NCBI RefSeq assembly: GCF_016809835.1
Contig: NZ_JAFBIL020000005.1
Coordinates: 372,001-436,000, forward strand
Reading direction: 5' to 3'
Length of the DNA stretch: 64,000 nucleotides
From: Massilia soli
GTDB taxonomy: Bacteria > Pseudomonadota > Gammaproteobacteria > Burkholderiales > Burkholderiaceae_D
Positions 1-64,000 of the stretch are shown piece after piece. Position 1 is the stretch's first letter. Every line of letters starts with the position of its first letter. The notes beneath the pieces are model-generated. The model did no database searches and had not been told where the DNA came from. It was given only the letters and a program-made list of their open reading frames with translations. The position numbers were made by a program, and so were the translations under genes.

Positions 1-60
1 GAGCAGGATCAGTCGAAGCAAAGCAACGTCGGACGCCGTAGCGATATGACGGCTGATTAA
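1..60 (+). CDS. C-terminal end of an upstream gene (partial)
   Basis: An open frame enters from the left edge and ends at a TAA at 58-60. Only 19 residues are visible, ending in SDMTAD, too few to name a product. A strong intrinsic terminator follows within 50 bases, which supports this being the end of a real rightward gene. The frame assignment is otherwise unsupported. Confidence 0.4.
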   Translation, partial: EQDQSKQSNVGRRSDMTAD

Positions 61-103
61 AACAGTGGCTTCGCGGGAAGCCTTCCTTCCCGCGTAGTTC
101 GTC

Positions 104-147
104 AAAGCGCCAGCGCTGATTTGATCAGCCCTGGCGCTTTTCTTTTC
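104..147 (+). terminator. Rho-independent terminator
   Basis: The arms AAAGCGCCAG and CTGGCGCTTT enclose an inner GCTGAT/ATCAGC stem and are followed by TTCTTTTC. It terminates the transcript entering from the left and separates it from the ABC exporter gene. Confidence 0.75.
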
Positions 148-157
148 AGGCGCATCG

Positions 158-262
158 CGTCGTTCCCGCGCAGGCGGGAATCCATAACCAATAGCAAGTT
201 AAAACGCACATCTCGCCACTATCGCCAGCGGTTCATAGGTTCCCGCTTCCGCGGGAACGACG
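158..262. repeat. REP/BIME-like inverted element
   Basis: CGTCGTTCCCGCG at 158-170 is repeated exactly in inverted orientation at 250-262 (CGCGGGAACGACG). The inner flanks GGCGGGAATCCAT and its approximate complement extend the symmetry. This has the layout of a paired REP-type palindromic element lying between genes. I recall similar GTTCCCGCGCAGGCGGGAA repeats as common in betaproteobacterial genomes, but copy number cannot be judged from one window. No coding potential is seen between 61 and 297. Confidence 0.6.
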
Positions 263-297
263 ATAGCGGCACGACTCTCATTACGTCTGGGAGCTAA

Positions 298-2109
298 GTG
301 CAGGCGTCGCTTGTCCAATCCGTTATGGAACAGGACAAAGCCCCGGACACCGACAAGCACGGCGTTGCTGCCGAGCTAAGGCATATCGTCTCCGAGTACC
401 GCTGGCGCATCCTCGCCTCCCTTGCATTTCTTATTACAGCCAAAATCGCCACGGTTGCGGTTCCCTTGCTGCTCAAGCGCATCATCGATGCCTTCGCTGC
501 GCCAGGCAAGCTCGCCATGCTGCCGATCTACCTGCTGGCCGGCTACGCGATCCTGCGTTTCCTCAGCACCCTGTTCAATGAATTGCGCGACCTGCTGTTT
601 GCCCGCGTAACGCTGCGCACCGTCGCAGCCTACGCGCAGAAGACCTTCGCCCACCTGCACGCGCTCAGCCCTGCCTTCCATGCGCGGCGCCAGATCGGCG
701 CGCTATTGCCGGACATCGACCGCGGCACCAACGGCATCGCCTTCCTGTTGAACGTCGCGCTGTTCACCATCGTACCCACGCTCATTGAAATCGCCCTGGT
801 GCTGGCCGTAATGCTCAACCGCTACAGCGCCGGCTTTGCCATCATCATTACCACCATGTTCCTTCTATATGGCGGATTCACGCTGGTGTTCACCAACCGG
901 CGCGTGATGTACCAGCGCCGCGTCAACAAGCTCGATTCCGGCGCCAAGGGTCAGTTGGCCGACAGCCTGATCAATTACGACACGATCAAATACTTCGCCA
1001 ACGAAACGATCGAGGCGGCGCGCTTTCAAGACACCATGGGGAAGTGGCAAGAGGCCGGCATGGGCAACCAGAAAGCGCTGTTCACGCTGCACGTCGGCCA
1101 AAGCGCGGTGATCGGCATTGGTGTCGGCGCGATCATGCTGCTGGCCGGCGATGCCGTCTGGCGCGGCGAGATGCGGGTTGGCGACCTAGTACTGATCAAC
1201 GCCTATGCACTGCAAGTCTGTCTGCCGCTCAATGCGCTCGGCTTTGTCTACCGCGAGGCGCGCGACGCATGGGTCAATGCCGAACGGCTGTTCCAGTTGC
1301 TGCGCGAGAAGCCCGACATCGCGGAGCCGCCGAGCATGCGACGGCTGCAAGCCGACAAGGGCGAGGTCGTGTTCGACCGTGTCTGGTTCCATTACGACCC
1401 CACTCGTCCGGTACTGTGCGACGTTAGCTTTCGGATCCCTCCTGGCAAGACGGTGGGTGTTGTAGGCCGCAGCGGTTCGGGCAAGTCTACGCTGGCGCGC
1501 CTGCTGTTGCGCTTGTATGACCCGGTGCAAGGACGCATCCTGATTGACGGCGACGACCTCGGCGAAGTCAGCCCGGGCAGCGTGCGCGAGGCAATCGGCG
1601 TGGTGCCGCAAGACACCGCCTTATTCAACGACACCATCGGCTACAACATCGGCTACGGCCGTATCGGTTGCTCGCGCGCCGACGTGGTCGCCGCCGCACA
1701 GGCGGCGCACGTTCACGATCTCATTGATTCGCTTCCCGCCAAATACGAGACCGAGGTCGGCGAGCGCGGCGTCAAGCTGTCCGGCGGTGAAAAGCAGCGG
1801 ATCGCGATCGCGCGCGCGATCCTGAAATCGCCGCCCATCCTGATCTTCGACGAAGCAACGTCAGCGCTTGATTCAGATTCAGAGCACGCGATACAGCAGG
1901 AACTGGAGCGCTTGTCGCTGAATCGAACCACTCTCATCATCGCGCATCGGCTGTCCACCGTCGTCGGCGCGCACACCATCCTGGTGATGGACAAAGGGCG
2001 CATTGTCGAGCGCGGCTCGCATCGCGAACTGTTGGCGCGAAACGGCATGTATGCGCGCCTGTGGCTGTTGCAGCAGCGCATGGATGAAACCGGAGCAATG
2101 CAGCAGTAA
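298..2109 (+). CDS. Atm1/HMT-type ABC exporter (permease-ATPase fusion)
   Basis: This 603-residue half-transporter has an N-terminal six-helix membrane domain (about 35-330) and a C-terminal ATPase. The Walker A motif GRSGSGKST lies at 390-398, the signature LSGGEKQ at 494-500, Walker B with ILIFDEATS at about 514-522 and the H-loop IIAHRLS at about 547. The stretch NELRDLLFARV and the motif DSLINYDTIKYF are typical of the Atm1/heavy-metal-tolerance family, whose members export glutathione- or sulfur-linked compounds as homodimers in the inner membrane. The GTG start is preceded by GGGAG; an ATG at 325 is the alternative. Position at the head of a glycan operon suggests a substrate tied to that pathway, but the substrate cannot be read from sequence. 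Confidence 0.88.
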   Translation: MQASLVQSVMEQDKAPDTDKHGVAAELRHIVSEYRWRILASLAFLITAKIATVAVPLLLKRIIDAFAAPGKLAMLPIYLLAGYAILRFLSTLFNELRDLLFARVTLRTVAAYAQKTFAHLHALSPAFHARRQIGALLPDIDRGTNGIAFLLNVALFTIVPTLIEIALVLAVMLNRYSAGFAIIITTMFLLYGGFTLVFTNRRVMYQRRVNKLDSGAKGQLADSLINYDTIKYFANETIEAARFQDTMGKWQEAGMGNQKALFTLHVGQSAVIGIGVGAIMLLAGDAVWRGEMRVGDLVLINAYALQVCLPLNALGFVYREARDAWVNAERLFQLLREKPDIAEPPSMRRLQADKGEVVFDRVWFHYDPTRPVLCDVSFRIPPGKTVGVVGRSGSGKSTLARLLLRLYDPVQGRILIDGDDLGEVSPGSVREAIGVVPQDTALFNDTIGYNIGYGRIGCSRADVVAAAQAAHVHDLIDSLPAKYETEVGERGVKLSGGEKQRIAIARAILKSPPILIFDEATSALDSDSEHAIQQELERLSLNRTTLIIAHRLSTVVGAHTILVMDKGRIVERGSHRELLARNGMYARLWLLQQRMDETGAMQQ

Positions 2110-2129
2110 TCGTCGCAGAGGGTAACAAC

Positions 2130-3131
2130 ATGCAAGCAACGCAAACAGTACCCAATCAGTCAGTCCCTGATGTGTCGGTGGTGCTGCCCACGGGCGGCAG
2201 GGTTGACCTGCTAGACCGCTGCCTTGACGCCATCATGCGCCAGACGCTTGATGGCCGGCGTGTCGAAGTGATCATCGTCGACGAGCATCCGCGCCACAAC
2301 ATCCGGCAGCTCGTGGCGGTGTGGCGCGCCAGTGCCGGCGAGCGCGGCCCCGAGCTGAAGTACCTGCCCAACAACGGCCCGGACACGCCGGCCGCTGTAC
2401 GCAACCTGGGCTGGCGCAGCGCCCGCGCGCCCATCGTCGCCTTCACCGACGACGATACTGTTCCCGCGCCCAGCTGGCTGCGGCATGGGCTGGGCGCCTT
2501 TACCGACAACGTTGGCGCAGTCAGCGGGCGGATCGAGATGCCGCCGACGGGCGCGCTCACCGATTACCAGCGCGAAGCGCGCCAACTTGAACACGCCGAA
2601 TTCTCCATCACCAATTGCTTCTGCCGCAAATCGATTCTTGAACAAGTCGGCGGCTTCGACGAGCGCTTCCATGCCGGCTGGCCTGACGACTTCCACTTTC
2701 GCCTCATCAAAATGCAGGTCAACATCGCACGCTCGCAGCACGCGCTGGTGGTTCACCCGGTGCGGCCAGTCGCATGGGGCGCCAGCGTCTGGCAACTGAA
2801 ACACCTTGCCTTCGACGCCCTGCTCTTCAAAACCCATCCGCAACTCTACCGCCAGAAAAAAAGTGCGGCGCCTGCCTGGGGGCACTACGTCACTGTTGCC
2901 GCACTCGTCACCTGCGCAGCGGCTGCCGCCGCAGGAAGCAACGTTGTCGCGCTGGCCAGCGGGGCCGTCTGGACGGTCATGACGGCATTACTGTGCCACA
3001 AACGATTACGCGGCACCTCGCATTCGGTTTCCCATGTCGTGGAAGTACTCATCACATCGGCCCTGATCCCGCCCGCGGCCGTGTTCTGGCGCCTGGCGGG
3101 CGCCCTCAAACACCGCGTCAGGTTTGCGTGA
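2130..3131 (+). CDS. GT2-family glycosyltransferase
   Basis: This 333-residue protein opens with a GT-A fold (SVVLPTGGRVDLLDRC, then VEVIIVDEHP) and carries an acidic metal/nucleotide-sugar motif, TDDDT, with the three Asp at 107-109. Two hydrophobic segments near the C-terminus (about 250-285 and 305-325) suggest that it is held at the cytoplasmic face of the inner membrane. It should transfer a sugar from a nucleotide donor during surface-glycan assembly. It lies 20 bases after the ABC exporter and 7 bases before the next glycosyltransferase, so all are probably co-transcribed. Donor and acceptor are unknown. Confidence 0.85.
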   Translation: MQATQTVPNQSVPDVSVVLPTGGRVDLLDRCLDAIMRQTLDGRRVEVIIVDEHPRHNIRQLVAVWRASAGERGPELKYLPNNGPDTPAAVRNLGWRSARAPIVAFTDDDTVPAPSWLRHGLGAFTDNVGAVSGRIEMPPTGALTDYQREARQLEHAEFSITNCFCRKSILEQVGGFDERFHAGWPDDFHFRLIKMQVNIARSQHALVVHPVRPVAWGASVWQLKHLAFDALLFKTHPQLYRQKKSAAPAWGHYVTVAALVTCAAAAAAGSNVVALASGAVWTVMTALLCHKRLRGTSHSVSHVVEVLITSALIPPAAVFWRLAGALKHRVRFA

Positions 3132-3138
3132 GGCTGCC

Positions 3139-4116
3139 ATGCGACCCTTGAAAATTCTGACCTGGCACACGCACGGCAGTTACCTGTATTACCTCAGCCA
3201 CGCGCCGCATGCGTTCTACGTGCTGTCCAAGCCGGGCCGTCCGGCAGGCTATGGCGGGCGCTGCGGCCCGATTCCCTGGGGTCCCAATGTGCACGACATG
3301 CCGGCCGACAGCGTGCGCGACCACGAGTTCGACTGCATCGTCTTCCAGGATGACGACCAGTACAACAAGGACCAGTACGAACTGCTCAGCGCCGGCCAGC
3401 GCGCGCTGCCGCGCGTCTACATTGAACACGATCCGCCGCGCCAGCACCCCACCGACACCGTTCACCCGGTGGACGATCCGAACGTACTGCTGGTGCACGT
3501 TACCCATTTCAATCACCTGATGTGGGACAACGGCCGCACGCCAACGACCGTCATCGAGCATGGCGTGCGCCTTCCCAAGGGTGTGGCCTACGGCGGCGAA
3601 CTCGCGCGTGGCATCTCCATCGTCAACAATTTGCGCCAACGCGGGCGCCGCCTGGGCGCCGATATCTATACGCGCGCGCGCGACACCGTGCCGCTCGACC
3701 TTGTCGGCATGGATTCGCTCGCCCTCGGCGGGGTCGGCGAAGTAGCCCACCCCGAGCTGCCCGCATTTGCCGCGCGCTACCGCTTCCTGTTCAATCCCAT
3801 CCGCTACACCAGCCTAGGCCTGTCGGTCATCGAGGCGATGATGATCGGGCTGCCCGTCGTCGCCCTTGCCACAACCGAGATGGTAACCGTCATCGAAAAC
3901 GGCGAGAACGGCTTCATCGACACCAACGCCGACGCGCTGCACATGTACATGCAGGAGCTCGTGCGCAACCCGGCGCTGGCGCGTCACCTCGGCGCCAATG
4001 CCCAACGCCGCGCGCGCGAACGCTTCGGCATCGAGCGCTTTTCCGCCGATTGGAACGCAGTCCTGCGCCAGGTAACCGGCATTGGGGCGCCCGGCCATGG
4101 CCCGCGTCCAGGCTAA
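3139..4116 (+). CDS. GT4-type (GT-B fold) glycosyltransferase
   Basis: About 325 residues, beginning MRPLKILTWHTHGSYLYY. The C-terminal half has the GT-B donor-binding pattern (SLGLSVIEAMMIGLPVVAL, then ENGENGFI), with the EX7-like acidic region that contacts the nucleotide sugar. A TTG at 3124 is possible, but the ATG at 3139 fits the family better and does not overlap the preceding stop. The N-terminal half resembles the spore-coat-type glycosyltransferases of exopolysaccharide clusters. It is probably a cytoplasmic enzyme of the same glycan pathway as its neighbours; linkage and donor are unknown. Confidence 0.8.
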   Translation: MRPLKILTWHTHGSYLYYLSHAPHAFYVLSKPGRPAGYGGRCGPIPWGPNVHDMPADSVRDHEFDCIVFQDDDQYNKDQYELLSAGQRALPRVYIEHDPPRQHPTDTVHPVDDPNVLLVHVTHFNHLMWDNGRTPTTVIEHGVRLPKGVAYGGELARGISIVNNLRQRGRRLGADIYTRARDTVPLDLVGMDSLALGGVGEVAHPELPAFAARYRFLFNPIRYTSLGLSVIEAMMIGLPVVALATTEMVTVIENGENGFIDTNADALHMYMQELVRNPALARHLGANAQRRARERFGIERFSADWNAVLRQVTGIGAPGHGPRPG

Positions 4117-4130
4117 CCTGAGGAGCCCAC

Positions 4131-5447
4131 ATGCTACTGGAACAATTAGACATGGCTGTGCGCGCCCCTCGTGGCGGAGTCCGGCGCATTGCCATCATCA
4201 GCGAACATGCATCCCCGCTTGCCGCCCCTGGCAGCATCGACTGCGGTGGTCAGAACGTGTACGTGGCCAGCCTGGCGCGCGAACTGGCCCTGGCCGGGTA
4301 TCTGGTCGACGTGTTCACCCGGCGCGACGCGTTCGGACAAAGGCAGGTAGTGCAATGGATCGACAATATCAGGGTGATCCACGTACCGGCGGGCCCGGCG
4401 CACTACGTGCCCAAGGAGCAGATGCTTCCGTACATGGAGGCCTTTGCGCGCTTCGTCACGCGCTTTGCCCGGCGCCAGGCACAGCTGTATGACATCGTTC
4501 ATGCGAACTTCTTCATGTCGGGCATGGTTGCGCAACGGCTCAAGGAAACACTCGGCATTCCCTTTGTTATCACCTTTCATGCGCTGGGGCACGTGCGCCG
4601 GATCGCCCAAGGTGCGGCGGACACCTTTCCATCGCTGCGCCTGCACATCGAAGTTGAGCTGATGCGCAGCGCTGACCGCATTATCGCCGAATGCCCACAA
4701 GACAAGCTGGACATGGAACGCCTTTACGGTGCGCCGAGCGACCGCATCGAGATTGCGCCGTGCGGGTTCGACCCGCAAGAACTGTGGCCGGTGCCGGAGA
4801 AAATTGCGCGGGCGCGGCTTGGACTGGCGCTTGAAAAATTCATCGTCCTGCAGCTTGGCCGCATGGTGCCGCGCAAAGGCGTCGATACCGTCATCCAGGG
4901 CGTTGCCCTGCTGCGCAGGCGCCACGGCGTTGACGCGGAACTGCTGGTCGTAGGCGGCGAGGATCAACGCCGCAACGGCCACGATTCACCCGAACTGGTC
5001 CGGCTGCGCTCGATTGCCACGGAGCTGGGCGTCGGCGCGCACGTGCGCTTTACCGGCCGCAAGGACCGGTCCGAGCTGCGCTACTACTACAGCGCCGCGA
5101 ATGTCTTCGTCACGACGCCATGGTACGAGCCCTTCGGCATCACACCGGTTGAGGCAATGGCGTGCGCCCGCCCCGTCATTGGCGCGGAAGTGGGCGGCAT
5201 CAAAAGCACGGTGGTTGACGGCGAAAGCGGCTTCCTGGTGCCATCGCGCGACCCGCAGGCGCTCGCCGAACGCCTGGCGGTGCTGCACAACAATCCAGAC
5301 CTGGCGCACGGCATGGGCGACGAGGGCCTGCGCCGCGCCTACCAGCACTACACCTGGCGCACCGTCGCGCGCAAGGCTGCGTCGATCTACGCAACCGTCG
5401 TCGACGGCGTGGCCATTCATCCCGCCCCTTCATATTCCGAACACTAG
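4131..5447 (+). CDS. GT4 glycosyltransferase, sucrose-phosphate-synthase-like
   Basis: 438 residues with a complete GT-B fold. The N-terminal glycine/asparagine-rich loop is CGGQNVYVASLARELA. The C-terminal domain has LQLGRMVPRKGVDTVI and the donor motif EPFGITPVEAMACARPVIG (about 331-349), with the two conserved Glu. A strong GAGGAG ribosome site precedes the ATG. The CGGQNVYV type of N-terminus is shared with sucrose-phosphate-synthase-like and MshA-like enzymes, so UDP- or GDP-sugar use is plausible. It continues the operon, with 14 bases before it and 8 after. Confidence 0.85.
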   Translation: MLLEQLDMAVRAPRGGVRRIAIISEHASPLAAPGSIDCGGQNVYVASLARELALAGYLVDVFTRRDAFGQRQVVQWIDNIRVIHVPAGPAHYVPKEQMLPYMEAFARFVTRFARRQAQLYDIVHANFFMSGMVAQRLKETLGIPFVITFHALGHVRRIAQGAADTFPSLRLHIEVELMRSADRIIAECPQDKLDMERLYGAPSDRIEIAPCGFDPQELWPVPEKIARARLGLALEKFIVLQLGRMVPRKGVDTVIQGVALLRRRHGVDAELLVVGGEDQRRNGHDSPELVRLRSIATELGVGAHVRFTGRKDRSELRYYYSAANVFVTTPWYEPFGITPVEAMACARPVIGAEVGGIKSTVVDGESGFLVPSRDPQALAERLAVLHNNPDLAHGMGDEGLRRAYQHYTWRTVARKAASIYATVVDGVAIHPAPSYSEH

Positions 5448-5455
5448 GAACAGCC

Positions 5456-6196
5456 ATGCACAATCCAGACGCCGGCCCCCTCAGCGGCAAAGCCGTATTC
5501 ATCACCGGCGGTGCAAGCGGGCTCGGCGCTGCTTTGGGCCAGGCACTGGCCCAGGCTGGTGCCGACATCATCATCGGCGACATTCGCCGCCGCCTCGCCG
5601 AGCAAGGCGCCGAAGCCCTGCGCGACCTCGGCGTGCGCGCGCACTCGATCGGCTTCGATGTGGGCGACCCGGAAAGCTGCCGACACGCCATTGACGCCGT
5701 CGTTGCCGAGTTCGGCCGCCTCGACGTACTGGTCAATAACGCCGGTACCGACGTCACCCTGCCGATGGAAGAGATGTCGACTGACGACTGGCAACGCGTG
5801 ATCAACACCAACCTCAGCGGCCCGTTCATGCTTGCCAGGCATGCGGCCGGCTACATGCGCAAGGCTGGACACGGCCACATCATCAACGTCGCATCGACCG
5901 CGGCAAAGCGAGCCTGGCCGAACGCCAGCGCATACCACGCCAGCAAATGGGGGCTGCTGGGCCTGTCACATGCAATGCACGCGGAATTGCGGCCGCACGC
6001 CATCAAGGTCACCGCGGTAATTGCCGGCGGCATGCGCACGCCGTTTCTGCTCGACCGCTTCCCGGACATTGACCTCGCCACATTGCAAGACCCTGCCAAT
6101 GTCGCCCAGGCCATCAAATCGGTGCTGCTGCTGCCGCCGGAAACGGTAATCGCAGAAATTACCGTTCTGCCGATGCGCGAAAGTTCCTGGCCCTAG
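5456..6196 (+). CDS. Short-chain dehydrogenase/reductase
   Basis: 246 residues with the classical SDR signature: the cofactor motif TGGASGLG (17-24), NNAG at about residues 94-97, a catalytic Ser region and YHASK (Tyr about 159, Lys about 163). The enzyme should use NAD(P)H to oxidise or reduce a hydroxyl or keto group, here most likely on a sugar or sugar-derived intermediate of the surrounding glycan pathway. AGGAACAGCC precedes the ATG. It is followed after 3 bases by the HAD phosphatase gene. The substrate cannot be deduced. Confidence 0.85.
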   Translation: MHNPDAGPLSGKAVFITGGASGLGAALGQALAQAGADIIIGDIRRRLAEQGAEALRDLGVRAHSIGFDVGDPESCRHAIDAVVAEFGRLDVLVNNAGTDVTLPMEEMSTDDWQRVINTNLSGPFMLARHAAGYMRKAGHGHIINVASTAAKRAWPNASAYHASKWGLLGLSHAMHAELRPHAIKVTAVIAGGMRTPFLLDRFPDIDLATLQDPANVAQAIKSVLLLPPETVIAEITVLPMRESSWP

Positions 6197-6199
6197 ACC

Positions 6200-6766
6200 A
6201 TGAAAGCCATCTTCCTCGACAAGGACGGCACGCTGATCGACGACCTCCCCTACAACGTCGAGCAGCGCCGCATCACCCTCTGCGCTGGCGCCGGTGCGGG
6301 GCTCCGGCTGCTGGCGCGGCTGGACTACCGGCTGTTCGTCGTCACCAACCAGGATGGCGTGGCGCACGGCTACTTCAGCGACGAGGATGTCGAGGGCGTG
6401 GCCCACCGGCTGGCCGACTTGCTGTTTCGCGAACGACTGCCGCTCGAAGGCTTCTATTATTGCCCGCATCATCCGGATGGCTCGGTTGCGCCCTATGCGC
6501 GCGAATGCAACTGCCGTAAGCCCAGGCCAGGCATGCTGCTACAGGCCGCCCATGACCATGACATCGACTTGCGCGCATCATGGATGATCGGCGACATCCT
6601 GCACGACGTCGAAGCGGGAAATCGCGCCGGCTGCCGCACGCTACTGATCGACAACGGCAATGAGACTGAATGGCGGCTTGGTCCCAAGCGCATTCCCACC
6701 CGCATGGCGCCAGACCTCTACGCCGCCGCGGTGCTGATCGCCGAAGAAGACAAGGCACGGCGATGA
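6200..6766 (+). CDS. HAD-IIIA phosphatase, GmhB-like (heptose 1,7-bisphosphate 7-phosphatase type)
   Basis: 188 residues. The HAD nucleophile motif FLDKDGTL supplies the paired Asp (residues 7 and 9). VTNQDGV supplies the motif II Thr, and GDILHDVEAG the C-terminal acidic motif. The cluster YYCPHHPDG followed by CNCRKP is the zinc-binding loop of GmhB-type enzymes, which remove the 7-phosphate from D-glycero-D-manno-heptose 1,7-bisphosphate. Together with the GT9 gene that it overlaps (ATGA), this points to heptose supply for a glycan. It may be a second, cluster-specific copy beside the housekeeping LPS enzyme, which is not visible here. Confidence 0.82.
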   Translation: MKAIFLDKDGTLIDDLPYNVEQRRITLCAGAGAGLRLLARLDYRLFVVTNQDGVAHGYFSDEDVEGVAHRLADLLFRERLPLEGFYYCPHHPDGSVAPYARECNCRKPRPGMLLQAAHDHDIDLRASWMIGDILHDVEAGNRAGCRTLLIDNGNETEWRLGPKRIPTRMAPDLYAAAVLIAEEDKARR

Positions 6767-7878
6767 CCAGCGCCGGCTGGAACGAGGCGCGCAGCGTGCT
6801 CTGCGTGCGGCTCGACTCGCTCGGCGACGTGCTGATGTGCACTCCCGCGATCCGCGCGATCAAGCAGTCGCGGCCGGGCCGCTGCGTCACGTTGCTCAGC
6901 TCGCGCAGCGGCGCCGCCGCCGCACCCTACATCCCAGAACTCGACGCCGTGCTCGAATACCCCGCGCCGTGGATGAAGAGCAGCGCCAGGCACCTGCCGG
7001 CGGTCGACATGGCGTTCATCGATGCCCTCGCCGCGCGCCGCTTTGACGCGGCGGCGATCTTCACTTCGTACAGCCAAAGCGCGCTGCCAGCCGCGATGAT
7101 GTGCTACCTGGCAGGCATTCCGCTGCGGCTCGCGCATTGCCGGGAGAATCCGTACCAGATGCTGTCGAACTGGCTGCCAGACACCGAACCCGACACCCTG
7201 GTCAAGCACGAGGTTCGGCGCCAGCTCGATTTGGTTGGCTCGGTTGGCTGTACTGCGGCGAGCGCCGGGCTGTCGTTCGCCGTGCGTGACAGCGACACCG
7301 CATCGGTGCGCGCCAAGCTGGCAGCGCGCGGCATCAAGAGTGACAGGCAATGGATACTGCTCCATCCAGGCGCTAGTGCACCATCGCGACGCTATCCGCC
7401 CGACCAGTGGGCAAGCGTGATCCGTGACCTCGCCGAACGCACCCAACTTCCGATGGCGCTGACCGGCGACGTGGCTGACCTGGCTCTGATCAAGCAGATC
7501 GTGGAAGCCAGTGCGGGGCATGCAATATCCTGCGCGGGTGTACTGGATCTCGGCGAGCTGGGCGCGGCAATCAAGCTCGCCAGCCTGATGATTTCTAACA
7601 ATACCGGGCCCGCGCATCTTGCCGCCGCAGTCGGCACGCCGCTGGTGGATTTGTACGCGCTGACCAATCCCCAGCACACGCCGTGGCAAGTCGAATGCCG
7701 CGTACTGTTCAATGATGTGCCGTGCCGGTTCTGCCAGAAAAGTATTTGCCCTGAGGGGCACAATGACTGTCTCAAAGGGATCGCGCCACAGCGTGTCGTG
7801 GATGCCGCTTGCGCGCTGCTTGCGCGCAGCGCACAGACAAGGCTTAAAGCGATGGTGAGGCGCCCTGGGAGTCTGTAG
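6763..7878 (+). CDS. GT9-family glycosyltransferase (ADP-heptose:LPS heptosyltransferase-like)
   Basis: 371 residues. The N-terminus VLCVRLDSLGDVLMCTPAIRAI is the hallmark of GT9 heptosyltransferases, and the second domain has ILLHPGAS and SNNTGPAHLAAAVGTPLVDLY, the donor-binding region. A C-terminal cysteine group (PCRFCQKSICP) is seen in a subset of the family. Its ATG overlaps the stop of the phosphatase gene, so translation is coupled. It probably adds a heptose to a lipid- or polymer-linked acceptor at the inner membrane. A longer in-frame extension to 6670 is unlikely because it would overlap the upstream gene by about 100 bases. Confidence 0.87.
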   Translation: MTSAGWNEARSVLCVRLDSLGDVLMCTPAIRAIKQSRPGRCVTLLSSRSGAAAAPYIPELDAVLEYPAPWMKSSARHLPAVDMAFIDALAARRFDAAAIFTSYSQSALPAAMMCYLAGIPLRLAHCRENPYQMLSNWLPDTEPDTLVKHEVRRQLDLVGSVGCTAASAGLSFAVRDSDTASVRAKLAARGIKSDRQWILLHPGASAPSRRYPPDQWASVIRDLAERTQLPMALTGDVADLALIKQIVEASAGHAISCAGVLDLGELGAAIKLASLMISNNTGPAHLAAAVGTPLVDLYALTNPQHTPWQVECRVLFNDVPCRFCQKSICPEGHNDCLKGIAPQRVVDAACALLARSAQTRLKAMVRRPGSL

Positions 7879-7880
7879 TT

Positions 7881-8168
7881 TCACAGTTCTGCGAATATGA
7901 CATCGAAGGCCTTGTCACCGGACTGATACCCGTCCCGAGATCGGGGAAACGTTTGAGGCAGGACAGCGAGATTCTCCATCTCATCGATATGAAAGGTCTT
8001 CCAGCCTACCTGGACACCGGAACTGCTGCCGCCGGCAACCTGAAACGCGCACAATGCCTGATGGCCCTTCAGGTCGATGCCGTGGGTATGCGGTTCGACC
8101 GTCCGTTCATCGCCATGGTACCGAAAGGTGATGAGCTGTCTGTTATGAATTGCGGAAGATATGCTCAC
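7881..8168 (-). CDS. Small WYL-like domain protein
   Basis: 95 residues forming a single small domain: NRQLITFRYHGDERTVEPH, then an alternating beta pattern ending GWKTFHIDEMENLAVL. The layout (start of strand, RxVEP, GxxLxAFQ, GWKxF) is like a stripped-down WYL ligand-binding domain, normally found attached to regulators, here without a DNA-binding part. The GTG start overlaps the stop of the small upstream frame (GTGA). It is convergent with the glycan operon, with only 2 bases between them. Role unknown. Confidence 0.65.
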   Translation of the reverse strand: MSISSAIHNRQLITFRYHGDERTVEPHTHGIDLKGHQALCAFQVAGGSSSGVQVGWKTFHIDEMENLAVLPQTFPRSRDGYQSGDKAFDVIFAEL

Positions 8169-8287
8169 TGGCCGTATTCTCCGAGCCGGAATTCCCTGAA
8201 GCTTTCATCGAAGCCGCGCCACAATTTCTCCGGCGCTATGCCAGTGCTTTTTGTGATCGCTTCGAAAGATGCAATATGCGGGTCCAT
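8165..8287 (-). CDS. Small hypothetical protein upstream of the WYL-like gene
   Basis: A 40-residue frame beginning MDPHIASFEAITK and ending RLGEYGQ. It has an AGGA-type site about 11 bases before the ATG and a GTGA overlap with the next gene, suggesting coupling. The composition is that of a small soluble helical peptide. No family is recognised. It may be a short regulatory or partner protein, or simply a leader frame. Confidence 0.4.
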   Translation of the reverse strand: MDPHIASFEAITKSTGIAPEKLWRGFDESFREFRLGEYGQ

Positions 8288-8369
8288 ACCGATGATCGTC
8301 CTCTCGCACCCCGCGACTGTCAAGCCGGAGCGCCAGACGTGCGAGCGCAATCCGGCATGTCTGTCGCGC

Positions 8370-8987
8370 TTAGAAGCGATAGCCGACGCCGATCGATGCA
8401 AGCATTGGATCAACCTTGACTGCGCTGATCGTCGCACCGCCGGCCATGACATCACTGCGGATGTTCACACGCTTGATATCCAGGTTGACCGACCAGTTCT
8501 TGTCGATCTTGAAGTCAATGCCCGCCTGCAGTGCGAGACCGACGCTGTTGCTTTCGAGGTCGGCCGTACCGCCCAGCAGTCTGACGCTCGAGATACGCGT
8601 CAAGTTAACGCCGGCGCCGACATACGGGGAAAACTGGCTGCTAGGTACGAAGTGATATTGCGCGAGCAGTGTCGGCGGCAAATGCTTGAACGTACCGATC
8701 TCCTTACCGTCCAGATATACCGAATGCTTTTGCGGATAGGTCAGCACCAGTTCAGCCGCGATGTTCGGGCTAAAAAAATAGCTGATGTCCAACTCAGCGA
8801 TGGTGCGGCTCTCGACGCTGATGCGGTCAGAAGCGCCGGCGCCGGCGACAGGCGCCGATTTATCAGCCGGGTTCAGATGGGTGGCGCGCGCGCGTACCAG
8901 CCATGGGCTCTCCTCGGCATGAACAGGCGCTGCTACCAGTGCGACTCCAAGGGTTGCGAGGATTACTGCCAGGGCGTTGCTTTTCAT
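8370..8987 (-). CDS. ompW: OmpW-family outer-membrane protein
   Basis: 205 residues from the ATG with an AGGAAG ribosome site. It starts with a signal peptide (MKSNALAVILATLGVALVAAPVHA, cut after VHA), followed by WLVRARATHLNP, the typical mature OmpW start. The rest alternates as beta-strands of an eight-stranded barrel, ends in the C-terminal aromatic GVGYRF needed for Bam insertion, and includes LPPTLLAQYHF and PYVGAGVNLT, both conserved in the family. OmpW barrels pass small hydrophobic molecules across the outer membrane. A consensus FNR box lies upstream, in line with the known oxygen control of enterobacterial ompW. An earlier in-frame Met at 9047 is unlikely to be the start. Confidence 0.92.
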   Translation of the reverse strand: MKSNALAVILATLGVALVAAPVHAEESPWLVRARATHLNPADKSAPVAGAGASDRISVESRTIAELDISYFFSPNIAAELVLTYPQKHSVYLDGKEIGTFKHLPPTLLAQYHFVPSSQFSPYVGAGVNLTRISSVRLLGGTADLESNSVGLALQAGIDFKIDKNWSVNLDIKRVNIRSDVMAGGATISAVKVDPMLASIGVGYRF

Positions 8988-9052
8988 TTCTCTTCCTTCA
9001 TCAGTGGTTATAAGTCTTAGATGAAGGTTATTGATTCGGCTCAACAAAATCC

Positions 9053-9066
9053 TTGATATGAATCAA
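9053..9066. promoter_or_regulatory. FNR/ANR-type box upstream of ompW
   Basis: TTGATATGAATCAA matches the FNR consensus TTGAT-N4-ATCAA at all ten defined positions. Its centre is about 73 bases upstream of the ompW start codon. Placed at -41.5, it would set the transcription start near 9018 with an AT-rich -10 region around 9028-9035 on the minus strand, a class II activated layout. The inferred role is anaerobic or micro-oxic activation of ompW. Confidence 0.72.
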
Positions 9067-9195
9067 AAATCCGCTAGGGACAGCGAAAAGCGTATCATGT
9101 TAGAGCGAGGCGTCCACGCGCGCGCATCGAATACGCGTGACAATGCGTGCTTCGAACTGAAGCCGGGTGCTCGCTTTGGGAGTCCAACGGGCCGA

Positions 9196-9837
9196 TCAGG
9201 GCTTTTTCAGCTGGCCGATAACGCTCGCCACCTTGGTTGTGATCACGTCGACTGCCGGGCCATTCGCCCCGTGCGGCAAAATGACATCGGCGTGGCGCTT
9301 GGTCGGCTCGATGAACTGCTTGTGCATCGGGCGCACGGTCTCCAGATACTGGCCGACGACGCTTTCCACCGAGCGGCCGCGTTCGGTGGTATCGCGCTGC
9401 ATGCGGCGGATGAAGCGGACATCGGGCGCGGTGTCGACGAAGATCTTCAGCGACATCATCTTGCGCAGGTCGGCGTCGTAGAGGGCAAACAGTCCTTCGA
9501 TCACGATGACGGGGGCTGGTTTGACTGGAATGGTCTTGTTGGAACGGTTGTCGATCGTGAAGTCGTACTCCGGCATCTCGATCGCCTCGCCATTACGCAA
9601 GGCCTTCACGTGTTGCACCAGCAGCGGCCAGTCGAAGGCCTGCGGATGGTCGTAGTTCTGCTTGCGGCGCACTTCAGGGGTGAGATCGGACTGGTCGCAG
9701 TAGTAATCGTCCTGCATCACGACCGAGACCATTTCAGCGCCGAACGACGCTAGCACTTGCTGGGTCACCGTTGACTTGCCACTGCCGCTACCGCCAGCGA
9801 CACCAATGACAAACGGTTGGAAAGAAATCTTGTTCAT
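9196..9837 (-). CDS. udk: Uridine kinase
   Basis: 213 residues, the usual length. The P-loop GGSGSGKST spans 15-23. MQDDYYCDQSDL, then YDHPQAFDW and YDF are the substrate-binding motifs of uridine/cytidine kinases, and VIVIEGLFALYD is the conserved core beta-strand. It phosphorylates uridine and cytidine to the monophosphates with ATP or GTP in pyrimidine salvage, in the cytoplasm. It stands alone on the minus strand. Confidence 0.93.
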   Translation of the reverse strand: MNKISFQPFVIGVAGGSGSGKSTVTQQVLASFGAEMVSVVMQDDYYCDQSDLTPEVRRKQNYDHPQAFDWPLLVQHVKALRNGEAIEMPEYDFTIDNRSNKTIPVKPAPVIVIEGLFALYDADLRKMMSLKIFVDTAPDVRFIRRMQRDTTERGRSVESVVGQYLETVRPMHKQFIEPTKRHADVILPHGANGPAVDVITTKVASVIGQLKKP

Positions 9838-9992
9838 CCCCGAATGATACCGGAGCGGCGATCGAACGGACAGGGCCTGCTGCAGAAGCTGACCGTTTCA
9901 GGGTGCGTCTACGCAATCCTAGTGCTTGTCCGGTCAGATGACCTGGGTCAATGTGAGCGGTCAATGATCAGCTTGTATGCGAATGTCGGCAC

Positions 9993-10039
9993 TGACCCTG
10001 ATTTGTCTTGACCCTGATTTGTCCTGATTTGTCCTGATT
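9993..10039. repeat. Short tandem repeat of a CCTGATTTGTC unit
   Basis: TGACCCTGATTTGTC occurs at 9993-10007 and again at 10009-10023, followed directly by CCTGATTTGTC and CCTGATTG. The array lies in the 291-base gap between the divergent udk and BPSL0067-family genes. That gap holds no other recognisable feature apart from AT-rich promoter-like sequence around 10040-10080. Confidence 0.7.
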
Positions 10040-10128
10040 GCATTGCTGATTGGATTGCATTGTTTAAGCGCAGAGCAACATTTTTCGCATCCGGCAGAGT
10101 GGACGCTTGTCCCCAAACGGAGCAAATC

Positions 10129-10539
10129 GTGCCCTACGTCTACAAGCCCGTGGATCTCCTCAAACGTAAGCCCTGGGTCGATGGTGGCAACTGCGTTTCA
10201 CTAATCAAGAAATACGCCCCGGGCATCACGGGCGCATCGACCTTAGAATGGCGCGAAGGCGCTCGAGTTGTGGACTCACCCAAACTTGAACGTGGGACCG
10301 CGATAGCGACCTTCGTCAATGGTCGCTATCCGCGGCTAGGCGTAGGGAGAGGTAATCACGCCGCCTTTTTTCTCTGGCATGTCAGCGACGGTATCTACGT
10401 GATGGACCAGTTCGTAGCCGGCAATAGAAGGGAGCCGATCATCGATCAACGGCTGTTGAAGAAGCTCGGTAAGAACGCCGATGGGACCTTCGTCGATCCT
10501 AGCAACAATGCTGATGCCTTTTCGGTGATCGAGCGATGA
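10129..10539 (+). CDS. BPSL0067-family protein, candidate peptidoglycan amidase toxin
   Basis: 136 residues from a GTG with GGAG seven bases upstream, giving the family-typical start MPYVYKPVDLL. Cys22 in GGNCVSLIKKYA and His77 in GRGNHAAFF sit where the papain/NlpC-P60-like fold has its catalytic pair. The GTAIATFVNGRYP segment is also typical. BPSL0067-family proteins are linked in the literature to type VI secreted amidases (I recall similarity to the Tae2 group, not certain). No signal peptide is visible, in line with delivery by a secretion machine. The next gene overlaps it and encodes the usual partner. Confidence 0.72.
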   Translation: MPYVYKPVDLLKRKPWVDGGNCVSLIKKYAPGITGASTLEWREGARVVDSPKLERGTAIATFVNGRYPRLGVGRGNHAAFFLWHVSDGIYVMDQFVAGNRREPIIDQRLLKKLGKNADGTFVDPSNNADAFSVIER

Positions 10540-10937
10540 GGCGCTTATTGATTTGCGGCCTGCTCGCCGTCCCAATTCTTTCCTGGGCGCAGCAGGCCTC
10601 ATGCCCCCTTACTCTTGGCGAGGGCGCAGTTGACGTGAGAGCCCCAGCAGGATGGCAGGCCTCATCGTCGCTGGCGCACCTTGGCAGCGCTGGGATGACT
10701 AGGGGAAATCCGCGACGGCTCGGATATCTCGTGCCTGAAGCAACAAGGAATGCGAAGGGCGGCACCATCGATTCCTGGCGCTTCGCGAAGGGCGAGGAGA
10801 AGTGGCTTTGGTGCGGTTACGGCCGTGAGGTGATCCAGCTTGCAAAGCGTATGAACGATGCTGCAACTGAGTGCGAGATGACTGGAAAAGAAGAGCGGCC
10901 TGGCGTTTATGTCGAGATTACGTTGGTTTGCAAATGA
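10536..10937 (+). CDS. STY0301-family periplasmic protein, candidate immunity partner
   Basis: 133 residues with a signal peptide (MRRLLICGLLAVPILSWAQ) and a mature part with four Cys that could form disulfides (ASCPL, LWCGYG, TECEM, LVCK). The pattern APAGW...LGYLVPEATR...WLWCGYG is that of the STY0301 family. Its ATG overlaps the stop of the BPSL0067-family gene (ATGA). A cytoplasm-made amidase beside a secreted small protein is the classic effector-immunity order; the function as immunity protein is inferred. No vgrG, hcp or PAAR gene is nearby. Confidence 0.7.
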   Translation: MRRLLICGLLAVPILSWAQQASCPLTLGEGAVDVRAPAGWQASSSLAHLGSAGMTRGNPRRLGYLVPEATRNAKGGTIDSWRFAKGEEKWLWCGYGREVIQLAKRMNDAATECEMTGKEERPGVYVEITLVCK

Positions 10938-11240
10938 TCAGCCATCAGTTGTACAGTCCCTCTGCTTCTCCACGCGTGGCTCATGATCATCTTGGATGCA
11001 GCTCTGTTCCAAGCCGTGGAACATGAACCTCGGTGGCTCTGCAGGCATCCATGCGTTCGGACATGGGAGCAATCCCAAGAGTTGGGCAAGAGCCCGAAGC
11101 TGCGCGTGATGCCCAGCATGCGCGAAAGAAGCGTTTAATACGACGATTCCAAGAGTTGGCGGAAATCCGGATGCCTACCGGATATCATGACCCAGAATTG
11201 AAATAGGCCAGCGCTCTGGCTGGCCTAAGTCTTTGATTCT
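10938..11240. other. Intergenic stretch left of the prophage, with one possible small gene
   Basis: About 300 bases lie between the STY0301-family gene and attL. The only open frame worth naming is 11051-11206 (+), 51 codons. It is Arg/Glu-rich and ends RRFQELAEIRMPTGYHDPELK with a TAG just before the tRNA terminator hairpin. It has no clear ribosome site, so it may be the tail of a decayed gene. Nothing else is recognised here. Confidence 0.35.
11206..11225 (-). terminator. Original host terminator of tRNA-Pro, stranded at the left prophage end
   Basis: GGCCAGC (11206-11212) pairs with GCTGGCC (11219-11225). Read on the minus strand it lies just downstream of the tRNA 3' part in attL. The same hairpin with a changed loop is present beyond attR at 53381-53400. 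Confidence 0.6.
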
Positions 11241-11289
11241 ATTGGTCGGGGCGAGAAGATTCGAACTTCCGACCCCTTGCACCCCATGC
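11241..11289. other. attL (49-bp core, 3' part of tRNA-Pro)
   Basis: Identical over 49 bases to attR at 53416-53464. It begins ATTGGTCGGGGCGAGAAGAT and ends CACCCCATGC. It contains the tRNA-Pro sequence from the anticodon region to CCA (minus strand) without the 5' half, so this copy is the tRNA end displaced by integration. Confidence 0.92.
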
Positions 11290-11469
11290 GCTTATTCTCT
11301 TGTTCGCATTTGTTCGATAATGTTCGAGATGAGTAAAAATTCCTTTACCTATCAGACACATGCGCAATTTTCTTGTGCGTATCTGTTCCGTCTTGTACAC
11401 TCGAATCCACTGAAAACTTCTTACCAACTTCTTACCAGCTCTCTCCCCGACCCCGTCTACAGACTCCTT

Positions 11470-12927
11470 ATGGCTGCGCAAAAGCTAACCGCAACAAAGA
11501 TTGAAAAACATCGACCAGCGAAGAACGATGAGAATTTGTCGGACGGGAATGGCCTCTCAATTCGATTTCGCCGAGGTGCAGCCGGCGGCTTTTCGCGCAC
11601 CTGGATGTACACGTATAAAGCTGGGACGAAGTCCGTCTACATGACTCTTGGCGAGCACGGCTCAGTCCTGCCCGACCTGGCTTTGCGGGCTTACAAGCTG
11701 CCGCCGGGTTCGCATCTCACGCTCGAACACGCTCGGAGGATGGCTGGCGAAATCTCGGGATGGAGAAAGCGCGGCCTCGAACCAAAGCTCGTGCTTTCCG
11801 GGGAAGCGGAGCGTCAACAATTGGAGGCAGCGGAATTGACTGCGGCCGCCGCCGCAGCGGAGCTGCAAAATGCCAACGACAACCTAGCCGTCAAAGACAT
11901 GTTCGACGCCTGGCTGAGGGATGGGGTGCGCCGCAAGGATGGTAACGCCGAGCTGCGCCGCTCTTTCGCTGCCGACGTGCTGCCCAAGATCGGAGCGGTC
12001 AAGATCAAAGACGTGTCCGAGCACGACCTCCGCGGCGTGCTTCGGGCAATGGTGGCGCGCGGTGTGAACCGGGCGGCGGTAATGGTCCGGAACAGCCTCA
12101 CGCAGATGTTCGCTTGGGCGGAGAAGCGGCAGCCGTGGCGCAAGCTCCTGATCGACGGAAATCCGATGGACTTGATCGAGATCGACAAGATCGTCGCGCC
12201 CGAGTACGACTTAGATAACCAGCGGGATCGCATCCTCAGCCCTGCCGAGATCGTGGAGCTGAGAGACATCTTCGCGCGCATGAGGGCTGAATATGAGGCA
12301 GCGCCTGATCGACGGAAGACGCAGCAGCCAGTGGAGCAAATTACCGAATGCGCGGTCTGGATAATGCTCTCCACGCTGTGCCGAGTTGGAGAGCTGTCCA
12401 TGTCGCGGTGGGAGCATGTCGACCTGGAAGCCGGAAAATGGTTCATACCAAAAGCGAACGTGAAGGATAACGTCGCTGACTTGACCGTGTACCTGTCGCA
12501 CTTCGCGCTCGATCAATTCAAACGGCTGCACTCAGTCACCGGCAATACCGACTGGTGCTTTCCTGGTCGTGGCGCGAAGAATCATATGGACGTCAAGTCG
12601 ATCAGCAAGCAGGTGGGCGATCGTCAAGCGAGGTTCAAGAAATCCAAGGATGGAAGTCCCCGAAAGCCGATGGCGAACCGCCGGCACGACAACACGCTCG
12701 TGCTGGGCAATGGAAAGACCGGTGCGTGGACGCCGCACGATCTGCGTCGCACAGGCGCGACGATGATGCAGAGCCTCGGCGTTTCGCTTGAACTGATCGA
12801 CCGTTGCCAGAATCACGTTCTGGCTGGCAGCAAAGTGCGGCGGCATTACATGCACCATGACTATGCCCAAGAGAAGCAGGAGGCATGGCACGCACTGGGT
12901 TCGCGACTTACGGAAATACTTTCCTAA
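11470..12927 (+). CDS. int: Tyrosine integrase, P4-like
   Basis: 485 residues. The N-terminal domain (LTATKIEKHRPAKNDENLSDG) is of the DUF4102 arm-binding type. A core-binding domain lies around 135-235, and the catalytic domain has Arg305 (LCRVGEL), His423 and Arg426 (HDLRR), His449 (QNHVL) and the nucleophile Tyr460 (RRHYMHH). It catalyses site-specific recombination at the tRNA-Pro att site. The frame is open back into attL, but the ATG at 11470 gives the normal N-terminus. It lies 180 bases inside attL and points into the prophage. In the circular form it would lie downstream of the excisionase-like gene. Confidence 0.93.
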   Translation: MAAQKLTATKIEKHRPAKNDENLSDGNGLSIRFRRGAAGGFSRTWMYTYKAGTKSVYMTLGEHGSVLPDLALRAYKLPPGSHLTLEHARRMAGEISGWRKRGLEPKLVLSGEAERQQLEAAELTAAAAAAELQNANDNLAVKDMFDAWLRDGVRRKDGNAELRRSFAADVLPKIGAVKIKDVSEHDLRGVLRAMVARGVNRAAVMVRNSLTQMFAWAEKRQPWRKLLIDGNPMDLIEIDKIVAPEYDLDNQRDRILSPAEIVELRDIFARMRAEYEAAPDRRKTQQPVEQITECAVWIMLSTLCRVGELSMSRWEHVDLEAGKWFIPKANVKDNVADLTVYLSHFALDQFKRLHSVTGNTDWCFPGRGAKNHMDVKSISKQVGDRQARFKKSKDGSPRKPMANRRHDNTLVLGNGKTGAWTPHDLRRTGATMMQSLGVSLELIDRCQNHVLAGSKVRRHYMHHDYAQEKQEAWHALGSRLTEILS

Positions 12928-13015
12928 GCACAGTATCTTAGACGACAAACCTTACAGGGCGCCGGTAGCTAACGCTAGCGGGGCCAACTACGCTGCGAAA
13001 GTAAGAATCCCTCGC

Positions 13016-13030
13016 ATAATAGGGTATTAT
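13016..13030. promoter_or_regulatory. Perfect ATAATA-GGG-TATTAT inverted repeat before the lipoprotein gene
   Basis: This 15-bp AT-rich palindrome lies 36 bases upstream of the lipoprotein start codon. It could be an operator or serve as the -10 region of the promoter. No regulator can be assigned. Confidence 0.35.
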
Positions 13031-13066
13031 TGCCTCAGTGCAATTAATTGATGATAAAGGGGAAAT

Positions 13067-13597
13067 ATGCATACTTTCAGGTTTCACAAAACCGCAATCG
13101 GGTTGGCGGCTGTAGCACTCGTTTTAGGCGGATGCGCAAGCGATCGTCACAGTAACGATACCGCTCGCTATCTTGGTTTTAGCGAGAAAGTTTCCCAAGG
13201 GACCAAATTAATCTATTCCGGAGCGAACCTTACCGAGCACACTCGGTTGATCGCTAAAGCAGAGCTCCGTGGATCGAGGCTAGTAACGGAATCGATGGTG
13301 ACTACGGTCGAACTTGCAGGGTTCAAAAGCGCGATCCTTCGGCGTGATATGTCCTCAGGCGGTTTTGATGGCAACATCGGCCGCGAAGTCGAATTGACAT
13401 TCAGTATCCAGCCTTGTCGCGAAGTTTCCGTTCAAGACAAAGTGCTGACTTGCGCTGATCGCACGGCAGCGCCACCCATCTATATAGCTAGAAGGATTGC
13501 GTTGATTGGAGGGCGCCACATAACTGTCGAGCTCCCCGAAGGAGTGAAGTGGACCTATCAAGTGCTCGATCAGAAATCGCCCTTCCTACTGCAATGA
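13067..13597 (+). CDS. Prophage-encoded lipoprotein, unknown function
   Basis: 176 residues with an N-terminal signal and lipobox LVLGGC followed by ASDRHS, so the mature protein starts at a lipid-modified Cys. Position +2 is Ala, not Asp, favouring the outer membrane. The mature part is mixed beta-type with a Cys pair (QPCREV, LTCADR). AAGGGGAAAT precedes the ATG. The sequence is AT-richer than the structural genes. A lone lipoprotein transcribed apart from the late operon, next to int, is typical of lysogenic-conversion genes such as superinfection exclusion; this role is inferred from position only. Confidence 0.7.
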   Translation: MHTFRFHKTAIGLAAVALVLGGCASDRHSNDTARYLGFSEKVSQGTKLIYSGANLTEHTRLIAKAELRGSRLVTESMVTTVELAGFKSAILRRDMSSGGFDGNIGREVELTFSIQPCREVSVQDKVLTCADRTAAPPIYIARRIALIGGRHITVELPEGVKWTYQVLDQKSPFLLQ

Positions 13598-13729
13598 GGG
13601 TGTGAACAAGCAAAACGTTGCGCAGCGCTCGCCTATCGAGCGCTGTAAAAACGCCATGACTGGGCACTGTCGCCTGGAATCCTCGGATGCTCAATCTGCG
13701 GCAAGGTGCAAGCGGAGTGAGAGGTCGCC

Positions 13730-13842
13730 GCTGCTTGCCAGACAAAGTCGAGGCGGCATATCGGCGTGGAGACTTACTGGAGAAGCGAAAGGTTTTAATG
13801 CAGACGTGGTCGGATTTCTTGGGAGGTGCCAGCAATGCATGA
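13730..13842 (+). pseudogene. C-terminal fragment of a P4-type integrase
   Basis: The frame read to the TGA at 13840-13842 gives LPDKVEAAYRRGDLLEKR then KVLMQTWSDFLGG. This is the last block of P4-type tyrosine integrases, where the Tyr of AYRRGDL is the catalytic nucleophile and the tail EKRxxLMxxWxxFL is conserved. No upstream catalytic domain remains in any frame between 13598 and 13730. The fragment differs from the C-terminus of the intact integrase at 11470-12927, so it derives from another element. Confidence 0.6.
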
Positions 13843-14063
13843 AGATAAGCCACTTCGCGAGTTGCCATCGAGCGGCGATGCGCGCCAGGCGGGACTGGTT
13901 GGCAACCGGGCAAAGACGGTGCGCGGCATTATTCCATTTTTCGCCCGCAACGCTCTAGCGCAAGGTAAAAGCTGGTGAGTTCCCGAAGCCAGTTAAGCTA
14001 TCGGTGAATGTTACGGCCTGGCGCGTCGAAGAAATCAGGGAGTAAATGGCGACAAGGGAGTAG
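13835..14063 (+). pseudogene. Decayed AlpA-family regulator
   Basis: An ATG with GGGAGG upstream overlaps the end of the integrase fragment. The frame reads MHEDKPLRELPSSG...GNRAKTVRGIIPF. After a run of five T (13937-13941), the family sequence continues in the next frame as SPATL, stop, RKVKAGEFPKPVKLS, then TAWRVEEIRE, stop, MATRE. This is a typical AlpA helix-turn-helix body with three lesions: a 1-base insertion in the T run, TAG at 13956-13958 where Tyr is expected, and TAA at 14043-14045 where Trp is usual. AlpA proteins regulate integrase genes of P4-like islands, so this and the preceding fragment form one dead module. Confidence 0.6.
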
Positions 14064-14391
14064 AGGTCTTGGCACATCCGCTGTTTTTTTGAAAACCATG
14101 CTGATGCATTGTCGTGTTCTCCAATGATATCTCTTGTGTTTAGTGGAATGTACGTGAGAGCCGACATTCTCGTCCACAGCCGCCCCCCCCGAACCACGAC
14201 TGTGCCATACCGAGAAGCCCAAATTGCTCCCCATATTTAAGTAAGATCAAACAAACCGCCGTGCCAAGCGCCTATGATGAAGGTGTGAGCGGTAGAGGTA
14301 CGGCTGCATAGCGATCAGTCGCAACGGTGCGGTTTACGTAAGAGGCTGCCTTTTGCATGGGAGACAATTTTGGTGCTAAACTTCGCTCACT
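14064..14391. other. Non-coding stretch without recognised features
   Basis: 328 AT-rich bases between the AlpA remnant and the next small gene. They include a run of eight C at 14183-14190. Minus-strand frames here are short and lack ribosome sites. It presumably carries the promoter of the following two-gene unit, but no clear -35/-10 pair stands out. Confidence 0.5.
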
Positions 14392-14673
14392 ATGCCAATC
14401 TTCCTGACCGTCCCACTCTCAACCCCTGCAGCCAACCTCGACAGCGCGGTACAGCAACACATTGTGACCACGCAACGATATCAACTTCCTGGCGGGCATG
14501 GTTGGCTAATCCACTTTCAAGGAACGACGGTCGAACTCTCGGAAAAGTTAACGATAACTGGCGGACTGAGCAATCCTCTGCTGCCGTCCGTACTGGTAAC
14601 GCTCGTGTCTTCCTACTACGGCCGGGCTCCGACGGACATGTGGGAATGGATTCAGACGAGAGTTGCGACATGA
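14392..14673 (+). CDS. Small hypothetical protein, first of a coupled pair
   Basis: 93 residues, MPIFLTVPLSTPAANLDSAV to TDMWEWIQTRVAT. It looks like a compact alpha/beta domain with several aromatic residues and no signal or membrane segment. The stop overlaps the next ATG (ATGA), so the two products are made together. The family is not recognised. A soluble protein coupled to a membrane-anchored coiled-coil protein, in the accessory region near int, would suit a phage-exclusion or regulatory pair, but nothing in the sequence proves this. Confidence 0.6.
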   Translation: MPIFLTVPLSTPAANLDSAVQQHIVTTQRYQLPGGHGWLIHFQGTTVELSEKLTITGGLSNPLLPSVLVTLVSSYYGRAPTDMWEWIQTRVAT

Positions 14674-15071
14674 ATACCCGACAGAGAGCGCAAGCTGTCA
14701 CTCCGGATAGCGCCCCTCCGCCAGTCCAGACAATACCGCCGTCCATTGGATATGGACATCCCGATCACAACTTTGTCACTGGATTGATGGAAATCCAGAA
14801 GCAATTGGGAGAGATCAATGCGACGCTTGTAACGCTCACAAAGACGGTGGATAGTACGAAGGCGAAAGTTGAACTGCTCAACGAATGGCGCCACAAGATT
14901 GCTGGTGGAATCGTTGTGCTCGGGGTCGTTTGCACATTGATCGGCGTCGGAATTACAAAGTTTTCGAGCTACTTCGAGTTCAAGTCTCCAGAGACGAAAA
15001 CGTCAGCTGTCGCACCCGGATTACCGGTTGAGCAGGCAAATTCAGGCACGGGACGACCAGGTCCGAAATGA
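14670..15071 (+). CDS. Membrane-anchored coiled-coil protein, second of a coupled pair
   Basis: 133 residues. A proline-rich N-terminus (APPPVQTIPPS) leads to an amphipathic coiled-coil (about 40-72, LMEIQKQLGEINATLVTLTK) and a single membrane helix (about 76-95, IAGGIVVLGVVCTLIGVGI). A short polar tail follows. The heptad pattern suggests oligomers at the inner membrane. The start overlaps the stop of the preceding gene. It is not a typical holin because it has one membrane segment and lies away from the lysis cassette on the opposite strand. Unknown function. Confidence 0.65.
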   Translation: MNTRQRAQAVTPDSAPPPVQTIPPSIGYGHPDHNFVTGLMEIQKQLGEINATLVTLTKTVDSTKAKVELLNEWRHKIAGGIVVLGVVCTLIGVGITKFSSYFEFKSPETKTSAVAPGLPVEQANSGTGRPGPK

Positions 15072-15096
15072 GGTTTGTTCGTGGGGTCACGGACAG

Positions 15097-15297
15097 CTAC
15101 AGCCTATGCGACATGCGAGCCAGCTCGGCCGGATGATCCGCCATGACCTGAACCGCCCATTCCTGCTTCTCGACACGCAAGTCGGGATCGTTCTGATCGC
15201 CAATGCGCTCAAAGCCCTGGAAGAGCATTTTGTCGCCGCGGATCATGACGACCTTCGCATGCCACATTAGTGGTAACGGCGTCGTCACCGGGTCCAT
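15097..15297 (-). CDS. Possible small phage protein (uncertain)
   Basis: A 66-residue frame starting MDPVTTPLPLMWHAK, with AAGG seven bases upstream, and ending AELARMSHRL. It overlaps by 89 bases a longer minus frame (15209-15478) whose end reads ILLIENVPVMKVHGPGDD. The two read smoothly into each other, which may mean one gene with a frameshift near 15285. The region 15072-15497 otherwise holds only the intergenic space before the next rightward gene. Function unknown. Confidence 0.4.
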   Translation of the reverse strand: MDPVTTPLPLMWHAKVVMIRGDKMLFQGFERIGDQNDPDLRVEKQEWAVQVMADHPAELARMSHRL

Positions 15298-15497
15298 GCA
15301 CCTTCATCACTGGGACGTTCTCGATCAGCAAGATAGTGACGTGGCCGACGATGCCCTCATCCGCAGCGATCTCATGGTCGCTTTTGCGCTCGCCTTGGCG
15401 GCGGAGGCGTTTGACTTTACTGTACATCGCAAAAGTATAACCGGACATACCACGGCGTTGCCCAGTAAAATATACCATCTGAACTTGCGGGAACTAT

Positions 15498-16073
15498 ATG
15501 GTCGAGGCCACGCTATGGGGAATGTCGAAATCCGAATGGGATTTATACGCAGTTTTTGGCACACTGCTCTCAGCCGTTGCCTCCTTACTCGCAGTTGTTG
15601 TGGCTTTGTATTTAGCAAACCGCTCATCAGGGCACACGGCGTTAGTGACAATCCATCCAATTATTCAGTTAAACGGGCCTAAATATCAAACTCAAGAACG
15701 CTTTATCCAGATTACGGTTGTGAACACTGGCGAGCGACCCATTCGAATCGAGCAGATCGGGTGGCGGGTTGGAATCGCCCGAAAGGCGCACGCGATCCAA
15801 ACATTCGACCAATCATCAAGTGCAAAGTTACCGACAGAGCTTTCGCATGGGCAAAGCGCTCGCTGGTCCATTCCGACTGATCATAGCTCGGGTGCTTCAT
15901 GGGAGTCAGACATCGCCGCGAAGCTTCTGCATGACTCAGGCGTTCTTGGGGTTTGGAGCTTCCGCGCGTTCGTTTACACGTCAGTCGGACGGACATTCTT
16001 TGCGCGGCCCGGTTCAGTCATCAAAGCCCGGCTAACTCAAGCACTCAGAGATTATCGTGATTCAATCAACTAG
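15498..16073 (+). CDS. Single-pass membrane protein with a cytoplasmic or periplasmic beta domain
   Basis: 191 residues. One membrane helix near the N-terminus (about 15-37, LYAVFGTLLSAVASLLAVVV) is followed by a beta-rich domain starting HTALVTIHPIIQLNG, with an Ig-like rhythm (FIQITVVNTGERPIRIEQIGW). GGGAA precedes the ATG; an internal ATG at 15522 is the alternative. It is the last rightward accessory gene before the leftward late operon, so it is probably expressed independently in the lysogen. Similar membrane-plus-beta-domain proteins are common as unnamed prophage cargo. No function is assigned. Confidence 0.62.
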   Translation: MVEATLWGMSKSEWDLYAVFGTLLSAVASLLAVVVALYLANRSSGHTALVTIHPIIQLNGPKYQTQERFIQITVVNTGERPIRIEQIGWRVGIARKAHAIQTFDQSSSAKLPTELSHGQSARWSIPTDHSSGASWESDIAAKLLHDSGVLGVWSFRAFVYTSVGRTFFARPGSVIKARLTQALRDYRDSIN

Positions 16074-16113
16074 CATCTTATCTATCAGTGTAAATAGTCG
16101 GTAAGTTTAGCCA

Positions 16114-16263
16114 TCATTCCTCCGGCTTCTCAGCCAAGGTTGCGACCAGCAGCGCGACCGCCGCCTCAAGCCGCTGGTAGTACGCCAGGCGATCGCGGCT
16201 GATCATCTCCATTGGCGATGTGTCATCTTCGCCATGAAGGCGCAAGGTCATGATGTCGGTCAC
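16114..16263 (-). CDS. Small hypothetical protein at the end of the lysis operon
   Basis: 49 residues from a GTG that overlaps the stop of the spanin gene (GTGA): MTDIMTLRLHGEDDTSPMEM, then a helix LAYYQRLEAAVALLVATLAE. Its GGAGGA end overlaps a further tiny frame of ten residues (16086-16118), which is probably not a gene. It is the last gene of the leftward late transcript. Unknown role. Confidence 0.5.
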   Translation of the reverse strand: MTDIMTLRLHGEDDTSPMEMISRDRLAYYQRLEAAVALLVATLAEKPEE

Positions 16264-16499
16264 AGGCAGCCGGCCAGCGCCGCCTCAAGCAACCCTTCGT
16301 ACTTGAAGTGCAGCGGCGTGTCGCGCGCGATCGCCAGTACCTTTTCGCCATTGCTGGCGCCGGGCCCGAGCGTCAGCGCCTCAAACGCCGGCTTGATCGG
16401 CATCGCCAAAATGCATTTCGTGTAGACCGGGATCTTCACTTCTTGCGTGACGGGCTTGGTGGCGCATCCGGCCAGCAGCAGAACGAGTAGCCATTTCAT
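16260..16499 (-). CDS. Rz1-like outer-membrane spanin lipoprotein
   Basis: 79 residues with signal and lipobox LLLAGC at the very start (MKWLLVLLLAGCATKPVTQ), then a short Pro-containing periplasmic region. It begins overlapping the end of the Rz-like gene, as o-spanin genes do. In the family, the o-spanin lipoprotein joins the i-spanin across the periplasm to fuse inner and outer membranes in the last step of lysis. The protein is longer and less proline-rich than lambda Rz1, so the call rests on lipobox plus position. Confidence 0.68.
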   Translation of the reverse strand: MKWLLVLLLAGCATKPVTQEVKIPVYTKCILAMPIKPAFEALTLGPGASNGEKVLAIARDTPLHFKYEGLLEAALAGCL

Positions 16500-16894
16500 C
16501 GGATCGCCTCCAGAATGTCATTCACCACGGGCATGGCCTCGTCGCAGGTATTGGCCGTCGCCGCTCGATTGCGCGCCACTGCATCGTCATAGCGCCGCCC
16601 GTTGGCGACTGCCAGATCGAGCGCCACCTTGCCGCGCTGCTCAGCGCCCCGCTTCTGTTCGGCCAGCGCCTCGACGGCGTTGTTCTGCTCGCGGATTGCC
16701 GTTTGATATTGCGCGCTGATTTCACGCTCAGCCTTCAGGTCGACGATCGCCTGGTCGCGGTCATGCGCCGCCATGTACCAGCCGTGCCCGAGGAAGGCGC
16801 ACAGGGCCAGCGACAGGACGGCCAGCGCGATTGCGCCGATCTTCCAGATGCCGCCGACCATTGCGCCGGCAGCTGTGGTTAGGATGTTCATCAT
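16496..16894 (-). CDS. Rz-like inner-membrane spanin (DUF2514 type)
   Basis: About 132 residues. An N-terminal membrane helix (IGAIALAVLSLALCAFLGHGW) is followed by a long helical periplasmic region with heptads (AIVDLKAEREISAQYQTAI, then NNAVEALAEQKRGAEQRG), the design of i-spanins. Two adjacent ATGs are possible; the first overlaps the endolysin stop (ATGA), and GAGGAA lies just upstream. It acts with the following lipoprotein after the endolysin has degraded the wall. Confidence 0.75.
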   Translation of the reverse strand: MMNILTTAAGAMVGGIWKIGAIALAVLSLALCAFLGHGWYMAAHDRDQAIVDLKAEREISAQYQTAIREQNNAVEALAEQKRGAEQRGKVALDLAVANGRRYDDAVARNRAATANTCDEAMPVVNDILEAIR

Positions 16895-17406
16895 TTCCTC
16901 GTAAGGCAGATTTCGATGGCGCGCATGCGGCGCAGGACTAGACCCTTGACCGGCATAAGCGCTCGCTTGTATGTGCCGTCCGGCTGTCGGACGCTGATCC
17001 ACGCCTTGTTCCAGGCAAACAGCGCCGTGCAGGAGCCGGCGACATCACCCTGATTGGCAAGCCTCGCCATAGTCGACCCGCAGAAGCCTTGCACGCCCAC
17101 GTTGTAAGCCGCGTCGACGAAAGCGATGCGCTGGCCCACCGTGAGCCGCGACATCGGCAGGCACTTGTCGACGCCCTCGGCATGGCGTGCGAGATCGCGG
17201 TCGAGCTGGCGGTTGCACTCTGCCGGCGTGTAGACCTTGCCCCACATTGCGTTTTCGGTTGCGCCGTCGCAGTAGGTAAGCACTCCAGCGATGTCTCGGT
17301 AAGTCTTGAGCTCCCTGCCCTCTTGCGCTGGCGTGAAAATCAGCAGCGCAGCGGCGGTAGCGGTGCCGACGATGGCTGTGAGGCTGCGGATGTTCGGCTT
17401 ATTCAT
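16891..17406 (-). CDS. GH24 endolysin with N-terminal SAR segment
   Basis: 171 residues. The catalytic triad of T4-type lysozymes is present with canonical spacing: Glu29 (AQEGRELKTY), Asp38 (YRDIAG) and Thr44 (VLTYCDG). FVDAAYNVG is the conserved helix. The first 25 residues are weakly hydrophobic and rich in Ala/Thr/Gly (SLTAIVGTATAAALLIF), typical of signal-arrest-release endolysins that reach the periplasm by Sec and are activated when released from the membrane. It cleaves the glycan strand of peptidoglycan. Its ATG overlaps the holin stop. Confidence 0.9.
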   Translation of the reverse strand: MNKPNIRSLTAIVGTATAAALLIFTPAQEGRELKTYRDIAGVLTYCDGATENAMWGKVYTPAECNRQLDRDLARHAEGVDKCLPMSRLTVGQRIAFVDAAYNVGVQGFCGSTMARLANQGDVAGSCTALFAWNKAWISVRQPDGTYKRALMPVKGLVLRRMRAIEICLTRK

Positions 17407-17620
17407 CGCTCAACTCCTTCTGCGCCACGACGCGTGCCGCCATTGCCGCCAGCGTGATGACCGCGCAGCCAATGGCAAACACGCCAGGCGGGATCGAGTC
17501 CGGCTTCGTGATGGCGACGTAGACCTCTGCCGCCGTCAGGGCGAGCGCGAGTGCGCTGAACTTCAGGCTCAAAGCCTTTTTCGCGATCAATTTCCAATCG
17601 CTTACGAGATGAATGTTCAT
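17403..17620 (-). CDS. Holin (two membrane segments)
   Basis: 73 residues starting MNIHLVSDWKLIAKKALSLK, the usual beginning of a large family of small phage holins. Two membrane segments follow (about 24-40, FSALALALTAAEVYVAI, and 47-66, VFAIGCAVITLAAMAARVVA), with a short charged tail. It should form the timed lesion or depolarise the membrane and so trigger the SAR endolysin encoded next. It overlaps both neighbours by 4 bases. Confidence 0.8.
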
Positions 17621-17883
17621 TTGCCGCCCCAGAAGTTAGTTCCCTTGGCGCCAGTCTTGCCAGTCGCCCCGGTATCGCCGTCCTCGCCGGCGGGCCCGCG
17701 CCTGCCGGTCTCGCCCTTTTCTCCGACGCCGTCAGCGCCGGCCGCGCCTTGTGCCCCGGCTGGGCCGACTGGTCCGCGCTCGACGACTGGCGGATAGATA
17801 TAGGCGACGACCAGCATCGCAGCCGCCACGCCAAGGAAGATGCGCAGGAGTGCCCAGAACCATCTAGACCATGCGGTTTTCAA
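17617..17883 (-). CDS. Membrane-anchored collagen-like protein in the lysis cassette
   Basis: 88 residues from a TTG that overlaps the preceding stop (TTGA), with GGAGG nine bases upstream. One membrane helix (about residues 7-27, WFWALLRIFLGVAAAMLVVAY) is followed by PPVVERG and about 14 uninterrupted Gly-X-Y triplets (GPVGPAGAQGAAGADG, GEKGETGRRGPAGEDG), ending NFWGGK. Gly-X-Y repeats fold as a collagen-type triple helix, so a trimeric periplasmic rod is predicted. Such repeats are usual in phage fibres, not between holin and XhlA-like genes. Upstream in-frame extension would overlap the XhlA-like gene and is unlikely. Confidence 0.72.
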   Translation of the reverse strand: MKTAWSRWFWALLRIFLGVAAAMLVVAYIYPPVVERGPVGPAGAQGAAGADGVGEKGETGRRGPAGEDGDTGATGKTGAKGTNFWGGK

Positions 17884-18092
17884 TGGATTTGCCCTCCGAT
17901 GACCTTGTTGGCGATCCAAACGACCATGCTGATGACGGCGGCGCCCAGCGTCATCACGCCCCACTTGAGCGCCTTGTCGCGTTCGGCTTGGATGGCCTTG
18001 ATCTTGTCATTCGCTTCTTCAAGATCGTTTTCAAGCGCCGTCTGCCGCAAGATCAGAAGGGCAATTTGCGTTTCGTTTGACTGGACTGTCAT
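17880..18092 (-). CDS. XhlA-like coiled-coil membrane protein
   Basis: 70 residues. An amphipathic coiled coil (LRQTALENDLEEANDKIKAI) is followed by a C-terminal membrane helix (WGVMTLGAAVISMVVWIANKV). The arrangement matches the hemolysin-XhlA family of holin-associated proteins. It is the first gene of the lysis group, located just after a terminator, and its stop overlaps the TTG of the collagen-like gene. It may be an antiholin or holin partner. Confidence 0.65.
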   Translation of the reverse strand: MTVQSNETQIALLILRQTALENDLEEANDKIKAIQAERDKALKWGVMTLGAAVISMVVWIANKVIGGQIH

Positions 18093-18115
18093 GAGTTTCC
18101 TTCGGTGCGGGCGTT

Positions 18116-18138
18116 AAAAAACCCGCTCATGGCGGGTT
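18116..18138 (-). terminator. Intrinsic terminator before the lysis genes
   Basis: Minus-strand AACCCGC-CATGA-GCGGGTT followed by T's (A run 18116-18121 on plus). The stop codon of the preceding gene lies inside the hairpin. It would limit transcription into the lysis cassette unless antiterminated. Confidence 0.75.
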
Positions 18139-18384
18139 GTGTGATGCGACTTTATCTCTGAGCTTCCGGTACGCGTCTTCGCAGTGCGTGGGGCCATCCC
18201 ACAGGCTGAACACCGCGTTGATCACTGCCCGGTAGTAGGTGTATGGCCTCAGATGCCCGAGTCGCCCGCAGCGCGCCGAGAATGTCTCGTGCGCCCACGT
18301 GTTCTCGCTGAACGGGTTGCAGCACAGGTTGAACAACTGGGACAGCGTGTTGCCGATTTGCGAGATACCGTGCTTGAGGCCCAT
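18127..18384 (-). CDS. Conserved phage protein of unknown function
   Basis: 85 residues: MGLKHGISQIGNTLSQLFNL, then NPFSENTWAHETFSARCGRLG and RPYTYYRAVINAVF. Cys/Trp/Tyr-rich with no membrane segment. I recall similar small proteins in phages of Burkholderiales between tail-fibre and lysis genes, but no function. It follows the tail-fibre-assembly-like gene by 8 bases. Confidence 0.6.
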   Translation of the reverse strand: MGLKHGISQIGNTLSQLFNLCCNPFSENTWAHETFSARCGRLGHLRPYTYYRAVINAVFSLWDGPTHCEDAYRKLRDKVASHNPP

Positions 18385-18392
18385 TGCTGCTC

Positions 18393-18890
18393 CTACGGGT
18401 TGAGTGCTGCGGCGCGCGCCCATGCGGCATTGAATCCGGCTTCGTCGTAGCCGATTGCCTGCCACAGTTGCGCAACGAGGTAATTGTCGCGGCGAGCGGT
18501 CAGCGCCTTCGCCCAGTACGCGCGAGCCTTTGCCCCGTCCGCTCCGGTCATGCTGTCAAGGATCGCCTGCACCGTGTCGAGTTTGGCGTCCTCGATCAGT
18601 ACGAGCTGCAGATTGAGCATCGGGACGGATTCTGCAATCTTGGCTGCCGCCTCCTCCGGCGTCTCGTCGCGCAGGGTCCATGTCTGCATCCATTCGCCAT
18701 CGAGCTGAACGGGCATGCCAGGGACTGCTACTTGCCCCGGGCCAGCTGCCGGGTCGACCTGAGCGACCGGGAAAACGCCGTGATACGCCAGATCCTCGTC
18801 GGTGATCACGTCCGAGAAGAGAACGTTCAGGCCGGAGCGGATTTCGCTATGGTCAGCGAAGACTGTTTGTGATGCTGGGTGAATGTACAT
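18393..18890 (-). CDS. Tail-fibre-assembly-like protein
   Basis: 165 residues. The N-terminal half is beta-type (MYIHPASQTVFADHSEI, then VFPVAQVDPAAGPGQ); the second half is helical (DAKLDTVQAILDSMTGADG, GYDEAGFNAAWARAAAL). The order short beta domain, LRDETPEEAAAK, then helical tail matches phage proteins annotated as tail-fibre assembly chaperones or tail-fibre-associated proteins. Position directly after the glycine-rich fibre gene fits a chaperone or tip role. Confidence 0.55.
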   Translation of the reverse strand: MYIHPASQTVFADHSEIRSGLNVLFSDVITDEDLAYHGVFPVAQVDPAAGPGQVAVPGMPVQLDGEWMQTWTLRDETPEEAAAKIAESVPMLNLQLVLIEDAKLDTVQAILDSMTGADGAKARAYWAKALTARRDNYLVAQLWQAIGYDEAGFNAAWARAAALNP

Positions 18891-18899
18891 GCGATTCCC

Positions 18900-19694
18900 T
18901 TATTCGTTCGCTGTGCGGGTTGATGGGTAGGAGCGGCCAGCGCCGCTAATCCAGCGGAAGCTGCCGGGTTTGCCGGGGCGCCCCGGCTCTGTGATTAAGC
19001 CGCCGTCTACCGTCCAGCCAGCGCCACCACCCGCGCCATTGGTGTTGGTGCCGCTGCCATTGCCGCCGTCACTACCACTCGTATTGCCTGCTGCTCCATT
19101 GGCGCCCTGGCCCTTTACGCCAACGCCCCCGCCATCGCCGCCGTCGTCTAGAGGGGAGGATGACTGCCTTGCGCCACCTCCGCCACCTCCGCCTCCACTG
19201 CCGGCGGTAGCGGTGGGCATCGCGCCGGTGCCTCCATTACCCGAATATCCGCCAGCGCCGCCACCGCCGCCGCCGTTGGAATCATCGGAGAATGGATATG
19301 AACTGCCGCCGCCCCCGCCATTGCCGCCCCCGACAGAGGACGAAAGCGCGAAGGCAGAACTGAAAATTACGGTTCCGCCCCGCGAAAGCGTGGTGTGCGC
19401 TCCAGCGGAGGCGGGGCCAAAGTCATTTATACCTGCGCTACCAGCCCCCACCACTAGAATCAGGACTTCATTTGGAACAACTGGCAGGAGGGGAATTGTG
19501 TAGCGAAGGTCTCCGCCTTTCCCCGCGTATGTGTGCCCGCCGCCCATGCCGCCCTGAACTGCGACACACGACCAGAAGTAGGTATCTGGAGCAACGGTGA
19601 TGTTGTAGGTTCCCGCGACGAGATATTCACCTTGCCCGATGACATCCTTGGTTGCGGCCGCGCCAGCCGTCATGCGAAATGTGGTGCGGTCCAT
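18900..19694 (-). CDS. Glycine-rich tail-tip adhesin
   Basis: 264 residues. An N-terminal folded domain (about 1-110) begins MDRTTFRMTAGAAATKDVIG and contains TYAGKGGDLRYTIPLL. It is followed by a region of Gly blocks (GGGNGGGGGSSY, GGGGGGAGGYSGNGG, GGGGGGGGARQ, GQGANGAAGN) and a short C-terminal cap. Repeated Gly-rich motifs of this type build polyglycine-II sandwiches in the receptor-binding adhesins of T-even-like phages, with specificity set by loops between them. Recognising host surface molecules is therefore likely; the receptor is unknown. Confidence 0.72.
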   Translation of the reverse strand: MDRTTFRMTAGAAATKDVIGQGEYLVAGTYNITVAPDTYFWSCVAVQGGMGGGHTYAGKGGDLRYTIPLLPVVPNEVLILVVGAGSAGINDFGPASAGAHTTLSRGGTVIFSSAFALSSSVGGGNGGGGGSSYPFSDDSNGGGGGGAGGYSGNGGTGAMPTATAGSGGGGGGGGARQSSSPLDDGGDGGGVGVKGQGANGAAGNTSGSDGGNGSGTNTNGAGGGAGWTVDGGLITEPGRPGKPGSFRWISGAGRSYPSTRTANE

Positions 19695-19695
19695 G

Positions 19696-20388
19696 TTAGT
19701 TCACGAAGTTAGGCGCGACCGTCAGGCGCCACCGCACGCCGCCGTTCTTGGTGCTAAACATCAGCATGTGCGTCTTGCCAGTGGCTAGCGTCGGCATGAC
19801 ATCGTTCGCCACCTTGACCGATGCCGGAAGGGCGATACTGCCGCCGTCAAGCTGGAGTTCGAGCGTGAAGCTTGCTCCGGTGCTCGGCACATTCGAGATC
19901 GTCAGGGTTGATGCGGTGCTGATAGTCTTGGTGAAGTAGTCGGCGAGCGCCAGGTTAATGTCGAGTGCGGCCACCGCGACGGGATCGAACGTCGACGATC
20001 GGGCGATTGCCCGCCAGTTGGTCGAATCGAGGGACGGGTCAGTCGTTCCAGCGCCAGCCGTCTTGCGTCGATAGGTCTGCAGGGACAGCGGGCTCATAGC
20101 CGCCTGGTACTGCGAATAAGTAGTGCCACTCACCCACAGCGGCGCATTTGCGGCGAACACTGCAGCTTCAGCAGCGGCAGCGGCGGCACTTGCAGAAGAA
20201 CCAGCCGCAGTCGCACTGGCGAAGGCGTCGACCGCATTCGCGTAGACGTTTGTTGCGAGAGCGCCGAATTGCGCAACCGCCGCGATTAGCCATGTGATGA
20301 AAGCATCGACCCTGCCAGCGAATGTGGCGCGGTCTCCCCGCTGTGGCCCGTCTGGTGGTGGCGTGATGGTCGGCGGAGTATTAGCCAT
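19696..20388 (-). CDS. Tail fibre/tip protein
   Basis: 230 residues. MANTPPTITPPPDGPQRGD is followed by a helical Ala-rich stalk (ASATAAGSSASAAAAAAEAA, about 70-90), then LWVSGTTYSQYQAAMSPLSL, a carbohydrate-binding-like or spacer motif common in phage fibres, and a beta-rich C-terminus. The N-terminal FITWLIAAVAQFG helix is usual in fibre attachment regions of siphophages. It is translationally linked with its neighbours (8-base overlap upstream, 1-base gap downstream). Probably a short central or side fibre. Confidence 0.6.
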   Translation of the reverse strand: MANTPPTITPPPDGPQRGDRATFAGRVDAFITWLIAAVAQFGALATNVYANAVDAFASATAAGSSASAAAAAAEAAVFAANAPLWVSGTTYSQYQAAMSPLSLQTYRRKTAGAGTTDPSLDSTNWRAIARSSTFDPVAVAALDINLALADYFTKTISTASTLTISNVPSTGASFTLELQLDGGSIALPASVKVANDVMPTLATGKTHMLMFSTKNGGVRWRLTVAPNFVN

Positions 20389-21301
20389 TGAGAATTCCTT
20401 GGACGGTTAGGGAGAGAATGCAATGTGTGGGGTGGTCGTACGAGAGTTCTCCGCTTGCCAGCCCGAAGCGACGAAGGCCGCGCAGATCATCTTTGCTAGA
20501 GGCCATCCAGAATGCAGGGATGTCGAGCATCGCTTCCATAGTCGAGAGAACGCGGTTGGCGTCGGCCCGATCAACGAGTGCGGTCAGGCTAAGATCGGTC
20601 GTCGCCTTTCGGCGGACAATCTTGGTGACGCCTAAATCGTCGGTTTTTATGTAGCTGTACGTCTTTGGCTTGGCCTTGGCGCCCTGCAAAACAGGTCCGA
20701 AGTTGATCAGGCTGCCGATGGCGACGACGCCGCACTTCACCGGGGTTGAGCTGGAGAGCGTGTATGTCAGTTCGGCGCTGTTGTACTGCTCAATTCCGCT
20801 AAGCAGCAGGTCGGTTCGTGGGGAGAACGGGTCGAAGAAATACTCGTCATAGTCCGAAGGCTCAGACCCTTCCAGTGAGCCGGAGTAGGAATAGACGACA
20901 TTTCCGCTCGGCGAATCCTTCACCGTTACCGCGATCGTGCTGGCGTCAAGGCCATCGAAATATAGGTCGGTGAATGCTCCTGGCTGCATCACCACAGTTA
21001 GCGGGACCGACAGCGTTGTCTGCGTGCTGATCTCGGCGTCGAACATGGCCCAGCGATTCGTCGGACCATAATCGGTCCAGTAAATCACTGCGCCGCTTCG
21101 GTTGCGGATGTCGGTCGGGTCGCGATTCACATTACCGGCGAGTTGACTTTGATATACCCGGTGCGTGACAGGACTGATGCAAAATTCACCATTTGAAAAG
21201 GTTGCGCCGCTGGTCCAGGCCGGATAATCATTCTCCGGCGCGGTGCTGCTGATCACCATCGCGGTTGAGATGGTGATGGGCTTAAGTGCGCTTAGGGTCA
21301 T
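20381..21301 (-). CDS. Tail-tip structural protein
   Basis: 306 residues, mostly beta. It contains YPAWTSGATFSNGEFCISP (a carbohydrate-binding-module-like motif) near the N-terminus and a C-terminal domain with LTALVDRADANRVLSTMEAM, like distal tail or baseplate components. The ATG overlaps the tape-measure stop (ATGA). It is the only mid-sized tail protein after the tape measure. No lambda-J-like hub is present, so this protein may form the tail end. Confidence 0.6.
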   Translation of the reverse strand: MTLSALKPITISTAMVISSTAPENDYPAWTSGATFSNGEFCISPVTHRVYQSQLAGNVNRDPTDIRNRSGAVIYWTDYGPTNRWAMFDAEISTQTTLSVPLTVVMQPGAFTDLYFDGLDASTIAVTVKDSPSGNVVYSYSGSLEGSEPSDYDEYFFDPFSPRTDLLLSGIEQYNSAELTYTLSSSTPVKCGVVAIGSLINFGPVLQGAKAKPKTYSYIKTDDLGVTKIVRRKATTDLSLTALVDRADANRVLSTMEAMLDIPAFWMASSKDDLRGLRRFGLASGELSYDHPTHCILSLTVQGILNG

Positions 21302-24300
21302 GCGAACTCCACGAGCAGCGGGCCGCCGCCGCCAGAAATGTTGTCAAGCAGCTCGGCGACCTTCGCCGAGCTGGTCGATGTGGATGCGTTGGCCGCTTCG
21401 AGCTTATTGACCGCCTTAGTGAGAAGATCCACTGCTGCGGCGAGGACTTGGCTATTAGCGTTCGGGTCGCGCAAGGCTTGCATCAGCTCGCGGTTGTCAG
21501 CCGCAGGGATGACGCGCTCGCCTTCGTGTAGCATCGCTGGCATGTTGGCCGGCACGTAGTTAGTCCCGACCGCGAAGCCGCGAGGCTTCTTGTACTCATC
21601 CGACTGCATGAAGGCATCACGGGCGGCGTCAAGCGACATCCCACTTGCAAGCGCCTGAGTCCAGTACGCGATACCGCCAGCGTCGCCGGAGCGCCCCAGC
21701 AGCGACTTGTACAGGTCCTGCGCCTTGGCTTCCGGCGAGTTCTTGATTGCCGCGACAATCTCGGAGACTGACGAGCCGGCAGCAGCACGATCCTTGAAAT
21801 ACTCAAGGCCTGCAGCGTCAGGGGCGCGGCCGAGCGCCGACTTGTAGGCGTCGTTGATGCTCTTGGTCGAGCCAGAGAACGCGTTGCCCTGCGCCGCCAG
21901 GATCGCCAGACGCACGCCTTCGATAGCCTGCTCGATGGTCAGGCCGCGAGTGTCCAGCCCTTTGAGCGCGTCAATCTGCTCCTGCTGCGCCGATACCATC
22001 GAGTCGATGCTTGCAATCTGCGCCTCATAGGCCGACTGCGCCGCCGCCTTCTGATCTTCCAGAGCCTTGAGCGTGCGTTCCTCGACCGAAAGAGCGGCGT
22101 CTGACAGCTTGCCAAGTTCGGCGAGGCTGTTCTGGGTCTGAGCTTCGGCGCGCAACTGATCCTGCAACGTGGCGAACGTGTCGCCTGAATCGCGGGACAG
22201 CACGGAGAGCGCTTCTTTCAGACTGTCGGCAGATGGCAGCACGCCGGATGCCTTGGCGATCGCGATTGCGGCTTGAATCTGCGCCTGCGCGCCATTGCGA
22301 TCAAGGCCGGTGCCGCGCTGGCTCAGGGTCGAGTTGACCGAATCCGACAGCGCGCGCCGCTTGGCTACCGCCTCAGTTTCGAGGTCGATGCTCGATTGCA
22401 GGCGCTTCATCGTTACTTCGTGCGCCTTGGTTGCGCGATCCTTCTCCGCATTGGCGATGCGCTGCATGACCGAGAACGAGTCGTCAACACTGCCCAGCAA
22501 GCCGGATGCCGCTGTCTTGACGGCCTCGATTGCACGCTCGCGAGCTTCGATGGCGGCGTCGGCCGAAGCCTTTGCTGCTGCGATAGTCGCCTCTGCTGCT
22601 ACTTCGGATGCCTTCGCCACTTCGGCAAATGCGCCTTGCAGCTTCATCAACTCGGCGTAATTCCTCGCGCCCGCTTCCGTGGTCAGGTCAAGGCCGAGCA
22701 CCAGCGCCTTGAACTCTTCGCGGGTGTCGACCATCGAGAAACCGAGATCGCCCATCGCTTTGCTGACTGCCGCGGCAACCGGGGCAAGTCGATCCGACTC
22801 CGTCAGGAAGTTTTGGGCGAAACCAGCCGCATTCTGCGTGAGTGCCTGGATGCCGCCGGACAAGTCAACCAGACGCTCGCGAGCGGTCAGCGAGTCAGCA
22901 CCGACAGCGCCGAACAGAAGCCCGATGGACGACAGCGCCGCGTCGATGGTCGCGTAGTTCGTCGCCAGGCGTTGCAGGGTCGCGCTGGCGCCCTCGCCTT
23001 CCTTGGCGAAATCGCCAAGCGTAGGCAGCAATTCGTTCGCAATCGTGTTACCGACGCCAGTGAAGAAGTCAGAGATCGCCTTCTTGTTGGCCTCCTCGTC
23101 CTTGGTGATGGCGATGCTCAGCGACTGCGTACGGTTGGCGATCGAATCAGCATTCAGGCCGAGGACTTTAGCGAAGTCGGAGGATGCGGCCTTGATGGCG
23201 TCATAGCCTGCGCCGAATTGCTTGGCGGTGGCCGCGTCGATGGCGGTCGAGTCAACACCCTTCTTGTCGCTGCGGAAAACTCCGCCCTTCTGAATAAACG
23301 CCGCGTCAGTCGTTCCAGTAAGGCCGTTCTCACCGAATGCCCCGTTGAGCGTGGTGCTTGTGACCTCCTTGGCCTTCATGCCAAAGAGGCGATTTGCCGC
23401 ACCCGCGATTAGTCCGCCGATAGCTGCGCCGATAGGCCCTGCAACAATCGCGCCGACCGCCGTCCCGGCATTCACTAGACCGTTACCCGAACCGCTGATC
23501 GCGTAGCCATTCGAGAGTGCGCGCCCGCCGTACACGCCAGCAGCAGCGCCGCCGAGATAGCTGGCAGCTACGCCAGCGCCAGTGGCGAACGAGCCGTTTG
23601 TCAGGAGCGTTGGCGATGCGCCTGATGCGTACATTGCAGCCTGAACCGTATCCGCAACAGTCGTGGCGATGCCAGTAAAGCCGGCAGAGATTGCGCCGTA
23701 CGCAGCCTGAGCGGACGAGACGATGCCAGAGATTCCACTAGCCCCGCCGCCTCCGCCGCCTATCAAATCAGCGGCATTCGCCACGCTCGCGCCTCCAGTC
23801 ACGCCAATCAGGCTCGCGACCAGGTTCATTACAAACGGCTTGGCGAACATCTTGTAAATCTGATCGGCGACCGAAGTCTTGAATGTGGTGGCGAGGGACT
23901 TGGTGAAGGACCTCCAGCCGTCTTTGCCGTTGTTGAGCATGTCGGCAAAGCCGGTGCGGAAAACGTCTTCGTACTTGTCAACCGTCTTTTCCCACTCGTC
24001 GGTCATGGCCTTATTGGCCTTCTTCGTCGCCTCTTGCGTATCGACCGAGGAGAGTGCCGCAGCGCTGCGCCGCTTCGCGTCAATCAGCTTTTCGAGTCGC
24101 TCCCGAGTTTCGATCTCCTTTTCGGTGACCGCGATGGACACTTGCTGAGAGAGTTGCTCTTCCAGGCGTGCGAGTTCTAGCGCCTCAATAGCGCCCTTAG
24201 TCATGCCGTAGGTGCGCGCGAGTTCCTCGTTCTTGTCGGCCTCGTTTTCGGCTGCGGTAACGGTGCGCGCAGAAGCGTCGGCGCGCTCCTGAGCCAACTT

Positions 24301-26139
24301 GAATGCTTCGCCCTCAAATTTCAACCGAAGCTTGCGCGCTGAGATGATCGACTCGTTGACCGCGAGCGTATCCAAGTCGGCGAGATATTCCGCCTTGTGG
24401 GCAGCGGTCAACTTCAGCTTGCCGCTACTCAGTTGTTCGTCGAGCGCGACGCGCAGCTTTTGCGACTCGGTAAGCGCACCTTGGCCCGATGCTTCGCTGG
24501 CGGTTGCAGCGATACGTTCCTTGATCGAGGAGGTCAGTGTCGCGTAGGCGCTCGCCTCCTTGTTAATGGCGGCATCGATCTTCTTGTCGACATACTTCTC
24601 GCGAATGGCCGCGATGCGCTTTTCGATTTCTTCTTGAGACTTGCCGGCGATAGCGCCCACATTGCGCGCAGCGGCAACCTCAAGCTCCATCTTTTTCGTT
24701 TTGGAGAGATATTTGTCACCCTCCTTGCTCCACTCTAGCCCTGCCTCCCATTGCTTATTCGTGGCAGAGGCGGCGGCGGCAGCCTCAGTTTCCAGTTTGA
24801 TCTGCCCTTTAAGGCTCGCCTCAATCTTGAGGTTTGCCGCGAGTTGCGCCCGAACCTCCGCGTTGCCACCGAATGACGCATCAAATGGTTTCGATGCTGA
24901 CTTTTGCGCCTTATCGATCTGCTTTTGAACTGCCGCCAACTGCTCCGTCAGGGTGTCTTTGCGCCCGATGTTGAGCATCTTGTCCCAAGTCCCGGAAGCG
25001 ATCTCGCCCAAGCCTTTCCACGCAGTCTCCAATGCGCCGAGATTATCCTTCACACCTTTGGTGCGAGTCTCCATTGCGGATGCAAATGCGGCCTGTGCGG
25101 CTGATGCCGCCTCGTCGGCGCGCCCCTGAGCCTCAAGCGCCTTCACTTGTTCATAGACGGCGGGCGTCAGGAAGCGATAGGTTTCGTTCAGCCTCTCAAG
25201 TGCGGCAACTGGATTTTTCCCGAGGTCGGCAAATGCTTTTGCGGTGTCGCCAACGGCAATCCCAAGCACACGCTGAGAATCGGCGGCGACTTTACTGAAG
25301 CGCTCAATGTTGCTGGCCGAAACGCGACCAGTGTCAGCAATAGCGGCGACTGCGGCAGCGGCCTGCCCCTGCGTTCCAGCGGCAGTGCTGATGCGTGCCG
25401 ACATATCCGCAAGCTGGCCGGCGGTCACGCCAGCGGCATTGCCGGTGATGATGAGGGCGCGGTTGTAGGCGTCGGCCTCTTTACTACCTTGGTTGTATGC
25501 GATCGCCAGGGCACCAGCAGCGGCGGCGGCGATTGTCAGCGGATTGATCAGGCCGACGACATATCCGCCGAGCGCCCGAGCGGCATTGCCAGCGCCGCCG
25601 AACATATCCTTCAGCTGTCCGCCCTGTTGCAGAAAGACTGTCAGGGGCGCTTGACCGCCTTGGATGGACGTGACGATGTCAGTGAACTGCGCAGGCACGC
25701 CACGGAGTGCGGCAGCCGTAGCCTTTGCACTCATCCCGACGTTGTTGAGTACCGGACTTGCCGCGCCAAGGGCGACATTCGCCGCTTTTTGCGTGGCTTC
25801 CATCGCGCGCAGTTGCGCCAGGTACGGCTCAAGCACCTTCGGATCAGCACCACGCTGACGAGCGCGAAACTCTTGATATTCTGCGTTGGCCTTGCTGCCC
25901 GCTTTAAGGGCAGCAATTTCTCGCTCAATGGCGTTGACCGCGCTTCGCGTTGCCGCATCGACCTTGCGCGCAGCAGCCTCCGCGCCGGCCCCGGTCTTGT
26001 CGAAGCCGTCGTTCTTCCCAAGATTCTCAAGGTTTCGACCGGTCTTGGCCGATGCCTCGTCGATCTTGCGCAGCCCTACCTCGGCCTGGCTGCCATCAAC
26101 CACGACCTTGATAGTTGCGCTATTGGTGATTTCCGACAT
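21298..26139 (-). CDS. Tail tape-measure protein with DUF4214 repeats
   Basis: 1613 residues from MSEITNSATIKVVVDGSQ. The N-terminal region has the family segment VPAQFTDIVTSIQGGQAPLT, long coiled coils follow, and a membrane-like hydrophobic/glycine-rich segment lies around 770-960. The C-terminal part (about 1420-1520) has two DUF4214-type repeats (SALGRAPDAAGLEYF, SLLGRSGDAGGIAYW), more usual in extracellular adhesins. The protein sets tail length (roughly 0.15 nm per residue, so about 240 nm) and acts in DNA entry. An in-frame start 12 bases earlier is possible. Confidence 0.9.
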   Translation of the reverse strand: MSEITNSATIKVVVDGSQAEVGLRKIDEASAKTGRNLENLGKNDGFDKTGAGAEAAARKVDAATRSAVNAIEREIAALKAGSKANAEYQEFRARQRGADPKVLEPYLAQLRAMEATQKAANVALGAASPVLNNVGMSAKATAAALRGVPAQFTDIVTSIQGGQAPLTVFLQQGGQLKDMFGGAGNAARALGGYVVGLINPLTIAAAAAGALAIAYNQGSKEADAYNRALIITGNAAGVTAGQLADMSARISTAAGTQGQAAAAVAAIADTGRVSASNIERFSKVAADSQRVLGIAVGDTAKAFADLGKNPVAALERLNETYRFLTPAVYEQVKALEAQGRADEAASAAQAAFASAMETRTKGVKDNLGALETAWKGLGEIASGTWDKMLNIGRKDTLTEQLAAVQKQIDKAQKSASKPFDASFGGNAEVRAQLAANLKIEASLKGQIKLETEAAAAASATNKQWEAGLEWSKEGDKYLSKTKKMELEVAAARNVGAIAGKSQEEIEKRIAAIREKYVDKKIDAAINKEASAYATLTSSIKERIAATASEASGQGALTESQKLRVALDEQLSSGKLKLTAAHKAEYLADLDTLAVNESIISARKLRLKFEGEAFKLAQERADASARTVTAAENEADKNEELARTYGMTKGAIEALELARLEEQLSQQVSIAVTEKEIETRERLEKLIDAKRRSAAALSSVDTQEATKKANKAMTDEWEKTVDKYEDVFRTGFADMLNNGKDGWRSFTKSLATTFKTSVADQIYKMFAKPFVMNLVASLIGVTGGASVANAADLIGGGGGGASGISGIVSSAQAAYGAISAGFTGIATTVADTVQAAMYASGASPTLLTNGSFATGAGVAASYLGGAAAGVYGGRALSNGYAISGSGNGLVNAGTAVGAIVAGPIGAAIGGLIAGAANRLFGMKAKEVTSTTLNGAFGENGLTGTTDAAFIQKGGVFRSDKKGVDSTAIDAATAKQFGAGYDAIKAASSDFAKVLGLNADSIANRTQSLSIAITKDEEANKKAISDFFTGVGNTIANELLPTLGDFAKEGEGASATLQRLATNYATIDAALSSIGLLFGAVGADSLTARERLVDLSGGIQALTQNAAGFAQNFLTESDRLAPVAAAVSKAMGDLGFSMVDTREEFKALVLGLDLTTEAGARNYAELMKLQGAFAEVAKASEVAAEATIAAAKASADAAIEARERAIEAVKTAASGLLGSVDDSFSVMQRIANAEKDRATKAHEVTMKRLQSSIDLETEAVAKRRALSDSVNSTLSQRGTGLDRNGAQAQIQAAIAIAKASGVLPSADSLKEALSVLSRDSGDTFATLQDQLRAEAQTQNSLAELGKLSDAALSVEERTLKALEDQKAAAQSAYEAQIASIDSMVSAQQEQIDALKGLDTRGLTIEQAIEGVRLAILAAQGNAFSGSTKSINDAYKSALGRAPDAAGLEYFKDRAAAGSSVSEIVAAIKNSPEAKAQDLYKSLLGRSGDAGGIAYWTQALASGMSLDAARDAFMQSDEYKKPRGFAVGTNYVPANMPAMLHEGERVIPAADNRELMQALRDPNANSQVLAAAVDLLTKAVNKLEAANASTSTSSAKVAELLDNISGGGGPLLVEFA

Positions 26140-26150
26140 TGGCAAGCCCA

Positions 26151-26191
26151 AAGAAAAAGCCCGCCGGAGCGAGCTTGAGTGTGTATCCGGC
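26151..26191 (-). terminator. Possible terminator before the tape-measure gene
   Basis: Minus strand GCCGGA (26191-26186) pairs with TCCGGC (26168-26163) over a 17-base loop, followed by GGGCTTTTTCTTT. The long loop makes it weak. Confidence 0.4.
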
Positions 26192-26193
26192 GA

Positions 26194-26481
26194 TTACTCA
26201 GCCGGTCGTGGGCGCATGGCTGTAAGTGCCGCGCCTTCCATCAGTTCGATATCTGCTTCGAGTTGGTCGTACTCATCCGAGTCGAGCTTCATGCGGTCCA
26301 TCTTGTGGAGCACTACGCCGAAGTCGAGGCCGATCGGACCACCCGGCCCGCACAGCCAGCGGCGGCGAACTCGACAGAACAGGTCGTATGCCCGGTAGTT
26401 GTCCGGGTAGGGATAGACGGGATCGCTTGCGTAGTCCTCTGCACTGAACCCCTCCGCGATTTCCGGAGCGGGTTCGTACAT
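26194..26481 (-). CDS. Tail assembly chaperone, GT-type extension (DUF1799)
   Basis: 95 residues if started at its own ATG. Contains PDNYRAYDLFCRVRRRW and GPIGLDFGVVLHKMD, the DUF1799 core. In long-tailed phages the second tail chaperone is made by -1 frameshifting at the end of the first. The frame here is open upstream of the ATG (LIALAQAM) back to a slippery heptamer at 26502-26508, so the main product may be a fusion with the preceding 114-residue protein. Independent initiation cannot be excluded, but no strong ribosome site is visible. Confidence 0.8.
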   Translation of the reverse strand: MYEPAPEIAEGFSAEDYASDPVYPYPDNYRAYDLFCRVRRRWLCGPGGPIGLDFGVVLHKMDRMKLDSDEYDQLEADIELMEGAALTAMRPRPAE

Positions 26482-26498
26482 GGCTTGCGCAAGCGCGA

Positions 26499-26843
26499 TT
26501 AGTTTTTTGTGCGTGGCCCCGTGCCGGTCAGTTCGGCGATGTAGGTTTGGATTGCCGCCTCAGCCGATGCCATGTACTTCTGCAGCATCTTCTCGACGTT
26601 CGCGCGGTCGAATGGCTCGTCCAGATCCCAACCGCTGGCGATGTCCATGATCACGTCGATCTTTTGCGGGGCCGGAACGTCATCCGAGCCGGACAGGCTG
26701 TCGAGGAATTCTTTGAACTCGTCGCGCTCGCGGTATTTGTAGGTGAACTCGATACCGGCCTCTTTGCCGCCAGGAATCATGAAGATTGCCGTCTGCTTGA
26801 AGGTCGGCGACGGGGTCAGGCTTGGTTTGACTGGCTTTGCCAT
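26499..26843 (-). CDS. Tail assembly chaperone, G-type
   Basis: 114 residues: KPSLTPSPTFKQTAIFMIPG, then GIEFTYKYRERDEFKEFLD and a helical C-terminus ending GTGPRTKN. It fits the family of siphophage tail assembly chaperones that bind the tape measure before tube polymerisation. It lies between the tube gene and DUF1799 and ends in the slippery heptamer, so it should be made both alone and as the N-terminal part of a G-GT fusion. Confidence 0.82.
   Translation of the reverse strand: MAKPVKPSLTPSPTFKQTAIFMIPGGKEAGIEFTYKYRERDEFKEFLDSLSGSDDVPAPQKIDVIMDIASGWDLDEPFDRANVEKMLQKYMASAEAAIQTYIAELTGTGPRTKN
26502..26508 (-). promoter_or_regulatory. -1 ribosomal frameshift site A AAA AAC
   Basis: On the minus strand the first chaperone gene ends ACA AAA AAC TAA. 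The heptamer A AAA AAC is in the zero frame and fits X XXY YYZ exactly. A -1 slip continues as CTA ATC GCG CTT into the DUF1799 frame without a stop. Position (last two sense codons) and the pairing of genes are those of lambda G/GT. Confidence 0.82.
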
Positions 26844-26862
26844 TTTTTGCTCTCGTAGAAAT

Positions 26863-26913
26863 AAAAAGACCCTTGGGGATCAGGCCAAGGGCGGAAAGAC
26901 CCGCCGAGGCGGG
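26863..26913 (-). terminator. Double hairpin terminator after the tail-tube gene
   Basis: Minus strand: a GC-rich hairpin (26900-26913) is followed by CCCTTGG/CCAAGGG (26885-26891 with 26870-26876) and GTCTTTTTAT. It separates the abundant tube protein gene from the low-abundance chaperone and tape-measure genes. Confidence 0.75.
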
Positions 26914-26930
26914 CCGAGGGAACTTGTTGG

Positions 26931-27578
26931 TTACGCGGCGTAGCGGGTGCTGCGGTTGTTGCCCGAGAACTCCACGCGGACGCGGTTAATCTGGCCGTCC
27001 TGGTAGACAACTTCCTCGTTCAGCGCGACCGTGCAAGGCAGCAGCGTGAAGCTGCCGGACTTGGTGACGGTCTTGAGGATGGTGTCGCTCTGGACGTCGG
27101 TCAGCGTCTTCAGGGCGGTGTAGCCCGGTGAGCCGATCGAGTCAGCATCCAGTTCCAGCGAGCGGTTGACAGCAGCGAAGCCGTCGTTGATCGAGAACGT
27201 CACGTCGGACTCGACGTACTTGTATTCAACCTTTTTCGACTCGCCGCCCGATGCGCTCGGGTTCATCACAGTGGTCAACTGGACGAAGGTCGATGCTTTA
27301 CGCACCGAGCCGACGCCGCCGCCAGATGGGAAGAAGTTGGTATTGCTGGTGTCAGCGCCTTCCAGCACGAACGAGTCGGCCAGCGAGGTTTTGACGCGGT
27401 ACGCGCGCTTTTGCAGGCGACCCCAGCTGGAGGTCATCTCGACGATATCTCCGTTGCTGAAGCCGTGAGCGGTCGACGAAACGACTGCTTCGACTGCGTT
27501 AGAAATCGCGGTAACAGTCTTCGCGGCGGCGAAAGCGGTTGCTACGAAGAAGGTTGAGCCAGTCGGCACTTGCGCCAT
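26931..27578 (-). CDS. Major tail tube protein
   Basis: 215 residues from ATG 27578, with AAAGGA nine bases upstream. The sequence is beta-rich and contains AVEAVVSSTAHGFSNGDIVE (a common loop in tube proteins) and KKVEYKYVESDVTFSINDGF, and ends NRVRVEFSGNNRSTRYAA. It is flanked on both sides by terminators, as is common for major structural genes, and lies between the tail-completion and chaperone genes. Confidence 0.83.
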   Translation of the reverse strand: MAQVPTGSTFFVATAFAAAKTVTAISNAVEAVVSSTAHGFSNGDIVEMTSSWGRLQKRAYRVKTSLADSFVLEGADTSNTNFFPSGGGVGSVRKASTFVQLTTVMNPSASGGESKKVEYKYVESDVTFSINDGFAAVNRSLELDADSIGSPGYTALKTLTDVQSDTILKTVTKSGSFTLLPCTVALNEEVVYQDGQINRVRVEFSGNNRSTRYAA

Positions 27579-27597
27579 GATGAATCCTTTCAATGGA

Positions 27598-27625
27598 CGA
27601 AAAAAAAGACCGCTTAACGGTCTTT
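27598..27625 (-). terminator. Intrinsic terminator before the tube gene
   Basis: Minus strand AAAGACCG-TTAAG-CGGTCTTT followed by TTTTTCGTCC. Located between the DUF3168 gene and the tube gene. Confidence 0.78.
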
Positions 27626-27659
27626 GTGGTGAATGCCCATGAAGGGCCGGGATTTGTTG

Positions 27660-28007
27660 CTAATTCCAGAAACTAAAGTCCTGCATCGTGCCGTGCGCGT
27701 CTACCGTCTCGTCGTAAGTGGCGGCGCGTCCAGTCAGGACCTCGGCTTGCAAATTGGGGGATGTGCGCAGTGCGATCTCGACCTGCTTTCCGAGCGTAGT
27801 CGCCTCAAGGTGTGCGCTCGCCCATACGTTGATCTGCACGCGCGTGTTTTCACGATCGGGGACCTCGCCGGTCGTGTAGTTGATCGGCTGACCGCCAACT
27901 GCTTGATAGGTGATGAAGGGCTTCACAGTGTCCGCCTTTGCCACGTTCGCGAATACGCGCCCGGCAACCAAGTCGGTCAGCGCGTTGAGCAAGTGGAGTT
28001 CCATCAT
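27660..28007 (-). CDS. Tail completion/terminator protein (DUF3168)
   Basis: 115 residues: MELHLLNALTDLVAGRVFAN, then KPFITYQAVGGQP and ENTRVQINVWASAHLEATTL. This is the DUF3168 pattern of lambda gpU-type proteins that cap the tail tube and join it to the head. The ATG overlaps the stop of the HK97 gp10-like gene. Confidence 0.83.
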   Translation of the reverse strand: MMELHLLNALTDLVAGRVFANVAKADTVKPFITYQAVGGQPINYTTGEVPDRENTRVQINVWASAHLEATTLGKQVEIALRTSPNLQAEVLTGRAATYDETVDAHGTMQDFSFWN

Positions 28008-28519
28008 TTCGAGCCGCCCATCTTTTCGTTGATCTTCTGTGCGAGCTTGTCGCGCATGACCTCGATAGCGTCGGCCTTGCGCGCCTCGTAGGCTGGGCGC
28101 ATGAATGGGTAAGCCGGGACTGTCGCGGAGCCGTACTCAAGCTCTGCGGCGCGGCGGTGAGCCTTCCAGGTGCTGCCCTTGCCTGACTTCGGCTTGCGCG
28201 GCACGAATTTATGACCTTGCTCGACGAATCGCCAGTAGAAGGCATCGCCGTCAGCGCCAAACTTGCCACTGCGTACGGTGACGAGATAGGCTTGCTTCTT
28301 GTCGCCGTCCGATTCCTCAGTCAGGCGCTTGGCGATGATGTTGTTATAGATCGTGCCAGTCTTCTTATTGCGCAGCGCATTTACCTTTGCCTGCTCGCGG
28401 AAGACTTCGGCGCCAGCGAAACCGGTGGCGCGTAGCGTTGGTTCGTCGATGGCCGCTCCGATGTCGTTAGTTACCTGCCGGATCGCCGCAGTCAGTGCGC
28501 TCGAATCAAAACTGATCAC
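28004..28519 (-). CDS. HK97 gp10-like tail completion protein
   Basis: 171 residues from a GTG that overlaps the upstream stop (GTGA), with GAGG upstream. It contains AEVFREQAKVNALRNKKTGTIY and FYWRFVEQGHKFVPRKP, the gp10-family core, and AYPFMRPAYEARK. It joins the neck to the tail in the family. A longer version from 28534 lacks a better ribosome site. Confidence 0.85.
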   Translation of the reverse strand: MISFDSSALTAAIRQVTNDIGAAIDEPTLRATGFAGAEVFREQAKVNALRNKKTGTIYNNIIAKRLTEESDGDKKQAYLVTVRSGKFGADGDAFYWRFVEQGHKFVPRKPKSGKGSTWKAHRRAAELEYGSATVPAYPFMRPAYEARKADAIEVMRDKLAQKINEKMGGSK

Positions 28520-28824
28520 CTCACCACCTCGCAAGCCAGATCAACGTGATACATCGTCTGCTCATCGGGCATTACGGCATTTACCTGAAAGATGACATCA
28601 CCATGCCGAATGCGCCAGGATGCCTGCACGTCCGTCCGATAGCGCAGCCGGATCGAGGCTTTGACGATGGACGTATCCGCGCCAGCCTTGATCGTCTCGA
28701 CGCCATTCAGGTAGCGGACGTTGGCCCAGAACTCGCCGACTGGCTGCCATCCTTCGACGGGCTGGCCGATTGCGTCGACTTCATCGCCGGGGCGGTCGAG
28801 CCAGACGCGCTTATTGAGATTCAT
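28516..28824 (-). CDS. Head closure protein (head-tail joining family)
   Basis: 102 residues, MNLNKRVWLDRPGDEVDAIG to HVDLACEVVR. The pattern DAIGQPVEGWQPVGEFWANV...RHGDVIFQVNAV is that of the siphophage head-tail joining/stopper family (SPP1 gp16-like). It overlaps both neighbours by 4 bases. Confidence 0.83.
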   Translation of the reverse strand: MNLNKRVWLDRPGDEVDAIGQPVEGWQPVGEFWANVRYLNGVETIKAGADTSIVKASIRLRYRTDVQASWRIRHGDVIFQVNAVMPDEQTMYHVDLACEVVR

Positions 28825-29363
28825 CGGTAGACCTTCCAGCGATCCAGGCTGCGGATCACGTATTCACTCTTCGGCAGCGTCGGCAGGAAGTGCTCGGCGA
28901 CCTTGGCGAGGATGTAGCCCTTGATCGACGCCGGAACGAATGACTCGTCGGCTCCGAAGCCGCACACCACATCCACGCTTACCGCATTGGCATGAGCCGC
29001 AGTCGCTGGCCAAGCCCTGCCGCTCGCCGGGATCAGGTAGCCTGGCTCGCTCACTTTGTCGAGGTAGTAGTCGGCGGGGTCGAGCGCTTGATCGAATCCG
29101 TTTTCGTCGAGGTATCGCACGCTCAGCACTGAGGCGGCTGGCGACATCGGCAGCTGGATCGCATCCGGGAACGCGTCCAGTGTCACGCGCCATGTCTGGC
29201 TGATGAAAGCGCGGCCGCAGATATGCTCAGCATCTTCCGTGATCGAGCGAACCACTAGCTCGATCTCGGTGTCACGCTCCGTGCCGTCAATTCGCGCGTG
29301 CGTTCGCGCATCAACGATCGCCACAGCCATATTCACAGGCGGCGTAACGAGGCGATCAGTCAT
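28821..29363 (-). CDS. Head-tail connector/adaptor (gp6-like)
   Basis: 180 residues. The N-terminal helices include THARIDGTERDTEIELVVR and AEHICGRAFISQTWRVTLD. A central beta part follows, then IKGYILAKVAEHFL at the C-terminus, matching HK97 gp6-like adaptors that form a ring under the portal. Overlap with the next gene is 4 bases. Confidence 0.83.
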   Translation of the reverse strand: MTDRLVTPPVNMAVAIVDARTHARIDGTERDTEIELVVRSITEDAEHICGRAFISQTWRVTLDAFPDAIQLPMSPAASVLSVRYLDENGFDQALDPADYYLDKVSEPGYLIPASGRAWPATAAHANAVSVDVVCGFGADESFVPASIKGYILAKVAEHFLPTLPKSEYVIRSLDRWKVYR

Positions 29364-29527
29364 CGCGCCCCCGATTGCTTAGCGGCTGGGCGCGGTGGCT
29401 GCACGCCGCTCGTTGCGACCGGCGCGCGGGCGTATGCGCCGCCAGAGCCTAGCGTTTTCAGCAATGGAACCTCGAACACCATGCCATTCGAGTCAACCGC
29501 TCGGAAAGTCTGCGGAGTCTGCTCCAT
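29360..29527 (-). CDS. Small phage protein before the connector gene
   Basis: 55 residues, MEQTPQTFRAVDSNGMVFEV to AKQSGAR, with a GGAGG site eight bases upstream and an ATGA overlap with the connector gene. The N-terminus is a short beta hairpin and the C-terminus is proline-rich and disordered. Unknown role, possibly a minor neck component. Confidence 0.6.
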   Translation of the reverse strand: MEQTPQTFRAVDSNGMVFEVPLLKTLGSGGAYARAPVATSGVQPPRPAAKQSGAR

Positions 29528-29832
29528 TAATGATCCTCCCGAACGAACCACATCGTGCGGTCGATCTCTTCGCCATTTGCACAGGTCAGGCGGATCGTGC
29601 AGAAGTTCAGCGCGTTGGGCGCCACATCGAGGCCGCCCAGCTTCACAATGACATCCGTTCCTTGGATGATTGGCGGTTCCAGCACGGTGACGCCAGCAGG
29701 AATCGCCAGCGCGGTCGCGGCGGTCGTATTCGAGTCCGTCAAATCCTTGGCGAACCCGTACTTGTACAGGCGCTTGTCGTCCGGATCTTTCAGGACAGTC
29801 CACTTGCCATTGATGAATGTCGGATCGGCCAT
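29527..29832 (-). CDS. Fibre-adaptor-like structural protein
   Basis: 101 residues with the order KDPDDKRLYKYGFAKDL, ...TVLEPPIIQGTDVIVKLGG, ...CTIRLTCANGEEIDRTMWF. This is the same layout as small phage proteins annotated as fibre-tail adaptors (KDPxxxxxYG at the start, GxxxDRT at the end). It is the last member of the unusual block that starts after the capsid gene, and may anchor the large proteins of that block to the neck or head. Confidence 0.55.
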   Translation of the reverse strand: MADPTFINGKWTVLKDPDDKRLYKYGFAKDLTDSNTTAATALAIPAGVTVLEPPIIQGTDVIVKLGGLDVAPNALNFCTIRLTCANGEEIDRTMWFVREDH

Positions 29833-30362
29833 TAGAAGTTCACTCGATTTTTGCCGCCATCGAAGGCGACTCGGTTAGTGCCGCCACCGAAATTGACGGT
29901 GCGGGACGGGGATACCTGGATTGAATCGGCTGGTGGATCGACCGGGGGCGGGTCAACCGGCGGAGGATCGACTGGCGGCGGGTCGGTTGGATCGTCGGCT
30001 AGGATCGTGTAGGACTGCTGCAGGCGCGAGGAGACGTACGCGCCACCCATGTTTAAGTAGGCCTCGGCATACGTGACGGCACCGGCCTCGTCGGTCTTGC
30101 TGAATGGCATGACGAACGAGGTGCCGTCGTATCTGAAACTCGTGTCCTCGTTAAAGAAATACGTGCCAGATGGCGGGAATTGGAGGATCTGGAACCAGAT
30201 TTCCTTGCCCTGCTCATCCGGGCCGACGCTGTCGTAACCGAAGCCAGGGAACCCGGTTTCCGATGCGTCCGGCACTTGCGATCCGAGAACGCCCCAGCCC
30301 CGGAACCCAAAGTGGTAGCCATCGGCAAGCAATGGCGCATCAAAGCGGTAGCTGCCTGCCAT
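29832..30362 (-). CDS. Virion protein with Pro-Val-Asp linker
   Basis: 176 residues. An N-terminal folded domain (MAGSYRFDAPLLADGYHFGF to about residue 125) is followed by a repeated linker (DPPPVDPPPVDPPPVDPP) and a short tail with two near-repeats (NRVAFDGG, NRVNF). The same type of linker occurs near the C-terminus of the 1083-residue protein of the block, linking the two by origin. No family recognised. Confidence 0.6.
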   Translation of the reverse strand: MAGSYRFDAPLLADGYHFGFRGWGVLGSQVPDASETGFPGFGYDSVGPDEQGKEIWFQILQFPPSGTYFFNEDTSFRYDGTSFVMPFSKTDEAGAVTYAEAYLNMGGAYVSSRLQQSYTILADDPTDPPPVDPPPVDPPPVDPPADSIQVSPSRTVNFGGGTNRVAFDGGKNRVNF

Positions 30363-30364
30363 GG

Positions 30365-32209
30365 TCAGGTCGCCACAATGATTTCAGCGCCGATAACAGT
30401 ACCCGCGGCGTTGGTCGTGATGTGAGCGTATGGGACGCCTGAATTAACCCCGGCCATCGAAACGCTATTCGTTCCGTCCACCCCGGTGGTCTCGCCGCTC
30501 ACGCTGCCGACATAGCTAAGCGAAGGCAGCGTGAGCACTGCCACGTTAAGATTCGCCAGGCTTGCGAGGACTTGGCGCTCGCCGTTCTTAAATGGCTTCG
30601 TCGTCAGCGTGCCAGCAGTTGAGATTGGGAACGTGTTGATCTCAGCCGAGGTCGACACATTACTGTCGTTGCCGGCCGCGTCGCGATGCAGGAGGTGGAC
30701 GTAATACGCAACGTCCGGGGTCAGGCCAGTGAACGAGACGTTTTGCACGCCGGCAGAAGCGACAGGCTGCGTCTTATTCGCGCCTTTGACGGTCGGGCCA
30801 GTCTCGGTAACGTTCGTGCTGATGTACTTGTAAAGCAGCCCGCCTGCCTCGCTTGTGATGACCGTGCCAGCAGCAGTGGTCGACCCGGTCTCGTCGAACA
30901 ATGGCTCACTCAGAACTGGTGGGGTCGAGTCGCCAGCCGCCGAGGTTGTGAAACTGGCGGTCGTGACGCGCGCCGAGTCGTTGCCGCTGGAGTCGGTATG
31001 TACGAAGTGCAGGTAGTAGGTCGTCGATGGCGTCAGCCCAGCACCGCTTACGCTGAGCGCACCGGCTGCGGCCACTCCGTACGGGGTGCCGTTTGCCTTG
31101 GTGGTGACTGCGGTTTCGACTGCATTAATCGATACCAGGGCGCGCAGTGAGCCGCCCGCCTCGTTCGTCCGCACGCTGCCGCTGTAAGTCGTCGAGCCGG
31201 TTGAGATCGCGGTCTGCTCGGTCAAATTTGGGCCGACAGTATCGACAACAACATATTGCCAGGCGCCCGAGTCAGGATTGCTACTTTGCGGGCGGGGCTG
31301 GCCGTAAATATCGTAGGCCGCATTGACGTTGTCGATCACGCCGCCGCCTCGCAAGAGTGAGCCCGTCTTCGTGCGGAGGTCAATGGTCGCCAGCGCGACG
31401 CTCTCGAAGGAGTCAACCGCAGTGGCTACCACGCAGCCAGTCGCGGAGACATCGGAGAAGCAGCCCGAGAACGAGCCTGCGCCCCATCCGTTATTGTGCG
31501 CGCCGAGAGTTCCGCCGCCGATGTAGCAGTTCTTTACTACGCCTCCAGTCGTGCTCATGACGAGCGCGTAGTTGACCGTGCAGCCGATTGCGAGGATCAC
31601 GCAGTTGATCGCCTGAGCGCCTTCATTCAAGTTCATCGCTGTCGCTCCGGCGACAGTAACGCCCTTCAGAATCGAGACGGTGTTACGTACTTTGCAAGAC
31701 GCATTGCGAACCAGGACCGTGCCGATCGAGGTGTTCTTGCTGCTCGACTCGCAAATGCACTGGTTGATGTCGACGAAGGTCGCGGTAGTGCCAAACACGT
31801 TGATCGCACCGCCGGCCAATGACGACGTGGCCGTGTTCGAGAACTGCATGCGGTCGACTTTGGTATGCGCGCAGGCGATGGTAATCGTCGAGTGCGTGTC
31901 GCCAGTGAAGCGGAGCGCAGCGCCCTTTGCGGGGTCGTAGCCCAGCGGGTTGTTGGCGATGCCGGGGTCGTCGACGTGCGAGTGACCCGCCTCTGCGGTG
32001 TAATGGATGTAGCACTCGGCGTTCGTCACGGTGGACGAGCCGATACTCAGCAAGCGCGTCGAGCTGGCGATCTCGCCCTTCATCTGCGCGCCGACGTGGA
32101 TCTGGCTGAGCGCCACGATGTCTGCGGGAATCTGATCTTCCCACGTCTGCGGCAGCGAGAATCCGCCGACTTGGCCGGTTCCGATCTGGCTTTTAACGAT
32201 AGATGCCAT
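30365..32209 (-). CDS. Large beta-helix plus fibronectin-like virion protein
   Basis: 614 residues. The N-terminal half (about 1-310) has right-handed beta-helix-like repeats with short turns (TGDTHSTITIACAHTKVDRM, NCVILAIGCTVNYALVMSTT). The C-terminal half has two fibronectin-III/Ig-like modules containing LTPSTTYYLHFVHTDSSGND and LTPDVAYYVHLLHRDAAGND. A small C-terminal domain ends the protein. Such architecture is typical of surface-binding phage proteins: decoration, head fibre or tail spike. The start overlaps the stop of the next upstream gene (TAATG). Confidence 0.68.
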   Translation of the reverse strand: MASIVKSQIGTGQVGGFSLPQTWEDQIPADIVALSQIHVGAQMKGEIASSTRLLSIGSSTVTNAECYIHYTAEAGHSHVDDPGIANNPLGYDPAKGAALRFTGDTHSTITIACAHTKVDRMQFSNTATSSLAGGAINVFGTTATFVDINQCICESSSKNTSIGTVLVRNASCKVRNTVSILKGVTVAGATAMNLNEGAQAINCVILAIGCTVNYALVMSTTGGVVKNCYIGGGTLGAHNNGWGAGSFSGCFSDVSATGCVVATAVDSFESVALATIDLRTKTGSLLRGGGVIDNVNAAYDIYGQPRPQSSNPDSGAWQYVVVDTVGPNLTEQTAISTGSTTYSGSVRTNEAGGSLRALVSINAVETAVTTKANGTPYGVAAAGALSVSGAGLTPSTTYYLHFVHTDSSGNDSARVTTASFTTSAAGDSTPPVLSEPLFDETGSTTAAGTVITSEAGGLLYKYISTNVTETGPTVKGANKTQPVASAGVQNVSFTGLTPDVAYYVHLLHRDAAGNDSNVSTSAEINTFPISTAGTLTTKPFKNGERQVLASLANLNVAVLTLPSLSYVGSVSGETTGVDGTNSVSMAGVNSGVPYAHITTNAAGTVIGAEIIVAT

Positions 32210-32712
32210 TAGAAAGCCCTCGCGTAAAGTTCGTCGCGGGTAAATACTTGGCCCACGGTCAGCCCGTCGATGTTGATGCCGATGCGGCGGCGCCAGGCGG
32301 GCTCGTAGCCCTCGACTGGAGCAGGGACGAATTCGAGTTGCGCGGTGCCCTCATTCATCTGCGATTGCGATACGGTTGCCTCTGAGGTCGGAACCATCAC
32401 CCACGACGATTCACCGACCTTCACAGCCTCACGTTCAGCCGCCTCGGTCGTCATCACCCACGATGGCGGCATTGATCTCGCGTTCTCCGGCGGCTCCGAG
32501 CGGCCCGGCTCAAGCAGGGATTCAACGTCTTGCTCGGTCAGGTTGTCCGCCTTGATAATCAGCCACTCAGGGTTGCTGCGCTCGCGCTCACTCCACTCCC
32601 AGCCATCAGGAACAATGGCGATGATGTCGCCGCGCTGACTCGCGCGAACGTAGGCAGGGACGACCAGCGGAAGCTTGTCAATAGTTCGGATCAGTAGCTC
32701 GTAGCGTTGCAT
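32209..32712 (-). CDS. Phage protein of unknown function between esterase and fibre genes
   Basis: 167 residues, MQRYELLIRTIDKLPLVVPA to TRDELYARAF. It contains RGDIIAIVPDGWEWSERERSN, the style of small baseplate or fibre-associated proteins. It is soluble, with no membrane segment. It lies 13 bases after the alpha/beta-hydrolase gene and overlaps the fibronectin-like gene by one base. Not recognised further. Confidence 0.55.
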   Translation of the reverse strand: MQRYELLIRTIDKLPLVVPAYVRASQRGDIIAIVPDGWEWSERERSNPEWLIIKADNLTEQDVESLLEPGRSEPPENARSMPPSWVMTTEAAEREAVKVGESSWVMVPTSEATVSQSQMNEGTAQLEFVPAPVEGYEPAWRRRIGINIDGLTVGQVFTRDELYARAF

Positions 32713-32725
32713 TCGAGGCCTTCGA

Positions 32726-33940
32726 TTAAATGGTGAATGTCACGGTTTGCCAAACGTTCGCGCCCGTGATGTTCACGGTCTTCGCGGCTACGTCGGCCTT
32801 GAATACAGAGCTGCCATATGGCTTGACCTTGACCGAGCAGGCGCCGAGGATGCTGGTCACTTCGCAGGACCATGTCGTCGCTGTTTCGACTGGAGGCTTG
32901 AACTTCAGGCCTTCGTTGATGCCGCCGACGAGGGCATTGATTGCGTCGCGAGGGTCTTTGTCGCGGGAGTGCTCCGTGAACAGCGGCATGCCGCGACCGA
33001 TCTTGAAAGAGGCGTAGGTGTAGCTGTCGGTAATCTGATCGATAATCGCGCCGGCGCTGTGAGTACCGTTGTTCCATACGAATGCAAACGGGCGACCAGC
33101 GGCACGCAGCGCATCAACTGCGTCACACTGCTCCTCGAAGTTGGCGAATCCATCCTGCCGACCGCAGCACCATCCGATGAACGGGACTTTATTCGCCGGG
33201 TTGGAAACGAAGGCGATCAGATCTTTATGGACTGCCACCGAGTAGCCGCCGTCCTGTTCGGACAGCATCGGGGCGGCGGCAAAGCTGAAGGCGGTGGTTC
33301 CGTCAATGAAGTGGGTGACGGCGATCTTGCCCGGCGTACCATTACACCTCCAGCGCGGACGATCGGCCATAACGGCGGCGAAGTACTGCGCACGCCGCAT
33401 CGCGTACGTCATGCAGCCCCAGCCGCCCATCGAACCGCCGGTCGCGCACATCCTCGACCAGTCGCAATTCGGCACGTTCTCGAATGCCCACTGAATGAGC
33501 GCGTCATACAGGCGCTCGGTGATCAGGTGAACCCGGAGCGGGTCGTGCTCTAGGCCGAAGAATCCGAGGTGGTGACTCTCGCGCTTGCCGGTAGGATTGC
33601 TCGGGTACGCGCCCCAAAGATCCTGCGGCCGAATATTTGTCACGTGCTGCGTGCCGTAGAGACCTGCCGACGTGCGGTAACGGAATGTCGTGAATTCCTT
33701 GTAAGCCAGGCTGCCGCTCACGGTCGCTATGAACTGGCGCGCCGCGGTCGAATTCTGCCCACCGCTGCCGTGCATAATCCACAATGGGACTTGGTCAGGA
33801 TTGGTCGTAGGGACGCCAGTGCTTTCCGACCAGATGGCGACGCTATCGAAACGGTTCGCTACTGCGCCAGGCGGGCGACGGCCAGCGTGCAGTACTTCAC
33901 CCTCCGGAACATCGTAGGTCACATCAACGGCAGCGATCAT
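32726..33940 (-). CDS. Alpha/beta-hydrolase (esterase-like) in the virion gene block
   Basis: 404 residues. The catalytic triad can be traced: nucleophile Ser170 in GGSMGGWG, Asp263 in GRQDGFANF and His294 in NNGTHSAG, with an oxyanion-type HGSGG at 57-61. A C-terminal beta domain of about 80 residues follows. The fold matches peptidase-S9/carbohydrate-esterase-like hydrolases. Placed among structural genes, it may deacetylate or otherwise trim host surface polysaccharide. No signal peptide. The ATG overlaps the stop of the 1083-residue gene. Confidence 0.75.
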   Translation of the reverse strand: MIAAVDVTYDVPEGEVLHAGRRPPGAVANRFDSVAIWSESTGVPTTNPDQVPLWIMHGSGGQNSTAARQFIATVSGSLAYKEFTTFRYRTSAGLYGTQHVTNIRPQDLWGAYPSNPTGKRESHHLGFFGLEHDPLRVHLITERLYDALIQWAFENVPNCDWSRMCATGGSMGGWGCMTYAMRRAQYFAAVMADRPRWRCNGTPGKIAVTHFIDGTTAFSFAAAPMLSEQDGGYSVAVHKDLIAFVSNPANKVPFIGWCCGRQDGFANFEEQCDAVDALRAAGRPFAFVWNNGTHSAGAIIDQITDSYTYASFKIGRGMPLFTEHSRDKDPRDAINALVGGINEGLKFKPPVETATTWSCEVTSILGACSVKVKPYGSSVFKADVAAKTVNITGANVWQTVTFTI

Positions 33941-36900
33941 TGCTTGAATCCCTTTACTTCGATTTCAAAGGTGTCAGTGACAGCAACGGTGCGCGGCGCG
34001 GAATTCGCCATGATCGTTCGCTTGACCCAAGTCGCGCGACCAGCTTGCGGAGCGAGGTCGCCCAGCAGAATCCCGCCCGCCTCGGTTGCGGAGAGCGTGA
34101 AAGTCACTCCAACTGGCGCCGTCGTCTCGTTTGGGATAACTTGCTCGACACCGTTGATAGCGCTCGTGCCTAGTCCTACTTCGATAGTCGAGTCCGCGTA
34201 AGGCGTGTTCGCGAACATGAAAAGCGTTGCCCCCTTCCACGTCGCACTACCCTCGTTGACTGGGTACAAGCAGCGGTACTCGACGCGGCCCGCGATGCGT
34301 TCGGCTGGCGTTGCGTCGTCGAAGATGCTCGCCCCTACTTCCACGCTCGATCGCGTGCCACCGAGCCCTGCGGTGCCGGCGAGGTAGTACTTGATGTCGA
34401 GGCTGATCGTCGGCGGGTCTACCGGGTCGACTGGAGGATCAACTGGCGGCTCTGGATCTGGATCAGGCTCTTCAACAGGCGGAACGTAGGTCGTTGATGC
34501 CGGGACGATGCCGTAGACTGGGGTATTGATGTAGGCGCTGCTTTGCGTCGCCCAATTCGGAGCGTTTATTAGCCGGTTGTATGCATCAAGGGCGCCTGGC
34601 GCGCCGTGCTCCACTGCAAGCGCTACCCCTGGCAGGGCGTTGGAGAAGTAGCTCCCCGGCCCTGTGAAATCGCCAAGCAAGGGACCGTTCGCCACCGGCA
34701 CGACGCCGGGGAACCGCCTCGTGAAGACCTCGCCCCAGCTTGCGAACCATGGGCCTGTAGGCCCCTTGGTTGGGTCCCAATTCACAGCCGGCCTGTCTGC
34801 GGTCTCCTTCAACTGGTTCGGGCTTACCGGAATGTCATAGCCGTTGCCGAGGTACTGGTACGGGAACTCGGTTGCCCCGATTCCGCCCAGCCGACCGATT
34901 ACGCTTTTGTACTTGTAAAGAGAAAACAGTCTTAACTGCTCTCGCACATCCGTTGGCAACAGCGGATCGAGGTTCCTTATGAATCCGATAGCCTGCGTGA
35001 AGAAATCCGACTGGAAAGCCGAAGCTTCCATGCCAACGCTGGCCTTGGAGCCGTAGTCGGTGTAGAGCTCGGTCAGACCGAAAGGGCAGACCTCGCCCTG
35101 CGCCAAATACTTGTTGTAGTAGTACTTGATGTTCTCGATTAGCGAGGTACGCATCTCGGTCGTCAGCGCATCGCCATCCTTGCCCAATGTGGCTGCTTGG
35201 CCCAGGTGGATCAATGCCCACGCAGCGCCGCGCGTCTGATTCGCGCCGACGTTGGTTTTCAGAATCCCCTTAGATAGTCCGCGCTCGGTATTCACCTGCT
35301 TCAGATACACCAGCGTCGCCAGGAACTCCATCTCCTCGCGGAAGTAGTCCCAGCCGGTGATCATGTGCGGCGCATATCCCATCGCCGGGGTGTGAGAGCT
35401 TGAGAACGTGCGGCTTGCTTCACCTGCTGGCGTAGTGCCGCCAGTAGCGGTAGGCGTGTATTCGAGCGTCGTGGAGATGCCGATGCTGGTCATGCCCGGG
35501 TCTTTGCCGTTCATGACAAGGTTCGGATACTGCGAGAAGCGCAGCGGACGATGCCAGCCGTTCGCCTCGTCGCGGTAGTGAATGCGGTAGCGCCCAGTCG
35601 AGAAGCCGTTGCGAACCATGCCTTCGTAGCTCTTACGCGAGCCATTCGTGAAGTACAGGGCATCGTGATTCGGGATGATTCCGATATCAGCCTGGAAGCC
35701 TGCCGAGCCCATGCCTGCCTGGTGATTTCCGCGCTGGAACGGCTCAAATGAGGAATAAGCCTGGCCGCTCAACGTAGGCGCGCTATCCGGCGTCACGTGC
35801 ATGTACGTCGGGATCAGGCGCGTGCTGTAGACGTACGCCCGATTGTGAGTCGGGAAGATCTCCGGATCGGCGATGTTCCAGTACGACAAATGCGTGCCGT
35901 TGATCAGCACGGTGCGCGTATGCGACTTAAGCTCTAAAGTCTGACTGAACTGCGTCAAGCCATTGATAGAGAGCGTCATCGAGGCCTGCTTAGCAGTCGG
36001 GCGCGCGACCTTCAACATGCCGTTTTCGGCGAAGGGAAGCGTCTGTACCGCGCCGCCCTTATACACGCGAACCTCGGCCCACGCCACCATATGCGGATCA
36101 GGCGCAATCGCCTTGCGGAACTTCCAGCTCGACATGATCGGACCAGATTCCAGAGCCTCAAACGGGGTGTCCCAGTCGAGGCCGGCCCAGGACACGCCGG
36201 TTTGCTGGGTCGAATTGGCCGTGCTGTACGTGGTCGCGGTGCCATTCCAAGCCAGCCCGCCGCCAGTGCGGACATACGCCACCGTGTCCTGATTTACATC
36301 AGCCTCGTTCGCATCTGAGGTATTCAGTTCATTTTTGGTCGCAGTCCCTCCAGAGGTGAAGGCTGAAAAGCCGGTGGAGTCGATGTTGACCTCGACCCAT
36401 GCTTTCGTCGGTGAAGCTGTAGAAGGATCAACCTTCGTAACGGTGCCGGTGAGCCCGTTCAACTGCGTCATACCGCCGATTCCGGCGAACGTGATCGTAT
36501 TGCCGACAGCGGCGATCGATACGCCAAGACCATCGGTGGAGGCCGATGTTTTTGCCGTCTTCCAGCCTCCGGTGACGGTAACGCGAGTAACTGCGCCAGG
36601 CAAAATCGCACTGATGTTGCGCCTGACCTTGTACTTCGCGCGATATTTGACCGTCTGATAGCCGTTTACAGCACCGCCCGACAATGGAGCGGTCAGCACG
36701 ACGTTGAGAGTGCCAATATCCTGAGTGGCGGTGATTGCGCCGATGGCCGCGCCATTGTCGACGGCGATCGTCGACGATGCCCCTACAAACACATCGAGCG
36801 CGTTGGACATCGCCAGGCGCGCGCCAACCGTATGCGTAGCGGTGCCGAACGTCCAATCCTTCGCATCGGTCAGCGCGAGATTGACTGCGAAGCCGGTTGC

Positions 36901-37188
36901 CTTCAGGTTAGCGAGCGTCAGTGCGGCTCCGGCAGGCGCAGTCCCGGTGCTCAACGTTACCGTGACAGGCACGCCAGCGGTTGCCGCGATGCGAACCGAG
37001 ATCACCGCAAACTTGAGCGAGCCATCGTGCCAGTAGGCTTTCGGGATGCACTGCGAATCAATGACACCGCTGCAAACCACGCTCTGACCGGCAGGCACAT
37101 CGCCCATTTTGAACGGATGCCCAAAGGTATGCGGGGCCGAAGCCGCGCTCACTGCTGGCGTGAGGACGATGCTGGTAATCACGGCCAT
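33937..37188 (-). CDS. Giant virion-block protein: RIFT-barrel-like start, helical toroid-like middle
   Basis: 1083 residues. The N-terminal part (FGHPFKMGDVPAGQSVV, then CIPKAYWHDGSLKFAVISVRI) resembles the RIFT barrel of rhamnogalacturonan-lyase-like (YetA/PcRGLX) proteins. The middle (about 560-850) is helix-rich with aromatic and charged surface motifs (WDYFREEMEFLATLVYLK, GAAWALIHLGQAATLG), like an alpha/alpha toroid. A PPVDPPVDP linker (about 930) leads to two beta domains. This is the architecture of polysaccharide-degrading enzymes, so a capsule or exopolysaccharide depolymerase or binding protein is inferred. No catalytic residue can be assigned. Confidence 0.6.
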   Translation of the reverse strand: MAVITSIVLTPAVSAASAPHTFGHPFKMGDVPAGQSVVCSGVIDSQCIPKAYWHDGSLKFAVISVRIAATAGVPVTVTLSTGTAPAGAALTLANLKATGFAVNLALTDAKDWTFGTATHTVGARLAMSNALDVFVGASSTIAVDNGAAIGAITATQDIGTLNVVLTAPLSGGAVNGYQTVKYRAKYKVRRNISAILPGAVTRVTVTGGWKTAKTSASTDGLGVSIAAVGNTITFAGIGGMTQLNGLTGTVTKVDPSTASPTKAWVEVNIDSTGFSAFTSGGTATKNELNTSDANEADVNQDTVAYVRTGGGLAWNGTATTYSTANSTQQTGVSWAGLDWDTPFEALESGPIMSSWKFRKAIAPDPHMVAWAEVRVYKGGAVQTLPFAENGMLKVARPTAKQASMTLSINGLTQFSQTLELKSHTRTVLINGTHLSYWNIADPEIFPTHNRAYVYSTRLIPTYMHVTPDSAPTLSGQAYSSFEPFQRGNHQAGMGSAGFQADIGIIPNHDALYFTNGSRKSYEGMVRNGFSTGRYRIHYRDEANGWHRPLRFSQYPNLVMNGKDPGMTSIGISTTLEYTPTATGGTTPAGEASRTFSSSHTPAMGYAPHMITGWDYFREEMEFLATLVYLKQVNTERGLSKGILKTNVGANQTRGAAWALIHLGQAATLGKDGDALTTEMRTSLIENIKYYYNKYLAQGEVCPFGLTELYTDYGSKASVGMEASAFQSDFFTQAIGFIRNLDPLLPTDVREQLRLFSLYKYKSVIGRLGGIGATEFPYQYLGNGYDIPVSPNQLKETADRPAVNWDPTKGPTGPWFASWGEVFTRRFPGVVPVANGPLLGDFTGPGSYFSNALPGVALAVEHGAPGALDAYNRLINAPNWATQSSAYINTPVYGIVPASTTYVPPVEEPDPDPEPPVDPPVDPVDPPTISLDIKYYLAGTAGLGGTRSSVEVGASIFDDATPAERIAGRVEYRCLYPVNEGSATWKGATLFMFANTPYADSTIEVGLGTSAINGVEQVIPNETTAPVGVTFTLSATEAGGILLGDLAPQAGRATWVKRTIMANSAPRTVAVTDTFEIEVKGFKQ

Positions 37189-37259
37189 TGGGAACCTTCA
37201 GATGTGGGGAGTCGCCGCCAGGGCATTGCTGCCAGCGGGATGATTTGGTGATGCGGGAT

Positions 37260-37433
37260 TTACTTAGCCAGGGATTCGGCGTATTCGACTGCTGCAGGCT
37301 CTGCATCGAGCACGCCATGCAGCGAGGCGACCAGCTCACCATCGAGCGTCACAACTTCGTCGCACTTCCCATAGTCGCATTCGCGCAGCACTCGCGCCTT
37401 GACTGCGCCGGCTGGAGCTTTTTCTTTTGCCAT
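37260..37433 (-). CDS. Small phage protein after the capsid gene
   Basis: 57 residues: MAKEKAPAGAVKARVLRECD, then DEVVTLDGELVASLHGVLD and a helical end. The VTLDGE/AVEYAE arrangement is common for tiny proteins next to capsid genes, often annotated as hypothetical or putative head-tail proteins. It lies 60 bases downstream of the major capsid gene and before the inserted block. Confidence 0.6.
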   Translation of the reverse strand: MAKEKAPAGAVKARVLRECDYGKCDEVVTLDGELVASLHGVLDAEPAAVEYAESLAK

Positions 37434-37462
37434 GATGTTCTTTCGGAGTTCGGGGAAAGGCG

Positions 37463-37485
37463 GCGGGCCAAAACCCGCCGCGCGG
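37463..37485 (-). terminator. Possible hairpin after the major capsid gene
   Basis: Minus strand GGCGGG-TTTTGG-CCCGCC followed by GCCTTTCCCC. Stem GC-rich but T tract poor, so an RNA-stabilising or pausing hairpin is also possible. Confidence 0.45.
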
Positions 37486-37492
37486 CAGGCGA

Positions 37493-38740
37493 TTACGTCG
37501 CGCTGTTCTGGTAGTACTTGATCGCGCCACCAACGTCGACCATGTTGGCGCCCGAGCGCTGGAACGCCAGGAAGCCGACTTGACCTTTCTCGGTGTACTT
37601 CGAGTCGGTCATGCGGAACAGAGTCAGATCCATTACGTCGCGGATCAGGTACTTCGAGAAATCGCCGAACAGAATCGACTTTGCGTTCTCGGCCATCACT
37701 GGCATATGCTGGTTGATGACGATCTCGCGGCCCATCAGTCGGTCCGGAGCGCCGCCCGGGTTGCCCTGCTCGTAGCCTGGAACGAAGATCGGACGGCCGT
37801 TGTCGTCCTTGATCTTGCGGAGAATGCGCAGCGTGTCGTCGTGCATCATCCACTTGCCGGCCGAGCGATAGTACGGATCGACCGAGTGTTCCAGGTCGAC
37901 CAGATCCTCGTACGTGACGGTCACGGTCTGCCCTGAGACGCCGACCTTGCCTGCTGCCGACGCAGTGACAATGCCCCGCGGCTGCGCCGTGCCGGTACCA
38001 ACGGTATGGTGCCGATTCTGGATACGACCGAGGCGCAGGTTAAGCAAGTTCTGGATATAAGCTTCGATGTTGAACATCGAGTCTTGAATCAGCTCGAACG
38101 GCAGCGCGATCGACTTTGACGAGTACTTGAACACGTCCATCGACGCTTGGCCAAATGCGGTCTCGCCCACTGCAACACTGATACTCTGACCGACGATTTC
38201 GCCTTCTTCCGAGGTCGAGTCGGCAGTCGGGAACAGCATTTGCGCGCCGGTCGACGTCTGGATACCGCTTGCCACGCTGCGCACAGCGAACGCCGCCTTC
38301 ATAGCTTGGATCAGCGTCTTGTTGAACTCGGTGGCTACGGTGTAGCCGCCCTCGGAGCCGGTGGTCGTCGACATGGCGGCGCGGATGTCTTGGTTCACGC
38401 GAGCGTTCATTGCCGTGCGCTGTTCGGCACTCAGGGCAGACAAACCACCCGAAAGCATTGCGCGCAACGCAGCGTTTTCATCAGGCTGCCCCGTGCCTGC
38501 TCGATAGGCGGCCTGCAGGGCGGCGTCGTGCTGCGCGTCGGGCGCATCGCCGGCGACCTGGGCGATACGCTGCTCGCGTGCGATCTCAGCGTCGATTACC
38601 TCGACCTCAGCCAGGATGGTATCCAGCTGAGCTGCGTCTGCGGTCGGCATCCGCTGGTCGGCGGGGTATTTGTTGTTCAGGTCGTGGGCTTTCTTGGCAG
38701 CGGCGTCGCGCTGGGCGCGTAGTTGTGCGAGCTTGCTCAT
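37493..38740 (-). CDS. HK97-fold major capsid protein
   Basis: 415 residues. The N-terminal about 100 residues are a helical delta/scaffold-like domain (LAQLRAQRDAAAKKAHDLNN, EVEVIDAEIAREQRIAQV). The mature part includes GGYTVATEFNKTLIQAMKAA, then KWMMHDDTLRILRKIKDDNG and ADRLMGREIVINQHM-type P-domain motifs of HK97-family capsids (seen as PDRLMGREIVINQHMPVM). It forms the T-number shell; the delta domain is cut by the protease encoded just upstream. Confidence 0.93.
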   Translation of the reverse strand: MSKLAQLRAQRDAAAKKAHDLNNKYPADQRMPTADAAQLDTILAEVEVIDAEIAREQRIAQVAGDAPDAQHDAALQAAYRAGTGQPDENAALRAMLSGGLSALSAEQRTAMNARVNQDIRAAMSTTTGSEGGYTVATEFNKTLIQAMKAAFAVRSVASGIQTSTGAQMLFPTADSTSEEGEIVGQSISVAVGETAFGQASMDVFKYSSKSIALPFELIQDSMFNIEAYIQNLLNLRLGRIQNRHHTVGTGTAQPRGIVTASAAGKVGVSGQTVTVTYEDLVDLEHSVDPYYRSAGKWMMHDDTLRILRKIKDDNGRPIFVPGYEQGNPGGAPDRLMGREIVINQHMPVMAENAKSILFGDFSKYLIRDVMDLTLFRMTDSKYTEKGQVGFLAFQRSGANMVDVGGAIKYYQNSAT

Positions 38741-38789
38741 ATGGTTAGTGCCTTTCGTATTTGGTCCGCTCTCGCGGCCGGGGTGGGCG

Positions 38790-38811
38790 AAAAAAAACCG
38801 CTCGATGGCGG
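38790..38811 (-). terminator. Intrinsic terminator between protease and capsid genes
   Basis: Minus strand CCGCCATCGAGCGG followed by eight T. Probably partial, sharpening the ratio between protease/portal and capsid mRNA. Confidence 0.7.
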
Positions 38812-38837
38812 CTGGTCTAGTGGCGCGAGAGCGTCAA

Positions 38838-39587
38838 CTAACTTTTTGTGCGGGCCAGCATGGAAATGCGTTGCTGTTGGCGGGCGCGGTGTTCTTCGGT
38901 TGCAGCCAGGTCGATCCTCTCGGGATCTTGGGCGTGCGACTTCGGCGCCTTTGCGTACGCACTCATATCCCAGGAGGCTTCGGCCTTTTTTCCCGGAGCG
39001 ATACGGTCGACCAGGCCGGCGGCAACCGCCTCTTCGGCGGTGTACCAGGTCTCAGCGTCCATCGCGGCGCGCAGTTCTTCCAACGGCATGCCGCTTTTCT
39101 TCGCATACTGCGCGGCCAAGCTACTATCAATTTTCGACAAGAGACCGGCGGTCGCAGTCAGATCGTTGGCGTTGCCCATCGCCCAGGTCCATGCGTTGTG
39201 GATCATGTAGAACCCGCCGTCGGAGATCTCAACCTCGTCAGCCGCTGTGGCGATCACGGTAGCTGCGCTCGCCGCGTATCCGTCCACATGCGCGATTACC
39301 TTGGCCCCGGTTTCGCGGATGGCCTGGCAAATGGTCTGCGCAGCAAACACATCGCCGCCTGGACTGTTGATCCGGATATGCACCGTGCCGCCCTTGATGG
39401 CGCGGATCAGCGGCACCAAGGTCTCAGCGGCGACGCCACCCCACCAATACGCCGTATCTTCATCGGCGACGATGGCGTCGTAGATATAGATGGTCGTCTC
39501 GTCGCCCTCGGCCACGATCTTCGACTGCGGAAGCCGGTCAGGCCGCTTCTTGTTGCTCGCCAGGAGCTTGGTCAGGCTGTTCGGCAC
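38838..39587 (-). CDS. ClpP-like head maturation protease
   Basis: 249 residues. INSPGGDV (73-80) supplies the oxyanion region, Ser107 lies in GYAASAAT and His130 in YMIHNAW; an Asp/Glu-rich C-terminal part follows. This is the ClpP-type prohead protease of HK97-like phages, which removes the capsid delta domain. The start lies inside the 3' end of the portal gene (50-base overlap). Confidence 0.92.
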   Translation of the reverse strand: MPNSLTKLLASNKKRPDRLPQSKIVAEGDETTIYIYDAIVADEDTAYWWGGVAAETLVPLIRAIKGGTVHIRINSPGGDVFAAQTICQAIRETGAKVIAHVDGYAASAATVIATAADEVEISDGGFYMIHNAWTWAMGNANDLTATAGLLSKIDSSLAAQYAKKSGMPLEELRAAMDAETWYTAEEAVAAGLVDRIAPGKKAEASWDMSAYAKAPKSHAQDPERIDLAATEEHRARQQQRISMLARTKS

Positions 39588-40845
39588 TCGTGCCTCCGTT
39601 CATAGTCAGGTTAGTATTTGGTGGCATGTTTTCGCGTCGACGTATCTCGTCAGCGGTCATGAATGGCATCTCCCCGGAGCGGCCTAGCGCCGTCCGATAT
39701 GCGTCATAACGGGCCTTCAGGTCGCCACGTTCAAGCGCAGCGGTGATGTGCTCGACGAAGAACCGCTCGCGCACCGGCCAAAGCTTGCTGTTCACCTCCT
39801 GCGCGATCGGCGTGAGGTGCCGCTGCAGCGTGTACCGGACGAAGCCGATGCCCATATTCTCGACACCAGATCCCCAGGACGTGGTCTTGTCGGTGTGGCC
39901 GACCATGAACGGAGGCACGCCAAAAATTCGGCAGATTTCCTCGACCGTGAAAAGGCGGGTCGCCAGAATCTCGGCATCTTTCGAATTGACGCTTACTTGC
40001 GCTGGCGTCAGGCCGCCGCCGAGGATCAGAGGTCCTCGCCCGCCGTTCTGCGCGCGCGCCAGCAGCGATGCCTTCAACTGCTCGAGCTGCGTCTTGTCCA
40101 GCTTCGAGTCGGTCTTCAGCGCGTAGTCGAAGTTAGCGCCGCCGGAGAAGAACTGGCCAATGTGCTCCTGCGCCGACAAAGCCGTGCCGATTGCCTCCAT
40201 CGCCGCGTAGGTCAGTGGACTTGGACTGGTAAGGCCGTCGAAGCCCAAACTGGGGAGGTGGATGATGTCCTCTCTGGCAAGCACATACGAAGGCTTGTCG
40301 CCTGGAGTAATCCGGTAGCGCACCGTGTCACCGTCCTTAAACGGCTGGACAGTGTGGCGTGGCAACGGTTTCCAACCAGTGACCCGGTTGCTGGAAAAGC
40401 GCGGGCGGACCCACTCTCCGAAGCCGTCGCCGTGCGACAATTTCGAAAGGATGATCGACTCCCAGGCTGCCGATGATGTCCAGCCGTCGCTTGCTTTTTC
40501 GTTGAGCATCCACCAGTACTCATGGTCTGCGGAGTCTCGCTCGTTACCTTTGCGCTCGTAAATTCCGATCGGCAGCGTCGCAATTGCGCCCGCGACTAAC
40601 GACATGCAGGCGTATGCCGCAGACACCCGCATTGCGGTATCAGCGGTTACCGCGGCACCGGACGACGACCGGTGCGCGGCACCGAGCAAATTGGTCAACT
40701 CGCTCATGGTCAGACTGCCACTGGAGTTCTCCCCCAGGGCGACCATGCCAGCCCGTTCCGTGCCACCATTGCGTGCGGACAGCCACGAACCCAACACGCG
40801 CGAGGTGTGCTGTATGGCCTTCAGGTTCAGTAGTTTTCCGGGCAT
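39538..40845 (-). CDS. Portal protein (HK97 family)
   Basis: 435 residues from ATG 40845, which shares its A with the terminase stop (TAATG). It contains RVSAAYACMSLVAGAIATLP, then HLPSLGFDGLTSPSPLTYAA and VEEICRIFGVPPFMVG, the canonical HK97-portal motifs. It forms the dodecameric DNA channel at one capsid vertex. A longer frame to 41019 overlaps the terminase gene and is rejected. Confidence 0.95.
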   Translation of the reverse strand: MPGKLLNLKAIQHTSRVLGSWLSARNGGTERAGMVALGENSSGSLTMSELTNLLGAAHRSSSGAAVTADTAMRVSAAYACMSLVAGAIATLPIGIYERKGNERDSADHEYWWMLNEKASDGWTSSAAWESIILSKLSHGDGFGEWVRPRFSSNRVTGWKPLPRHTVQPFKDGDTVRYRITPGDKPSYVLAREDIIHLPSLGFDGLTSPSPLTYAAMEAIGTALSAQEHIGQFFSGGANFDYALKTDSKLDKTQLEQLKASLLARAQNGGRGPLILGGGLTPAQVSVNSKDAEILATRLFTVEEICRIFGVPPFMVGHTDKTTSWGSGVENMGIGFVRYTLQRHLTPIAQEVNSKLWPVRERFFVEHITAALERGDLKARYDAYRTALGRSGEMPFMTADEIRRRENMPPNTNLTMNGGTSAEQPDQAPGEQQEAA

Positions 40846-42515
40846 TACATATCCAATACATAAATTTCTGGGGAGTTTTGCCCAGCTTCCGGATTCAGGG
40901 CCATCAACGACACGGCATTTAATAGGGCCATCAACGGATCTATCTTGGCCGTACCGGAGGCCTGTTTGGTAATGATTACCGCATTGCCGCGGGGCTCGAT
41001 GCGGGCATTGCCAACGCACCAGGCCATGAGAGGCATGCCGCCGTGCGACATCACGCCCTCGGCGAGCTTTCTCTCTGCGGTTTTAATTGGGCTGGTCAGC
41101 TTCCAGCCTTGACTGATGCCGACGATCTTGTCTTCGGGCACATCCGCTTCGAGCATGGCATCCAGAATGCCGCCCAATCCGCTCGGGTCAACGCCGACCT
41201 TATCCAACTTCCCGGATTCCTCGATCTGCGCCACATAAATGGCGACTTGCTCAACGTCCTGCCCGATGCGCTCAACAAGCGTCAAGTCGCCATCCTTGGC
41301 GAAGTCCTTGAACCGCGAGGCCTCCTGCTTTCGACGCTCTAACACTGACGGATGCGCCCAGGCATGCGCCCAAACGAGCCATTCACGCGTAGTTGCGTCT
41401 CGGCCCATCACGGCAAAGCCGAGCAAGTCATCAAGGCCGCCGCCGTCGATGCCGACCGTGATGACTTCGGATCGGTCGATCAGTGCTGCGAGGGTGAGAC
41501 CGGGATGCTTCGCCTGCGTCAACCAGTAGTCGGCACCAGCCCAGCGGTCGGATCGGAGGTTTAGGCCGATTTCTACATTGGCGTGCTTAGCCATGAAGCC
41601 GCGGAACGATTCGGGACCGGCCTGCTGCGCTTTTGTGAACTCGCGCTCCAGAAACACCTCGTCAACGGAAAACCCCATGTTCGGGTTCACCATCGCCATG
41701 TTTTCCAGCAGCAGGCAGTCTCCGGACGCGACCATTTCCGGCGGGTGTTCAAAAATAATCGGCACAAATGCCGGGTCGATAATCGTGCCGTCGCGCACTT
41801 GGCGCGCATAGTCGAGCTTCTGCTTGAACACTCCAGCCGGGGGCTCGTCCGATTGCGTGGTCAGCCAGATTACGAAACCTTCAGGGCGTGATGCAAGGCC
41901 GCCCAGCGCCTCTCGGAACATGTTTTCTGCGCTCGGAATCTTGCCGAACAGGTGTAACTCATCCACGAGCGTGCCGACCGATTTCTTGCCGCCCACGGTG
42001 TTCTGATCAGCTGCCAGCACCTTGAGAATCGCATTGCTTTCACGATGTGTGATCGTTTTCACGTGCGACTGAACGTGCATCAGCGCGTCAAGGTCGTCAT
42101 CCTTCTGCACCATGTCGCGCGCCGGATTGTATGCATTATTTGCAACTTCGACGGTTGGTGCCAGGACGGAAAACTCGGCTGACTGCCGCCAGTTCAGGAT
42201 GAGCGCGGTCATCATGATTCCGGCCGCCACCGTGCTCTTGCTGTTCTTTTTTGGAAGAAGCACGAAAAATTCAACGATCAGCCGGCGCCCGCTCTCGGCG
42301 TCATATGCGCCAAAGATGCAGCGCACCAGGTCAAACACCCACTCAGCACACGCATCACCAAACGTCGGGCTGCCTGGCGCATCAACGATCTTCAGTTGCT
42401 TGAAGATTTCAAGCGCCTGCTCGCCCTGCTCGGGGAAGATCGGCGGCGGAATAATCGAGTCGCCCGCGCGCAGCCGTACCGCCCAGTTAGGGCAGGCAGT
42501 TGTCCATTCGGGCAT
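40845..42515 (-). CDS. Terminase large subunit (HK97 type)
   Basis: 556 residues. The ATPase has a Walker A-like PKKNSKST (88-95) and Walker B with VDELHLF (Asp185-Glu186). The nuclease domain has acidic motifs VGIDGGGLDDLLGFAV and VGVDPSG. It packages DNA into the prohead and cuts at cos or pac. It starts directly after the small subunit stop. Confidence 0.95.
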   Translation of the reverse strand: MPEWTTACPNWAVRLRAGDSIIPPPIFPEQGEQALEIFKQLKIVDAPGSPTFGDACAEWVFDLVRCIFGAYDAESGRRLIVEFFVLLPKKNSKSTVAAGIMMTALILNWRQSAEFSVLAPTVEVANNAYNPARDMVQKDDDLDALMHVQSHVKTITHRESNAILKVLAADQNTVGGKKSVGTLVDELHLFGKIPSAENMFREALGGLASRPEGFVIWLTTQSDEPPAGVFKQKLDYARQVRDGTIIDPAFVPIIFEHPPEMVASGDCLLLENMAMVNPNMGFSVDEVFLEREFTKAQQAGPESFRGFMAKHANVEIGLNLRSDRWAGADYWLTQAKHPGLTLAALIDRSEVITVGIDGGGLDDLLGFAVMGRDATTREWLVWAHAWAHPSVLERRKQEASRFKDFAKDGDLTLVERIGQDVEQVAIYVAQIEESGKLDKVGVDPSGLGGILDAMLEADVPEDKIVGISQGWKLTSPIKTAERKLAEGVMSHGGMPLMAWCVGNARIEPRGNAVIITKQASGTAKIDPLMALLNAVSLMALNPEAGQNSPEIYVLDM

Positions 42516-42857
42516 TTAGACCTTCTTTCCGCCAGCGGCGACCAGCTTCGGCGGTGCGGCGGCAGAGAACTTGCCGGCGCCGGCTTTCTTAGCACGCTCG
42601 GCCTCCTCGTCCTTCTTCCCCCCATCGCCCTTTTTCATGTGCGTGTATTGGACCGCAGCGATTGCGGCCCTGATCTGCCCGGCAGTAGCATCGACGCGAC
42701 CAAGGGCGATATCCTTCAGCAGAGTCAACATGTCGCATCCCGCAATTTCTGCTGGTGCCGCTGCTGGCTCCTTCGCTTTCGGTTTCCTGCCAGCGCCAGG
42801 TCGAGCGCCGCCCGCATTCGCTCGCGGACCTCCGCTCTTTCCTTTTACGCCTGCCAT
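42516..42857 (-). CDS. Terminase small subunit-like protein
   Basis: 113 residues. A basic Gly/Arg-rich start (MAGVKGKSGGPRANAGGARP) is followed by a short helical core (DMLTLLKDIALGRVDATAGQ, IRAAIAAVQYTHMKKGDG) and a Lys/Ala-rich tail. The basic start, length and position before the large subunit agree with small terminases that bind the packaging site. The helix-turn-helix itself is not obvious. Confidence 0.75.
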   Translation of the reverse strand: MAGVKGKSGGPRANAGGARPGAGRKPKAKEPAAAPAEIAGCDMLTLLKDIALGRVDATAGQIRAAIAAVQYTHMKKGDGGKKDEEAERAKKAGAGKFSAAAPPKLVAAGGKKV

Positions 42858-42957
42858 TTGCTGATTCCTTTTGAAAAGCGGGATTTAATCTACGCGTGGG
42901 GTAACGAGAGGTGTCCTGTCAAGCGGACTCCAAACTTTCGGGTATAGGGGGGAGGTA

Positions 42958-43281
42958 TCAGCCGATCCAGGCGCCCGTTGCCCGCAGCGCCGCCTCTCGC
43001 TTGCTCTTAGCCTCATGGCAGGGATCGCACAGCACCCACTTGTTATCCGGTGCGTCGCTGCCTCCTGCCCACAGCGGTACCTTGTGGTCCACTGCTGCGC
43101 CTATCGTTGTCTTGCCTTGCTCTGCGCATATCTGGCACAGGTCACAGTCCCTTGCGCGGATAGCGTGGCGATCTCTCACGCCGGCGCTACCTCGCTTGCG
43201 CTCCACTGCTGCGCCGGGTGCTTGCTTGATCCTGGCTGTGCTGAGGGTTGCGAGTCTCGGCCCTAGCGTGCGGAGCTTCAC
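42958..43281 (-). CDS. HNH endonuclease near the packaging site
   Basis: 107 residues from a GTG overlapping the previous stop (GTGA). The zinc ribbon and HNH core are visible: CDLCQICAEQG, VDHKVPLWAGG (His of the first motif), NKWVLCDPCHEAKS. HNH proteins beside terminase genes in HK97-like phages are needed for specific cleavage of packaged DNA, so this is probably a packaging cofactor. Confidence 0.9.
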   Translation of the reverse strand: MKLRTLGPRLATLSTARIKQAPGAAVERKRGSAGVRDRHAIRARDCDLCQICAEQGKTTIGAAVDHKVPLWAGGSDAPDNKWVLCDPCHEAKSKREAALRATGAWIG

Positions 43282-43493
43282 CCCAAGTCCAGCGCCACAG
43301 TCACGCCGCTCACGCTGTAGTAAGTCGGTGCGCCTATCGTCTCCAATGCCAGCACGCGGACCTCGACGCTCTTGATGCCGACTCCGCTATCCTTACTGAA
43401 CGCCGCCACCTCTGCGCCTACCAGGTCACGGATGCGGGATTCGAGGGCTTGCTTGTCTCCGGCGAGCTGGGCTAGTGCAGGCTGGATGTTCAT
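43278..43493 (-). CDS. Small phage protein upstream of HNH
   Basis: 71 residues: MNIQPALAQLAGDKQALESR then IRDLVGAEVAAFSKDSGVGI and a beta-strand end (YYSVSGVTVALDLG). It overlaps both neighbours by 4 bases (ATGA and GTGA). No family recognised. Confidence 0.6.
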   Translation of the reverse strand: MNIQPALAQLAGDKQALESRIRDLVGAEVAAFSKDSGVGIKSVEVRVLALETIGAPTYYSVSGVTVALDLG

Positions 43494-43717
43494 CGTGCGC
43501 CGTAACAGGTTAAGCACTCAAGATCGAATGACAGCGATTGGAGTACTCCGCCGCTCATCCATTGGCATATGGCGCGGCCTTGCGAGTCGGTGCCGGCCAC
43601 CGTCATCTCCGGACCACCCGAGCGCAGCATGACGCGATTGCCGGGCATGACCGAGCGTAGGTTCGGCGTCGCATAACAAGCGATCAGGTCTTTCTGATGG
43701 AAAACGCCATGGTTCAT
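43490..43717 (-). CDS. DUF2158/YodC-like small protein 1
   Basis: 75 residues from ATG 43717 with AGGCG upstream. The core VMLRSGGPEMTVAGTDSQGR...CQWMSGG is the DUF2158 SH3-like barrel (VxLxSGGPxMTV). Near the C-terminus it has CLTCYGAR. The role of the family is unknown; phages often carry it near packaging genes. A second related gene lies just upstream. Confidence 0.75.
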   Translation of the reverse strand: MNHGVFHQKDLIACYATPNLRSVMPGNRVMLRSGGPEMTVAGTDSQGRAICQWMSGGVLQSLSFDLECLTCYGAR

Positions 43718-43729
43718 GTTCGCCTGGCC

Positions 43730-43757
43730 CAAAAAGAGAAAGCCACCCGAAGGTGGC
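43730..43757 (-). terminator. Intrinsic terminator between the two DUF2158 genes
   Basis: Minus strand GCCACC-TTCG-GGTGGC (43757-43742) followed by TTTCTCTTTTT. UUCG-type tetraloop. Confidence 0.8.
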
Positions 43758-43768
43758 CTAGTACTGAG

Positions 43769-43984
43769 TTATCCGTTCCGCATCGGCGGAAGATCCCCGC
43801 CTGCGTATTCCTTGAGGATCGCTATATCGAAGACTGCTTCCACACGGTTGTTCTTCGCGTCGAACCATACGCACTTAGCCTGATCTTTCTCCGCCGAGTG
43901 ATTGTAGTCAGAAACATCGACGACCGACATCTGCGGACCACCGCTGATAAGCTGAACTACAGAACCTTTTGCTATTGACGACAT
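43769..43984 (-). CDS. DUF2158/YodC-like small protein 2
   Basis: 71 residues from ATG 43984 with GGAG eight bases upstream. KGSVVQLISGGPQMSVVDVS and CVWFDAKNN match the same SH3-like pattern as its neighbour (VxLxSGGPxMxV). The two are divergent paralogues separated by a terminator. Function unknown. Confidence 0.75.
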   Translation of the reverse strand: MSSIAKGSVVQLISGGPQMSVVDVSDYNHSAEKDQAKCVWFDAKNNRVEAVFDIAILKEYAGGDLPPMRNG

Positions 43985-44026
43985 CTTCGGATCTCCCATT
44001 CTTATTGGTGAGAGCCGAGTATATGC

Positions 44027-44227
44027 CTATTCGAAACCAATTCTAGCATTCGGCACAAGCGCCGCGGTTGCCTCAATCGTCGATCCCTGCATGCCGTATC
44101 CCTTGGCGCGCAGGATGGAATGGGCCTTCTCAGCGTTGCGCAGATGCTCGGCCAAGCTATCCAGCGTCTCGGGGCTCTTGTCCTCGACTGCGCGGACGAT
44201 CATGTCTTTGTAGTATTGCGGGCTCAT
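44027..44227 (-). CDS. Small helical phage protein, last of a tiny-gene chain
   Basis: 66 residues, MSPQYYKDMIVRAVEDKSPE, then LDSLAEHLRNAEKAHSILRAKGY. It is mostly helical with no membrane segment. Start overlaps the stop of the preceding 37-codon gene (ATGA). Unrecognised. Confidence 0.6.
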   Translation of the reverse strand: MSPQYYKDMIVRAVEDKSPETLDSLAEHLRNAEKAHSILRAKGYGMQGSTIEATAALVPNARIGFE

Positions 44228-44337
44228 GCGTTCTTTCCGGTGCCTGGCGTGTGCTGCTTGCCTGCCTTGATCTCGCGCTGCATCTTGTCCAGTTGGATCA
44301 GGATGCGAATCCAGATGGCCTCAGCCTCGATGCTCAT
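44224..44337 (-). CDS. Tiny phage protein (37 residues), third of the chain
   Basis: MSIEAEAIWIRILIQLDKMQ followed by REIKAGKQHTPG and a short tail. A single amphipathic helix plus a basic tail. Both ends overlap neighbours by ATGA, so it is very likely translated although it is too short for usual gene finders. Confidence 0.5.
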   Translation of the reverse strand: MSIEAEAIWIRILIQLDKMQREIKAGKQHTPGTGKNA

Positions 44338-44492
44338 TTCCATACGATCTTCGTCTTGAGTGCGCGGTCAATGACAGCCTTGAGCTTGTCGATGTCAGGC
44401 TCTTGGCCGGTCAGCGCGCAGAAGGCAGCGAGGCAGTAGAAGTACGGTGTCAGCCACCATGCTTGCGTGACGATGACTTGGCCGGTCTTCAT
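44334..44492 (-). CDS. Small hydrophobic phage protein (52 residues), second of the chain
   Basis: MKTGQVIVTQAWWLTPYFYC, then LAAFCALTGQEPDIDKLKAV. The segment WWLTPYFYCLAAFCALTG could insert in or lie on the membrane; the C-terminal half is a charged helix. Coupled to its neighbours at both ends by 4-base overlaps. Confidence 0.5.
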   Translation of the reverse strand: MKTGQVIVTQAWWLTPYFYCLAAFCALTGQEPDIDKLKAVIDRALKTKIVWK

Positions 44493-44602
44493 GCGCCACC
44501 GATGCCGTCGCGGTAAGGCCAGTTGCGCGATACCTGCGCTGGTTGCGATGGCACTGGTGCTGCTTGGCCGAAGAGGATTAGGCAGAGCGCAAGCATCGAC
44601 AT
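44489..44602 (-). CDS. Tiny phage protein (37 residues) with membrane-like start, first of the chain
   Basis: MSMLALCLILFGQAAPVPSQ followed by a polar tail ending RDGIGGA. The first 13 residues look like a short signal or membrane anchor, with possible cleavage after GQA. AGGTGG precedes the ATG. It opens the four-gene chain and lies 91 bases downstream of the palindrome at 44694-44706. Confidence 0.5.
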   Translation of the reverse strand: MSMLALCLILFGQAAPVPSQPAQVSRNWPYRDGIGGA

Positions 44603-44693
44603 ATGACCACCTACGTGTAAAAGCGCCGCCAGCGCAAGGCGAGCGGCAAAGTCCGGTAAGGGACGGGGATGTCTGTTGTCGGCCTTCCTTACA

Positions 44694-44706
44694 GTGACAT
44701 TGTCAC
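44694..44706. promoter_or_regulatory. GTGACA-T-TGTCAC palindrome between divergent units
   Basis: A perfect 13-bp palindrome in the 190-base gap between the leftward tiny-gene chain and the rightward PEP-CTERM genes. A dimeric regulator could control one or both. The rest of the gap has no clear feature apart from an AT-rich stretch before 44794. Confidence 0.5.
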
Positions 44707-44793
44707 AAAGGAAAGTATTCGTTTGCTTTCAACGATGTAGACGCATGGCTTGATTGTTGCTTAATAGCCAGCACAACTATATCGGGGAAGAAT

Positions 44794-45399
44794 ATGAAAT
44801 CACTACTTGCGCTGCTTGCCGCGCTGCTCATGTCGAATGCGAGTGCCGGCGTGGCCTACACATGGCATACGACCTATGCCGCGCAGCATCAGGAGCCGTT
44901 CGAGATCCAGATGTCGATCGTCTTTTCGGATGCGGCCGTGCAGTCAGGCTCTGTGAATCACTGGAGCGATGCTTGCTATTCGCCCGGCAGCCAGATCCAA
45001 TGCAACGATAATGTGCAGAGCCTGTATTTCACTGGCGGCACTCAGCAAGATATCCAGTACATCTTTGGCGATCCGAGCCATACCAGTTCTGGCTTCATGT
45101 TCCTCGAAATCATCGGCTCGTTCGACGGCGCCTATTTCAACGGCAATGTCAGGGTTCGCACCGAATTTACCGAAGTCGTGATCGACGATGGTTTGGTCTA
45201 CTTCATGGAAAGCACCATTCCAGGCGATATTTGTAACCTTGGCGAAGATTGCCAGGGAGATCGCGGCGTGTTCATGGTGGACCAGGAGCTAGCAGAAGTG
45301 CCTGAGCCTTCTTCTATCGCCCTGTTGGGCCTTGCACTCAGCGGCTTCGTGATCGCCCGCCGTCGTTCCACAACCGTCACTACTATTGGAAAAATTTGA
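44794..45399 (+). CDS. PEP-CTERM sorting-domain protein 1 (prophage cargo)
   Basis: 201 residues. An N-terminal signal peptide (MKSLLALLAALLMSNASAG) leads to a beta-rich acidic middle with Cys pairs (DACYSPGSQIQCND, DICNLGEDCQGD). At the C-terminus, VPEPSSIALLGLALSGF (PEP at 170-172), a membrane helix and an Arg cluster (IARRRS) form the exosortase recognition tail; nine extra residues follow the RRR. GGGGAAGAAT precedes the ATG. PEP-CTERM proteins are cut and exported by host exosortase, usually with exopolysaccharide. Rightward orientation, opposite to the late genes, implies expression in the lysogen. Confidence 0.85.
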   Translation: MKSLLALLAALLMSNASAGVAYTWHTTYAAQHQEPFEIQMSIVFSDAAVQSGSVNHWSDACYSPGSQIQCNDNVQSLYFTGGTQQDIQYIFGDPSHTSSGFMFLEIIGSFDGAYFNGNVRVRTEFTEVVIDDGLVYFMESTIPGDICNLGEDCQGDRGVFMVDQELAEVPEPSSIALLGLALSGFVIARRRSTTVTTIGKI

Positions 45400-46022
45400 T
45401 GAAATCGCTATTCGCCCTGTTTATCGCGCTGTTCATGTCGAGCGCTAATGCTGGACCAACATATGTTTGGGAGTATTCATCCGGCGCGCCTGGCGCGCTT
45501 CCCCGTAATCTTCAGCTCATCATAACTTTTGCCGATAACTGGTCGGGGTACTACAAGTCGGTCGCCTGCCCTGTGGACGTTCCTGGCACTATTGAGGACG
45601 TTTGTCCTCCTGATCCCAATTCCGGAATCGAGCGCATCTACGCGTCGCTCAATGGCGTCGAGTGGAATACGATAGAAGTCTTCCCACAATCGAAGCCATA
45701 TTCGGCGCACGTTGATATCGAGATGTCACTTGAGTTCCTGTCGGGTGGTTTGCTCTCGGGCTCGATCTTCATCGACGACTTACATTCGACCTTCATCCTC
45801 GACAGCGTCGGGTCACTGTTCACTGTCCGAGCAGTAGGGCATGATTTCGGCAGCGCCGCGGGAGGATGCGCCGGCCTCGGCGCGTTTGAATGCTCTGGCG
45901 CGACTGGCGTTATGCGACTGGTCGATGACCCGTTCAATGTGCCAGAGCCTTCGTCTATCGCGCTGCTGGGCGTGGCGCTTGGCGGGTTGATGCTGGGGCG
46001 CCGTCGCTCTAAGCGCGCATAA
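45399..46022 (+). CDS. PEP-CTERM sorting-domain protein 2 (prophage cargo)
   Basis: 207 residues. Signal peptide (MKSLFALFIALFMSSANAG), a middle domain beginning PTYVWEYSSGAPG, with three or four Cys, and the tail VPEPSSIALLGVALGGLML followed by GRRRSKRA (PEP at 182-184). The start shares bases with the stop of the first gene (TGATG), so the two are coupled. N-terminus and C-terminus are near-identical in type to protein 1 while the middle has diverged, indicating an old duplication. Confidence 0.86.
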   Translation: MKSLFALFIALFMSSANAGPTYVWEYSSGAPGALPRNLQLIITFADNWSGYYKSVACPVDVPGTIEDVCPPDPNSGIERIYASLNGVEWNTIEVFPQSKPYSAHVDIEMSLEFLSGGLLSGSIFIDDLHSTFILDSVGSLFTVRAVGHDFGSAAGGCAGLGAFECSGATGVMRLVDDPFNVPEPSSIALLGVALGGLMLGRRRSKRA

Positions 46023-46029
46023 AGAAAAG

Positions 46030-46054
46030 CCCGCTGACCTTTCGGAAGCGGGCC
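46030..46054. terminator. Bidirectional hairpin after the PEP-CTERM genes
   Basis: GCCCGCT (46030-46036) pairs with AGCGGGC (46048-46054). The minus-strand side is followed by TTTTCTTTA, so it works best for leftward transcripts; it also closes the rightward pair 8 bases after the stop. Confidence 0.65.
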
Positions 46055-46079
46055 ATTCAATCGATATTATCACCGTATA

Positions 46080-46295
46080 TCAGTCGGCGTTTCGACCACT
46101 CCAGATTCCGACCGTGAGCGCTGCGGCAATTGCGTCGTATTCAGATGGTACGGCTCCGTCACGCAGGGCCGCTTGTTTCGCAAGCTGCTTTCTAACCTGC
46201 TTAAATTGGGCAACAATCGCCGCCGCATAACGTGCTTGACTCTCTGCACCAGCGTCATTTATTTCGCCAGGACCGTCAAAATTCGAACCACCCAT
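46080..46295 (-). CDS. Small phage protein downstream of the late promoter
   Basis: 71 residues: MGGSNFDGPGEINDAGAESQ, then ARYAAAIVAQFKQVRKQLAK. Strong GAGGAG site before the ATG. Helical, soluble, unrecognised. It is the first gene after the putative tR'-like terminator at 46384-46408. Confidence 0.6.
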   Translation of the reverse strand: MGGSNFDGPGEINDAGAESQARYAAAIVAQFKQVRKQLAKQAALRDGAVPSEYDAIAAALTVGIWSGRNAD

Positions 46296-46383
46296 TTCAG
46301 CTCCTCAACGTTATCGGTGAGGCCATTATACGGCTTGCAGTCAGCGCACCGCGTGCAATTTTTATCCCAACTCTAGGCGTAAA

Positions 46384-46408
46384 AAAGCCCGGATCTTAGC
46401 CGGGCTTT
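46384..46408 (-). terminator. tR'-like terminator downstream of Q
   Basis: AAAGCCCGG (46384-46392) pairs with CCGGGCTTT (46400-46408); on the minus strand six T follow. It begins about 60 bases downstream of the predicted start of the late promoter. Confidence 0.8.
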
Positions 46409-46476
46409 AGTAATGCATGACGCCGTCGGCGTGATAGCAAGATTAACTTCCTCGTACTGATGAGCAAGCGTACCTA

Positions 46477-46505
46477 AATATACTCTTAACCATAAAGGCG
46501 GTCAA
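46477..46505 (-). promoter_or_regulatory. Late promoter (pR'-like)
   Basis: Minus strand TTGACC (46505-46500), 17 bases, TATATT (46482-46477): a near-consensus sigma-70 promoter whose -35 overlaps the stop codon of the Q-like gene. Predicted start about 46470, directed leftward into the late genes, with a terminator 60-90 bases on. Confidence 0.72.
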
Positions 46506-46912
46506 GCAACTTTTTTCGAGACCGTTCTTTGTGCTTCAGCTCGATCCTGCGCCTCGATTTCAAGGTCGTGCAAGCCATCCATCACGGCCAGGTGCAGAGC
46601 GTGCAGTCGGTTATACACGGTGACTTCGCTGCAGCGGAGCCCGCTTGCAATTCGCTTCACCGTTAAACTGCCGGCCAAGTAGAACCATTGAGCCACCTCG
46701 AACTGTTGGGGCGATTTTGCGCGGATTCGCACAATGACCAATTCGATCTCTTCCTGAGCCGCCGTTTCAGTGATCGGTCCAGCACAAGCACCAACATGAA
46801 TTTGGACGAGCGAGCAGTAGTTCGATTTGGACGGGTAGCCTAAGCCGCCATCGTCTCGGCGCTTGCACCAAGTCGACCACTCGATAAGACGTTTGTTGAT
46901 GTACTCGATCAC
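46502..46912 (-). CDS. Q-like late antitermination protein
   Basis: 136 residues from a GTG with GAGGAA upstream: MIEYINKRLIEWSTWCKRRD, DGGLGYPSKSNYCSLVQIHV, a region with two helices and QFEVAQWFYLAGSLTVKRIA then a helix-turn-helix-like GLRCSEVTVYNRLHALH. This is the arrangement of Q-type antiterminators of lambdoid phages. The pR'-like promoter and terminator lie at its 3' end, as in lambda. It should modify RNA polymerase to read through late terminators. Confidence 0.75.
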   Translation of the reverse strand: MIEYINKRLIEWSTWCKRRDDGGLGYPSKSNYCSLVQIHVGACAGPITETAAQEEIELVIVRIRAKSPQQFEVAQWFYLAGSLTVKRIASGLRCSEVTVYNRLHALHLAVMDGLHDLEIEAQDRAEAQRTVSKKVA

Positions 46913-47112
46913 TGTTTCCTCGCTTGCGTTTGCTGTTAGGTTTTGACTTGGCTTTTGGTGTGGCCGTTGTTCTTGGGGTTGAATCTTGTTTTTCCTGGTG
47001 CTCGGGGTTGCAGTAGCCTCTCCTCTTCTCTTCTCTTCTGAGATGCACGTCAGTTGCTAGCGCACTCTTCTGAGAATAGACATTGAGACGCACGTCAATT
47101 GCTTGCAGCTTG
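46913..47112 (-). pseudogene. Degenerate region between the replication and Q genes
   Basis: After the stop of the 103-residue replication gene, minus frames continue as short pieces (RLNVYSQKSALATDVHLRRE, then NPEHQEKQDSTPRTTATP with PKAKSKPNSKRKRG). They are polar and Lys/Pro-rich like the disordered middle of phage replication proteins. Two near-copies of GACGTGCATCTCA and TTGCTAGCGC-type sequence are visible. It looks like the decayed continuation of the upstream gene, but a mere spacer cannot be excluded. Confidence 0.4.
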
Positions 47113-47424
47113 CTAGCGTGCTGCTAGCACTGGCTTAGGCCAGTCCGGTGAGATTAAGAAGCCCGCTTGAACGAGGGCATTCAAGTCCAAGTCTTTGCAG
47201 GACAACTTCTTCTCTAGGAACGGAATGTCGCTGGGGATCTGGCCGTCGTTCTGGCTCGCGTAGACCCACAGCAGCATTAGATGGGCCTTGGCTACGTCAG
47301 ACAGCGAGCAGAACGCGTAGTCGTCGAGAATGGCCCGGTGCAGCTTTATCCAGGGCGGATTGCGCTTGCCGTAGTGCTGGAATTCCTCCCAGTTTTTGAC
47401 GGTCAAGAACTGGACTGTGCTCAT
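47113..47424 (-). CDS. N-terminal part of a phage replication-type protein
   Basis: 103 residues. STVQFLTVKNWEEFQHYGKR, then NPPWIKLHRAILDDYAFCSL and AKAHLMLLWVYASQNDGQIP is the well-known N-terminal winged-helix-like domain of phage replisome organisers/replication proteins, which usually continue for another 100-200 residues. Here the frame stops shortly after LVQAGFLISPDW. It is either a naturally short version or a truncated gene. The ATG overlaps the primase-like stop. Confidence 0.65.
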   Translation of the reverse strand: MSTVQFLTVKNWEEFQHYGKRNPPWIKLHRAILDDYAFCSLSDVAKAHLMLLWVYASQNDGQIPSDIPFLEKKLSCKDLDLNALVQAGFLISPDWPKPVLAAR

Positions 47425-48347
47425 GGCTTTCCCCTCATGCGAACTTCAATGATCAGGCGGCACAGCTCAACGATGCCGGCGCGCTGATGCAGGTCGTTCG
47501 CATCCTCGCCGACAACCTCGGACATGCAGTACGGCAGGCCTGTGTCCTTCGCCGCCAACTCTCCGGTTTGCGTCACATCGTTGTCGGCAAAGACAAACGC
47601 GCGCCCCTTAGCCAGGGACCCGACATAGGACAGGTTGTAAGCGTTAAAGCAAACCGCCACAGACGCGTTTAACCGAAGTCTGCGCAGCGCCATCTCGATG
47701 GAGATGCCGGTTGCCAGCCCCTCACAGAAAAACGTCTCCTGAGCCCGCTGGTTGCCCAGCCAGAGCACGCCGCCCTTCGCACGCGTCCCCCACTGCATCT
47801 CCTTATGCCACCGGTGCTCGTCTGCGCGCCAGTCGATCCGTTGGCACCCGACCAGCTCGCCATCGAGGAACTCGTACATCGGCGCGATCAGAGTCGGACC
47901 GCGCACCAGCGCCAGCGCGTTGGGCAGGCCTTTCGATATCAAGTACCCATGTGTCGATGGCTTGCATTGAGCGAGGTGGCGCTTCGTCATCGCGACAGCG
48001 GCGGCGAAACCACGTTTCTTTCGCGCCTCTTCCGTAAGGTCTTCACGCGGGACGCCGCCGGGCCTCGGGATCAGCGGCTCGGCGCCAAACTCGGCATAGC
48101 GCCAACCGTTCGCTGCAGCTTCGCGGTACAGGGTGCCGATGCGGATCTGGCCGGCCGAGCCGATACTGCGCCAGACGGCAAGGGCGGCGTTACGGCAGTA
48201 GGAGGTCGCACCCTTACTCCAATCGTTCCAAAGATCAAATGCGTCCTCGCCGAACTCGGACTTCAAGGCCATCGCCGCACGCACCCAGGTTGCGCGCTCA
48301 ACCGGAGCGATGGCATTGAGGGCGCTGACTGCTTTTGCATAGCTCAT
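47421..48347 (-). CDS. Primase-like protein (PriCT-2 plus TOPRIM)
   Basis: 308 residues from ATG 48347 with GGAG seven bases upstream. The N-terminal PriCT-2-like domain has AVSALNAIAPVERATWVRAA, the middle domain is of the phage/plasmid primase type (KPSTHGYLISKGLPNALALV), and the C-terminal TOPRIM domain has FCEGLATGISIEMAL and FVFADNDVT. No helicase domain follows, so it may prime replication with a host helicase. The frame extends back to 48404 but overlaps the Rha gene. Confidence 0.85.
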   Translation of the reverse strand: MSYAKAVSALNAIAPVERATWVRAAMALKSEFGEDAFDLWNDWSKGATSYCRNAALAVWRSIGSAGQIRIGTLYREAAANGWRYAEFGAEPLIPRPGGVPREDLTEEARKKRGFAAAVAMTKRHLAQCKPSTHGYLISKGLPNALALVRGPTLIAPMYEFLDGELVGCQRIDWRADEHRWHKEMQWGTRAKGGVLWLGNQRAQETFFCEGLATGISIEMALRRLRLNASVAVCFNAYNLSYVGSLAKGRAFVFADNDVTQTGELAAKDTGLPYCMSEVVGEDANDLHQRAGIVELCRLIIEVRMRGKP

Positions 48348-49072
48348 TTGGCGACTCCTTCGCGCTGGAGAAGCTGCCACTTGGCGAACTCGCCCGCCAC
48401 CCATCGGATGCCCTTGGCCGTGAACTTTGTGCTGTTGAACGCGTGGCCACTATCGGCGGTGCCAGCCTTGACAGCGAAACGCCCCGTGTCAAGATGCTGG
48501 GAAAATGGAACCCACTCACCACCGAGGCGATACATGATCTTGCTCTCTTCCAGGAAGTCTCTGAAGGTAGGCTCCTTGATCCCCAGAAGTTTCGCCACCT
48601 GTCGGAATCCCTTGAGACCAGTCGAGTCGGCGTACTTCTCGACGAATGCGACTGCTGGCGCAGCGGCTACTAGCAGCTCAGCCTGGGCGGCGATGAGTTC
48701 CTGCTGGTCGGCGGCGAGGCGGAGTGCTTCGGCGAAGCTTGATGGGATGGCGACGGGCTGCACCGATTCCAGCTCCCGCCAGCGGGCGACCACCTTGCGG
48801 CGAAGTGGAGCGCTGTATCCGGTGAGGAGAGTTTCAGTCAGCTCGCGATCGAGGGCAAATTCAGCCTGCTCTCGGTTCATGCTGTCGAAATAGATGCGTC
48901 CGAATCTGGACACATCTTCTCCGAGGTCGCGCAGCATCGATTCGATGTCGCGCTTCACATGCTGATGCTGCTTTCCGGTTAGCTCCGCAATCTCGCGGCT
49001 CGTCATGATCGAGGGTTGTGTGGCGGTTCCAGCCACGATCGACAAGCCGCCTCCTACGTTGTGGTTCAACAT
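48344..49072 (-). CDS. Rha/KilAC-type antirepressor
   Basis: 242 residues. The N-terminal Rha domain has IMTSREIAELTGKQHQHVKR and IESMLRDLGEDVSRFGRIY. A coiled linker (LRLAADQQELIAAQAELLVA) leads to a KilAC-type C-terminal DNA-binding domain (GLKGFRQVAKLLGIKEPTFR, EESKIMYRLGGEWVPFSQH). Such proteins counter repressors or regulate early lytic genes. It lies downstream of the AlpA gene in the leftward early operon. Confidence 0.87.
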   Translation of the reverse strand: MLNHNVGGGLSIVAGTATQPSIMTSREIAELTGKQHQHVKRDIESMLRDLGEDVSRFGRIYFDSMNREQAEFALDRELTETLLTGYSAPLRRKVVARWRELESVQPVAIPSSFAEALRLAADQQELIAAQAELLVAAAPAVAFVEKYADSTGLKGFRQVAKLLGIKEPTFRDFLEESKIMYRLGGEWVPFSQHLDTGRFAVKAGTADSGHAFNSTKFTAKGIRWVAGEFAKWQLLQREGVAK

Positions 49073-49081
49073 AGCTGCTCC

Positions 49082-49300
49082 TCAAGCGGACTTGGATTCG
49101 ATCAGCTTGCGAATGTCCTCGGCTCTCCAGACAGTCACGCCAGGGGACAGCTTCACACCAGCAGGATAGTGCCCCACTTTGATTCCGTGATACCACGCAG
49201 TGCGGCCCACTGGGATGAGCGGAGGAATTGGAGGTACTGCTTTCGGATTGCCGAGGATTTGGCGGATTCGCAGGAATCCAGTTTCAGGAAGAGCGTTCAT
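49082..49300 (-). CDS. AlpA-family helix-turn-helix regulator
   Basis: 72 residues from ATG 49300: MNALPETGFLRIRQILGNPK, then IPVGRTAWYHGIKVGHYPAG, VKLSPGVTVWRAEDIRKLIE. The pattern R-T-W-x3-I-x2-G-x-YPAxVKLSPxxTxWRxEDI is AlpA/excisionase-type winged helix. An ATG at 49312 is also possible. It is the intact relative of the decayed AlpA gene at 13835-14063. Probably controls early genes or excision. Confidence 0.82.
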   Translation of the reverse strand: MNALPETGFLRIRQILGNPKAVPPIPPLIPVGRTAWYHGIKVGHYPAGVKLSPGVTVWRAEDIRKLIESKSA

Positions 49301-49412
49301 GTTCGCATCCATTCGAAGTGACCGTAATTGGCCGATGGATGCACTATGAAAGAGTAAAGCCGGCAATAATATACCGAGCGCCAGTCAACGCTAGACGAAC
49401 GCCACTGGTCGA

Positions 49413-50216
49413 CTAGCGACCGGTAGCGCTCGTTAGCTTTCTGTCGGCAAGTAGCCATTCATAAATCGTTGTTTGCGCTCGCTGCTCGCTTATAGCAGTC
49501 TTGAAGAATGATGCCTTTTCAATCGCTAACGGGGCTAGAAGGAATGACGCCCGGTAGGGGGACGGAAATGACTTTGACTTGTACTGTTCGACCACCCATT
49601 CCCGGAGATTTGTCATCGGTAAGTTTGCGATATCTGCGCCCTTTTTACTATGCGCGCGACGCTGCATTTTTTCTGCTGCGATCCCAGTTTCCCATCCAGT
49701 AAAAAAAGTACATGAACCCATAGAACCCGCAGCAATAGCCATCAACTCAATCGATCGACGGCCATCGCCTTGCTTGGCTGCAAAGGCGGCCTCGTCAATT
49801 TTGCGGAGCGCATGCGCAGCCAAGACTTGAATGCTACCTAGCCTAGGTGAAATCGCAGCAAGCTTCTCCCAATCCGGTCCGATGTCGCGGGCGAGCCAGT
49901 CATCAAGGACGGTATCTTCGCCCTCCATCGCGATGACGCCATCCGGCGTGCATGCCGCTCGATTTTTTTCGTTGTCTTCAACCGTGCCATCCTGGATCGC
50001 GCCCTGCCACCAACAGGCCGAATTTTCTGCACCCTTCTCAAGTTCCACACTCGCGAAATCGATAAGAGCTAGAACATCCTCGTAATACCAATCTGACGAA
50101 TTGGGTGGCTGGCACCGCACTAACGCACCGTGCGCAAGTCGTTGGATATTTCGATCTGAATTCTCGAAAAAGCGATCCCCGCTAGCAGCTTCTTCGATGC
50201 ATAAAAACTTGTACAT
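49413..50216 (-). CDS. Early-region protein of unknown function
   Basis: 267 residues, MYKFLCIEEAASGDRFFENS. A helical C-terminal half includes AAHALRKIDEAAFAAKQGDG and a degenerate helix (TTIYEWLLADRKLTSATG). No membrane segment. The start codon directly follows a run of eight G, which must serve as ribosome site; an in-frame continuation further upstream exists if the run were nine or six G. GC content is lower than in neighbours. No family recognised. It occupies the place where early regulatory or accessory genes are expected. Confidence 0.65.
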   Translation of the reverse strand: MYKFLCIEEAASGDRFFENSDRNIQRLAHGALVRCQPPNSSDWYYEDVLALIDFASVELEKGAENSACWWQGAIQDGTVEDNEKNRAACTPDGVIAMEGEDTVLDDWLARDIGPDWEKLAAISPRLGSIQVLAAHALRKIDEAAFAAKQGDGRRSIELMAIAAGSMGSCTFFTGWETGIAAEKMQRRAHSKKGADIANLPMTNLREWVVEQYKSKSFPSPYRASFLLAPLAIEKASFFKTAISEQRAQTTIYEWLLADRKLTSATGR

Positions 50217-50321
50217 GCCCCCCCCGTTGGATTTACGCTTACTGTTAGCGGTAGTGCATCCAGAGCTTCCGATTGTATCTGAGCTGGGACCGCCACACTA
50301 AGCGACGGTCTCAGTATTTCG

Positions 50322-50648
50322 TTATTCGCCCAAGGGAAGGCGGGAATAGTCGACTCTCTGCCGTCGCCAGATCGCATGCCCCTCGTCGACGCCCGCAACG
50401 AATGCATCAGCAGCCGCGCAACCGGCCACGTACGGCGCGGGTAGTCGCCGCCCGATGAGATGGAACTCCAGCGCCGCACGACAGCCTTCTTGATACTCTG
50501 GACTTCGCTCGGCCCGGCCAGGGAAAAACGCGATGTCCATCAGGCGGTCAACCTTGAGGAGTGCCGCGCGGAGCGACGCGGGCTCCGCTGCTGCACGCGA
50601 AGCGCCCGGTCCGCTAGTGGTCGGAGCCACCATGCTCATGGCATTCAT
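50322..50648 (-). CDS. Early-region hypothetical protein
   Basis: 108 residues from ATG 50648 (overlaps previous stop): MNAMSMVAPTTSGPGASRAA, then SPEYQEGCRAALEFHLIGRR, CAAADAFVAGVDEGHAIWRR. The C-terminal pattern is seen in small proteins of Burkholderiales prophages of unknown function. Soluble. The 105 bases between it and the next gene (50217-50321) hold no recognised feature other than the G tract. Confidence 0.6.
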   Translation of the reverse strand: MNAMSMVAPTTSGPGASRAAAEPASLRAALLKVDRLMDIAFFPGRAERSPEYQEGCRAALEFHLIGRRLPAPYVAGCAAADAFVAGVDEGHAIWRRQRVDYSRLPLGE

Positions 50649-51151
50649 GACACGGCTCCGCTGGTTTCGCCGGCAGGACCGATATAGTGCCGATAATGCG
50701 TAACAGCGCCGTCCGGAAAACGGGCGGCGTTGCTCTGAGCATGCCAACTCCCCTCCTCGGTATCGAAGAACGCCGTGCACGGCAATCCGGTCTCGTCGTC
50801 CCACGCGATGACCACGCGGAGATTTTCAGGCGGCCGGTCTTCGCTGACAGCCTCCCAAGATTCGGCGAGGTCCAGATGCTTACTCAGGGCATTCTTTGAC
50901 CCTGCCTGTCGTGCGACTTCGTCCATCGCCAATGAATTGCCCAGCACCGTTGCTAGTATCTGCTTTGCGCACTTGCTGAAGCAGTCGATGGCATCGAGCC
51001 TTTCCTGGAAATCACCGCCCGTCTCGTCGATGCTTTTCGTCACAGAGTCGAGCAACACCCGGAGACGGAGGCAGCCCATTTCAACATCGCCCGCTAAATT
51101 CCTGATCTGGCTTGCCGCTCCCCCCTTGGCAGTGCTCGTAGCGGCGCTCAT
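50645..51151 (-). CDS. Early-region hypothetical protein
   Basis: 168 residues. An N-terminal helical half (SQIRNLAGDVEMGCLRLRVL, FQERLDAIDCFSKCAKQILA) is followed by a C-terminal beta part (PENLRVVIAWDDETGLPCTA, FFDTEEGSWHAQSNAARFPD, THYRHYIGP), the latter resembling a small DUF551-like domain common in phages. ATGA overlaps at both ends. Function unknown. Confidence 0.6.
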   Translation of the reverse strand: MSAATSTAKGGAASQIRNLAGDVEMGCLRLRVLLDSVTKSIDETGGDFQERLDAIDCFSKCAKQILATVLGNSLAMDEVARQAGSKNALSKHLDLAESWEAVSEDRPPENLRVVIAWDDETGLPCTAFFDTEEGSWHAQSNAARFPDGAVTHYRHYIGPAGETSGAVS

Positions 51152-51588
51152 TCTGCACCGCCGGCTGATTGGCTGAGGGCGAACGCGGCGTCATTCGTGA
51201 GTTCGTGAACGGCATCCAGCGTGTCCGCCAGTTGATTGATCAGGATGCCAAGCCGAATAAGTGTGATGCCGGGGATTCCCGCATCGTCCGCGACCTGGCC
51301 GCTCAGTGACACCAAGCTGCCAATTGCGGAGAGTCCATCGGCGATCGACTGAATTTCATTTTCGGCGTGCGATTGCACAGCCATTAGACGGAGGCGATCG
51401 TCGGCGTTGGCCGCGCGACTGGGCAATCCGTCTTTGAGAAGGTGGAAGAGTTCGCTGGGGGCGCGGTTGGCGTCGTTAAAGTATGGGTTGCTTGCCAACG
51501 ACAACGGGTTCGGCGTTGCGATTTTTTCAGGGCGCGCCGAAAGATCCGAAATTGCTTGCAGGCTTGGCGATTTCATTTTATTATCCAT
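51148..51588 (-). CDS. Early-region hypothetical protein
   Basis: 146 residues from ATG 51588, which has AGGAG nine bases upstream (the ATG at 51597 overlaps that site). LSARPEKIATPNPLSLASNP is followed by a long helical region (ADDRLRLMAVQSHAENEIQS, LIRLGILINQLADTLDAVHE). Its 5' leader is opposite to the candidate antisense RNA at 51591-51721, which would cover its ribosome site. Confidence 0.6.
   Translation of the reverse strand: MDNKMKSPSLQAISDLSARPEKIATPNPLSLASNPYFNDANRAPSELFHLLKDGLPSRAANADDRLRLMAVQSHAENEIQSIADGLSAIGSLVSLSGQVADDAGIPGITLIRLGILINQLADTLDAVHELTNDAAFALSQSAGGAE
51556..51584 (+). promoter_or_regulatory. Candidate rightward promoter of a small antisense RNA
   Basis: TTGCAG (51556-51561), 17 bases, TATTAT (51579-51584). 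It lies inside the start of the leftward gene 51148-51588 and points toward the terminator at 51695-51721. Confidence 0.45.
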
Positions 51589-51590
51589 TT

Positions 51591-51721
51591 TGTGCATCTC
51601 CTAAGGGTGTGACAATCCATCAGCCGTCTTAGATGTTCAAGCATCCTAGACAACAGCTAACCTGGTTCCGCCAGGCCGGTTGTGCTGACATAGAGGGCGA
51701 CCTGCAAGTCGCCCTTTTTTT
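51591..51721 (+). ncRNA. Candidate 130-nt small RNA, antisense to an early leader
   Basis: Bounded by the promoter-like pair at 51556-51584 and a strong plus-strand terminator at 51695-51721. No rightward gene lies upstream for over 5 kb that would need this terminator. The RNA would pair with the ribosome site of the leftward early gene 51148-51588. It resembles the logic of lambda oop RNA, but sequence and position differ. Expression is inferred. Confidence 0.4.
51695..51721 (+). terminator. Strong plus-strand intrinsic terminator
   Basis: GGGCGAC-CTGCAA-GTCGCCC followed by seven T. On the minus strand the hairpin is followed by TCTATG, so only rightward transcripts are terminated. Confidence 0.85.
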
Positions 51722-51745
51722 ACGTCAGGATCTTTCCAGTTAAGT

Positions 51746-51928
51746 TCACTGCATTTCCGCAGCCTCCTCCTCGGCTAAACACTTCTCAATCATCATCAAC
51801 AACTCGCCGTTCATAGAGCGACGGTTGGCGATCGCCATCTCTTTTATTCGATTCCGCATGCCACCTGGCAGCCGAAGAATGAACTGTTCCTTGTCAGCGA
51901 CTTGTTGCTCAGAATTCTGAAGTGCCAT
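51746..51928 (-). CDS. Arc/Mnt-type ribbon-helix-helix protein (leftward)
   Basis: 60 residues with GGAGAG before the ATG. KEQFILRLPGGMRNRIKEMA and NRRSMNGELLMMIEKCLAEE match the Arc/Mnt fold (strand QFILRLP, two helices, RSMNxEL). It opens the leftward early operon and faces the other ribbon-helix-helix gene. As first early gene it is probably the Cro-like or Arc-like side of the switch. Confidence 0.85.
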   Translation of the reverse strand: MALQNSEQQVADKEQFILRLPGGMRNRIKEMAIANRRSMNGELLMMIEKCLAEEEAAEMQ

Positions 51929-51960
51929 GTTGCTCTCCGTGATTTGCGGTTGATCAATCC

Positions 51961-52027
51961 ATGCTACTCGCAAAGTGCGATCATCGCAAGTGCATAGCAT
52001 TGAAATATCGCACTTTGCTAGTATCAT
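51961..52027. promoter_or_regulatory. Divergent promoter-operator region of the ribbon-helix-helix switch
   Basis: GCAAAGTGCGAT (51970-51981) and its exact inverted copy ATCGCACTTTGC (52007-52018) lie 25 bases apart. Rightward promoter: TTGAAA (52000-52005), 16 bases, TATCAT (52022-52027), with the second operator copy in its spacer. Leftward promoter: TTGCGA (51989-51984), 17 bases, TAGCAT (51966-51961), with the first copy in its spacer. Binding at either site would block the corresponding promoter. Confidence 0.7.
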
Positions 52028-52033
52028 CGCCGA

Positions 52034-52411
52034 ATGGAAAAAAAGTCGCCACCCAGCAAAAGCGCAGAACAGTTCATCATCCGATTTCCAGATGGTATGC
52101 GCGATCAGATCGCTGCCGCTGCTAAGGCGCACGGGCGATCTATGAACGCGGAACTCGTCGCGCGCCTGGTTAAGTCGTTTAATCCGATCGAGGATGAGGA
52201 CGACGTGCTGCGTGCAGTTCACGCAATCATCCGATACTCGGCAAAATTCAATGTGGATGTCACGGTCAACTTCTCAGGCTCACCCGAGAGCACTGTGGCT
52301 AAGGCCATCCGAAATGGAAGTCTGCCCGCTGATGCAACCCCGGACGATCTATCGGAGCCAAAAGTAGAAAAAGCTCGCACTCGTGGCGTCCCGAGAAAGC
52401 CTAAACGTTGA
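52034..52411 (+). CDS. Arc-type ribbon-helix-helix repressor (rightward), candidate prophage repressor
   Basis: 125 residues. SAEQFIIRFPDGMRDQIAAA and HGRSMNAELVARLVKSFNP form the Arc domain. A C-terminal half (about 55-125), possibly for oligomerisation or partner binding, ends in a basic tail (VPRKPKR). No ribosome site precedes the ATG and the predicted transcription start falls at or next to it, suggesting a leaderless mRNA, as for lambda cI from PRM. No CI/LexA-type repressor exists elsewhere in the prophage, so this is the best candidate for the lysogeny repressor. Confidence 0.8.
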   Translation: MEKKSPPSKSAEQFIIRFPDGMRDQIAAAAKAHGRSMNAELVARLVKSFNPIEDEDDVLRAVHAIIRYSAKFNVDVTVNFSGSPESTVAKAIRNGSLPADATPDDLSEPKVEKARTRGVPRKPKR

Positions 52412-52430
52412 ATGCGCGAAGGGAGATGTC

Positions 52431-52922
52431 TTGAGCTACGGGATCAGCTGGGTGAAGCTTGAGAAATACGCGGAGATTACGGGGGACTCTGTGGACGCTG
52501 TTATGGCTCGGCGCAAGTCCGGAAAGTGGCTAGACGGCGAGCAATGCAAAATCGTCGACGGAAGGCTTTGGGTCAACCTGCGCTCGGTTGAAGAGTGGAT
52601 TGACGGCGGTGGGCGCGCGAATCGCACGGCCGCTCAGTCTGGTGAAGAGGAGAGCCGGAACGACGTGCGTGCGCCCGCACCGGTCGCTTCGATGGCAAAG
52701 GATGCACTGGTACCAGGGCTTCGGAAGGAAGAAGTGCTGTGGGATATAGCGACCATAGCGCTGTACCTTAAGCGCGAGCCACAGGTGGTTCGCGAGCGCA
52801 TGGCATGCCTGCCGTCTTTCCCAAAATCGATACGGTTGCCAACGAAGACCGGGAGAGCGCAGCCGCTGTTTTTGGCCGAAGAGGTGATCGCCTGGACGAA
52901 GAAATACAAGGACAAGAACTAA
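52431..52922 (+). CDS. Excisionase-like protein with two DNA-binding domains
   Basis: About 163 residues from a TTG with GGGAG six bases upstream. The N-terminal domain (ISWVKLEKYAEITGDSVDAV, MARRKSGKWLDGEQCKIVDG, LWVNLRSVEEWI) is the pattern of phage Xis-like proteins. The C-terminal domain (LWDIATIALYLKREPQVVRE, FPKSIRLPTKTGRAQPLFL, EEVIAWTKKY) is a second AlpA/MerR-like winged helix. Position next to attR puts it just upstream of int in the circular form. An alternative GTG at 52383 would overlap the repressor gene. It probably controls excision and perhaps int expression. Confidence 0.75.
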   Translation: MSYGISWVKLEKYAEITGDSVDAVMARRKSGKWLDGEQCKIVDGRLWVNLRSVEEWIDGGGRANRTAAQSGEEESRNDVRAPAPVASMAKDALVPGLRKEEVLWDIATIALYLKREPQVVRERMACLPSFPKSIRLPTKTGRAQPLFLAEEVIAWTKKYKDKN

Positions 52923-52972
52923 AGCCAGAGCTTCATCAGGAGGTTCTAGCGATACTTTTCTGCGAAAGCGCT

Positions 52973-53224
52973 CTAGTCATCCCAGGGTAGGCCTACAGCG
53001 CCCTCTACAGGCTTGTAGTTAGCGCCGACCACGATCTTGCCGGCAGACGAATCGGAGCGCTTTGCAGTCTCCTGCGGAAGCTTGTCAGTTCCGTCTATCC
53101 ATTTCGCAAACGGCGTCGCCAGGACGCCTGCAGGTACGTACCATTTTTTCTTTCCGGCATCCCACTTCGCGCCTAGCGCACGGGCAGCGTCCTTCTCAGC
53201 GTATGGAACATTTAGCAATATCAT
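52973..53224 (-). CDS. DUF5710-domain protein
   Basis: 83 residues. MILLNVPYAEKDAARALGAK WDAGKKKWYVP is the DUF5710 motif (LNVPYAEKDxAKxLGAxWDxxxKxWYVP), commonly fused to nucleases, primases and mobile-element proteins and thought to bind nucleic acid. Here it stands alone on the minus strand between xis and attR. Ends GLPWDD. Role unknown. Confidence 0.82.
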   Translation of the reverse strand: MILLNVPYAEKDAARALGAKWDAGKKKWYVPAGVLATPFAKWIDGTDKLPQETAKRSDSSAGKIVVGANYKPVEGAVGLPWDD

Positions 53225-53375
53225 CTGTTACTCCCGTCTGGTGACGGCGAATTGTAGACTAGCTTCATCCCTCGTGGGGCAATACGAACGATGGTAGACC
53301 AACCGTTCTGGGATCGATCGTCGCGGGGCATTAGATTTTTTCTTACCAAAGTTCTTACCGATCCGGCACCACATG

Positions 53376-53400
53376 AAAAAGGCCAGCGCACCGGCTGGCC
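53376..53400 (-). terminator. Phage-supplied terminator of tRNA-Pro
   Basis: Minus strand GGCCAGC-CGGTGC-GCTGGCC followed by TTTTTC. It lies 17 bases past the tRNA 3' end inside the prophage and imitates the host terminator at 11206-11225. Confidence 0.8.
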
Positions 53401-53415
53401 TAAGTCATTGAATCC

Positions 53416-53464
53416 ATTGGTCGGGGCGAGAAGATTCGAACTTCCGACCCCTTGCACCCCATGC
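53416..53464. other. attR (49-bp core, inside the intact tRNA-Pro)
   Basis: Identical to 11241-11289. With the host 5' half it rebuilds a complete tRNA-Pro gene, so integration leaves the tRNA functional. Confidence 0.92.
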
Positions 53465-53494
53465 AAGTACGCTACCAGGCTGCGCTACGCCCCG
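53418..53494 (-). tRNA. tRNA-Pro (anticodon GGG)
   Basis: 77 bases with CCA encoded. Acceptor CGGGGCG/CGCCCCG, D arm GCGC-AGCCTGGTA-GCGT, anticodon stem CTTGC/GCAAG with loop ATGGGGT (anticodon GGG), T arm GGAAG-TTCGAAT-CTTCT. It is intact; the 3' part is phage-derived. Confidence 0.95.
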
Positions 53495-53698
53495 ACGAGT
53501 TGCGAATTATATCAGAGCATTTTCCACTTTTGCCAGCCCAGGACGGCGGCAGTTCCCCCCTGTCAGCGCGATGTTTGCGCAAACGCAAACTTCCACGTCC
53601 ACTAACCGAACCGGATCGTACCGAACGGCCTATTTTTTGCCATTCCGATAATATCGGCCTTAACTAGTTACGGCCGGCATAGAGCGCCGGTGCTCTAT

Positions 53699-55198
53699 AT
53701 GGACAATCAAAACAGCGACCTCACCCGCTTCCTTTCCACCGGCGTAGCCGGCCTTGACACTATTCTCGGAGGCGGCCTCACCAGCGACCGCTTGTTCCTC
53801 ATCGAAGGGGAGCCGGGCACTGGCAAGACCACGCTCGCCCTGCAGTTTCTACAGGAAGGTGTGCGGCGCGGCGAGTCGGTGATCTACATCACGCTCGCGG
53901 AAACCCGGGTCGAGCTGGAATCGGTTGCGCAGTCGCACGGCTGGTCGATGGACGGCATCCATGTCGAAGACATCATCCCCAACGAGAACATCCTCCACCC
54001 CGACCAGCAATTCACGATCTTCCACCCGTCGGAAATCGAGATGGGGCTGACTACCCAGCGCATCCTCGAAACCATCGAGAAATACAAGCCCACCCGCGTG
54101 GTGCTCGATTCGCTGTCCGAACTCCAGCTGCTCGCCGAAAGCCCGCTGCGCTACCGGCGCCAGGTGCTCGCGCTGAAGCAATATCTGGCCGGCAAAGGCT
54201 GCACTACCCTCTTTCTCGATGACCGCACCGCGCTGTCGGGCGACCTGCAGGTGCGCAGCGTGGCGCACGGCGTCATCACGCTCGAACTCATCAACCAATC
54301 GTACGGCTCCGAGCGCCGCCGCGTCCGCGTGGTCAAGTACCGCGGCATCGCATTCCGCGGCGGTTCGCATGACTACAAGATCGTCACCGGCGGCCTGGTC
54401 GTCTATCCGCGCCTGGTGGCGGCGCAGACCCGCACCCAGAGCGACCATAAGCAGCTCTCCAGCGGGCTGCCCAAGCTGGACGCGCTCACCGGCGGCGGCC
54501 TCACTGAAGGAACCAGCACCCTGATTTCCGGGCCGCCTGGCACCGGCAAGTCTTCCCTGTGCAGCCAGTACGTGTACGCGGCGACCCAGCGCGGCGAGAA
54601 GGCCGCCATGTTCCTGTTTGAAGAGGCCTCCGGCAACCTGCTGGTCCGCACGGCCGGCCTCGGCATCGATCTCAAGTCAGCTGTCGACAATGGCCTGCTG
54701 ACAATCCAGCAGATCGACCCGGCCGAGCTGTCGCCGGGCGAATTCATGCATGCGGTCGTCGCCGCGCAACGCGCCGGCGCGCGCATCATCGTCATCGACA
54801 GCCTGAATGGCTACCTGAAAGCGATGCCCGACGAACGCTTCCTCGCCACCCACCTGCACGAGTTACTCACATATCTGGGCCAGCATGGCGTTGCCACCAT
54901 CATTGTTGGCGGCCACCCCTCGCGCGGCAGTCCTGGTACCGGCTCGGTCGACGCCAGCTATGTGGCCGACAGCATCATCATGCTGCGCTATTTCGAAGCG
55001 CGCGGAAAGGTGCGCCAAGCCATTTCGGTATTCAAAAAACGCGTCGGCCCGCACGAGCGCGCCATTCGCCTGTTCAGCATGGGCAGCGACGGTTTGCACG
55101 TCGGCGACGTGCTGGCCGATTTCCACGGCATCCTCACCGGCGTTCCGTCATTCGATGACGAGCAAGTTCACATGCTGTTTGGCGACGAAAGCGACTAG
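53699..55198 (+). CDS. Double-domain KaiC-like ATPase
   Basis: 499 residues with two RecA-like KaiC domains. Domain 1 has STGVAGLDTILGGGL and Walker A GEPGTGKTT (37-45); domain 2 has SSGLPKLDALTGGGL and GPPGTGKSS (about 278-286). Walker B strands (RVVLDSLSEL, IIVIDSLNGYL) are present. In cyanobacteria KaiC is the clock ATPase-autokinase; in heterotrophs such proteins act in signalling without KaiA/KaiB. No ribosome site is obvious for ATG 53699; a GTG at 53690 is the alternative. The histidine kinase gene follows after 3 bases, so the two form a signalling pair. The gap 53495-53698 holds no other recognised feature. Confidence 0.88.
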   Translation: MDNQNSDLTRFLSTGVAGLDTILGGGLTSDRLFLIEGEPGTGKTTLALQFLQEGVRRGESVIYITLAETRVELESVAQSHGWSMDGIHVEDIIPNENILHPDQQFTIFHPSEIEMGLTTQRILETIEKYKPTRVVLDSLSELQLLAESPLRYRRQVLALKQYLAGKGCTTLFLDDRTALSGDLQVRSVAHGVITLELINQSYGSERRRVRVVKYRGIAFRGGSHDYKIVTGGLVVYPRLVAAQTRTQSDHKQLSSGLPKLDALTGGGLTEGTSTLISGPPGTGKSSLCSQYVYAATQRGEKAAMFLFEEASGNLLVRTAGLGIDLKSAVDNGLLTIQQIDPAELSPGEFMHAVVAAQRAGARIIVIDSLNGYLKAMPDERFLATHLHELLTYLGQHGVATIIVGGHPSRGSPGTGSVDASYVADSIIMLRYFEARGKVRQAISVFKKRVGPHERAIRLFSMGSDGLHVGDVLADFHGILTGVPSFDDEQVHMLFGDESD

Positions 55199-55201
55199 GC
55201 C

Positions 55202-56716
55202 ATGGAAAAACGTGTCCTCATCTTCGCGCCAACCGGGCAAGACGCCGCCCTGGCATCGAAAATTCTTACGATGGCCGACGTCGACAACCTCGTCGTCCCC
55301 ACCGCGAACGACCTTGCAGAACAGATGCTTATCGGCGTAGGGGCCGTGCTCACGGTGGAAGAAGCGCTGCCAAACGGCGCCTTGCGCGCCATCGGCGAAT
55401 TCGTCAAGTTCCAGCCCAACTGGTCGGACCTGCCGATCGTGCTGCTGACCCACCGCGGCGCCGACTCGCCCAACGTGCGCCAGGCCATTGCCAGCCTGGG
55501 CAACGTCACTCTGCTCGAACGCCCGGTCCGCACACTGACCTTGATCACCTCGCTGCAGTCGGTATTGCGCGCGCGCGACAAGCAATACCAGGTGCGCGAG
55601 ACCGACCGCCGCAAAGACGAATTCCTCGCCAGCCTGGGGCACGAACTGCGCAACCCGCTGGCCCCGATCCGCACCTCGATGGGCTTGCTCAGACACCAGT
55701 TCCCGACCCAGCCCGCGGTGATCAAGGTCAGCGATGTGATCGAACGCCAGGTCACCCACCTGACCCGCCTGGTGGACGACCTGCTCGATGTGGCACGCAT
55801 CAACAGCGGCAAGATCGAGCTCCAGCGCACCAACACCAGTTTCAGCGCGATCATCGGCCATGTCGGCGAACTGTGTTCGGCGGCCGCCACGGCAAAGCGC
55901 ATCGGCATCGACTACGACTTGCCGGACCAGGAAGTGGTGCTGTTCGCCGACTACGCGCGGGTGGTGCAGATCGTCGCCAACATCCTCTCGAACGCGATCA
56001 AGTTCACGCCGGTCGAGGGACGCATCGCCGTGCGCGCCTGCGTCGACGACTGTACACTTGAAATCCACGTGAAGGATTCCGGCATCGGGCTTGAACCGGC
56101 CGCCCTAAGCCGGATTTTCGAGATGTTTGAGCAAAGCCGCCAGCCATCCGGGCAGATAGCCAGCGGCCTTGGTATCGGGCTGTCGCTGTCGCGCCAGTTC
56201 GCCGAAATGCACGGCGGTCGCGTCTGGGCCACCAGCGACGGTCTTGGCCAGGGCAGCGAGTTTGTCGTCGCCCTGCCCATCATGCGCGACGGCTGCGTCG
56301 AGCATCCCGACGCGCCCGGAGCACCAATCGGCGAAGTCGACAAGCGCCCCAGGGTGCTGGTCGTCGATGACAACCGCGACGCGGCCGATTCCTTGCAGGC
56401 GCTGTTCGAGATGGAGAACTGCAAGGTGGCCACCGCTTACGATGGCTTCGAGGCGGTCAGCGCGGCCCAGCAGTCAATGCCCGACATGATCGTGATGGAC
56501 CTTGGCATGCCGAGCATGGACGGCTACGAGGCCGCGCGCCGCATCCGCAGCCAGCCGGGCGCGCAGTCGATCCTGATGATCGCGCTCACTGGCTGGGGCC
56601 AGAGCGAAGCGCGCCAGCGCACGTTTGAAGCAGGCTTCGACCACCACCTGATCAAGCCGGTCAACTTCGACGAGATCCGCAAGCTCGCCCATGGCCGCTT
56701 TTCACGCAGCCACTGA
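55202..56716 (+). CDS. Hybrid sensor histidine kinase partnered with KaiC
   Basis: 504 residues. An N-terminal receiver-like domain without a clear phospho-acceptor (KRVLIFAPTGQDAALASKIL, about 1-125) leads to a HisKA domain with His147 (SLGHELRNPL), then an HATPase domain (NILSNAIKFTP, DSGIGLEPAALSRIF) and a C-terminal receiver (VLVVDDNRDAADSL, phospho-acceptor Asp433 in MIVMDLGMPS, Lys in HHLIKPV). No membrane segment, so it senses a cytoplasmic partner, likely the KaiC-like ATPase encoded 3 bases upstream. No DNA-binding output domain is present. Confidence 0.9.
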   Translation: MEKRVLIFAPTGQDAALASKILTMADVDNLVVPTANDLAEQMLIGVGAVLTVEEALPNGALRAIGEFVKFQPNWSDLPIVLLTHRGADSPNVRQAIASLGNVTLLERPVRTLTLITSLQSVLRARDKQYQVRETDRRKDEFLASLGHELRNPLAPIRTSMGLLRHQFPTQPAVIKVSDVIERQVTHLTRLVDDLLDVARINSGKIELQRTNTSFSAIIGHVGELCSAAATAKRIGIDYDLPDQEVVLFADYARVVQIVANILSNAIKFTPVEGRIAVRACVDDCTLEIHVKDSGIGLEPAALSRIFEMFEQSRQPSGQIASGLGIGLSLSRQFAEMHGGRVWATSDGLGQGSEFVVALPIMRDGCVEHPDAPGAPIGEVDKRPRVLVVDDNRDAADSLQALFEMENCKVATAYDGFEAVSAAQQSMPDMIVMDLGMPSMDGYEAARRIRSQPGAQSILMIALTGWGQSEARQRTFEAGFDHHLIKPVNFDEIRKLAHGRFSRSH

Positions 56717-56727
56717 CCCGCGAGCGT

Positions 56728-58614
56728 TTAGCGCCAGTTCCCGCGCAATGCGCTCACCTGCTGCTGCAGGAATTCGGGGCTGGCGTCCTGCGGCGGCACC
56801 GGCATGCCGACGGCCAGCGCCAGCCGCGAACGCGGACCGCGCGTAAACGAGCGCTCGAACAGGTTCCCCGGGTCGCGCGTGAGCAGGCTGCCCCACAATC
56901 CACGCAGCGCCATCGGTATCACCGGCACCGGGCTGCGCTCGATGATCTTGGCGATCCCGCCACGGAATTCGTTGATTTCCCCGGTCGAGGTCAGCTTCCC
57001 TTCCGGGAAAATGCACACCAGCTCGCCATCGTGCAAGGCTTTCGCAATATCGATATATGCCTTCTCCATCACCCACTGGTCTTCCTTGGCCGATGCGATC
57101 GGAATCGCCTTCGCGGTGCGGAAAATCCACCCCAGGATCGGCGTGTTGAAGATGCGGTGATCCATCACGAAGCGGATCGGGCGCGGGCTGGCGGCGCCGA
57201 TCACGATCGCATCGACATAGCTGACGTGGTTGCACACTAAAACCGCGGCGCCTTCTTCAGGAATGCGCTCGACATCCACCGTGGTCACGCGATGGATCGT
57301 GTGTATCAGCAGCCAGGCCAGGAAACGCATCAGGAACTCAGGCACCAGCGAGAAAATGTACGCCGCGACCAGCGCGTTGAGCAGCGCCGTCGCCAGGAAC
57401 ATCTCGGGAATCGTAAAGCCCTGCGCGTGCATCAGCATCGCCAGGCCGGCAGCAGCCACCATGAACAGCGCGTTCAGAATGTTCATGCCGCCGATCGTAC
57501 GCGACAGGTGCTGCGGATCGCAGCGGGTCTGGATCAGCGCAAACAGCGGCACGATATAGAAGCCGCCGAACACGCCAAGCAGCAGAATGTCGCCGAGGAT
57601 GCGCAGCGCGCCCGGCTGCGCCAGCAGGCCGGCCATGTCGACCGTGGCCGTGCCGGTGTAGCCAAGGCTGGCGAAGTACAGGTCGATCCCGAAAACCGAC
57701 AGGCCGATTGCGCCAAACGGCACCAGGCCAATTTCCACCTTGTGGCCGGACAGGCGCTCGCACAGCAGCGAACCGGCGCCGACGCCGACCGAAAACACCG
57801 TGAGCAGCATGACGAACACGCTGTAGTCGCCGTGCAGGTAATCCTTGGCGAACACCGGGAACTGCGACAGCACCAGCGCGCCGTAAAACCAGAACCACGA
57901 GTTACCCAGCATCGACAGGAACACCGTGCGGTTCTTGCGCGAGAACGCGATATTGCGGACCGACTCGGCAAGCGGATTGCGGCTGATCTTCAAGGTCGGC
58001 GCGGGCGCCGGCGAGTGCGGAATCCGATAGCTCGCCAAGAGCCCGACGACGGCGAACAGCAGCGTGGCGCCGGCCACCAGCTCGATCCCGTAAGGCTTCA
58101 CCTGCGCCATTGCCGCGCCAAGCACCTGGCCGAGCAGGATGCCGACAAAGGTGCCCATCTCGACCAGGCCATTACCGCCAACCAGCTCTTCCGACTTCAG
58201 GTGCTGCGGCATGTACGCGTACTTCACGGGGCCGAACAGCGTCGAGTGGATGCCCATGCCGATCACCGCGGCGATCAGGACCCACAGCGTATGTGTCATC
58301 CAGCCGATACCGGCAACCAGCATGATCCCAATCTCGAGCACCTTGACGATGCGCGCCAGTTTCCCTTTCTCGACCTTGTCGGCGATCTGGCCGGCGGTGG
58401 CCGAGAACACCACGTACGGCAGGATGAACAGGCCCGGGATCAGGCTATTGAGCATGGCCGGCGCCATGCTGGTCCAGCTCAGGGCATCGTAGGTCAGCAC
58501 GACCAGCAAGGCGGTCTTGAAGACGTTGTCGTTAAACGCACCGAAAAACTGGGTCCAGAAGAACGGCCCGAAACGGCGTTGCGACAGCAGCGAAAACTGG
58601 CTCTGTTGTTTCAT
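56728..58614 (-). CDS. MFS transporter-acyltransferase fusion (LplT-PlsC type)
   Basis: 628 residues. The first about 415 residues form an MFS domain with 11-12 helices (FFWTQFFGAFNDNVFKTALL at the start is typical of lysophospholipid transporters). The C-terminal part is a PlsC acyltransferase with NHVSYVD (NHX4D-type motif) and FPEGKLTSTGEI. Family members flip and re-acylate lysophospholipids or 2-acylglycerophosphoethanolamine at the inner membrane. It follows the XRE regulator with an ATGA overlap. Confidence 0.9.
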   Translation of the reverse strand: MKQQSQFSLLSQRRFGPFFWTQFFGAFNDNVFKTALLVVLTYDALSWTSMAPAMLNSLIPGLFILPYVVFSATAGQIADKVEKGKLARIVKVLEIGIMLVAGIGWMTHTLWVLIAAVIGMGIHSTLFGPVKYAYMPQHLKSEELVGGNGLVEMGTFVGILLGQVLGAAMAQVKPYGIELVAGATLLFAVVGLLASYRIPHSPAPAPTLKISRNPLAESVRNIAFSRKNRTVFLSMLGNSWFWFYGALVLSQFPVFAKDYLHGDYSVFVMLLTVFSVGVGAGSLLCERLSGHKVEIGLVPFGAIGLSVFGIDLYFASLGYTGTATVDMAGLLAQPGALRILGDILLLGVFGGFYIVPLFALIQTRCDPQHLSRTIGGMNILNALFMVAAAGLAMLMHAQGFTIPEMFLATALLNALVAAYIFSLVPEFLMRFLAWLLIHTIHRVTTVDVERIPEEGAAVLVCNHVSYVDAIVIGAASPRPIRFVMDHRIFNTPILGWIFRTAKAIPIASAKEDQWVMEKAYIDIAKALHDGELVCIFPEGKLTSTGEINEFRGGIAKIIERSPVPVIPMALRGLWGSLLTRDPGNLFERSFTRGPRSRLALAVGMPVPPQDASPEFLQQQVSALRGNWR

Positions 58615-59366
58615 GGGGATTGCTCGCTAGGTGAAGGTTTGCGCAGCAGCGCCTGGAAGGCATGCGGCACCCAAGGGCGCGCGGCGAGCATGAAGCTCAT
58701 CGCCTGCTTCTGTTCGAGCGGGACCCGCGTTTCAAGCTGGTGCAGCTGCGCGATGTCGGCCGCCACCTGCTTCAGGCGCTCGATCAGCGCCGCGCTGGAC
58801 TGCTTCGACAGCATCACGTTCACCAGTCCCAGCACCTCGCCGTCGCCGTCGAAGCGGGCGTTGAGATAGTCTGCGGCGGCTTCGCTGCGGAAATAGGACT
58901 GGATCGGGCCGTTCGCGATCCAGCTGAAGGTGCGCGCGATCAGCAGCTTGACGCGGTTATTCGGCAGCAGCTCAAGGAAGCCGATTTTATCGAGGCGCAG
59001 CAGGCCAGCCGTCACCTGCGCCTCGCTCAGCCTGTAGGTACGGACGATATCGTCGAAGCCGATATGGTTCATCGCCGATACCGCCACCACCAGCAGCTGC
59101 GGGTCGCCGATGATCTCCTTCTCCTGCGCCAGGGTCAGGTGCGAGATCAGCTTGGGGGCGCCCTGCGCCGCGTGCAGCTCATCGAAACCGATGCCGGCCG
59201 CATCGAGGATCTGGTCGAGCCGCTGCAGGGTGAAATTCTTCTGGGAGAACATCCGTTTAACGCTTGCCTCCGACATATCGATCCGGGACGCCAGTTCGCC
59301 GTAGGTGACCCCGCGGCTTTTGAGCAGGCGCTTCAATGAGTCGACGAGTGTAATCGCTTGCGGCAT
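58611..59366 (-). CDS. XRE-family transcriptional regulator
   Basis: 251 residues. The N-terminal helix-turn-helix has VTYGELASRIDMSEASVKRM and FTLQRLDQILDAAGIGFDEL. The larger C-terminal domain (about 75-250) has no enzyme motif and may bind a ligand, with IGFDDIVRTYRLSEAQVTAG as a second winged-helix-like element. Coupled to the MFS-acyltransferase gene, it may regulate phospholipid remodelling. Confidence 0.85.
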   Translation of the reverse strand: MPQAITLVDSLKRLLKSRGVTYGELASRIDMSEASVKRMFSQKNFTLQRLDQILDAAGIGFDELHAAQGAPKLISHLTLAQEKEIIGDPQLLVVAVSAMNHIGFDDIVRTYRLSEAQVTAGLLRLDKIGFLELLPNNRVKLLIARTFSWIANGPIQSYFRSEAAADYLNARFDGDGEVLGLVNVMLSKQSSAALIERLKQVAADIAQLHQLETRVPLEQKQAMSFMLAARPWVPHAFQALLRKPSPSEQSP

Positions 59367-59461
59367 CTATAAATCCCGATAGTAATCTGGTAGCAGATCT
59401 TAATACCCCTCGGCATTAAAAGCGATACTGCCTGGCCAAATCATTGTTGTGAATCAATTAT

Positions 59462-59521
59462 AAAATCGGGGACAGACCACCATTTTGGAAGATTCCAAAA
59501 TGGTGGTCTGTCCCCGATTTT
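59462..59521. repeat. Perfect 29-bp inverted repeat (REP-like palindrome)
   Basis: AAAATCGGGGACAGACCACC plus ATTTTGGAA (59462-59490) is followed by two bases and its exact complement (59493-59521). The GGGGACAGACC core recalls REP elements that accompany REP-associated transposases. A third partial copy, GATTTTGGAA, follows. It lies between the hom stop and the XRE gene start in a 184-base gap and could also act as transcription terminator for leftward reading. Confidence 0.75.
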
Positions 59522-59550
59522 GGAACATTGCCGTTTTATGTGAGTGGTTC

Positions 59551-60873
59551 TTAGCTTAGCGACTCCAGCCTGATCCTGACAACCTGCCCCACCACCGTGT
59601 CCATTTGCTCGATCTTCGCAATCGCGGCGTTGATGTTCTTTTCTTGCGTCTGGTGCGTCAGCATCACGATGTCCAGGCGCGTCGCGTTTTCCGCCGGCTC
59701 CTTCTGCAGCACCGCGTCGATCGAGATGCGCGCGTCGGCCAGGATGCGGGTCAGGTCGGCCATCACGCCCAGGCGGTTTTTCACGTACACCCGAAGGTAG
59801 TAGCTGGTCGTGATCTGGTCCATCGGGAGGATCGATACGTCGGTCATCTGGTTCGGCTGGAAGGCCAGGTGCGGCACGCGGTTGCCCGGGTCGGCCGTGG
59901 CCAGGCGCGTGATGTCGACCAGGTCGGCAATCACCGACGATGCGGTCGGCTCGGCGCCCGCGCCTTTGCCGTAGTAGAGCGAGGCGCCAACTGCGTCGGC
60001 TTGCACCAGCACCGCGTTCATCGCGCCTTCCACATTGGCGATCAGCCGCTTGGCCGGAATCAGGGTCGGGTGCACGCGCAGCTCGATGCCTTCAACGCCG
60101 TCGATCACCGTGCGCCGCGTGATACCCAGCAGCTTGATGCGGTAGCCCAGCTGCTCGGCATAGCGGATGTCGACCGCTTGCAGCTTGCTGATGCCTTCAA
60201 TGTAGGCTTTCTCGAACTGCACCGGAATGCCGAATGCGATCGCCGACATGATGGTCAGCTTGTGCGCGGCGTCGACGCCTTCGATGTCGAAGGTCGGATC
60301 GGCTTCGGCATAGCCAAGGGCTTGCGCCTGCTTCAGCACGGTGTCGAAGTCGAGGCCCTTGTCGCGCATTTCCGACAGGATGAAGTTGGTGGTGCCGTTG
60401 ATGATGCCCGCTACCGACTCGATGCGGTTCGCCGTCAGGCCTTCGCGCAGCGCCTTGATGATCGGGATGCCGCCGGCAACCGCCGCTTCGAATGCGACCA
60501 TCACGCCCTTCTCTTGGGCGGCGGCGAAAATCTCGTTGCCGTGCAGCGCGAGCAGCGCCTTGTTGGCGGTGACCACGTGCTTGCCGTTGGCGATCGCCTT
60601 GAGCACCAGCTCGCGCGCGGTGTCGCAGCCGCCAATCAGTTCGACGACGATCTCGATGTCCGGGTGGTTGACGATCAGGTTCGGGTCGGTGACGACCTCG
60701 ACGTTCGCGCCGACGATGCCTTCGGCGCGCGCGGTGTTGCGCACGGCGACCATCGCAATCTCGATGGCGCGGCCGGCACGGCGGCGGATTTCTTCGCTGT
60801 TACGTTGCAGGACGGTGTAGGTTCCGGCGCCGACGACGCCGAGGCCAATCAGGCCTACTTTGATGGGTTTCAT
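59551..60873 (-). CDS. hom: Homoserine dehydrogenase
   Basis: 440 residues from MKPIKVGLIGLGVVGAGTYT (Rossmann GLGVVGAG). Catalytic region VAGGIPIIKALREGL and the family motif GIINGTTNFILSEM are clear, followed by a C-terminal ACT domain (YYLRVYVKNRLGVMADLTRI), which allows feedback by threonine. It reduces aspartate semialdehyde to homoserine for threonine and methionine synthesis. It follows the aminotransferase gene by 19 bases, the usual betaproteobacterial order (alaA-hom-thrC). Confidence 0.95.
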   Translation of the reverse strand: MKPIKVGLIGLGVVGAGTYTVLQRNSEEIRRRAGRAIEIAMVAVRNTARAEGIVGANVEVVTDPNLIVNHPDIEIVVELIGGCDTARELVLKAIANGKHVVTANKALLALHGNEIFAAAQEKGVMVAFEAAVAGGIPIIKALREGLTANRIESVAGIINGTTNFILSEMRDKGLDFDTVLKQAQALGYAEADPTFDIEGVDAAHKLTIMSAIAFGIPVQFEKAYIEGISKLQAVDIRYAEQLGYRIKLLGITRRTVIDGVEGIELRVHPTLIPAKRLIANVEGAMNAVLVQADAVGASLYYGKGAGAEPTASSVIADLVDITRLATADPGNRVPHLAFQPNQMTDVSILPMDQITTSYYLRVYVKNRLGVMADLTRILADARISIDAVLQKEPAENATRLDIVMLTHQTQEKNINAAIAKIEQMDTVVGQVVRIRLESLS

Positions 60874-60892
60874 ATTCTTTGTATTGGTTGGT

Positions 60893-62128
60893 TCAGCCAC
60901 GCCCATGACGGCGGCGGTAGCCTTCGAGGAAGCGCGCGATGCGGCCGCACGCGTCGCCAAGGTCGTCCTGGTTGGGCAGGAACACGAGGCGGAAGTGATC
61001 CGGCGCGATCCAGTTAAAGCCCGTCCCCTGGACGATCAGCACTTTTTCCTCCGACAGCAGCTCGCAGGCGAACTGCTGGTCATCCGCGATCGGGTACATC
61101 ACGGGGTCGAGGCGCGGGAACATGTACAGCGCAGCTTTTGGCTTGACGCAGGTAACGCCCGGTATGTCGGTCAGCAGCTTGTGTGCGAGGTCGCGCTGCT
61201 TGAGCAGCCGGCCGCCAGGGCCGACCAGGTCATTGATGCTCTGATAGCCGCCCAGCGCGGTCTGGATCGCGAACTGGCCCGGCGCATTGGCGCACAGGCG
61301 CATCGAGGCGAGCATGTTGAGGCCGTCGATGTAGTCCTTGGCGTGGCGCTTTTCGCCCGATACCACCATCCAGCCGGCGCGGTAGCCGCACGAGCGGTAG
61401 TTCTTCGACAGGCCGTTCAGCGTGATGAACAGTACGTCGTCGGCCAGCGATGCCATCGAGATGTGCTCTTCGCCGTCGTACAGCGTCTTGTCGTAGATTT
61501 CGTCGGCCAGCACGATCAGCTGGTGCTGGCGCGCCAGCTCGATGATGTCGAGCAGGACCTCTTTCGGATACAGCGCGCCGGTCGGGTTGTTCGGGTTGAT
61601 GACGACGATCGCCTTGGTGTTCGCGGTGATCTTGCGGCGCATGTCGTCCACATCCGGCATCCAGCCTGCCTGCTCGTCGCAGATGTAGTGCACCGGATTG
61701 CCGCCGGAAAGGCTGACCGCGGCGGTCCACAGCGGATAGTCGGGCGCCGGCACCAGCACTTCGTCGCCGTTGTTGAGCAGTCCGTTCATCGCCATCACGA
61801 TCAGCTCCGACGCGCCGTTGCCGAGGTAAATGTCCTCGATCGTCACGCCGTTGATGTTCTTTTCCTGCGTGTAGTGCATCACCGCCTTGCGCGGCGCGAA
61901 CATGCCCTTCGAATCGGTGTAGCCGGCCGCGCCATGCATGTTGCGGATCATGTCGTGCACGATCTCGTCAGGAGGATCAAAACCGAACACGGCCAGGTTA
62001 CCAATGTTCAGCTTGATGATCTTGTGGCCCTCTTCCTCCATCTGGCGGGCTTTTTCCATGGCTGGGCCACGAATCTCGTAGCAGACGTCGTCGAGCTTGT
62101 TCGATTTCAGGATCGGTCGCAAAATCAT
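60893..62128 (-). CDS. alaA: AlaA-like PLP-dependent aminotransferase
   Basis: 411 residues from ATG 62128 (AGGG just upstream). A class I/II fold with YLGNGASELIVMAMNGLL, INPNNPTGALYPKEVL (cofactor contact), ADEIYDKTLYDGEEH and the Schiff-base Lys in LNGLSKNYRSCGYRAGW. The sequence beginning LKSNKLDDVCYEIRGPAMEK is typical of AlaA, which makes alanine from pyruvate and glutamate. It is the first gene of the pair with hom. Confidence 0.92.
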   Translation of the reverse strand: MILRPILKSNKLDDVCYEIRGPAMEKARQMEEEGHKIIKLNIGNLAVFGFDPPDEIVHDMIRNMHGAAGYTDSKGMFAPRKAVMHYTQEKNINGVTIEDIYLGNGASELIVMAMNGLLNNGDEVLVPAPDYPLWTAAVSLSGGNPVHYICDEQAGWMPDVDDMRRKITANTKAIVVINPNNPTGALYPKEVLLDIIELARQHQLIVLADEIYDKTLYDGEEHISMASLADDVLFITLNGLSKNYRSCGYRAGWMVVSGEKRHAKDYIDGLNMLASMRLCANAPGQFAIQTALGGYQSINDLVGPGGRLLKQRDLAHKLLTDIPGVTCVKPKAALYMFPRLDPVMYPIADDQQFACELLSEEKVLIVQGTGFNWIAPDHFRLVFLPNQDDLGDACGRIARFLEGYRRRHGRG

Positions 62129-62285
62129 TCCCTGTTTGGTGGCGCGTATGTTGCAGTGCGAAAAATACCCATTCTGCCGAAAGCGCCCCATTTAATCAAC
62201 TTATGGTGAAAATTAGCGCTTTATAGGGGTTTGTGGCATTCTATGCACCACGCAGGCGCAGTCCTGCAACAACTAACGCCCTACA

Positions 62286-62675
62286 ATGAAGCTTCACGCC
62301 AGCACCACCAAACAATACCAGACCGTCACTGGCTACGACGACACCGGGGTCGAGATCAATGCCGAGCATTTCGACTACAGCCTGATCGTCATGCCCGAGA
62401 CCGCGCCACGCCCGTGGCCGGTGCCAACCTTCGAGACCTTGGGGGCGGAACATTTCGAGCAGATCGATGCCGACCAGCCCGACGTCGTCATCATCGGCAC
62501 CGGCGCGCGCCAGCGTTTCGTCCATCCGCGCCTGGTGGCCAGCCTGTCGGCGCGCCGCATCGGCGTCGAGTGCATGGACAGCCATGCCGCTTGCCGCACC
62601 TATAACATCCTGATGGGCGAAGGCCGTAAGGTCACGCTCGCATTGATTATCGAGGGCAAGCAAACAACGGCTTGA
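62286..62675 (+). CDS. Mth938-like (DUF498) domain protein
   Basis: 129 residues. MKLHASTTKQYQTVTGYDDT, then DVVIIGTGARQRFVHPRLVA and GVECMDSHAACRTYNILMGE match the Mth938/NDUFAF3-like small domain (IIGTG, MDTxAAxRTYNxL). The biochemical role in bacteria is not settled. It is divergent from the aminotransferase gene. Confidence 0.9.
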   Translation: MKLHASTTKQYQTVTGYDDTGVEINAEHFDYSLIVMPETAPRPWPVPTFETLGAEHFEQIDADQPDVVIIGTGARQRFVHPRLVASLSARRIGVECMDSHAACRTYNILMGEGRKVTLALIIEGKQTTA

Positions 62676-62783
62676 TTGCGGGATACGCGTCCCCATATAT
62701 TGCCAACTTGTTTATATTGCCCTCCCCCTGCCGCGCTGATTGGGGACACGAAATCAGCGCCGACCATCGCCAGGAGAGAACCT

Positions 62784-63254
62784 GTGGCTGACAGCCAATC
62801 CGCAGCACCCGTAACGAATTTTTCCGCCCCAATGACCAGCGACAAGACGTTCGAACTGGCCGGCCGTCCCGCGCGCTATACCGTGCTGTACTTCTATCCG
62901 AAGGACAACACGCCCGGCTGCACGACCGAGAGCATTAACTTCCGCGAGCTGTATCCGGAATTCCAGGCCGCACAGACCGAAATCTATGGCATCAGCCGCG
63001 ATTCGCTGCGCTCGCACGAGGGCTTCAAGGGCAAGCTGGGCCTGCCGTTTGAACTGATTTCCGACCCTGACGAACTGGTGTGCAGCCAGTTCAATGTCAT
63101 GAAGATGAAAAATATGTATGGCAAGCAAGTTCGAGGCATAGAGCGCAGTACGTTTATCATTGACGCTCAAGGCAATTTGGTGAAAGAATGGCGTGGCGTG
63201 AAAGTTCCAAATCACGCGGACGAAGTGCTGGAATTCGTCAAGAGCCAGCCCTGA
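62784..63254 (+). CDS. bcp: Peroxiredoxin, BCP/PrxQ family
   Basis: 156 residues from a GTG with AGGAG seven to twelve bases upstream. LYFYPKDNTPGCTTES contains the peroxidatic Cys46, with Thr at 43 and the conserved Arg in later SRD. The resolving Cys usually five residues after the first is replaced (CTTESIN), so Cys100 (ELVCSQF) or a partner thiol must serve. It reduces hydroperoxides in the cytoplasm. The frame is open further upstream, but this start fits the family. Confidence 0.9.
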   Translation: MADSQSAAPVTNFSAPMTSDKTFELAGRPARYTVLYFYPKDNTPGCTTESINFRELYPEFQAAQTEIYGISRDSLRSHEGFKGKLGLPFELISDPDELVCSQFNVMKMKNMYGKQVRGIERSTFIIDAQGNLVKEWRGVKVPNHADEVLEFVKSQP

Positions 63255-63491
63255 CTCGCCCCGGCTACACGTTGATCAACCCGCTGTAGAACCTGATTGC
63301 ACCAGCCCATTTTGAGTCAACCGTTTTCACCGTTTGCATCACTCCAATCTGGCGGCCTGCCAGCCCGGTCATATTCCGGGTTTGCGCAGCGCCCACGACA
63401 TTCGCCCCAGCCGTTTTTCACCTACGACGCCGCAAGCACTGCTTGTGGGCCGCTGCTGGCTATCCCCGGACATTTTTAGATTGAGACACTG
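63255..63491. other. Intergenic stretch before the PIN-PhoH gene
   Basis: 237 bases with no recognised gene, repeat or clear promoter. Confidence 0.5.
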
Positions 63492-64000
63492 ATGCCATTA
63501 CCAAAAATACCTACTAAACCGGCGACACTGCTGCCGGTGGCAGATTACCCAAAAGCAGAAGCTGGCAAGACCGGCGCGCGTGCTGTCGCCGCCGCCAAGC
63601 CGAAACTGGCTGCCGTGCCAGAGCCAGTCAATGACGAAGTGATCGCCAAGCCGGCCAAGGGCCGCAAGACTGCGCGCCTGCTGTCGGCGCCGCATGCCGC
63701 GCCTGCGGCTGAAGCTCCCGTTGCCGCACCCGTTGCAGCACCGGTTGCCGCGCCAGCGGCAGCCCCAGTTGCCAAGGCCGAGCCGGCCGCAAAGCCCGCC
63801 CGCGCCAAAGGCCGCCAGCCGAGCGAGAACGAACTGCCGCATCCGGCCAAGCACAAGCCGGTCGAAGTGCCGGTCAAGTCGAACGCCAGCCGCCAGGCCG
63901 ACAAGTCGGGCCAGACCAAGATGTTCGTGCTCGACACCAACGTGCTGATGCATGACCCGACATCGCTGTTCCGTTTTGAAGAACACGACGTCTACCTGCC
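63492..64000 (+). CDS. PIN-PhoH family ATPase/RNase, N-terminal part (runs off the window)
   Basis: The frame stays open to the right edge (169 codons visible). A long Ala/Pro/Lys-rich disordered N-terminus (about 1-140, with repeats such as APVAAPVAAPVAAPAAAPVA) precedes the start of a PIN nuclease domain: KMFVLDTNVLMHDPTSLFRF and EEHDVYLP. This VLDTNVLMHDP signature is typical of PhoH-type proteins with PIN plus PhoH ATPase (RNA helicase-nuclease). The disordered extension is longer than in most homologues I know. The PhoH domain should lie just outside the window. Confidence 0.88.
   Translation, partial: MPLPKIPTKPATLLPVADYPKAEAGKTGARAVAAAKPKLAAVPEPVNDEVIAKPAKGRKTARLLSAPHAAPAAEAPVAAPVAAPVAAPAAAPVAKAEPAAKPARAKGRQPSENELPHPAKHKPVEVPVKSNASRQADKSGQTKMFVLDTNVLMHDPTSLFRFEEHDVYL

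Follow-up and report, generated by a model that had tools for sequence, protein, structure and literature searches.

In a prophage of Massilia soli, the primary immunity region has plausibly been replaced by an immI-type pair of Arc-family repressors of the P22 arc/mnt kind, a reading to which we assign a probability of roughly 0.57. Judged by its sequence, the layout of the locus is that of the known P22 arc/mnt (immI) region, and what would be novel is its primary position. This reading draws on the anatomy of the locus, on an operator geometry and a recognition code that recur across the family, on a -10 element repeatedly found close to the start of the long gene, and on a leader RNA whose covariation and linkage to the pair can be followed in relatives.

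The window, the whole 64-kb stretch of M. soli DNA that was analyzed, contains a prophage of ∼42 kb (11241-53464) bounded by 49-bp direct repeats. Its ends and main genes are as follows.
11241-11289, no strand: attL, 49-bp direct repeat (repeat search)
11605-12927, + strand: integrase adjoining attL (phrog_1, E 1.2e-40)
47421-48347, - strand: primase-like gene, downstream in the leftward early operon (phrog_2249, DNA primase)
48344-49072, - strand: Ant-type antirepressor gene with Rha and KilAC domains (PF09669, E 5e-12; PF03374, E 4.4e-20)
51746-51928, - strand: ArcL, short Arc-family protein of 60 aa, first gene of the leftward early operon, Arc-equivalent (Pfam PF03869, E 1.4e-12)
52034-52411, + strand: ArcR, long Arc-family protein of 125 aa, Mnt-equivalent, candidate maintenance repressor (Pfam PF03869, E 8.5e-15)
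52431-52922, + strand: excisionase-like protein with a TTG start, 3′ of ArcR (phrog_9668, E 1.8e-7)
53416-53464, no strand: attR, 49-bp direct repeat overlapping tRNA-Pro (53418-53494)

On the circular phage genome the integrase is the neighbor of the Arc switch, which has the leftward early operon on its other side. The Ant-type gene, which also matched phrog_63 (anti-repressor Ant, E 1.6e-58), is a member of ArcL's leftward operon and immediately precedes the primase-like gene, in which PriCT_2 scored above the Pfam cut-off and Toprim_3 under it. Its presence makes an earlier note on this DNA, which had described a switch "made wholly of ribbon-helix-helix proteins," too strong on this point. 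A homologue of the excisionase-like protein adjoins the long repressor gene in some relatives (L254, L255, L257, L258, and L260), so that repressor and excisionase may share an mRNA, which would be odd for a lysogen. Elsewhere in the prophage we observed two adjacent PEP-CTERM proteins (44794-45399 and 45396-46022, + strand) that oppose the direction of the early operon and are possibly a surface-protein cargo that would require a host exosortase. A stretch of lower G+C (12930-16110) between the integrase and leftward lysis-type genes holds ORFs without assignment and is probably cargo. An HNH endonuclease gene (42958-43281, - strand) lies beside the late genes and is possibly the one ORF of 104 scanned that matched an IscB model (E 1.5e-8).

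Both genes of the pair encode members of the Arc ribbon-helix-helix family, with 47.6 bits for ArcL and 54.8 bits for ArcR against the curated PF03869 cut-off of 20.4. This agrees with the two Arc-type genes that had been noted here previously; these had been said to face each other, whereas they are in fact divergent, back to back. The A2 profile, part of the evidence for ArcR, matched chains of AmrZ, Arc, and Mnt. AmrZ of Pseudomonas (PDB 3qoq, E 1.3e-10) was the best match among solved chains, and the predicted structure of ArcR was weak (mean pLDDT 68.5, pTM 0.33). The reading heads are QFILR in ArcL and QFIIR in ArcR, both of the form Q..I..R. A Shine-Dalgarno-like GGAG stands 6 nt upstream of the ArcL ATG, and Pfam scans of ten neighboring genes found no toxin family. 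The leftward protein had been proposed to drive early lysis; as activation this is unlikely, because ArcL resembles Arc, has 60 aa, and shares its base-reading residues with ArcR, so that a role like that of P22 Arc or lambda Cro is more likely.

The resemblance to P22 immI covers the whole region. In both, a long (Mnt) and a short (Arc) ribbon-helix-helix repressor are divergent, odd 4-N5-4 dyads lie between the genes (here operators predicted by sequence), an RNA element follows arc, and an ant-type gene belongs to the short gene's operon. In P22, ant is directly 3′ of arc, whereas here it lies in the same orientation ∼2.7 kb downstream, several genes away. Here, in addition, the reading residues of ArcL and ArcR are identical, the long gene appears to be leaderless, and the RNA covariation favors the sense strand. 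While P22 has a separate CI/C2-type repressor, searches for HTH_3 and Peptidase_S24 found neither family in this prophage. Lastly, immI of P22 is a secondary region in the late operon (PMC8022706, PMC2629481), whereas the present pair lies between the early operon and attR/integrase. Paracoccus phage vB_PyeM_Pyei1 has arc(short)-ant(Rha/KilAC) divergent from arc(long), as here, but the pair sits among tail genes, ant directly follows arc, and the record has HTH_3 over the cut-off.

To place the pair among its relatives, we used protein and profile searches that yielded at least 252 loci, some overlapping, 250 of them with an Arc-domain ORF. The same pair in related prophages, which the earlier note had suggested looking for, was found as a divergent Arc-family pair in 172 of these 250, P22-type arc/mnt included; the loci were gathered by Arc likeness, and pair counts are not prevalences. 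The 175 pairs comprised 117 distinct ones, or 105 once near-copies were removed. The median number of residues from the reading head onward was 50 for the shorter partner and 113 for the longer; "short" and "long" are set by length alone and may err where the lengths are close.

We then asked which other repressors accompany the pair. Six-frame searches found no HTH_3 or Peptidase_S24 match within the prophage, and the nearest HTH_3 lies at window position 59175, beyond the att sites. No CI-type family was matched by 104 of the 106 ORFs of the non-structural regions with Pfam and NCBIfam (at least 50/55 aa; 25/26 families listed), with weak matches to HTH_Mga, HTH_11, HTH_17, and HTH_22 among the 104 (E 0.001-0.04), and PHROG searches of single prophage proteins found no repressor. 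The structural region was searched for HTH_3 and S24 in six frames only. A hidden CI-type repressor was therefore dropped as a candidate after the six-frame, Pfam, NCBIfam, and PHROG searches, which upholds the earlier statement that the 42 kb holds no CI/LexA-like repressor. From its sequence, the Arc pair is the only immunity candidate found in this prophage, and ArcR is likely the maintenance repressor.

The relatives give a mixed picture. Among 43 records with the pair, picked mostly for length, possibly fragments, and including six P22-type controls, 38 had an HTH_3 match (CI/Cro-type) at E ≤ 0.01, 29 of them over the cut-off; all six controls were positive. The HTH_3 search found no match in five records, namely G296, a prophage of M. 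polaris and the closest relative, and G307, G313, G314, and G317. HTH_3 was found within 5 kb of the leader RNA described below in at least 3 of 16 RNA matches (G089, G192, and one of G138) and within 20 kb in at least three further ones (G125, G170, and G243), contig ends restricting the range. In G125 and G170 it is a 257-aa protein that is present away from any RNA match in G138 and G192. The module thus exists both with and without a CI-type gene, and sole immunity by the pair could hold only here and in a few others. The KilAC domain was found in 19 of the 43 records, in 17 of them above the cut-off. For 102 of the 105 regions we obtained the longest ORF that begins no more than 900 nt 3′ of the short gene; 100 of these ORFs were scanned with Pfam and, with our own Ant added, gave a set of 101, a duplicate and one ORF at a locus edge being left out. 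This set contained ANT (18), Rha (15), ORF6N (8), integrase (8), P22_AR_N (7), KilA-N (7), Bro-N (6), and AntA (4).

These counts bear directly on the possibility that the pair is an ordinary secondary immunity region, an immI moron that governs only ant and its operon while another repressor, unrecognized or lost, holds lysogeny. The frequent HTH_3 matches in the pair records, the secondary status of immI in P22 (PMC8022706), and the Ant-type gene all fit this explanation. We nevertheless consider it unlikely, given that neither HTH_3 nor S24 was found in the prophage itself, that the HTH_3 search found none in the record of its closest relative, and that the pair stands between the early operon and the integrase instead of within the late operon. 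For comparison, mEpimmI phages are reported to use a CI-like repressor (PMC11893012). In the open-licence literature, outside which most subscription papers lie, we found no Arc/Mnt pair as sole immunity and no leaderless ribbon-helix-helix repressor.

If ArcR maintains lysogeny, it would do so from the control elements between the two genes, which are the following.
51961-51989, - strand: leftward promoter, TTGCGA-17-TAGCAT, 8/12 consensus bases (read by eye, under the scanner threshold)
51968-51980, no strand: predicted operator 1, TCGC-AAAGT-GCGA, 13-bp dyad in the leftward promoter spacer
51984-51987, + strand: extra TCGC half-site overlapping the leftward -35
52000-52027, + strand: rightward promoter, TTGAAA-16-TATCAT, 10/12 consensus bases, 6 nt to the ATG (promoter scan)
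52008-52020, no strand: predicted operator 2, TCGC-ACTTT-GCTA, one mismatch, in the rightward promoter spacer

The two promoters mirror each other around 51994, with one 13-bp dyad in each spacer, and promoter-like matches here are no commoner than in shuffles (2 vs 2.5 expected). The 64 kb contain a single + strand copy of GCAAAGTGCGAT (51970-51981) and a single copy of its inverse (52007-52018). Exact 12-base inverted pairs with starts within 80 bp of each other are present at three places in the window: the switch, 30497, and 59462-59521, a long intergenic hairpin with 29-bp arms in the host flank. The earlier observation of a motif and its exact inverse in the opposing spacers therefore stands, better framed as the two 13-bp dyads; operator 1 is the sole perfect TCGC-N5-GCGA in the 42-kb prophage.

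This geometry is shared across the family. In the 105 inter-domain regions, perfect dyads with 4-base arms were enriched at odd spacings of 1 to 9 with a peak at 5, where 201 were counted against 72.6 expected (z 14.7) and at least one was present in 89 of the 105 regions. Even spacings of 0 to 8 fell below expectation, and spacings of 11 or more showed a smaller enrichment, even ones included. The P22 arc/mnt regions carried TAGA-N5-TCTA in 3/3 and GTCC-N5-GGAC in 2/3, the known Arc and Mnt operators of P22.

The arms of these dyads track the reading head of the long protein. We classed long proteins by the first and third residues of the head and counted the regions scoring at least 2 for the class half-site. 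TGGC was found in 18/18 regions with K-I heads and 4/4 with K-V, TGTC in 10/15 with K-M, TGCC in 12/15 with R-I, and TAGC in 7/9 with Q-M. Q-I heads were divided between TCTC (3/5) and TCGC (2/5, our pair being one of the two), and Q-V heads had no single half-site (TCGC 5/20, TAGC 4/20). A pairwise test was confined to 58 of the 105 regions, those in which both heads could be read and the site was clear, with P22-type regions excluded. Half-sites agreed at 0.86 for the same long head (218 comparisons) vs 0.06 for different long heads (1435), and at 0.94 for the same long head when the long cores were at most 40% identical. When ranked among all 256 half-sites by leave-one-out prediction from training rows at most 60% identical, the class half-site came first in 56/88 regions with ties allowed (permuted mean 15.9, maximum 25) and in 47/88 without a tie, as compared to 22/59 by the short head. 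An independent check comes from AmrZ of Pseudomonas (PDB 3qoq), a host regulator unlike the phage switch here: in the published AmrZ-DNA structure, Lys18, Val20, and Arg22 read TGGC-AAAAC-GCC (PMC3325190), and this TGGC-N5-GCC site and the K-V-R residues fit the code and agree with its K-V class. Applied to our own pair, the code fails: it predicts TCTC, which ranks 24th in the region where TCGC ranks first, the Q-I class having five members. These results suggest that the half-site goes with two residues in the long protein, with our own class Q-I not cleanly predicted. In the open-licence literature, which leaves most subscription papers outside, no recognition code for phage Arc/Mnt proteins was found.

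An operator that follows the short protein could be rejected, as agreement was 0.84 for the same long and different short heads (179 comparisons) vs 0.10 for different long and the same short heads (48). Short heads by themselves gave an agreement of 0.47 vs a permuted-label maximum of 0.32, which we read as a correlation with the long heads because of the fall to 0.10. This raises the question of whether ArcR alone owns the operator, while ArcL binds elsewhere or forms mixed dimers with ArcR, so that there is no competition for a shared site. That the half-site tracks the long and not the short head across the family would fit, as would the difference between short and long heads in 76 of 92 pairs, which makes competition for one operator at best the trait of a subset that includes our pair. 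We find this doubtful for the present locus, where the heads are the same at both base-reading positions, as in 16 of the 92 pairs (our own included), a count above all of 2000 permutations (mean 4.6, maximum 12).

The leftward transcript carries a further conserved element, located between ArcL and the next gene.
51583-51716, - strand: structured leader RNA with three hairpins (115.8 bits with model R1, our own sequence among its six seeds)
51148-51588, - strand: gene immediately 3′ of the leader RNA, no known function (ORF; homologues in several related loci, no PHROG match)

The earlier note, whose account of divergent pair, dyads, and leaderless look is borne out, had not seen this RNA. 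The six-seed model has 24 pairs, 12 with changes on both sides. It matched 12 of 84 sources (the window and 83 of the 252 loci) at E < 2e-16, seeds and copies included, all others having E 0.25 or worse. In 294 genomes of the host's family there were 16 matches in 12 genomes, and 15 of the 16 have a divergent Arc pair nearby whose short gene is the closer to the RNA, at a distance of up to ∼110 nt in 13 cases and of ∼0.7 kb in two (L261 and L266); the exception, L264, is the weakest match. Five of the 16 are seeds or near-copies, so that new support for the linkage amounts to 10 of 11 loci. In a 17-row alignment, both sides show changes in 20 of the 24 pairs, and pairing holds in 90.1% of cells, as compared to 73.7% after shuffling and no more than 47.8% after sliding. 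The model itself guided this alignment; predicting the fold afresh from it gives 21/24. At E ≤ 1 over 46000-53600, Rfam 15 matched the tRNA alone and not the leader RNA. In about half of the 16 loci (L253-L268) the protein after the RNA starts with MN..T.VNT while the rest of the protein differs, which suggests a recombination joint or an RNA signal that extends into the coding part.

P22 sar lies between arc and the next gene, as the RNA does here. This place recalls both sar and the ant leader (PMC2629481). We at first favored the reading that a Sar-like antisense RNA is made from the + strand, ends at a hairpin with a T-run at ∼51692-51724, and silences the gene that follows arcL, in the way that ant is controlled by sar in P22. 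Its position, a terminator-like site on the + strand at 51692-51717, the stronger + strand fold (51597-51724, -50.1 kcal/mol, z -5.16, against z -1.77 for leftward 51584-51714), and helix 1, which alone leans to the + strand (0 G-U vs 7 A-C), speak for it. On the leftward strand, however, 26 G-U wobbles were counted vs 11 A-C, the equivalent of a G-U on the opposite strand, and helix 3 had 25 vs 3. The + strand T-run after hairpin 1 is strong in our own locus only among 16 rows, and terminator-like sites towards the long gene were found in 13/104 regions (3/104 in the opposite direction) vs 7 and 5 in a control stretch. With the T-run not kept in relatives and the wobbles favoring the sense strand, we lowered the antisense RNA from main reading to an improbable one, which the sequences of the relatives do not support. 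As a sense-strand leader, the RNA might act by antitermination or translational control.

The message of arcR is apparently leaderless, as proposed earlier for a rightward transcript without a ribosome site. Its -10 ends 6 nt ahead of the ATG, which places the expected +1 on the A of the ATG, the Shine-Dalgarno score is 0, and an earlier start is precluded by an in-frame TAG 15 nt upstream. The pattern recurs in relatives: of 101 long genes, 40 have a TANNNT whose end lies 5-9 nt upstream of the start codon (200 shuffles: mean 10.4, maximum 18) vs 8 of 95 short genes, and the gap is 6 or 7 nt in 33 of the 101. Shine-Dalgarno sequences precede 22/101 long vs 73/95 short genes; start codons were picked by a rule favoring ATG and Shine-Dalgarno, which biases against the leaderless count. 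The P22 mnt-type genes are not leaderless, their best promoter match lying 27-31 nt away. That arcR is instead transcribed from an upstream promoter start or translated via an unusual ribosome site is very unlikely, for although 39/101 long genes have neither a Shine-Dalgarno nor a near -10 and promoter-like matches in the stretch are no commoner than in shuffles, the promoter has 10/12 consensus bases with +1 expected on the A of the ATG, the 6- or 7-nt gap recurs, and none of the 40 long genes with a near -10 has a Shine-Dalgarno.

For a switch in which the pair carries primary immunity, we infer binding, repression, and immunity, together with the parts played by ArcL, Ant, and the RNA, as follows. 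During lysogeny, ArcR translated from a leaderless mRNA would bind the 13-bp dyads in both promoter spacers, shutting the leftward early operon (arcL, leader RNA, unknown genes, ant, and primase) and limiting its own synthesis. Upon a drop in ArcR, the leftward promoter would fire, and ArcL, having the same base-reading residues, would occupy the same operators and keep arcR off. Later, like Arc of P22 and Cro of lambda, ArcL would damp the operon that encodes it, while the leader RNA would tune downstream expression through the next gene's translation start or the passage of RNA polymerase. Such a switch would resemble lambda cI/cro in its two divergent repressors of the same predicted DNA specificity, shared sites, and leaderless maintenance message; it would differ in its fold, in having no RecA-cleavable domain, and in operators within the promoter spacers.

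Several observations weigh against the main reading. HTH_3 accompanies the pair in most records, so that sole immunity would be an exception, and lies within 5 kb of some RNA matches; an unrecognized repressor could hide among the unknown genes. The code misses our own site and gives no single half-site for Q-V heads, operator 2 contains a mismatch, 58 of the 105 regions entered the pairwise test, and mnt-type genes of P22 are not leaderless. We offer only tentatively the broader proposal of a class of temperate phages in which an Arc/Mnt pair replaces CI/Cro as sole immunity, with a leaderless long repressor, a short one of the same specificity, and a conserved early-leader RNA as antiterminator or timing element, and in which the code defines immunity groups.

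Interpretations of phage immunity usually start from CI-type repressors; in this prophage, a small fold may carry the switch without a detectable CI. The leader RNA adds a well-supported structure, absent from Rfam, that is tied to the Arc switch. The DNA reading of this small fold depends on few strand residues, and the code would make a long-studied model fold, that of Arc and Mnt, partly predictive in a way that binding assays can test. The code also suggests that immunity groups could be assigned from sequence and, if the broader proposal is true, superinfection immunity among these phages would be predictable from the two-residue code of the long protein.
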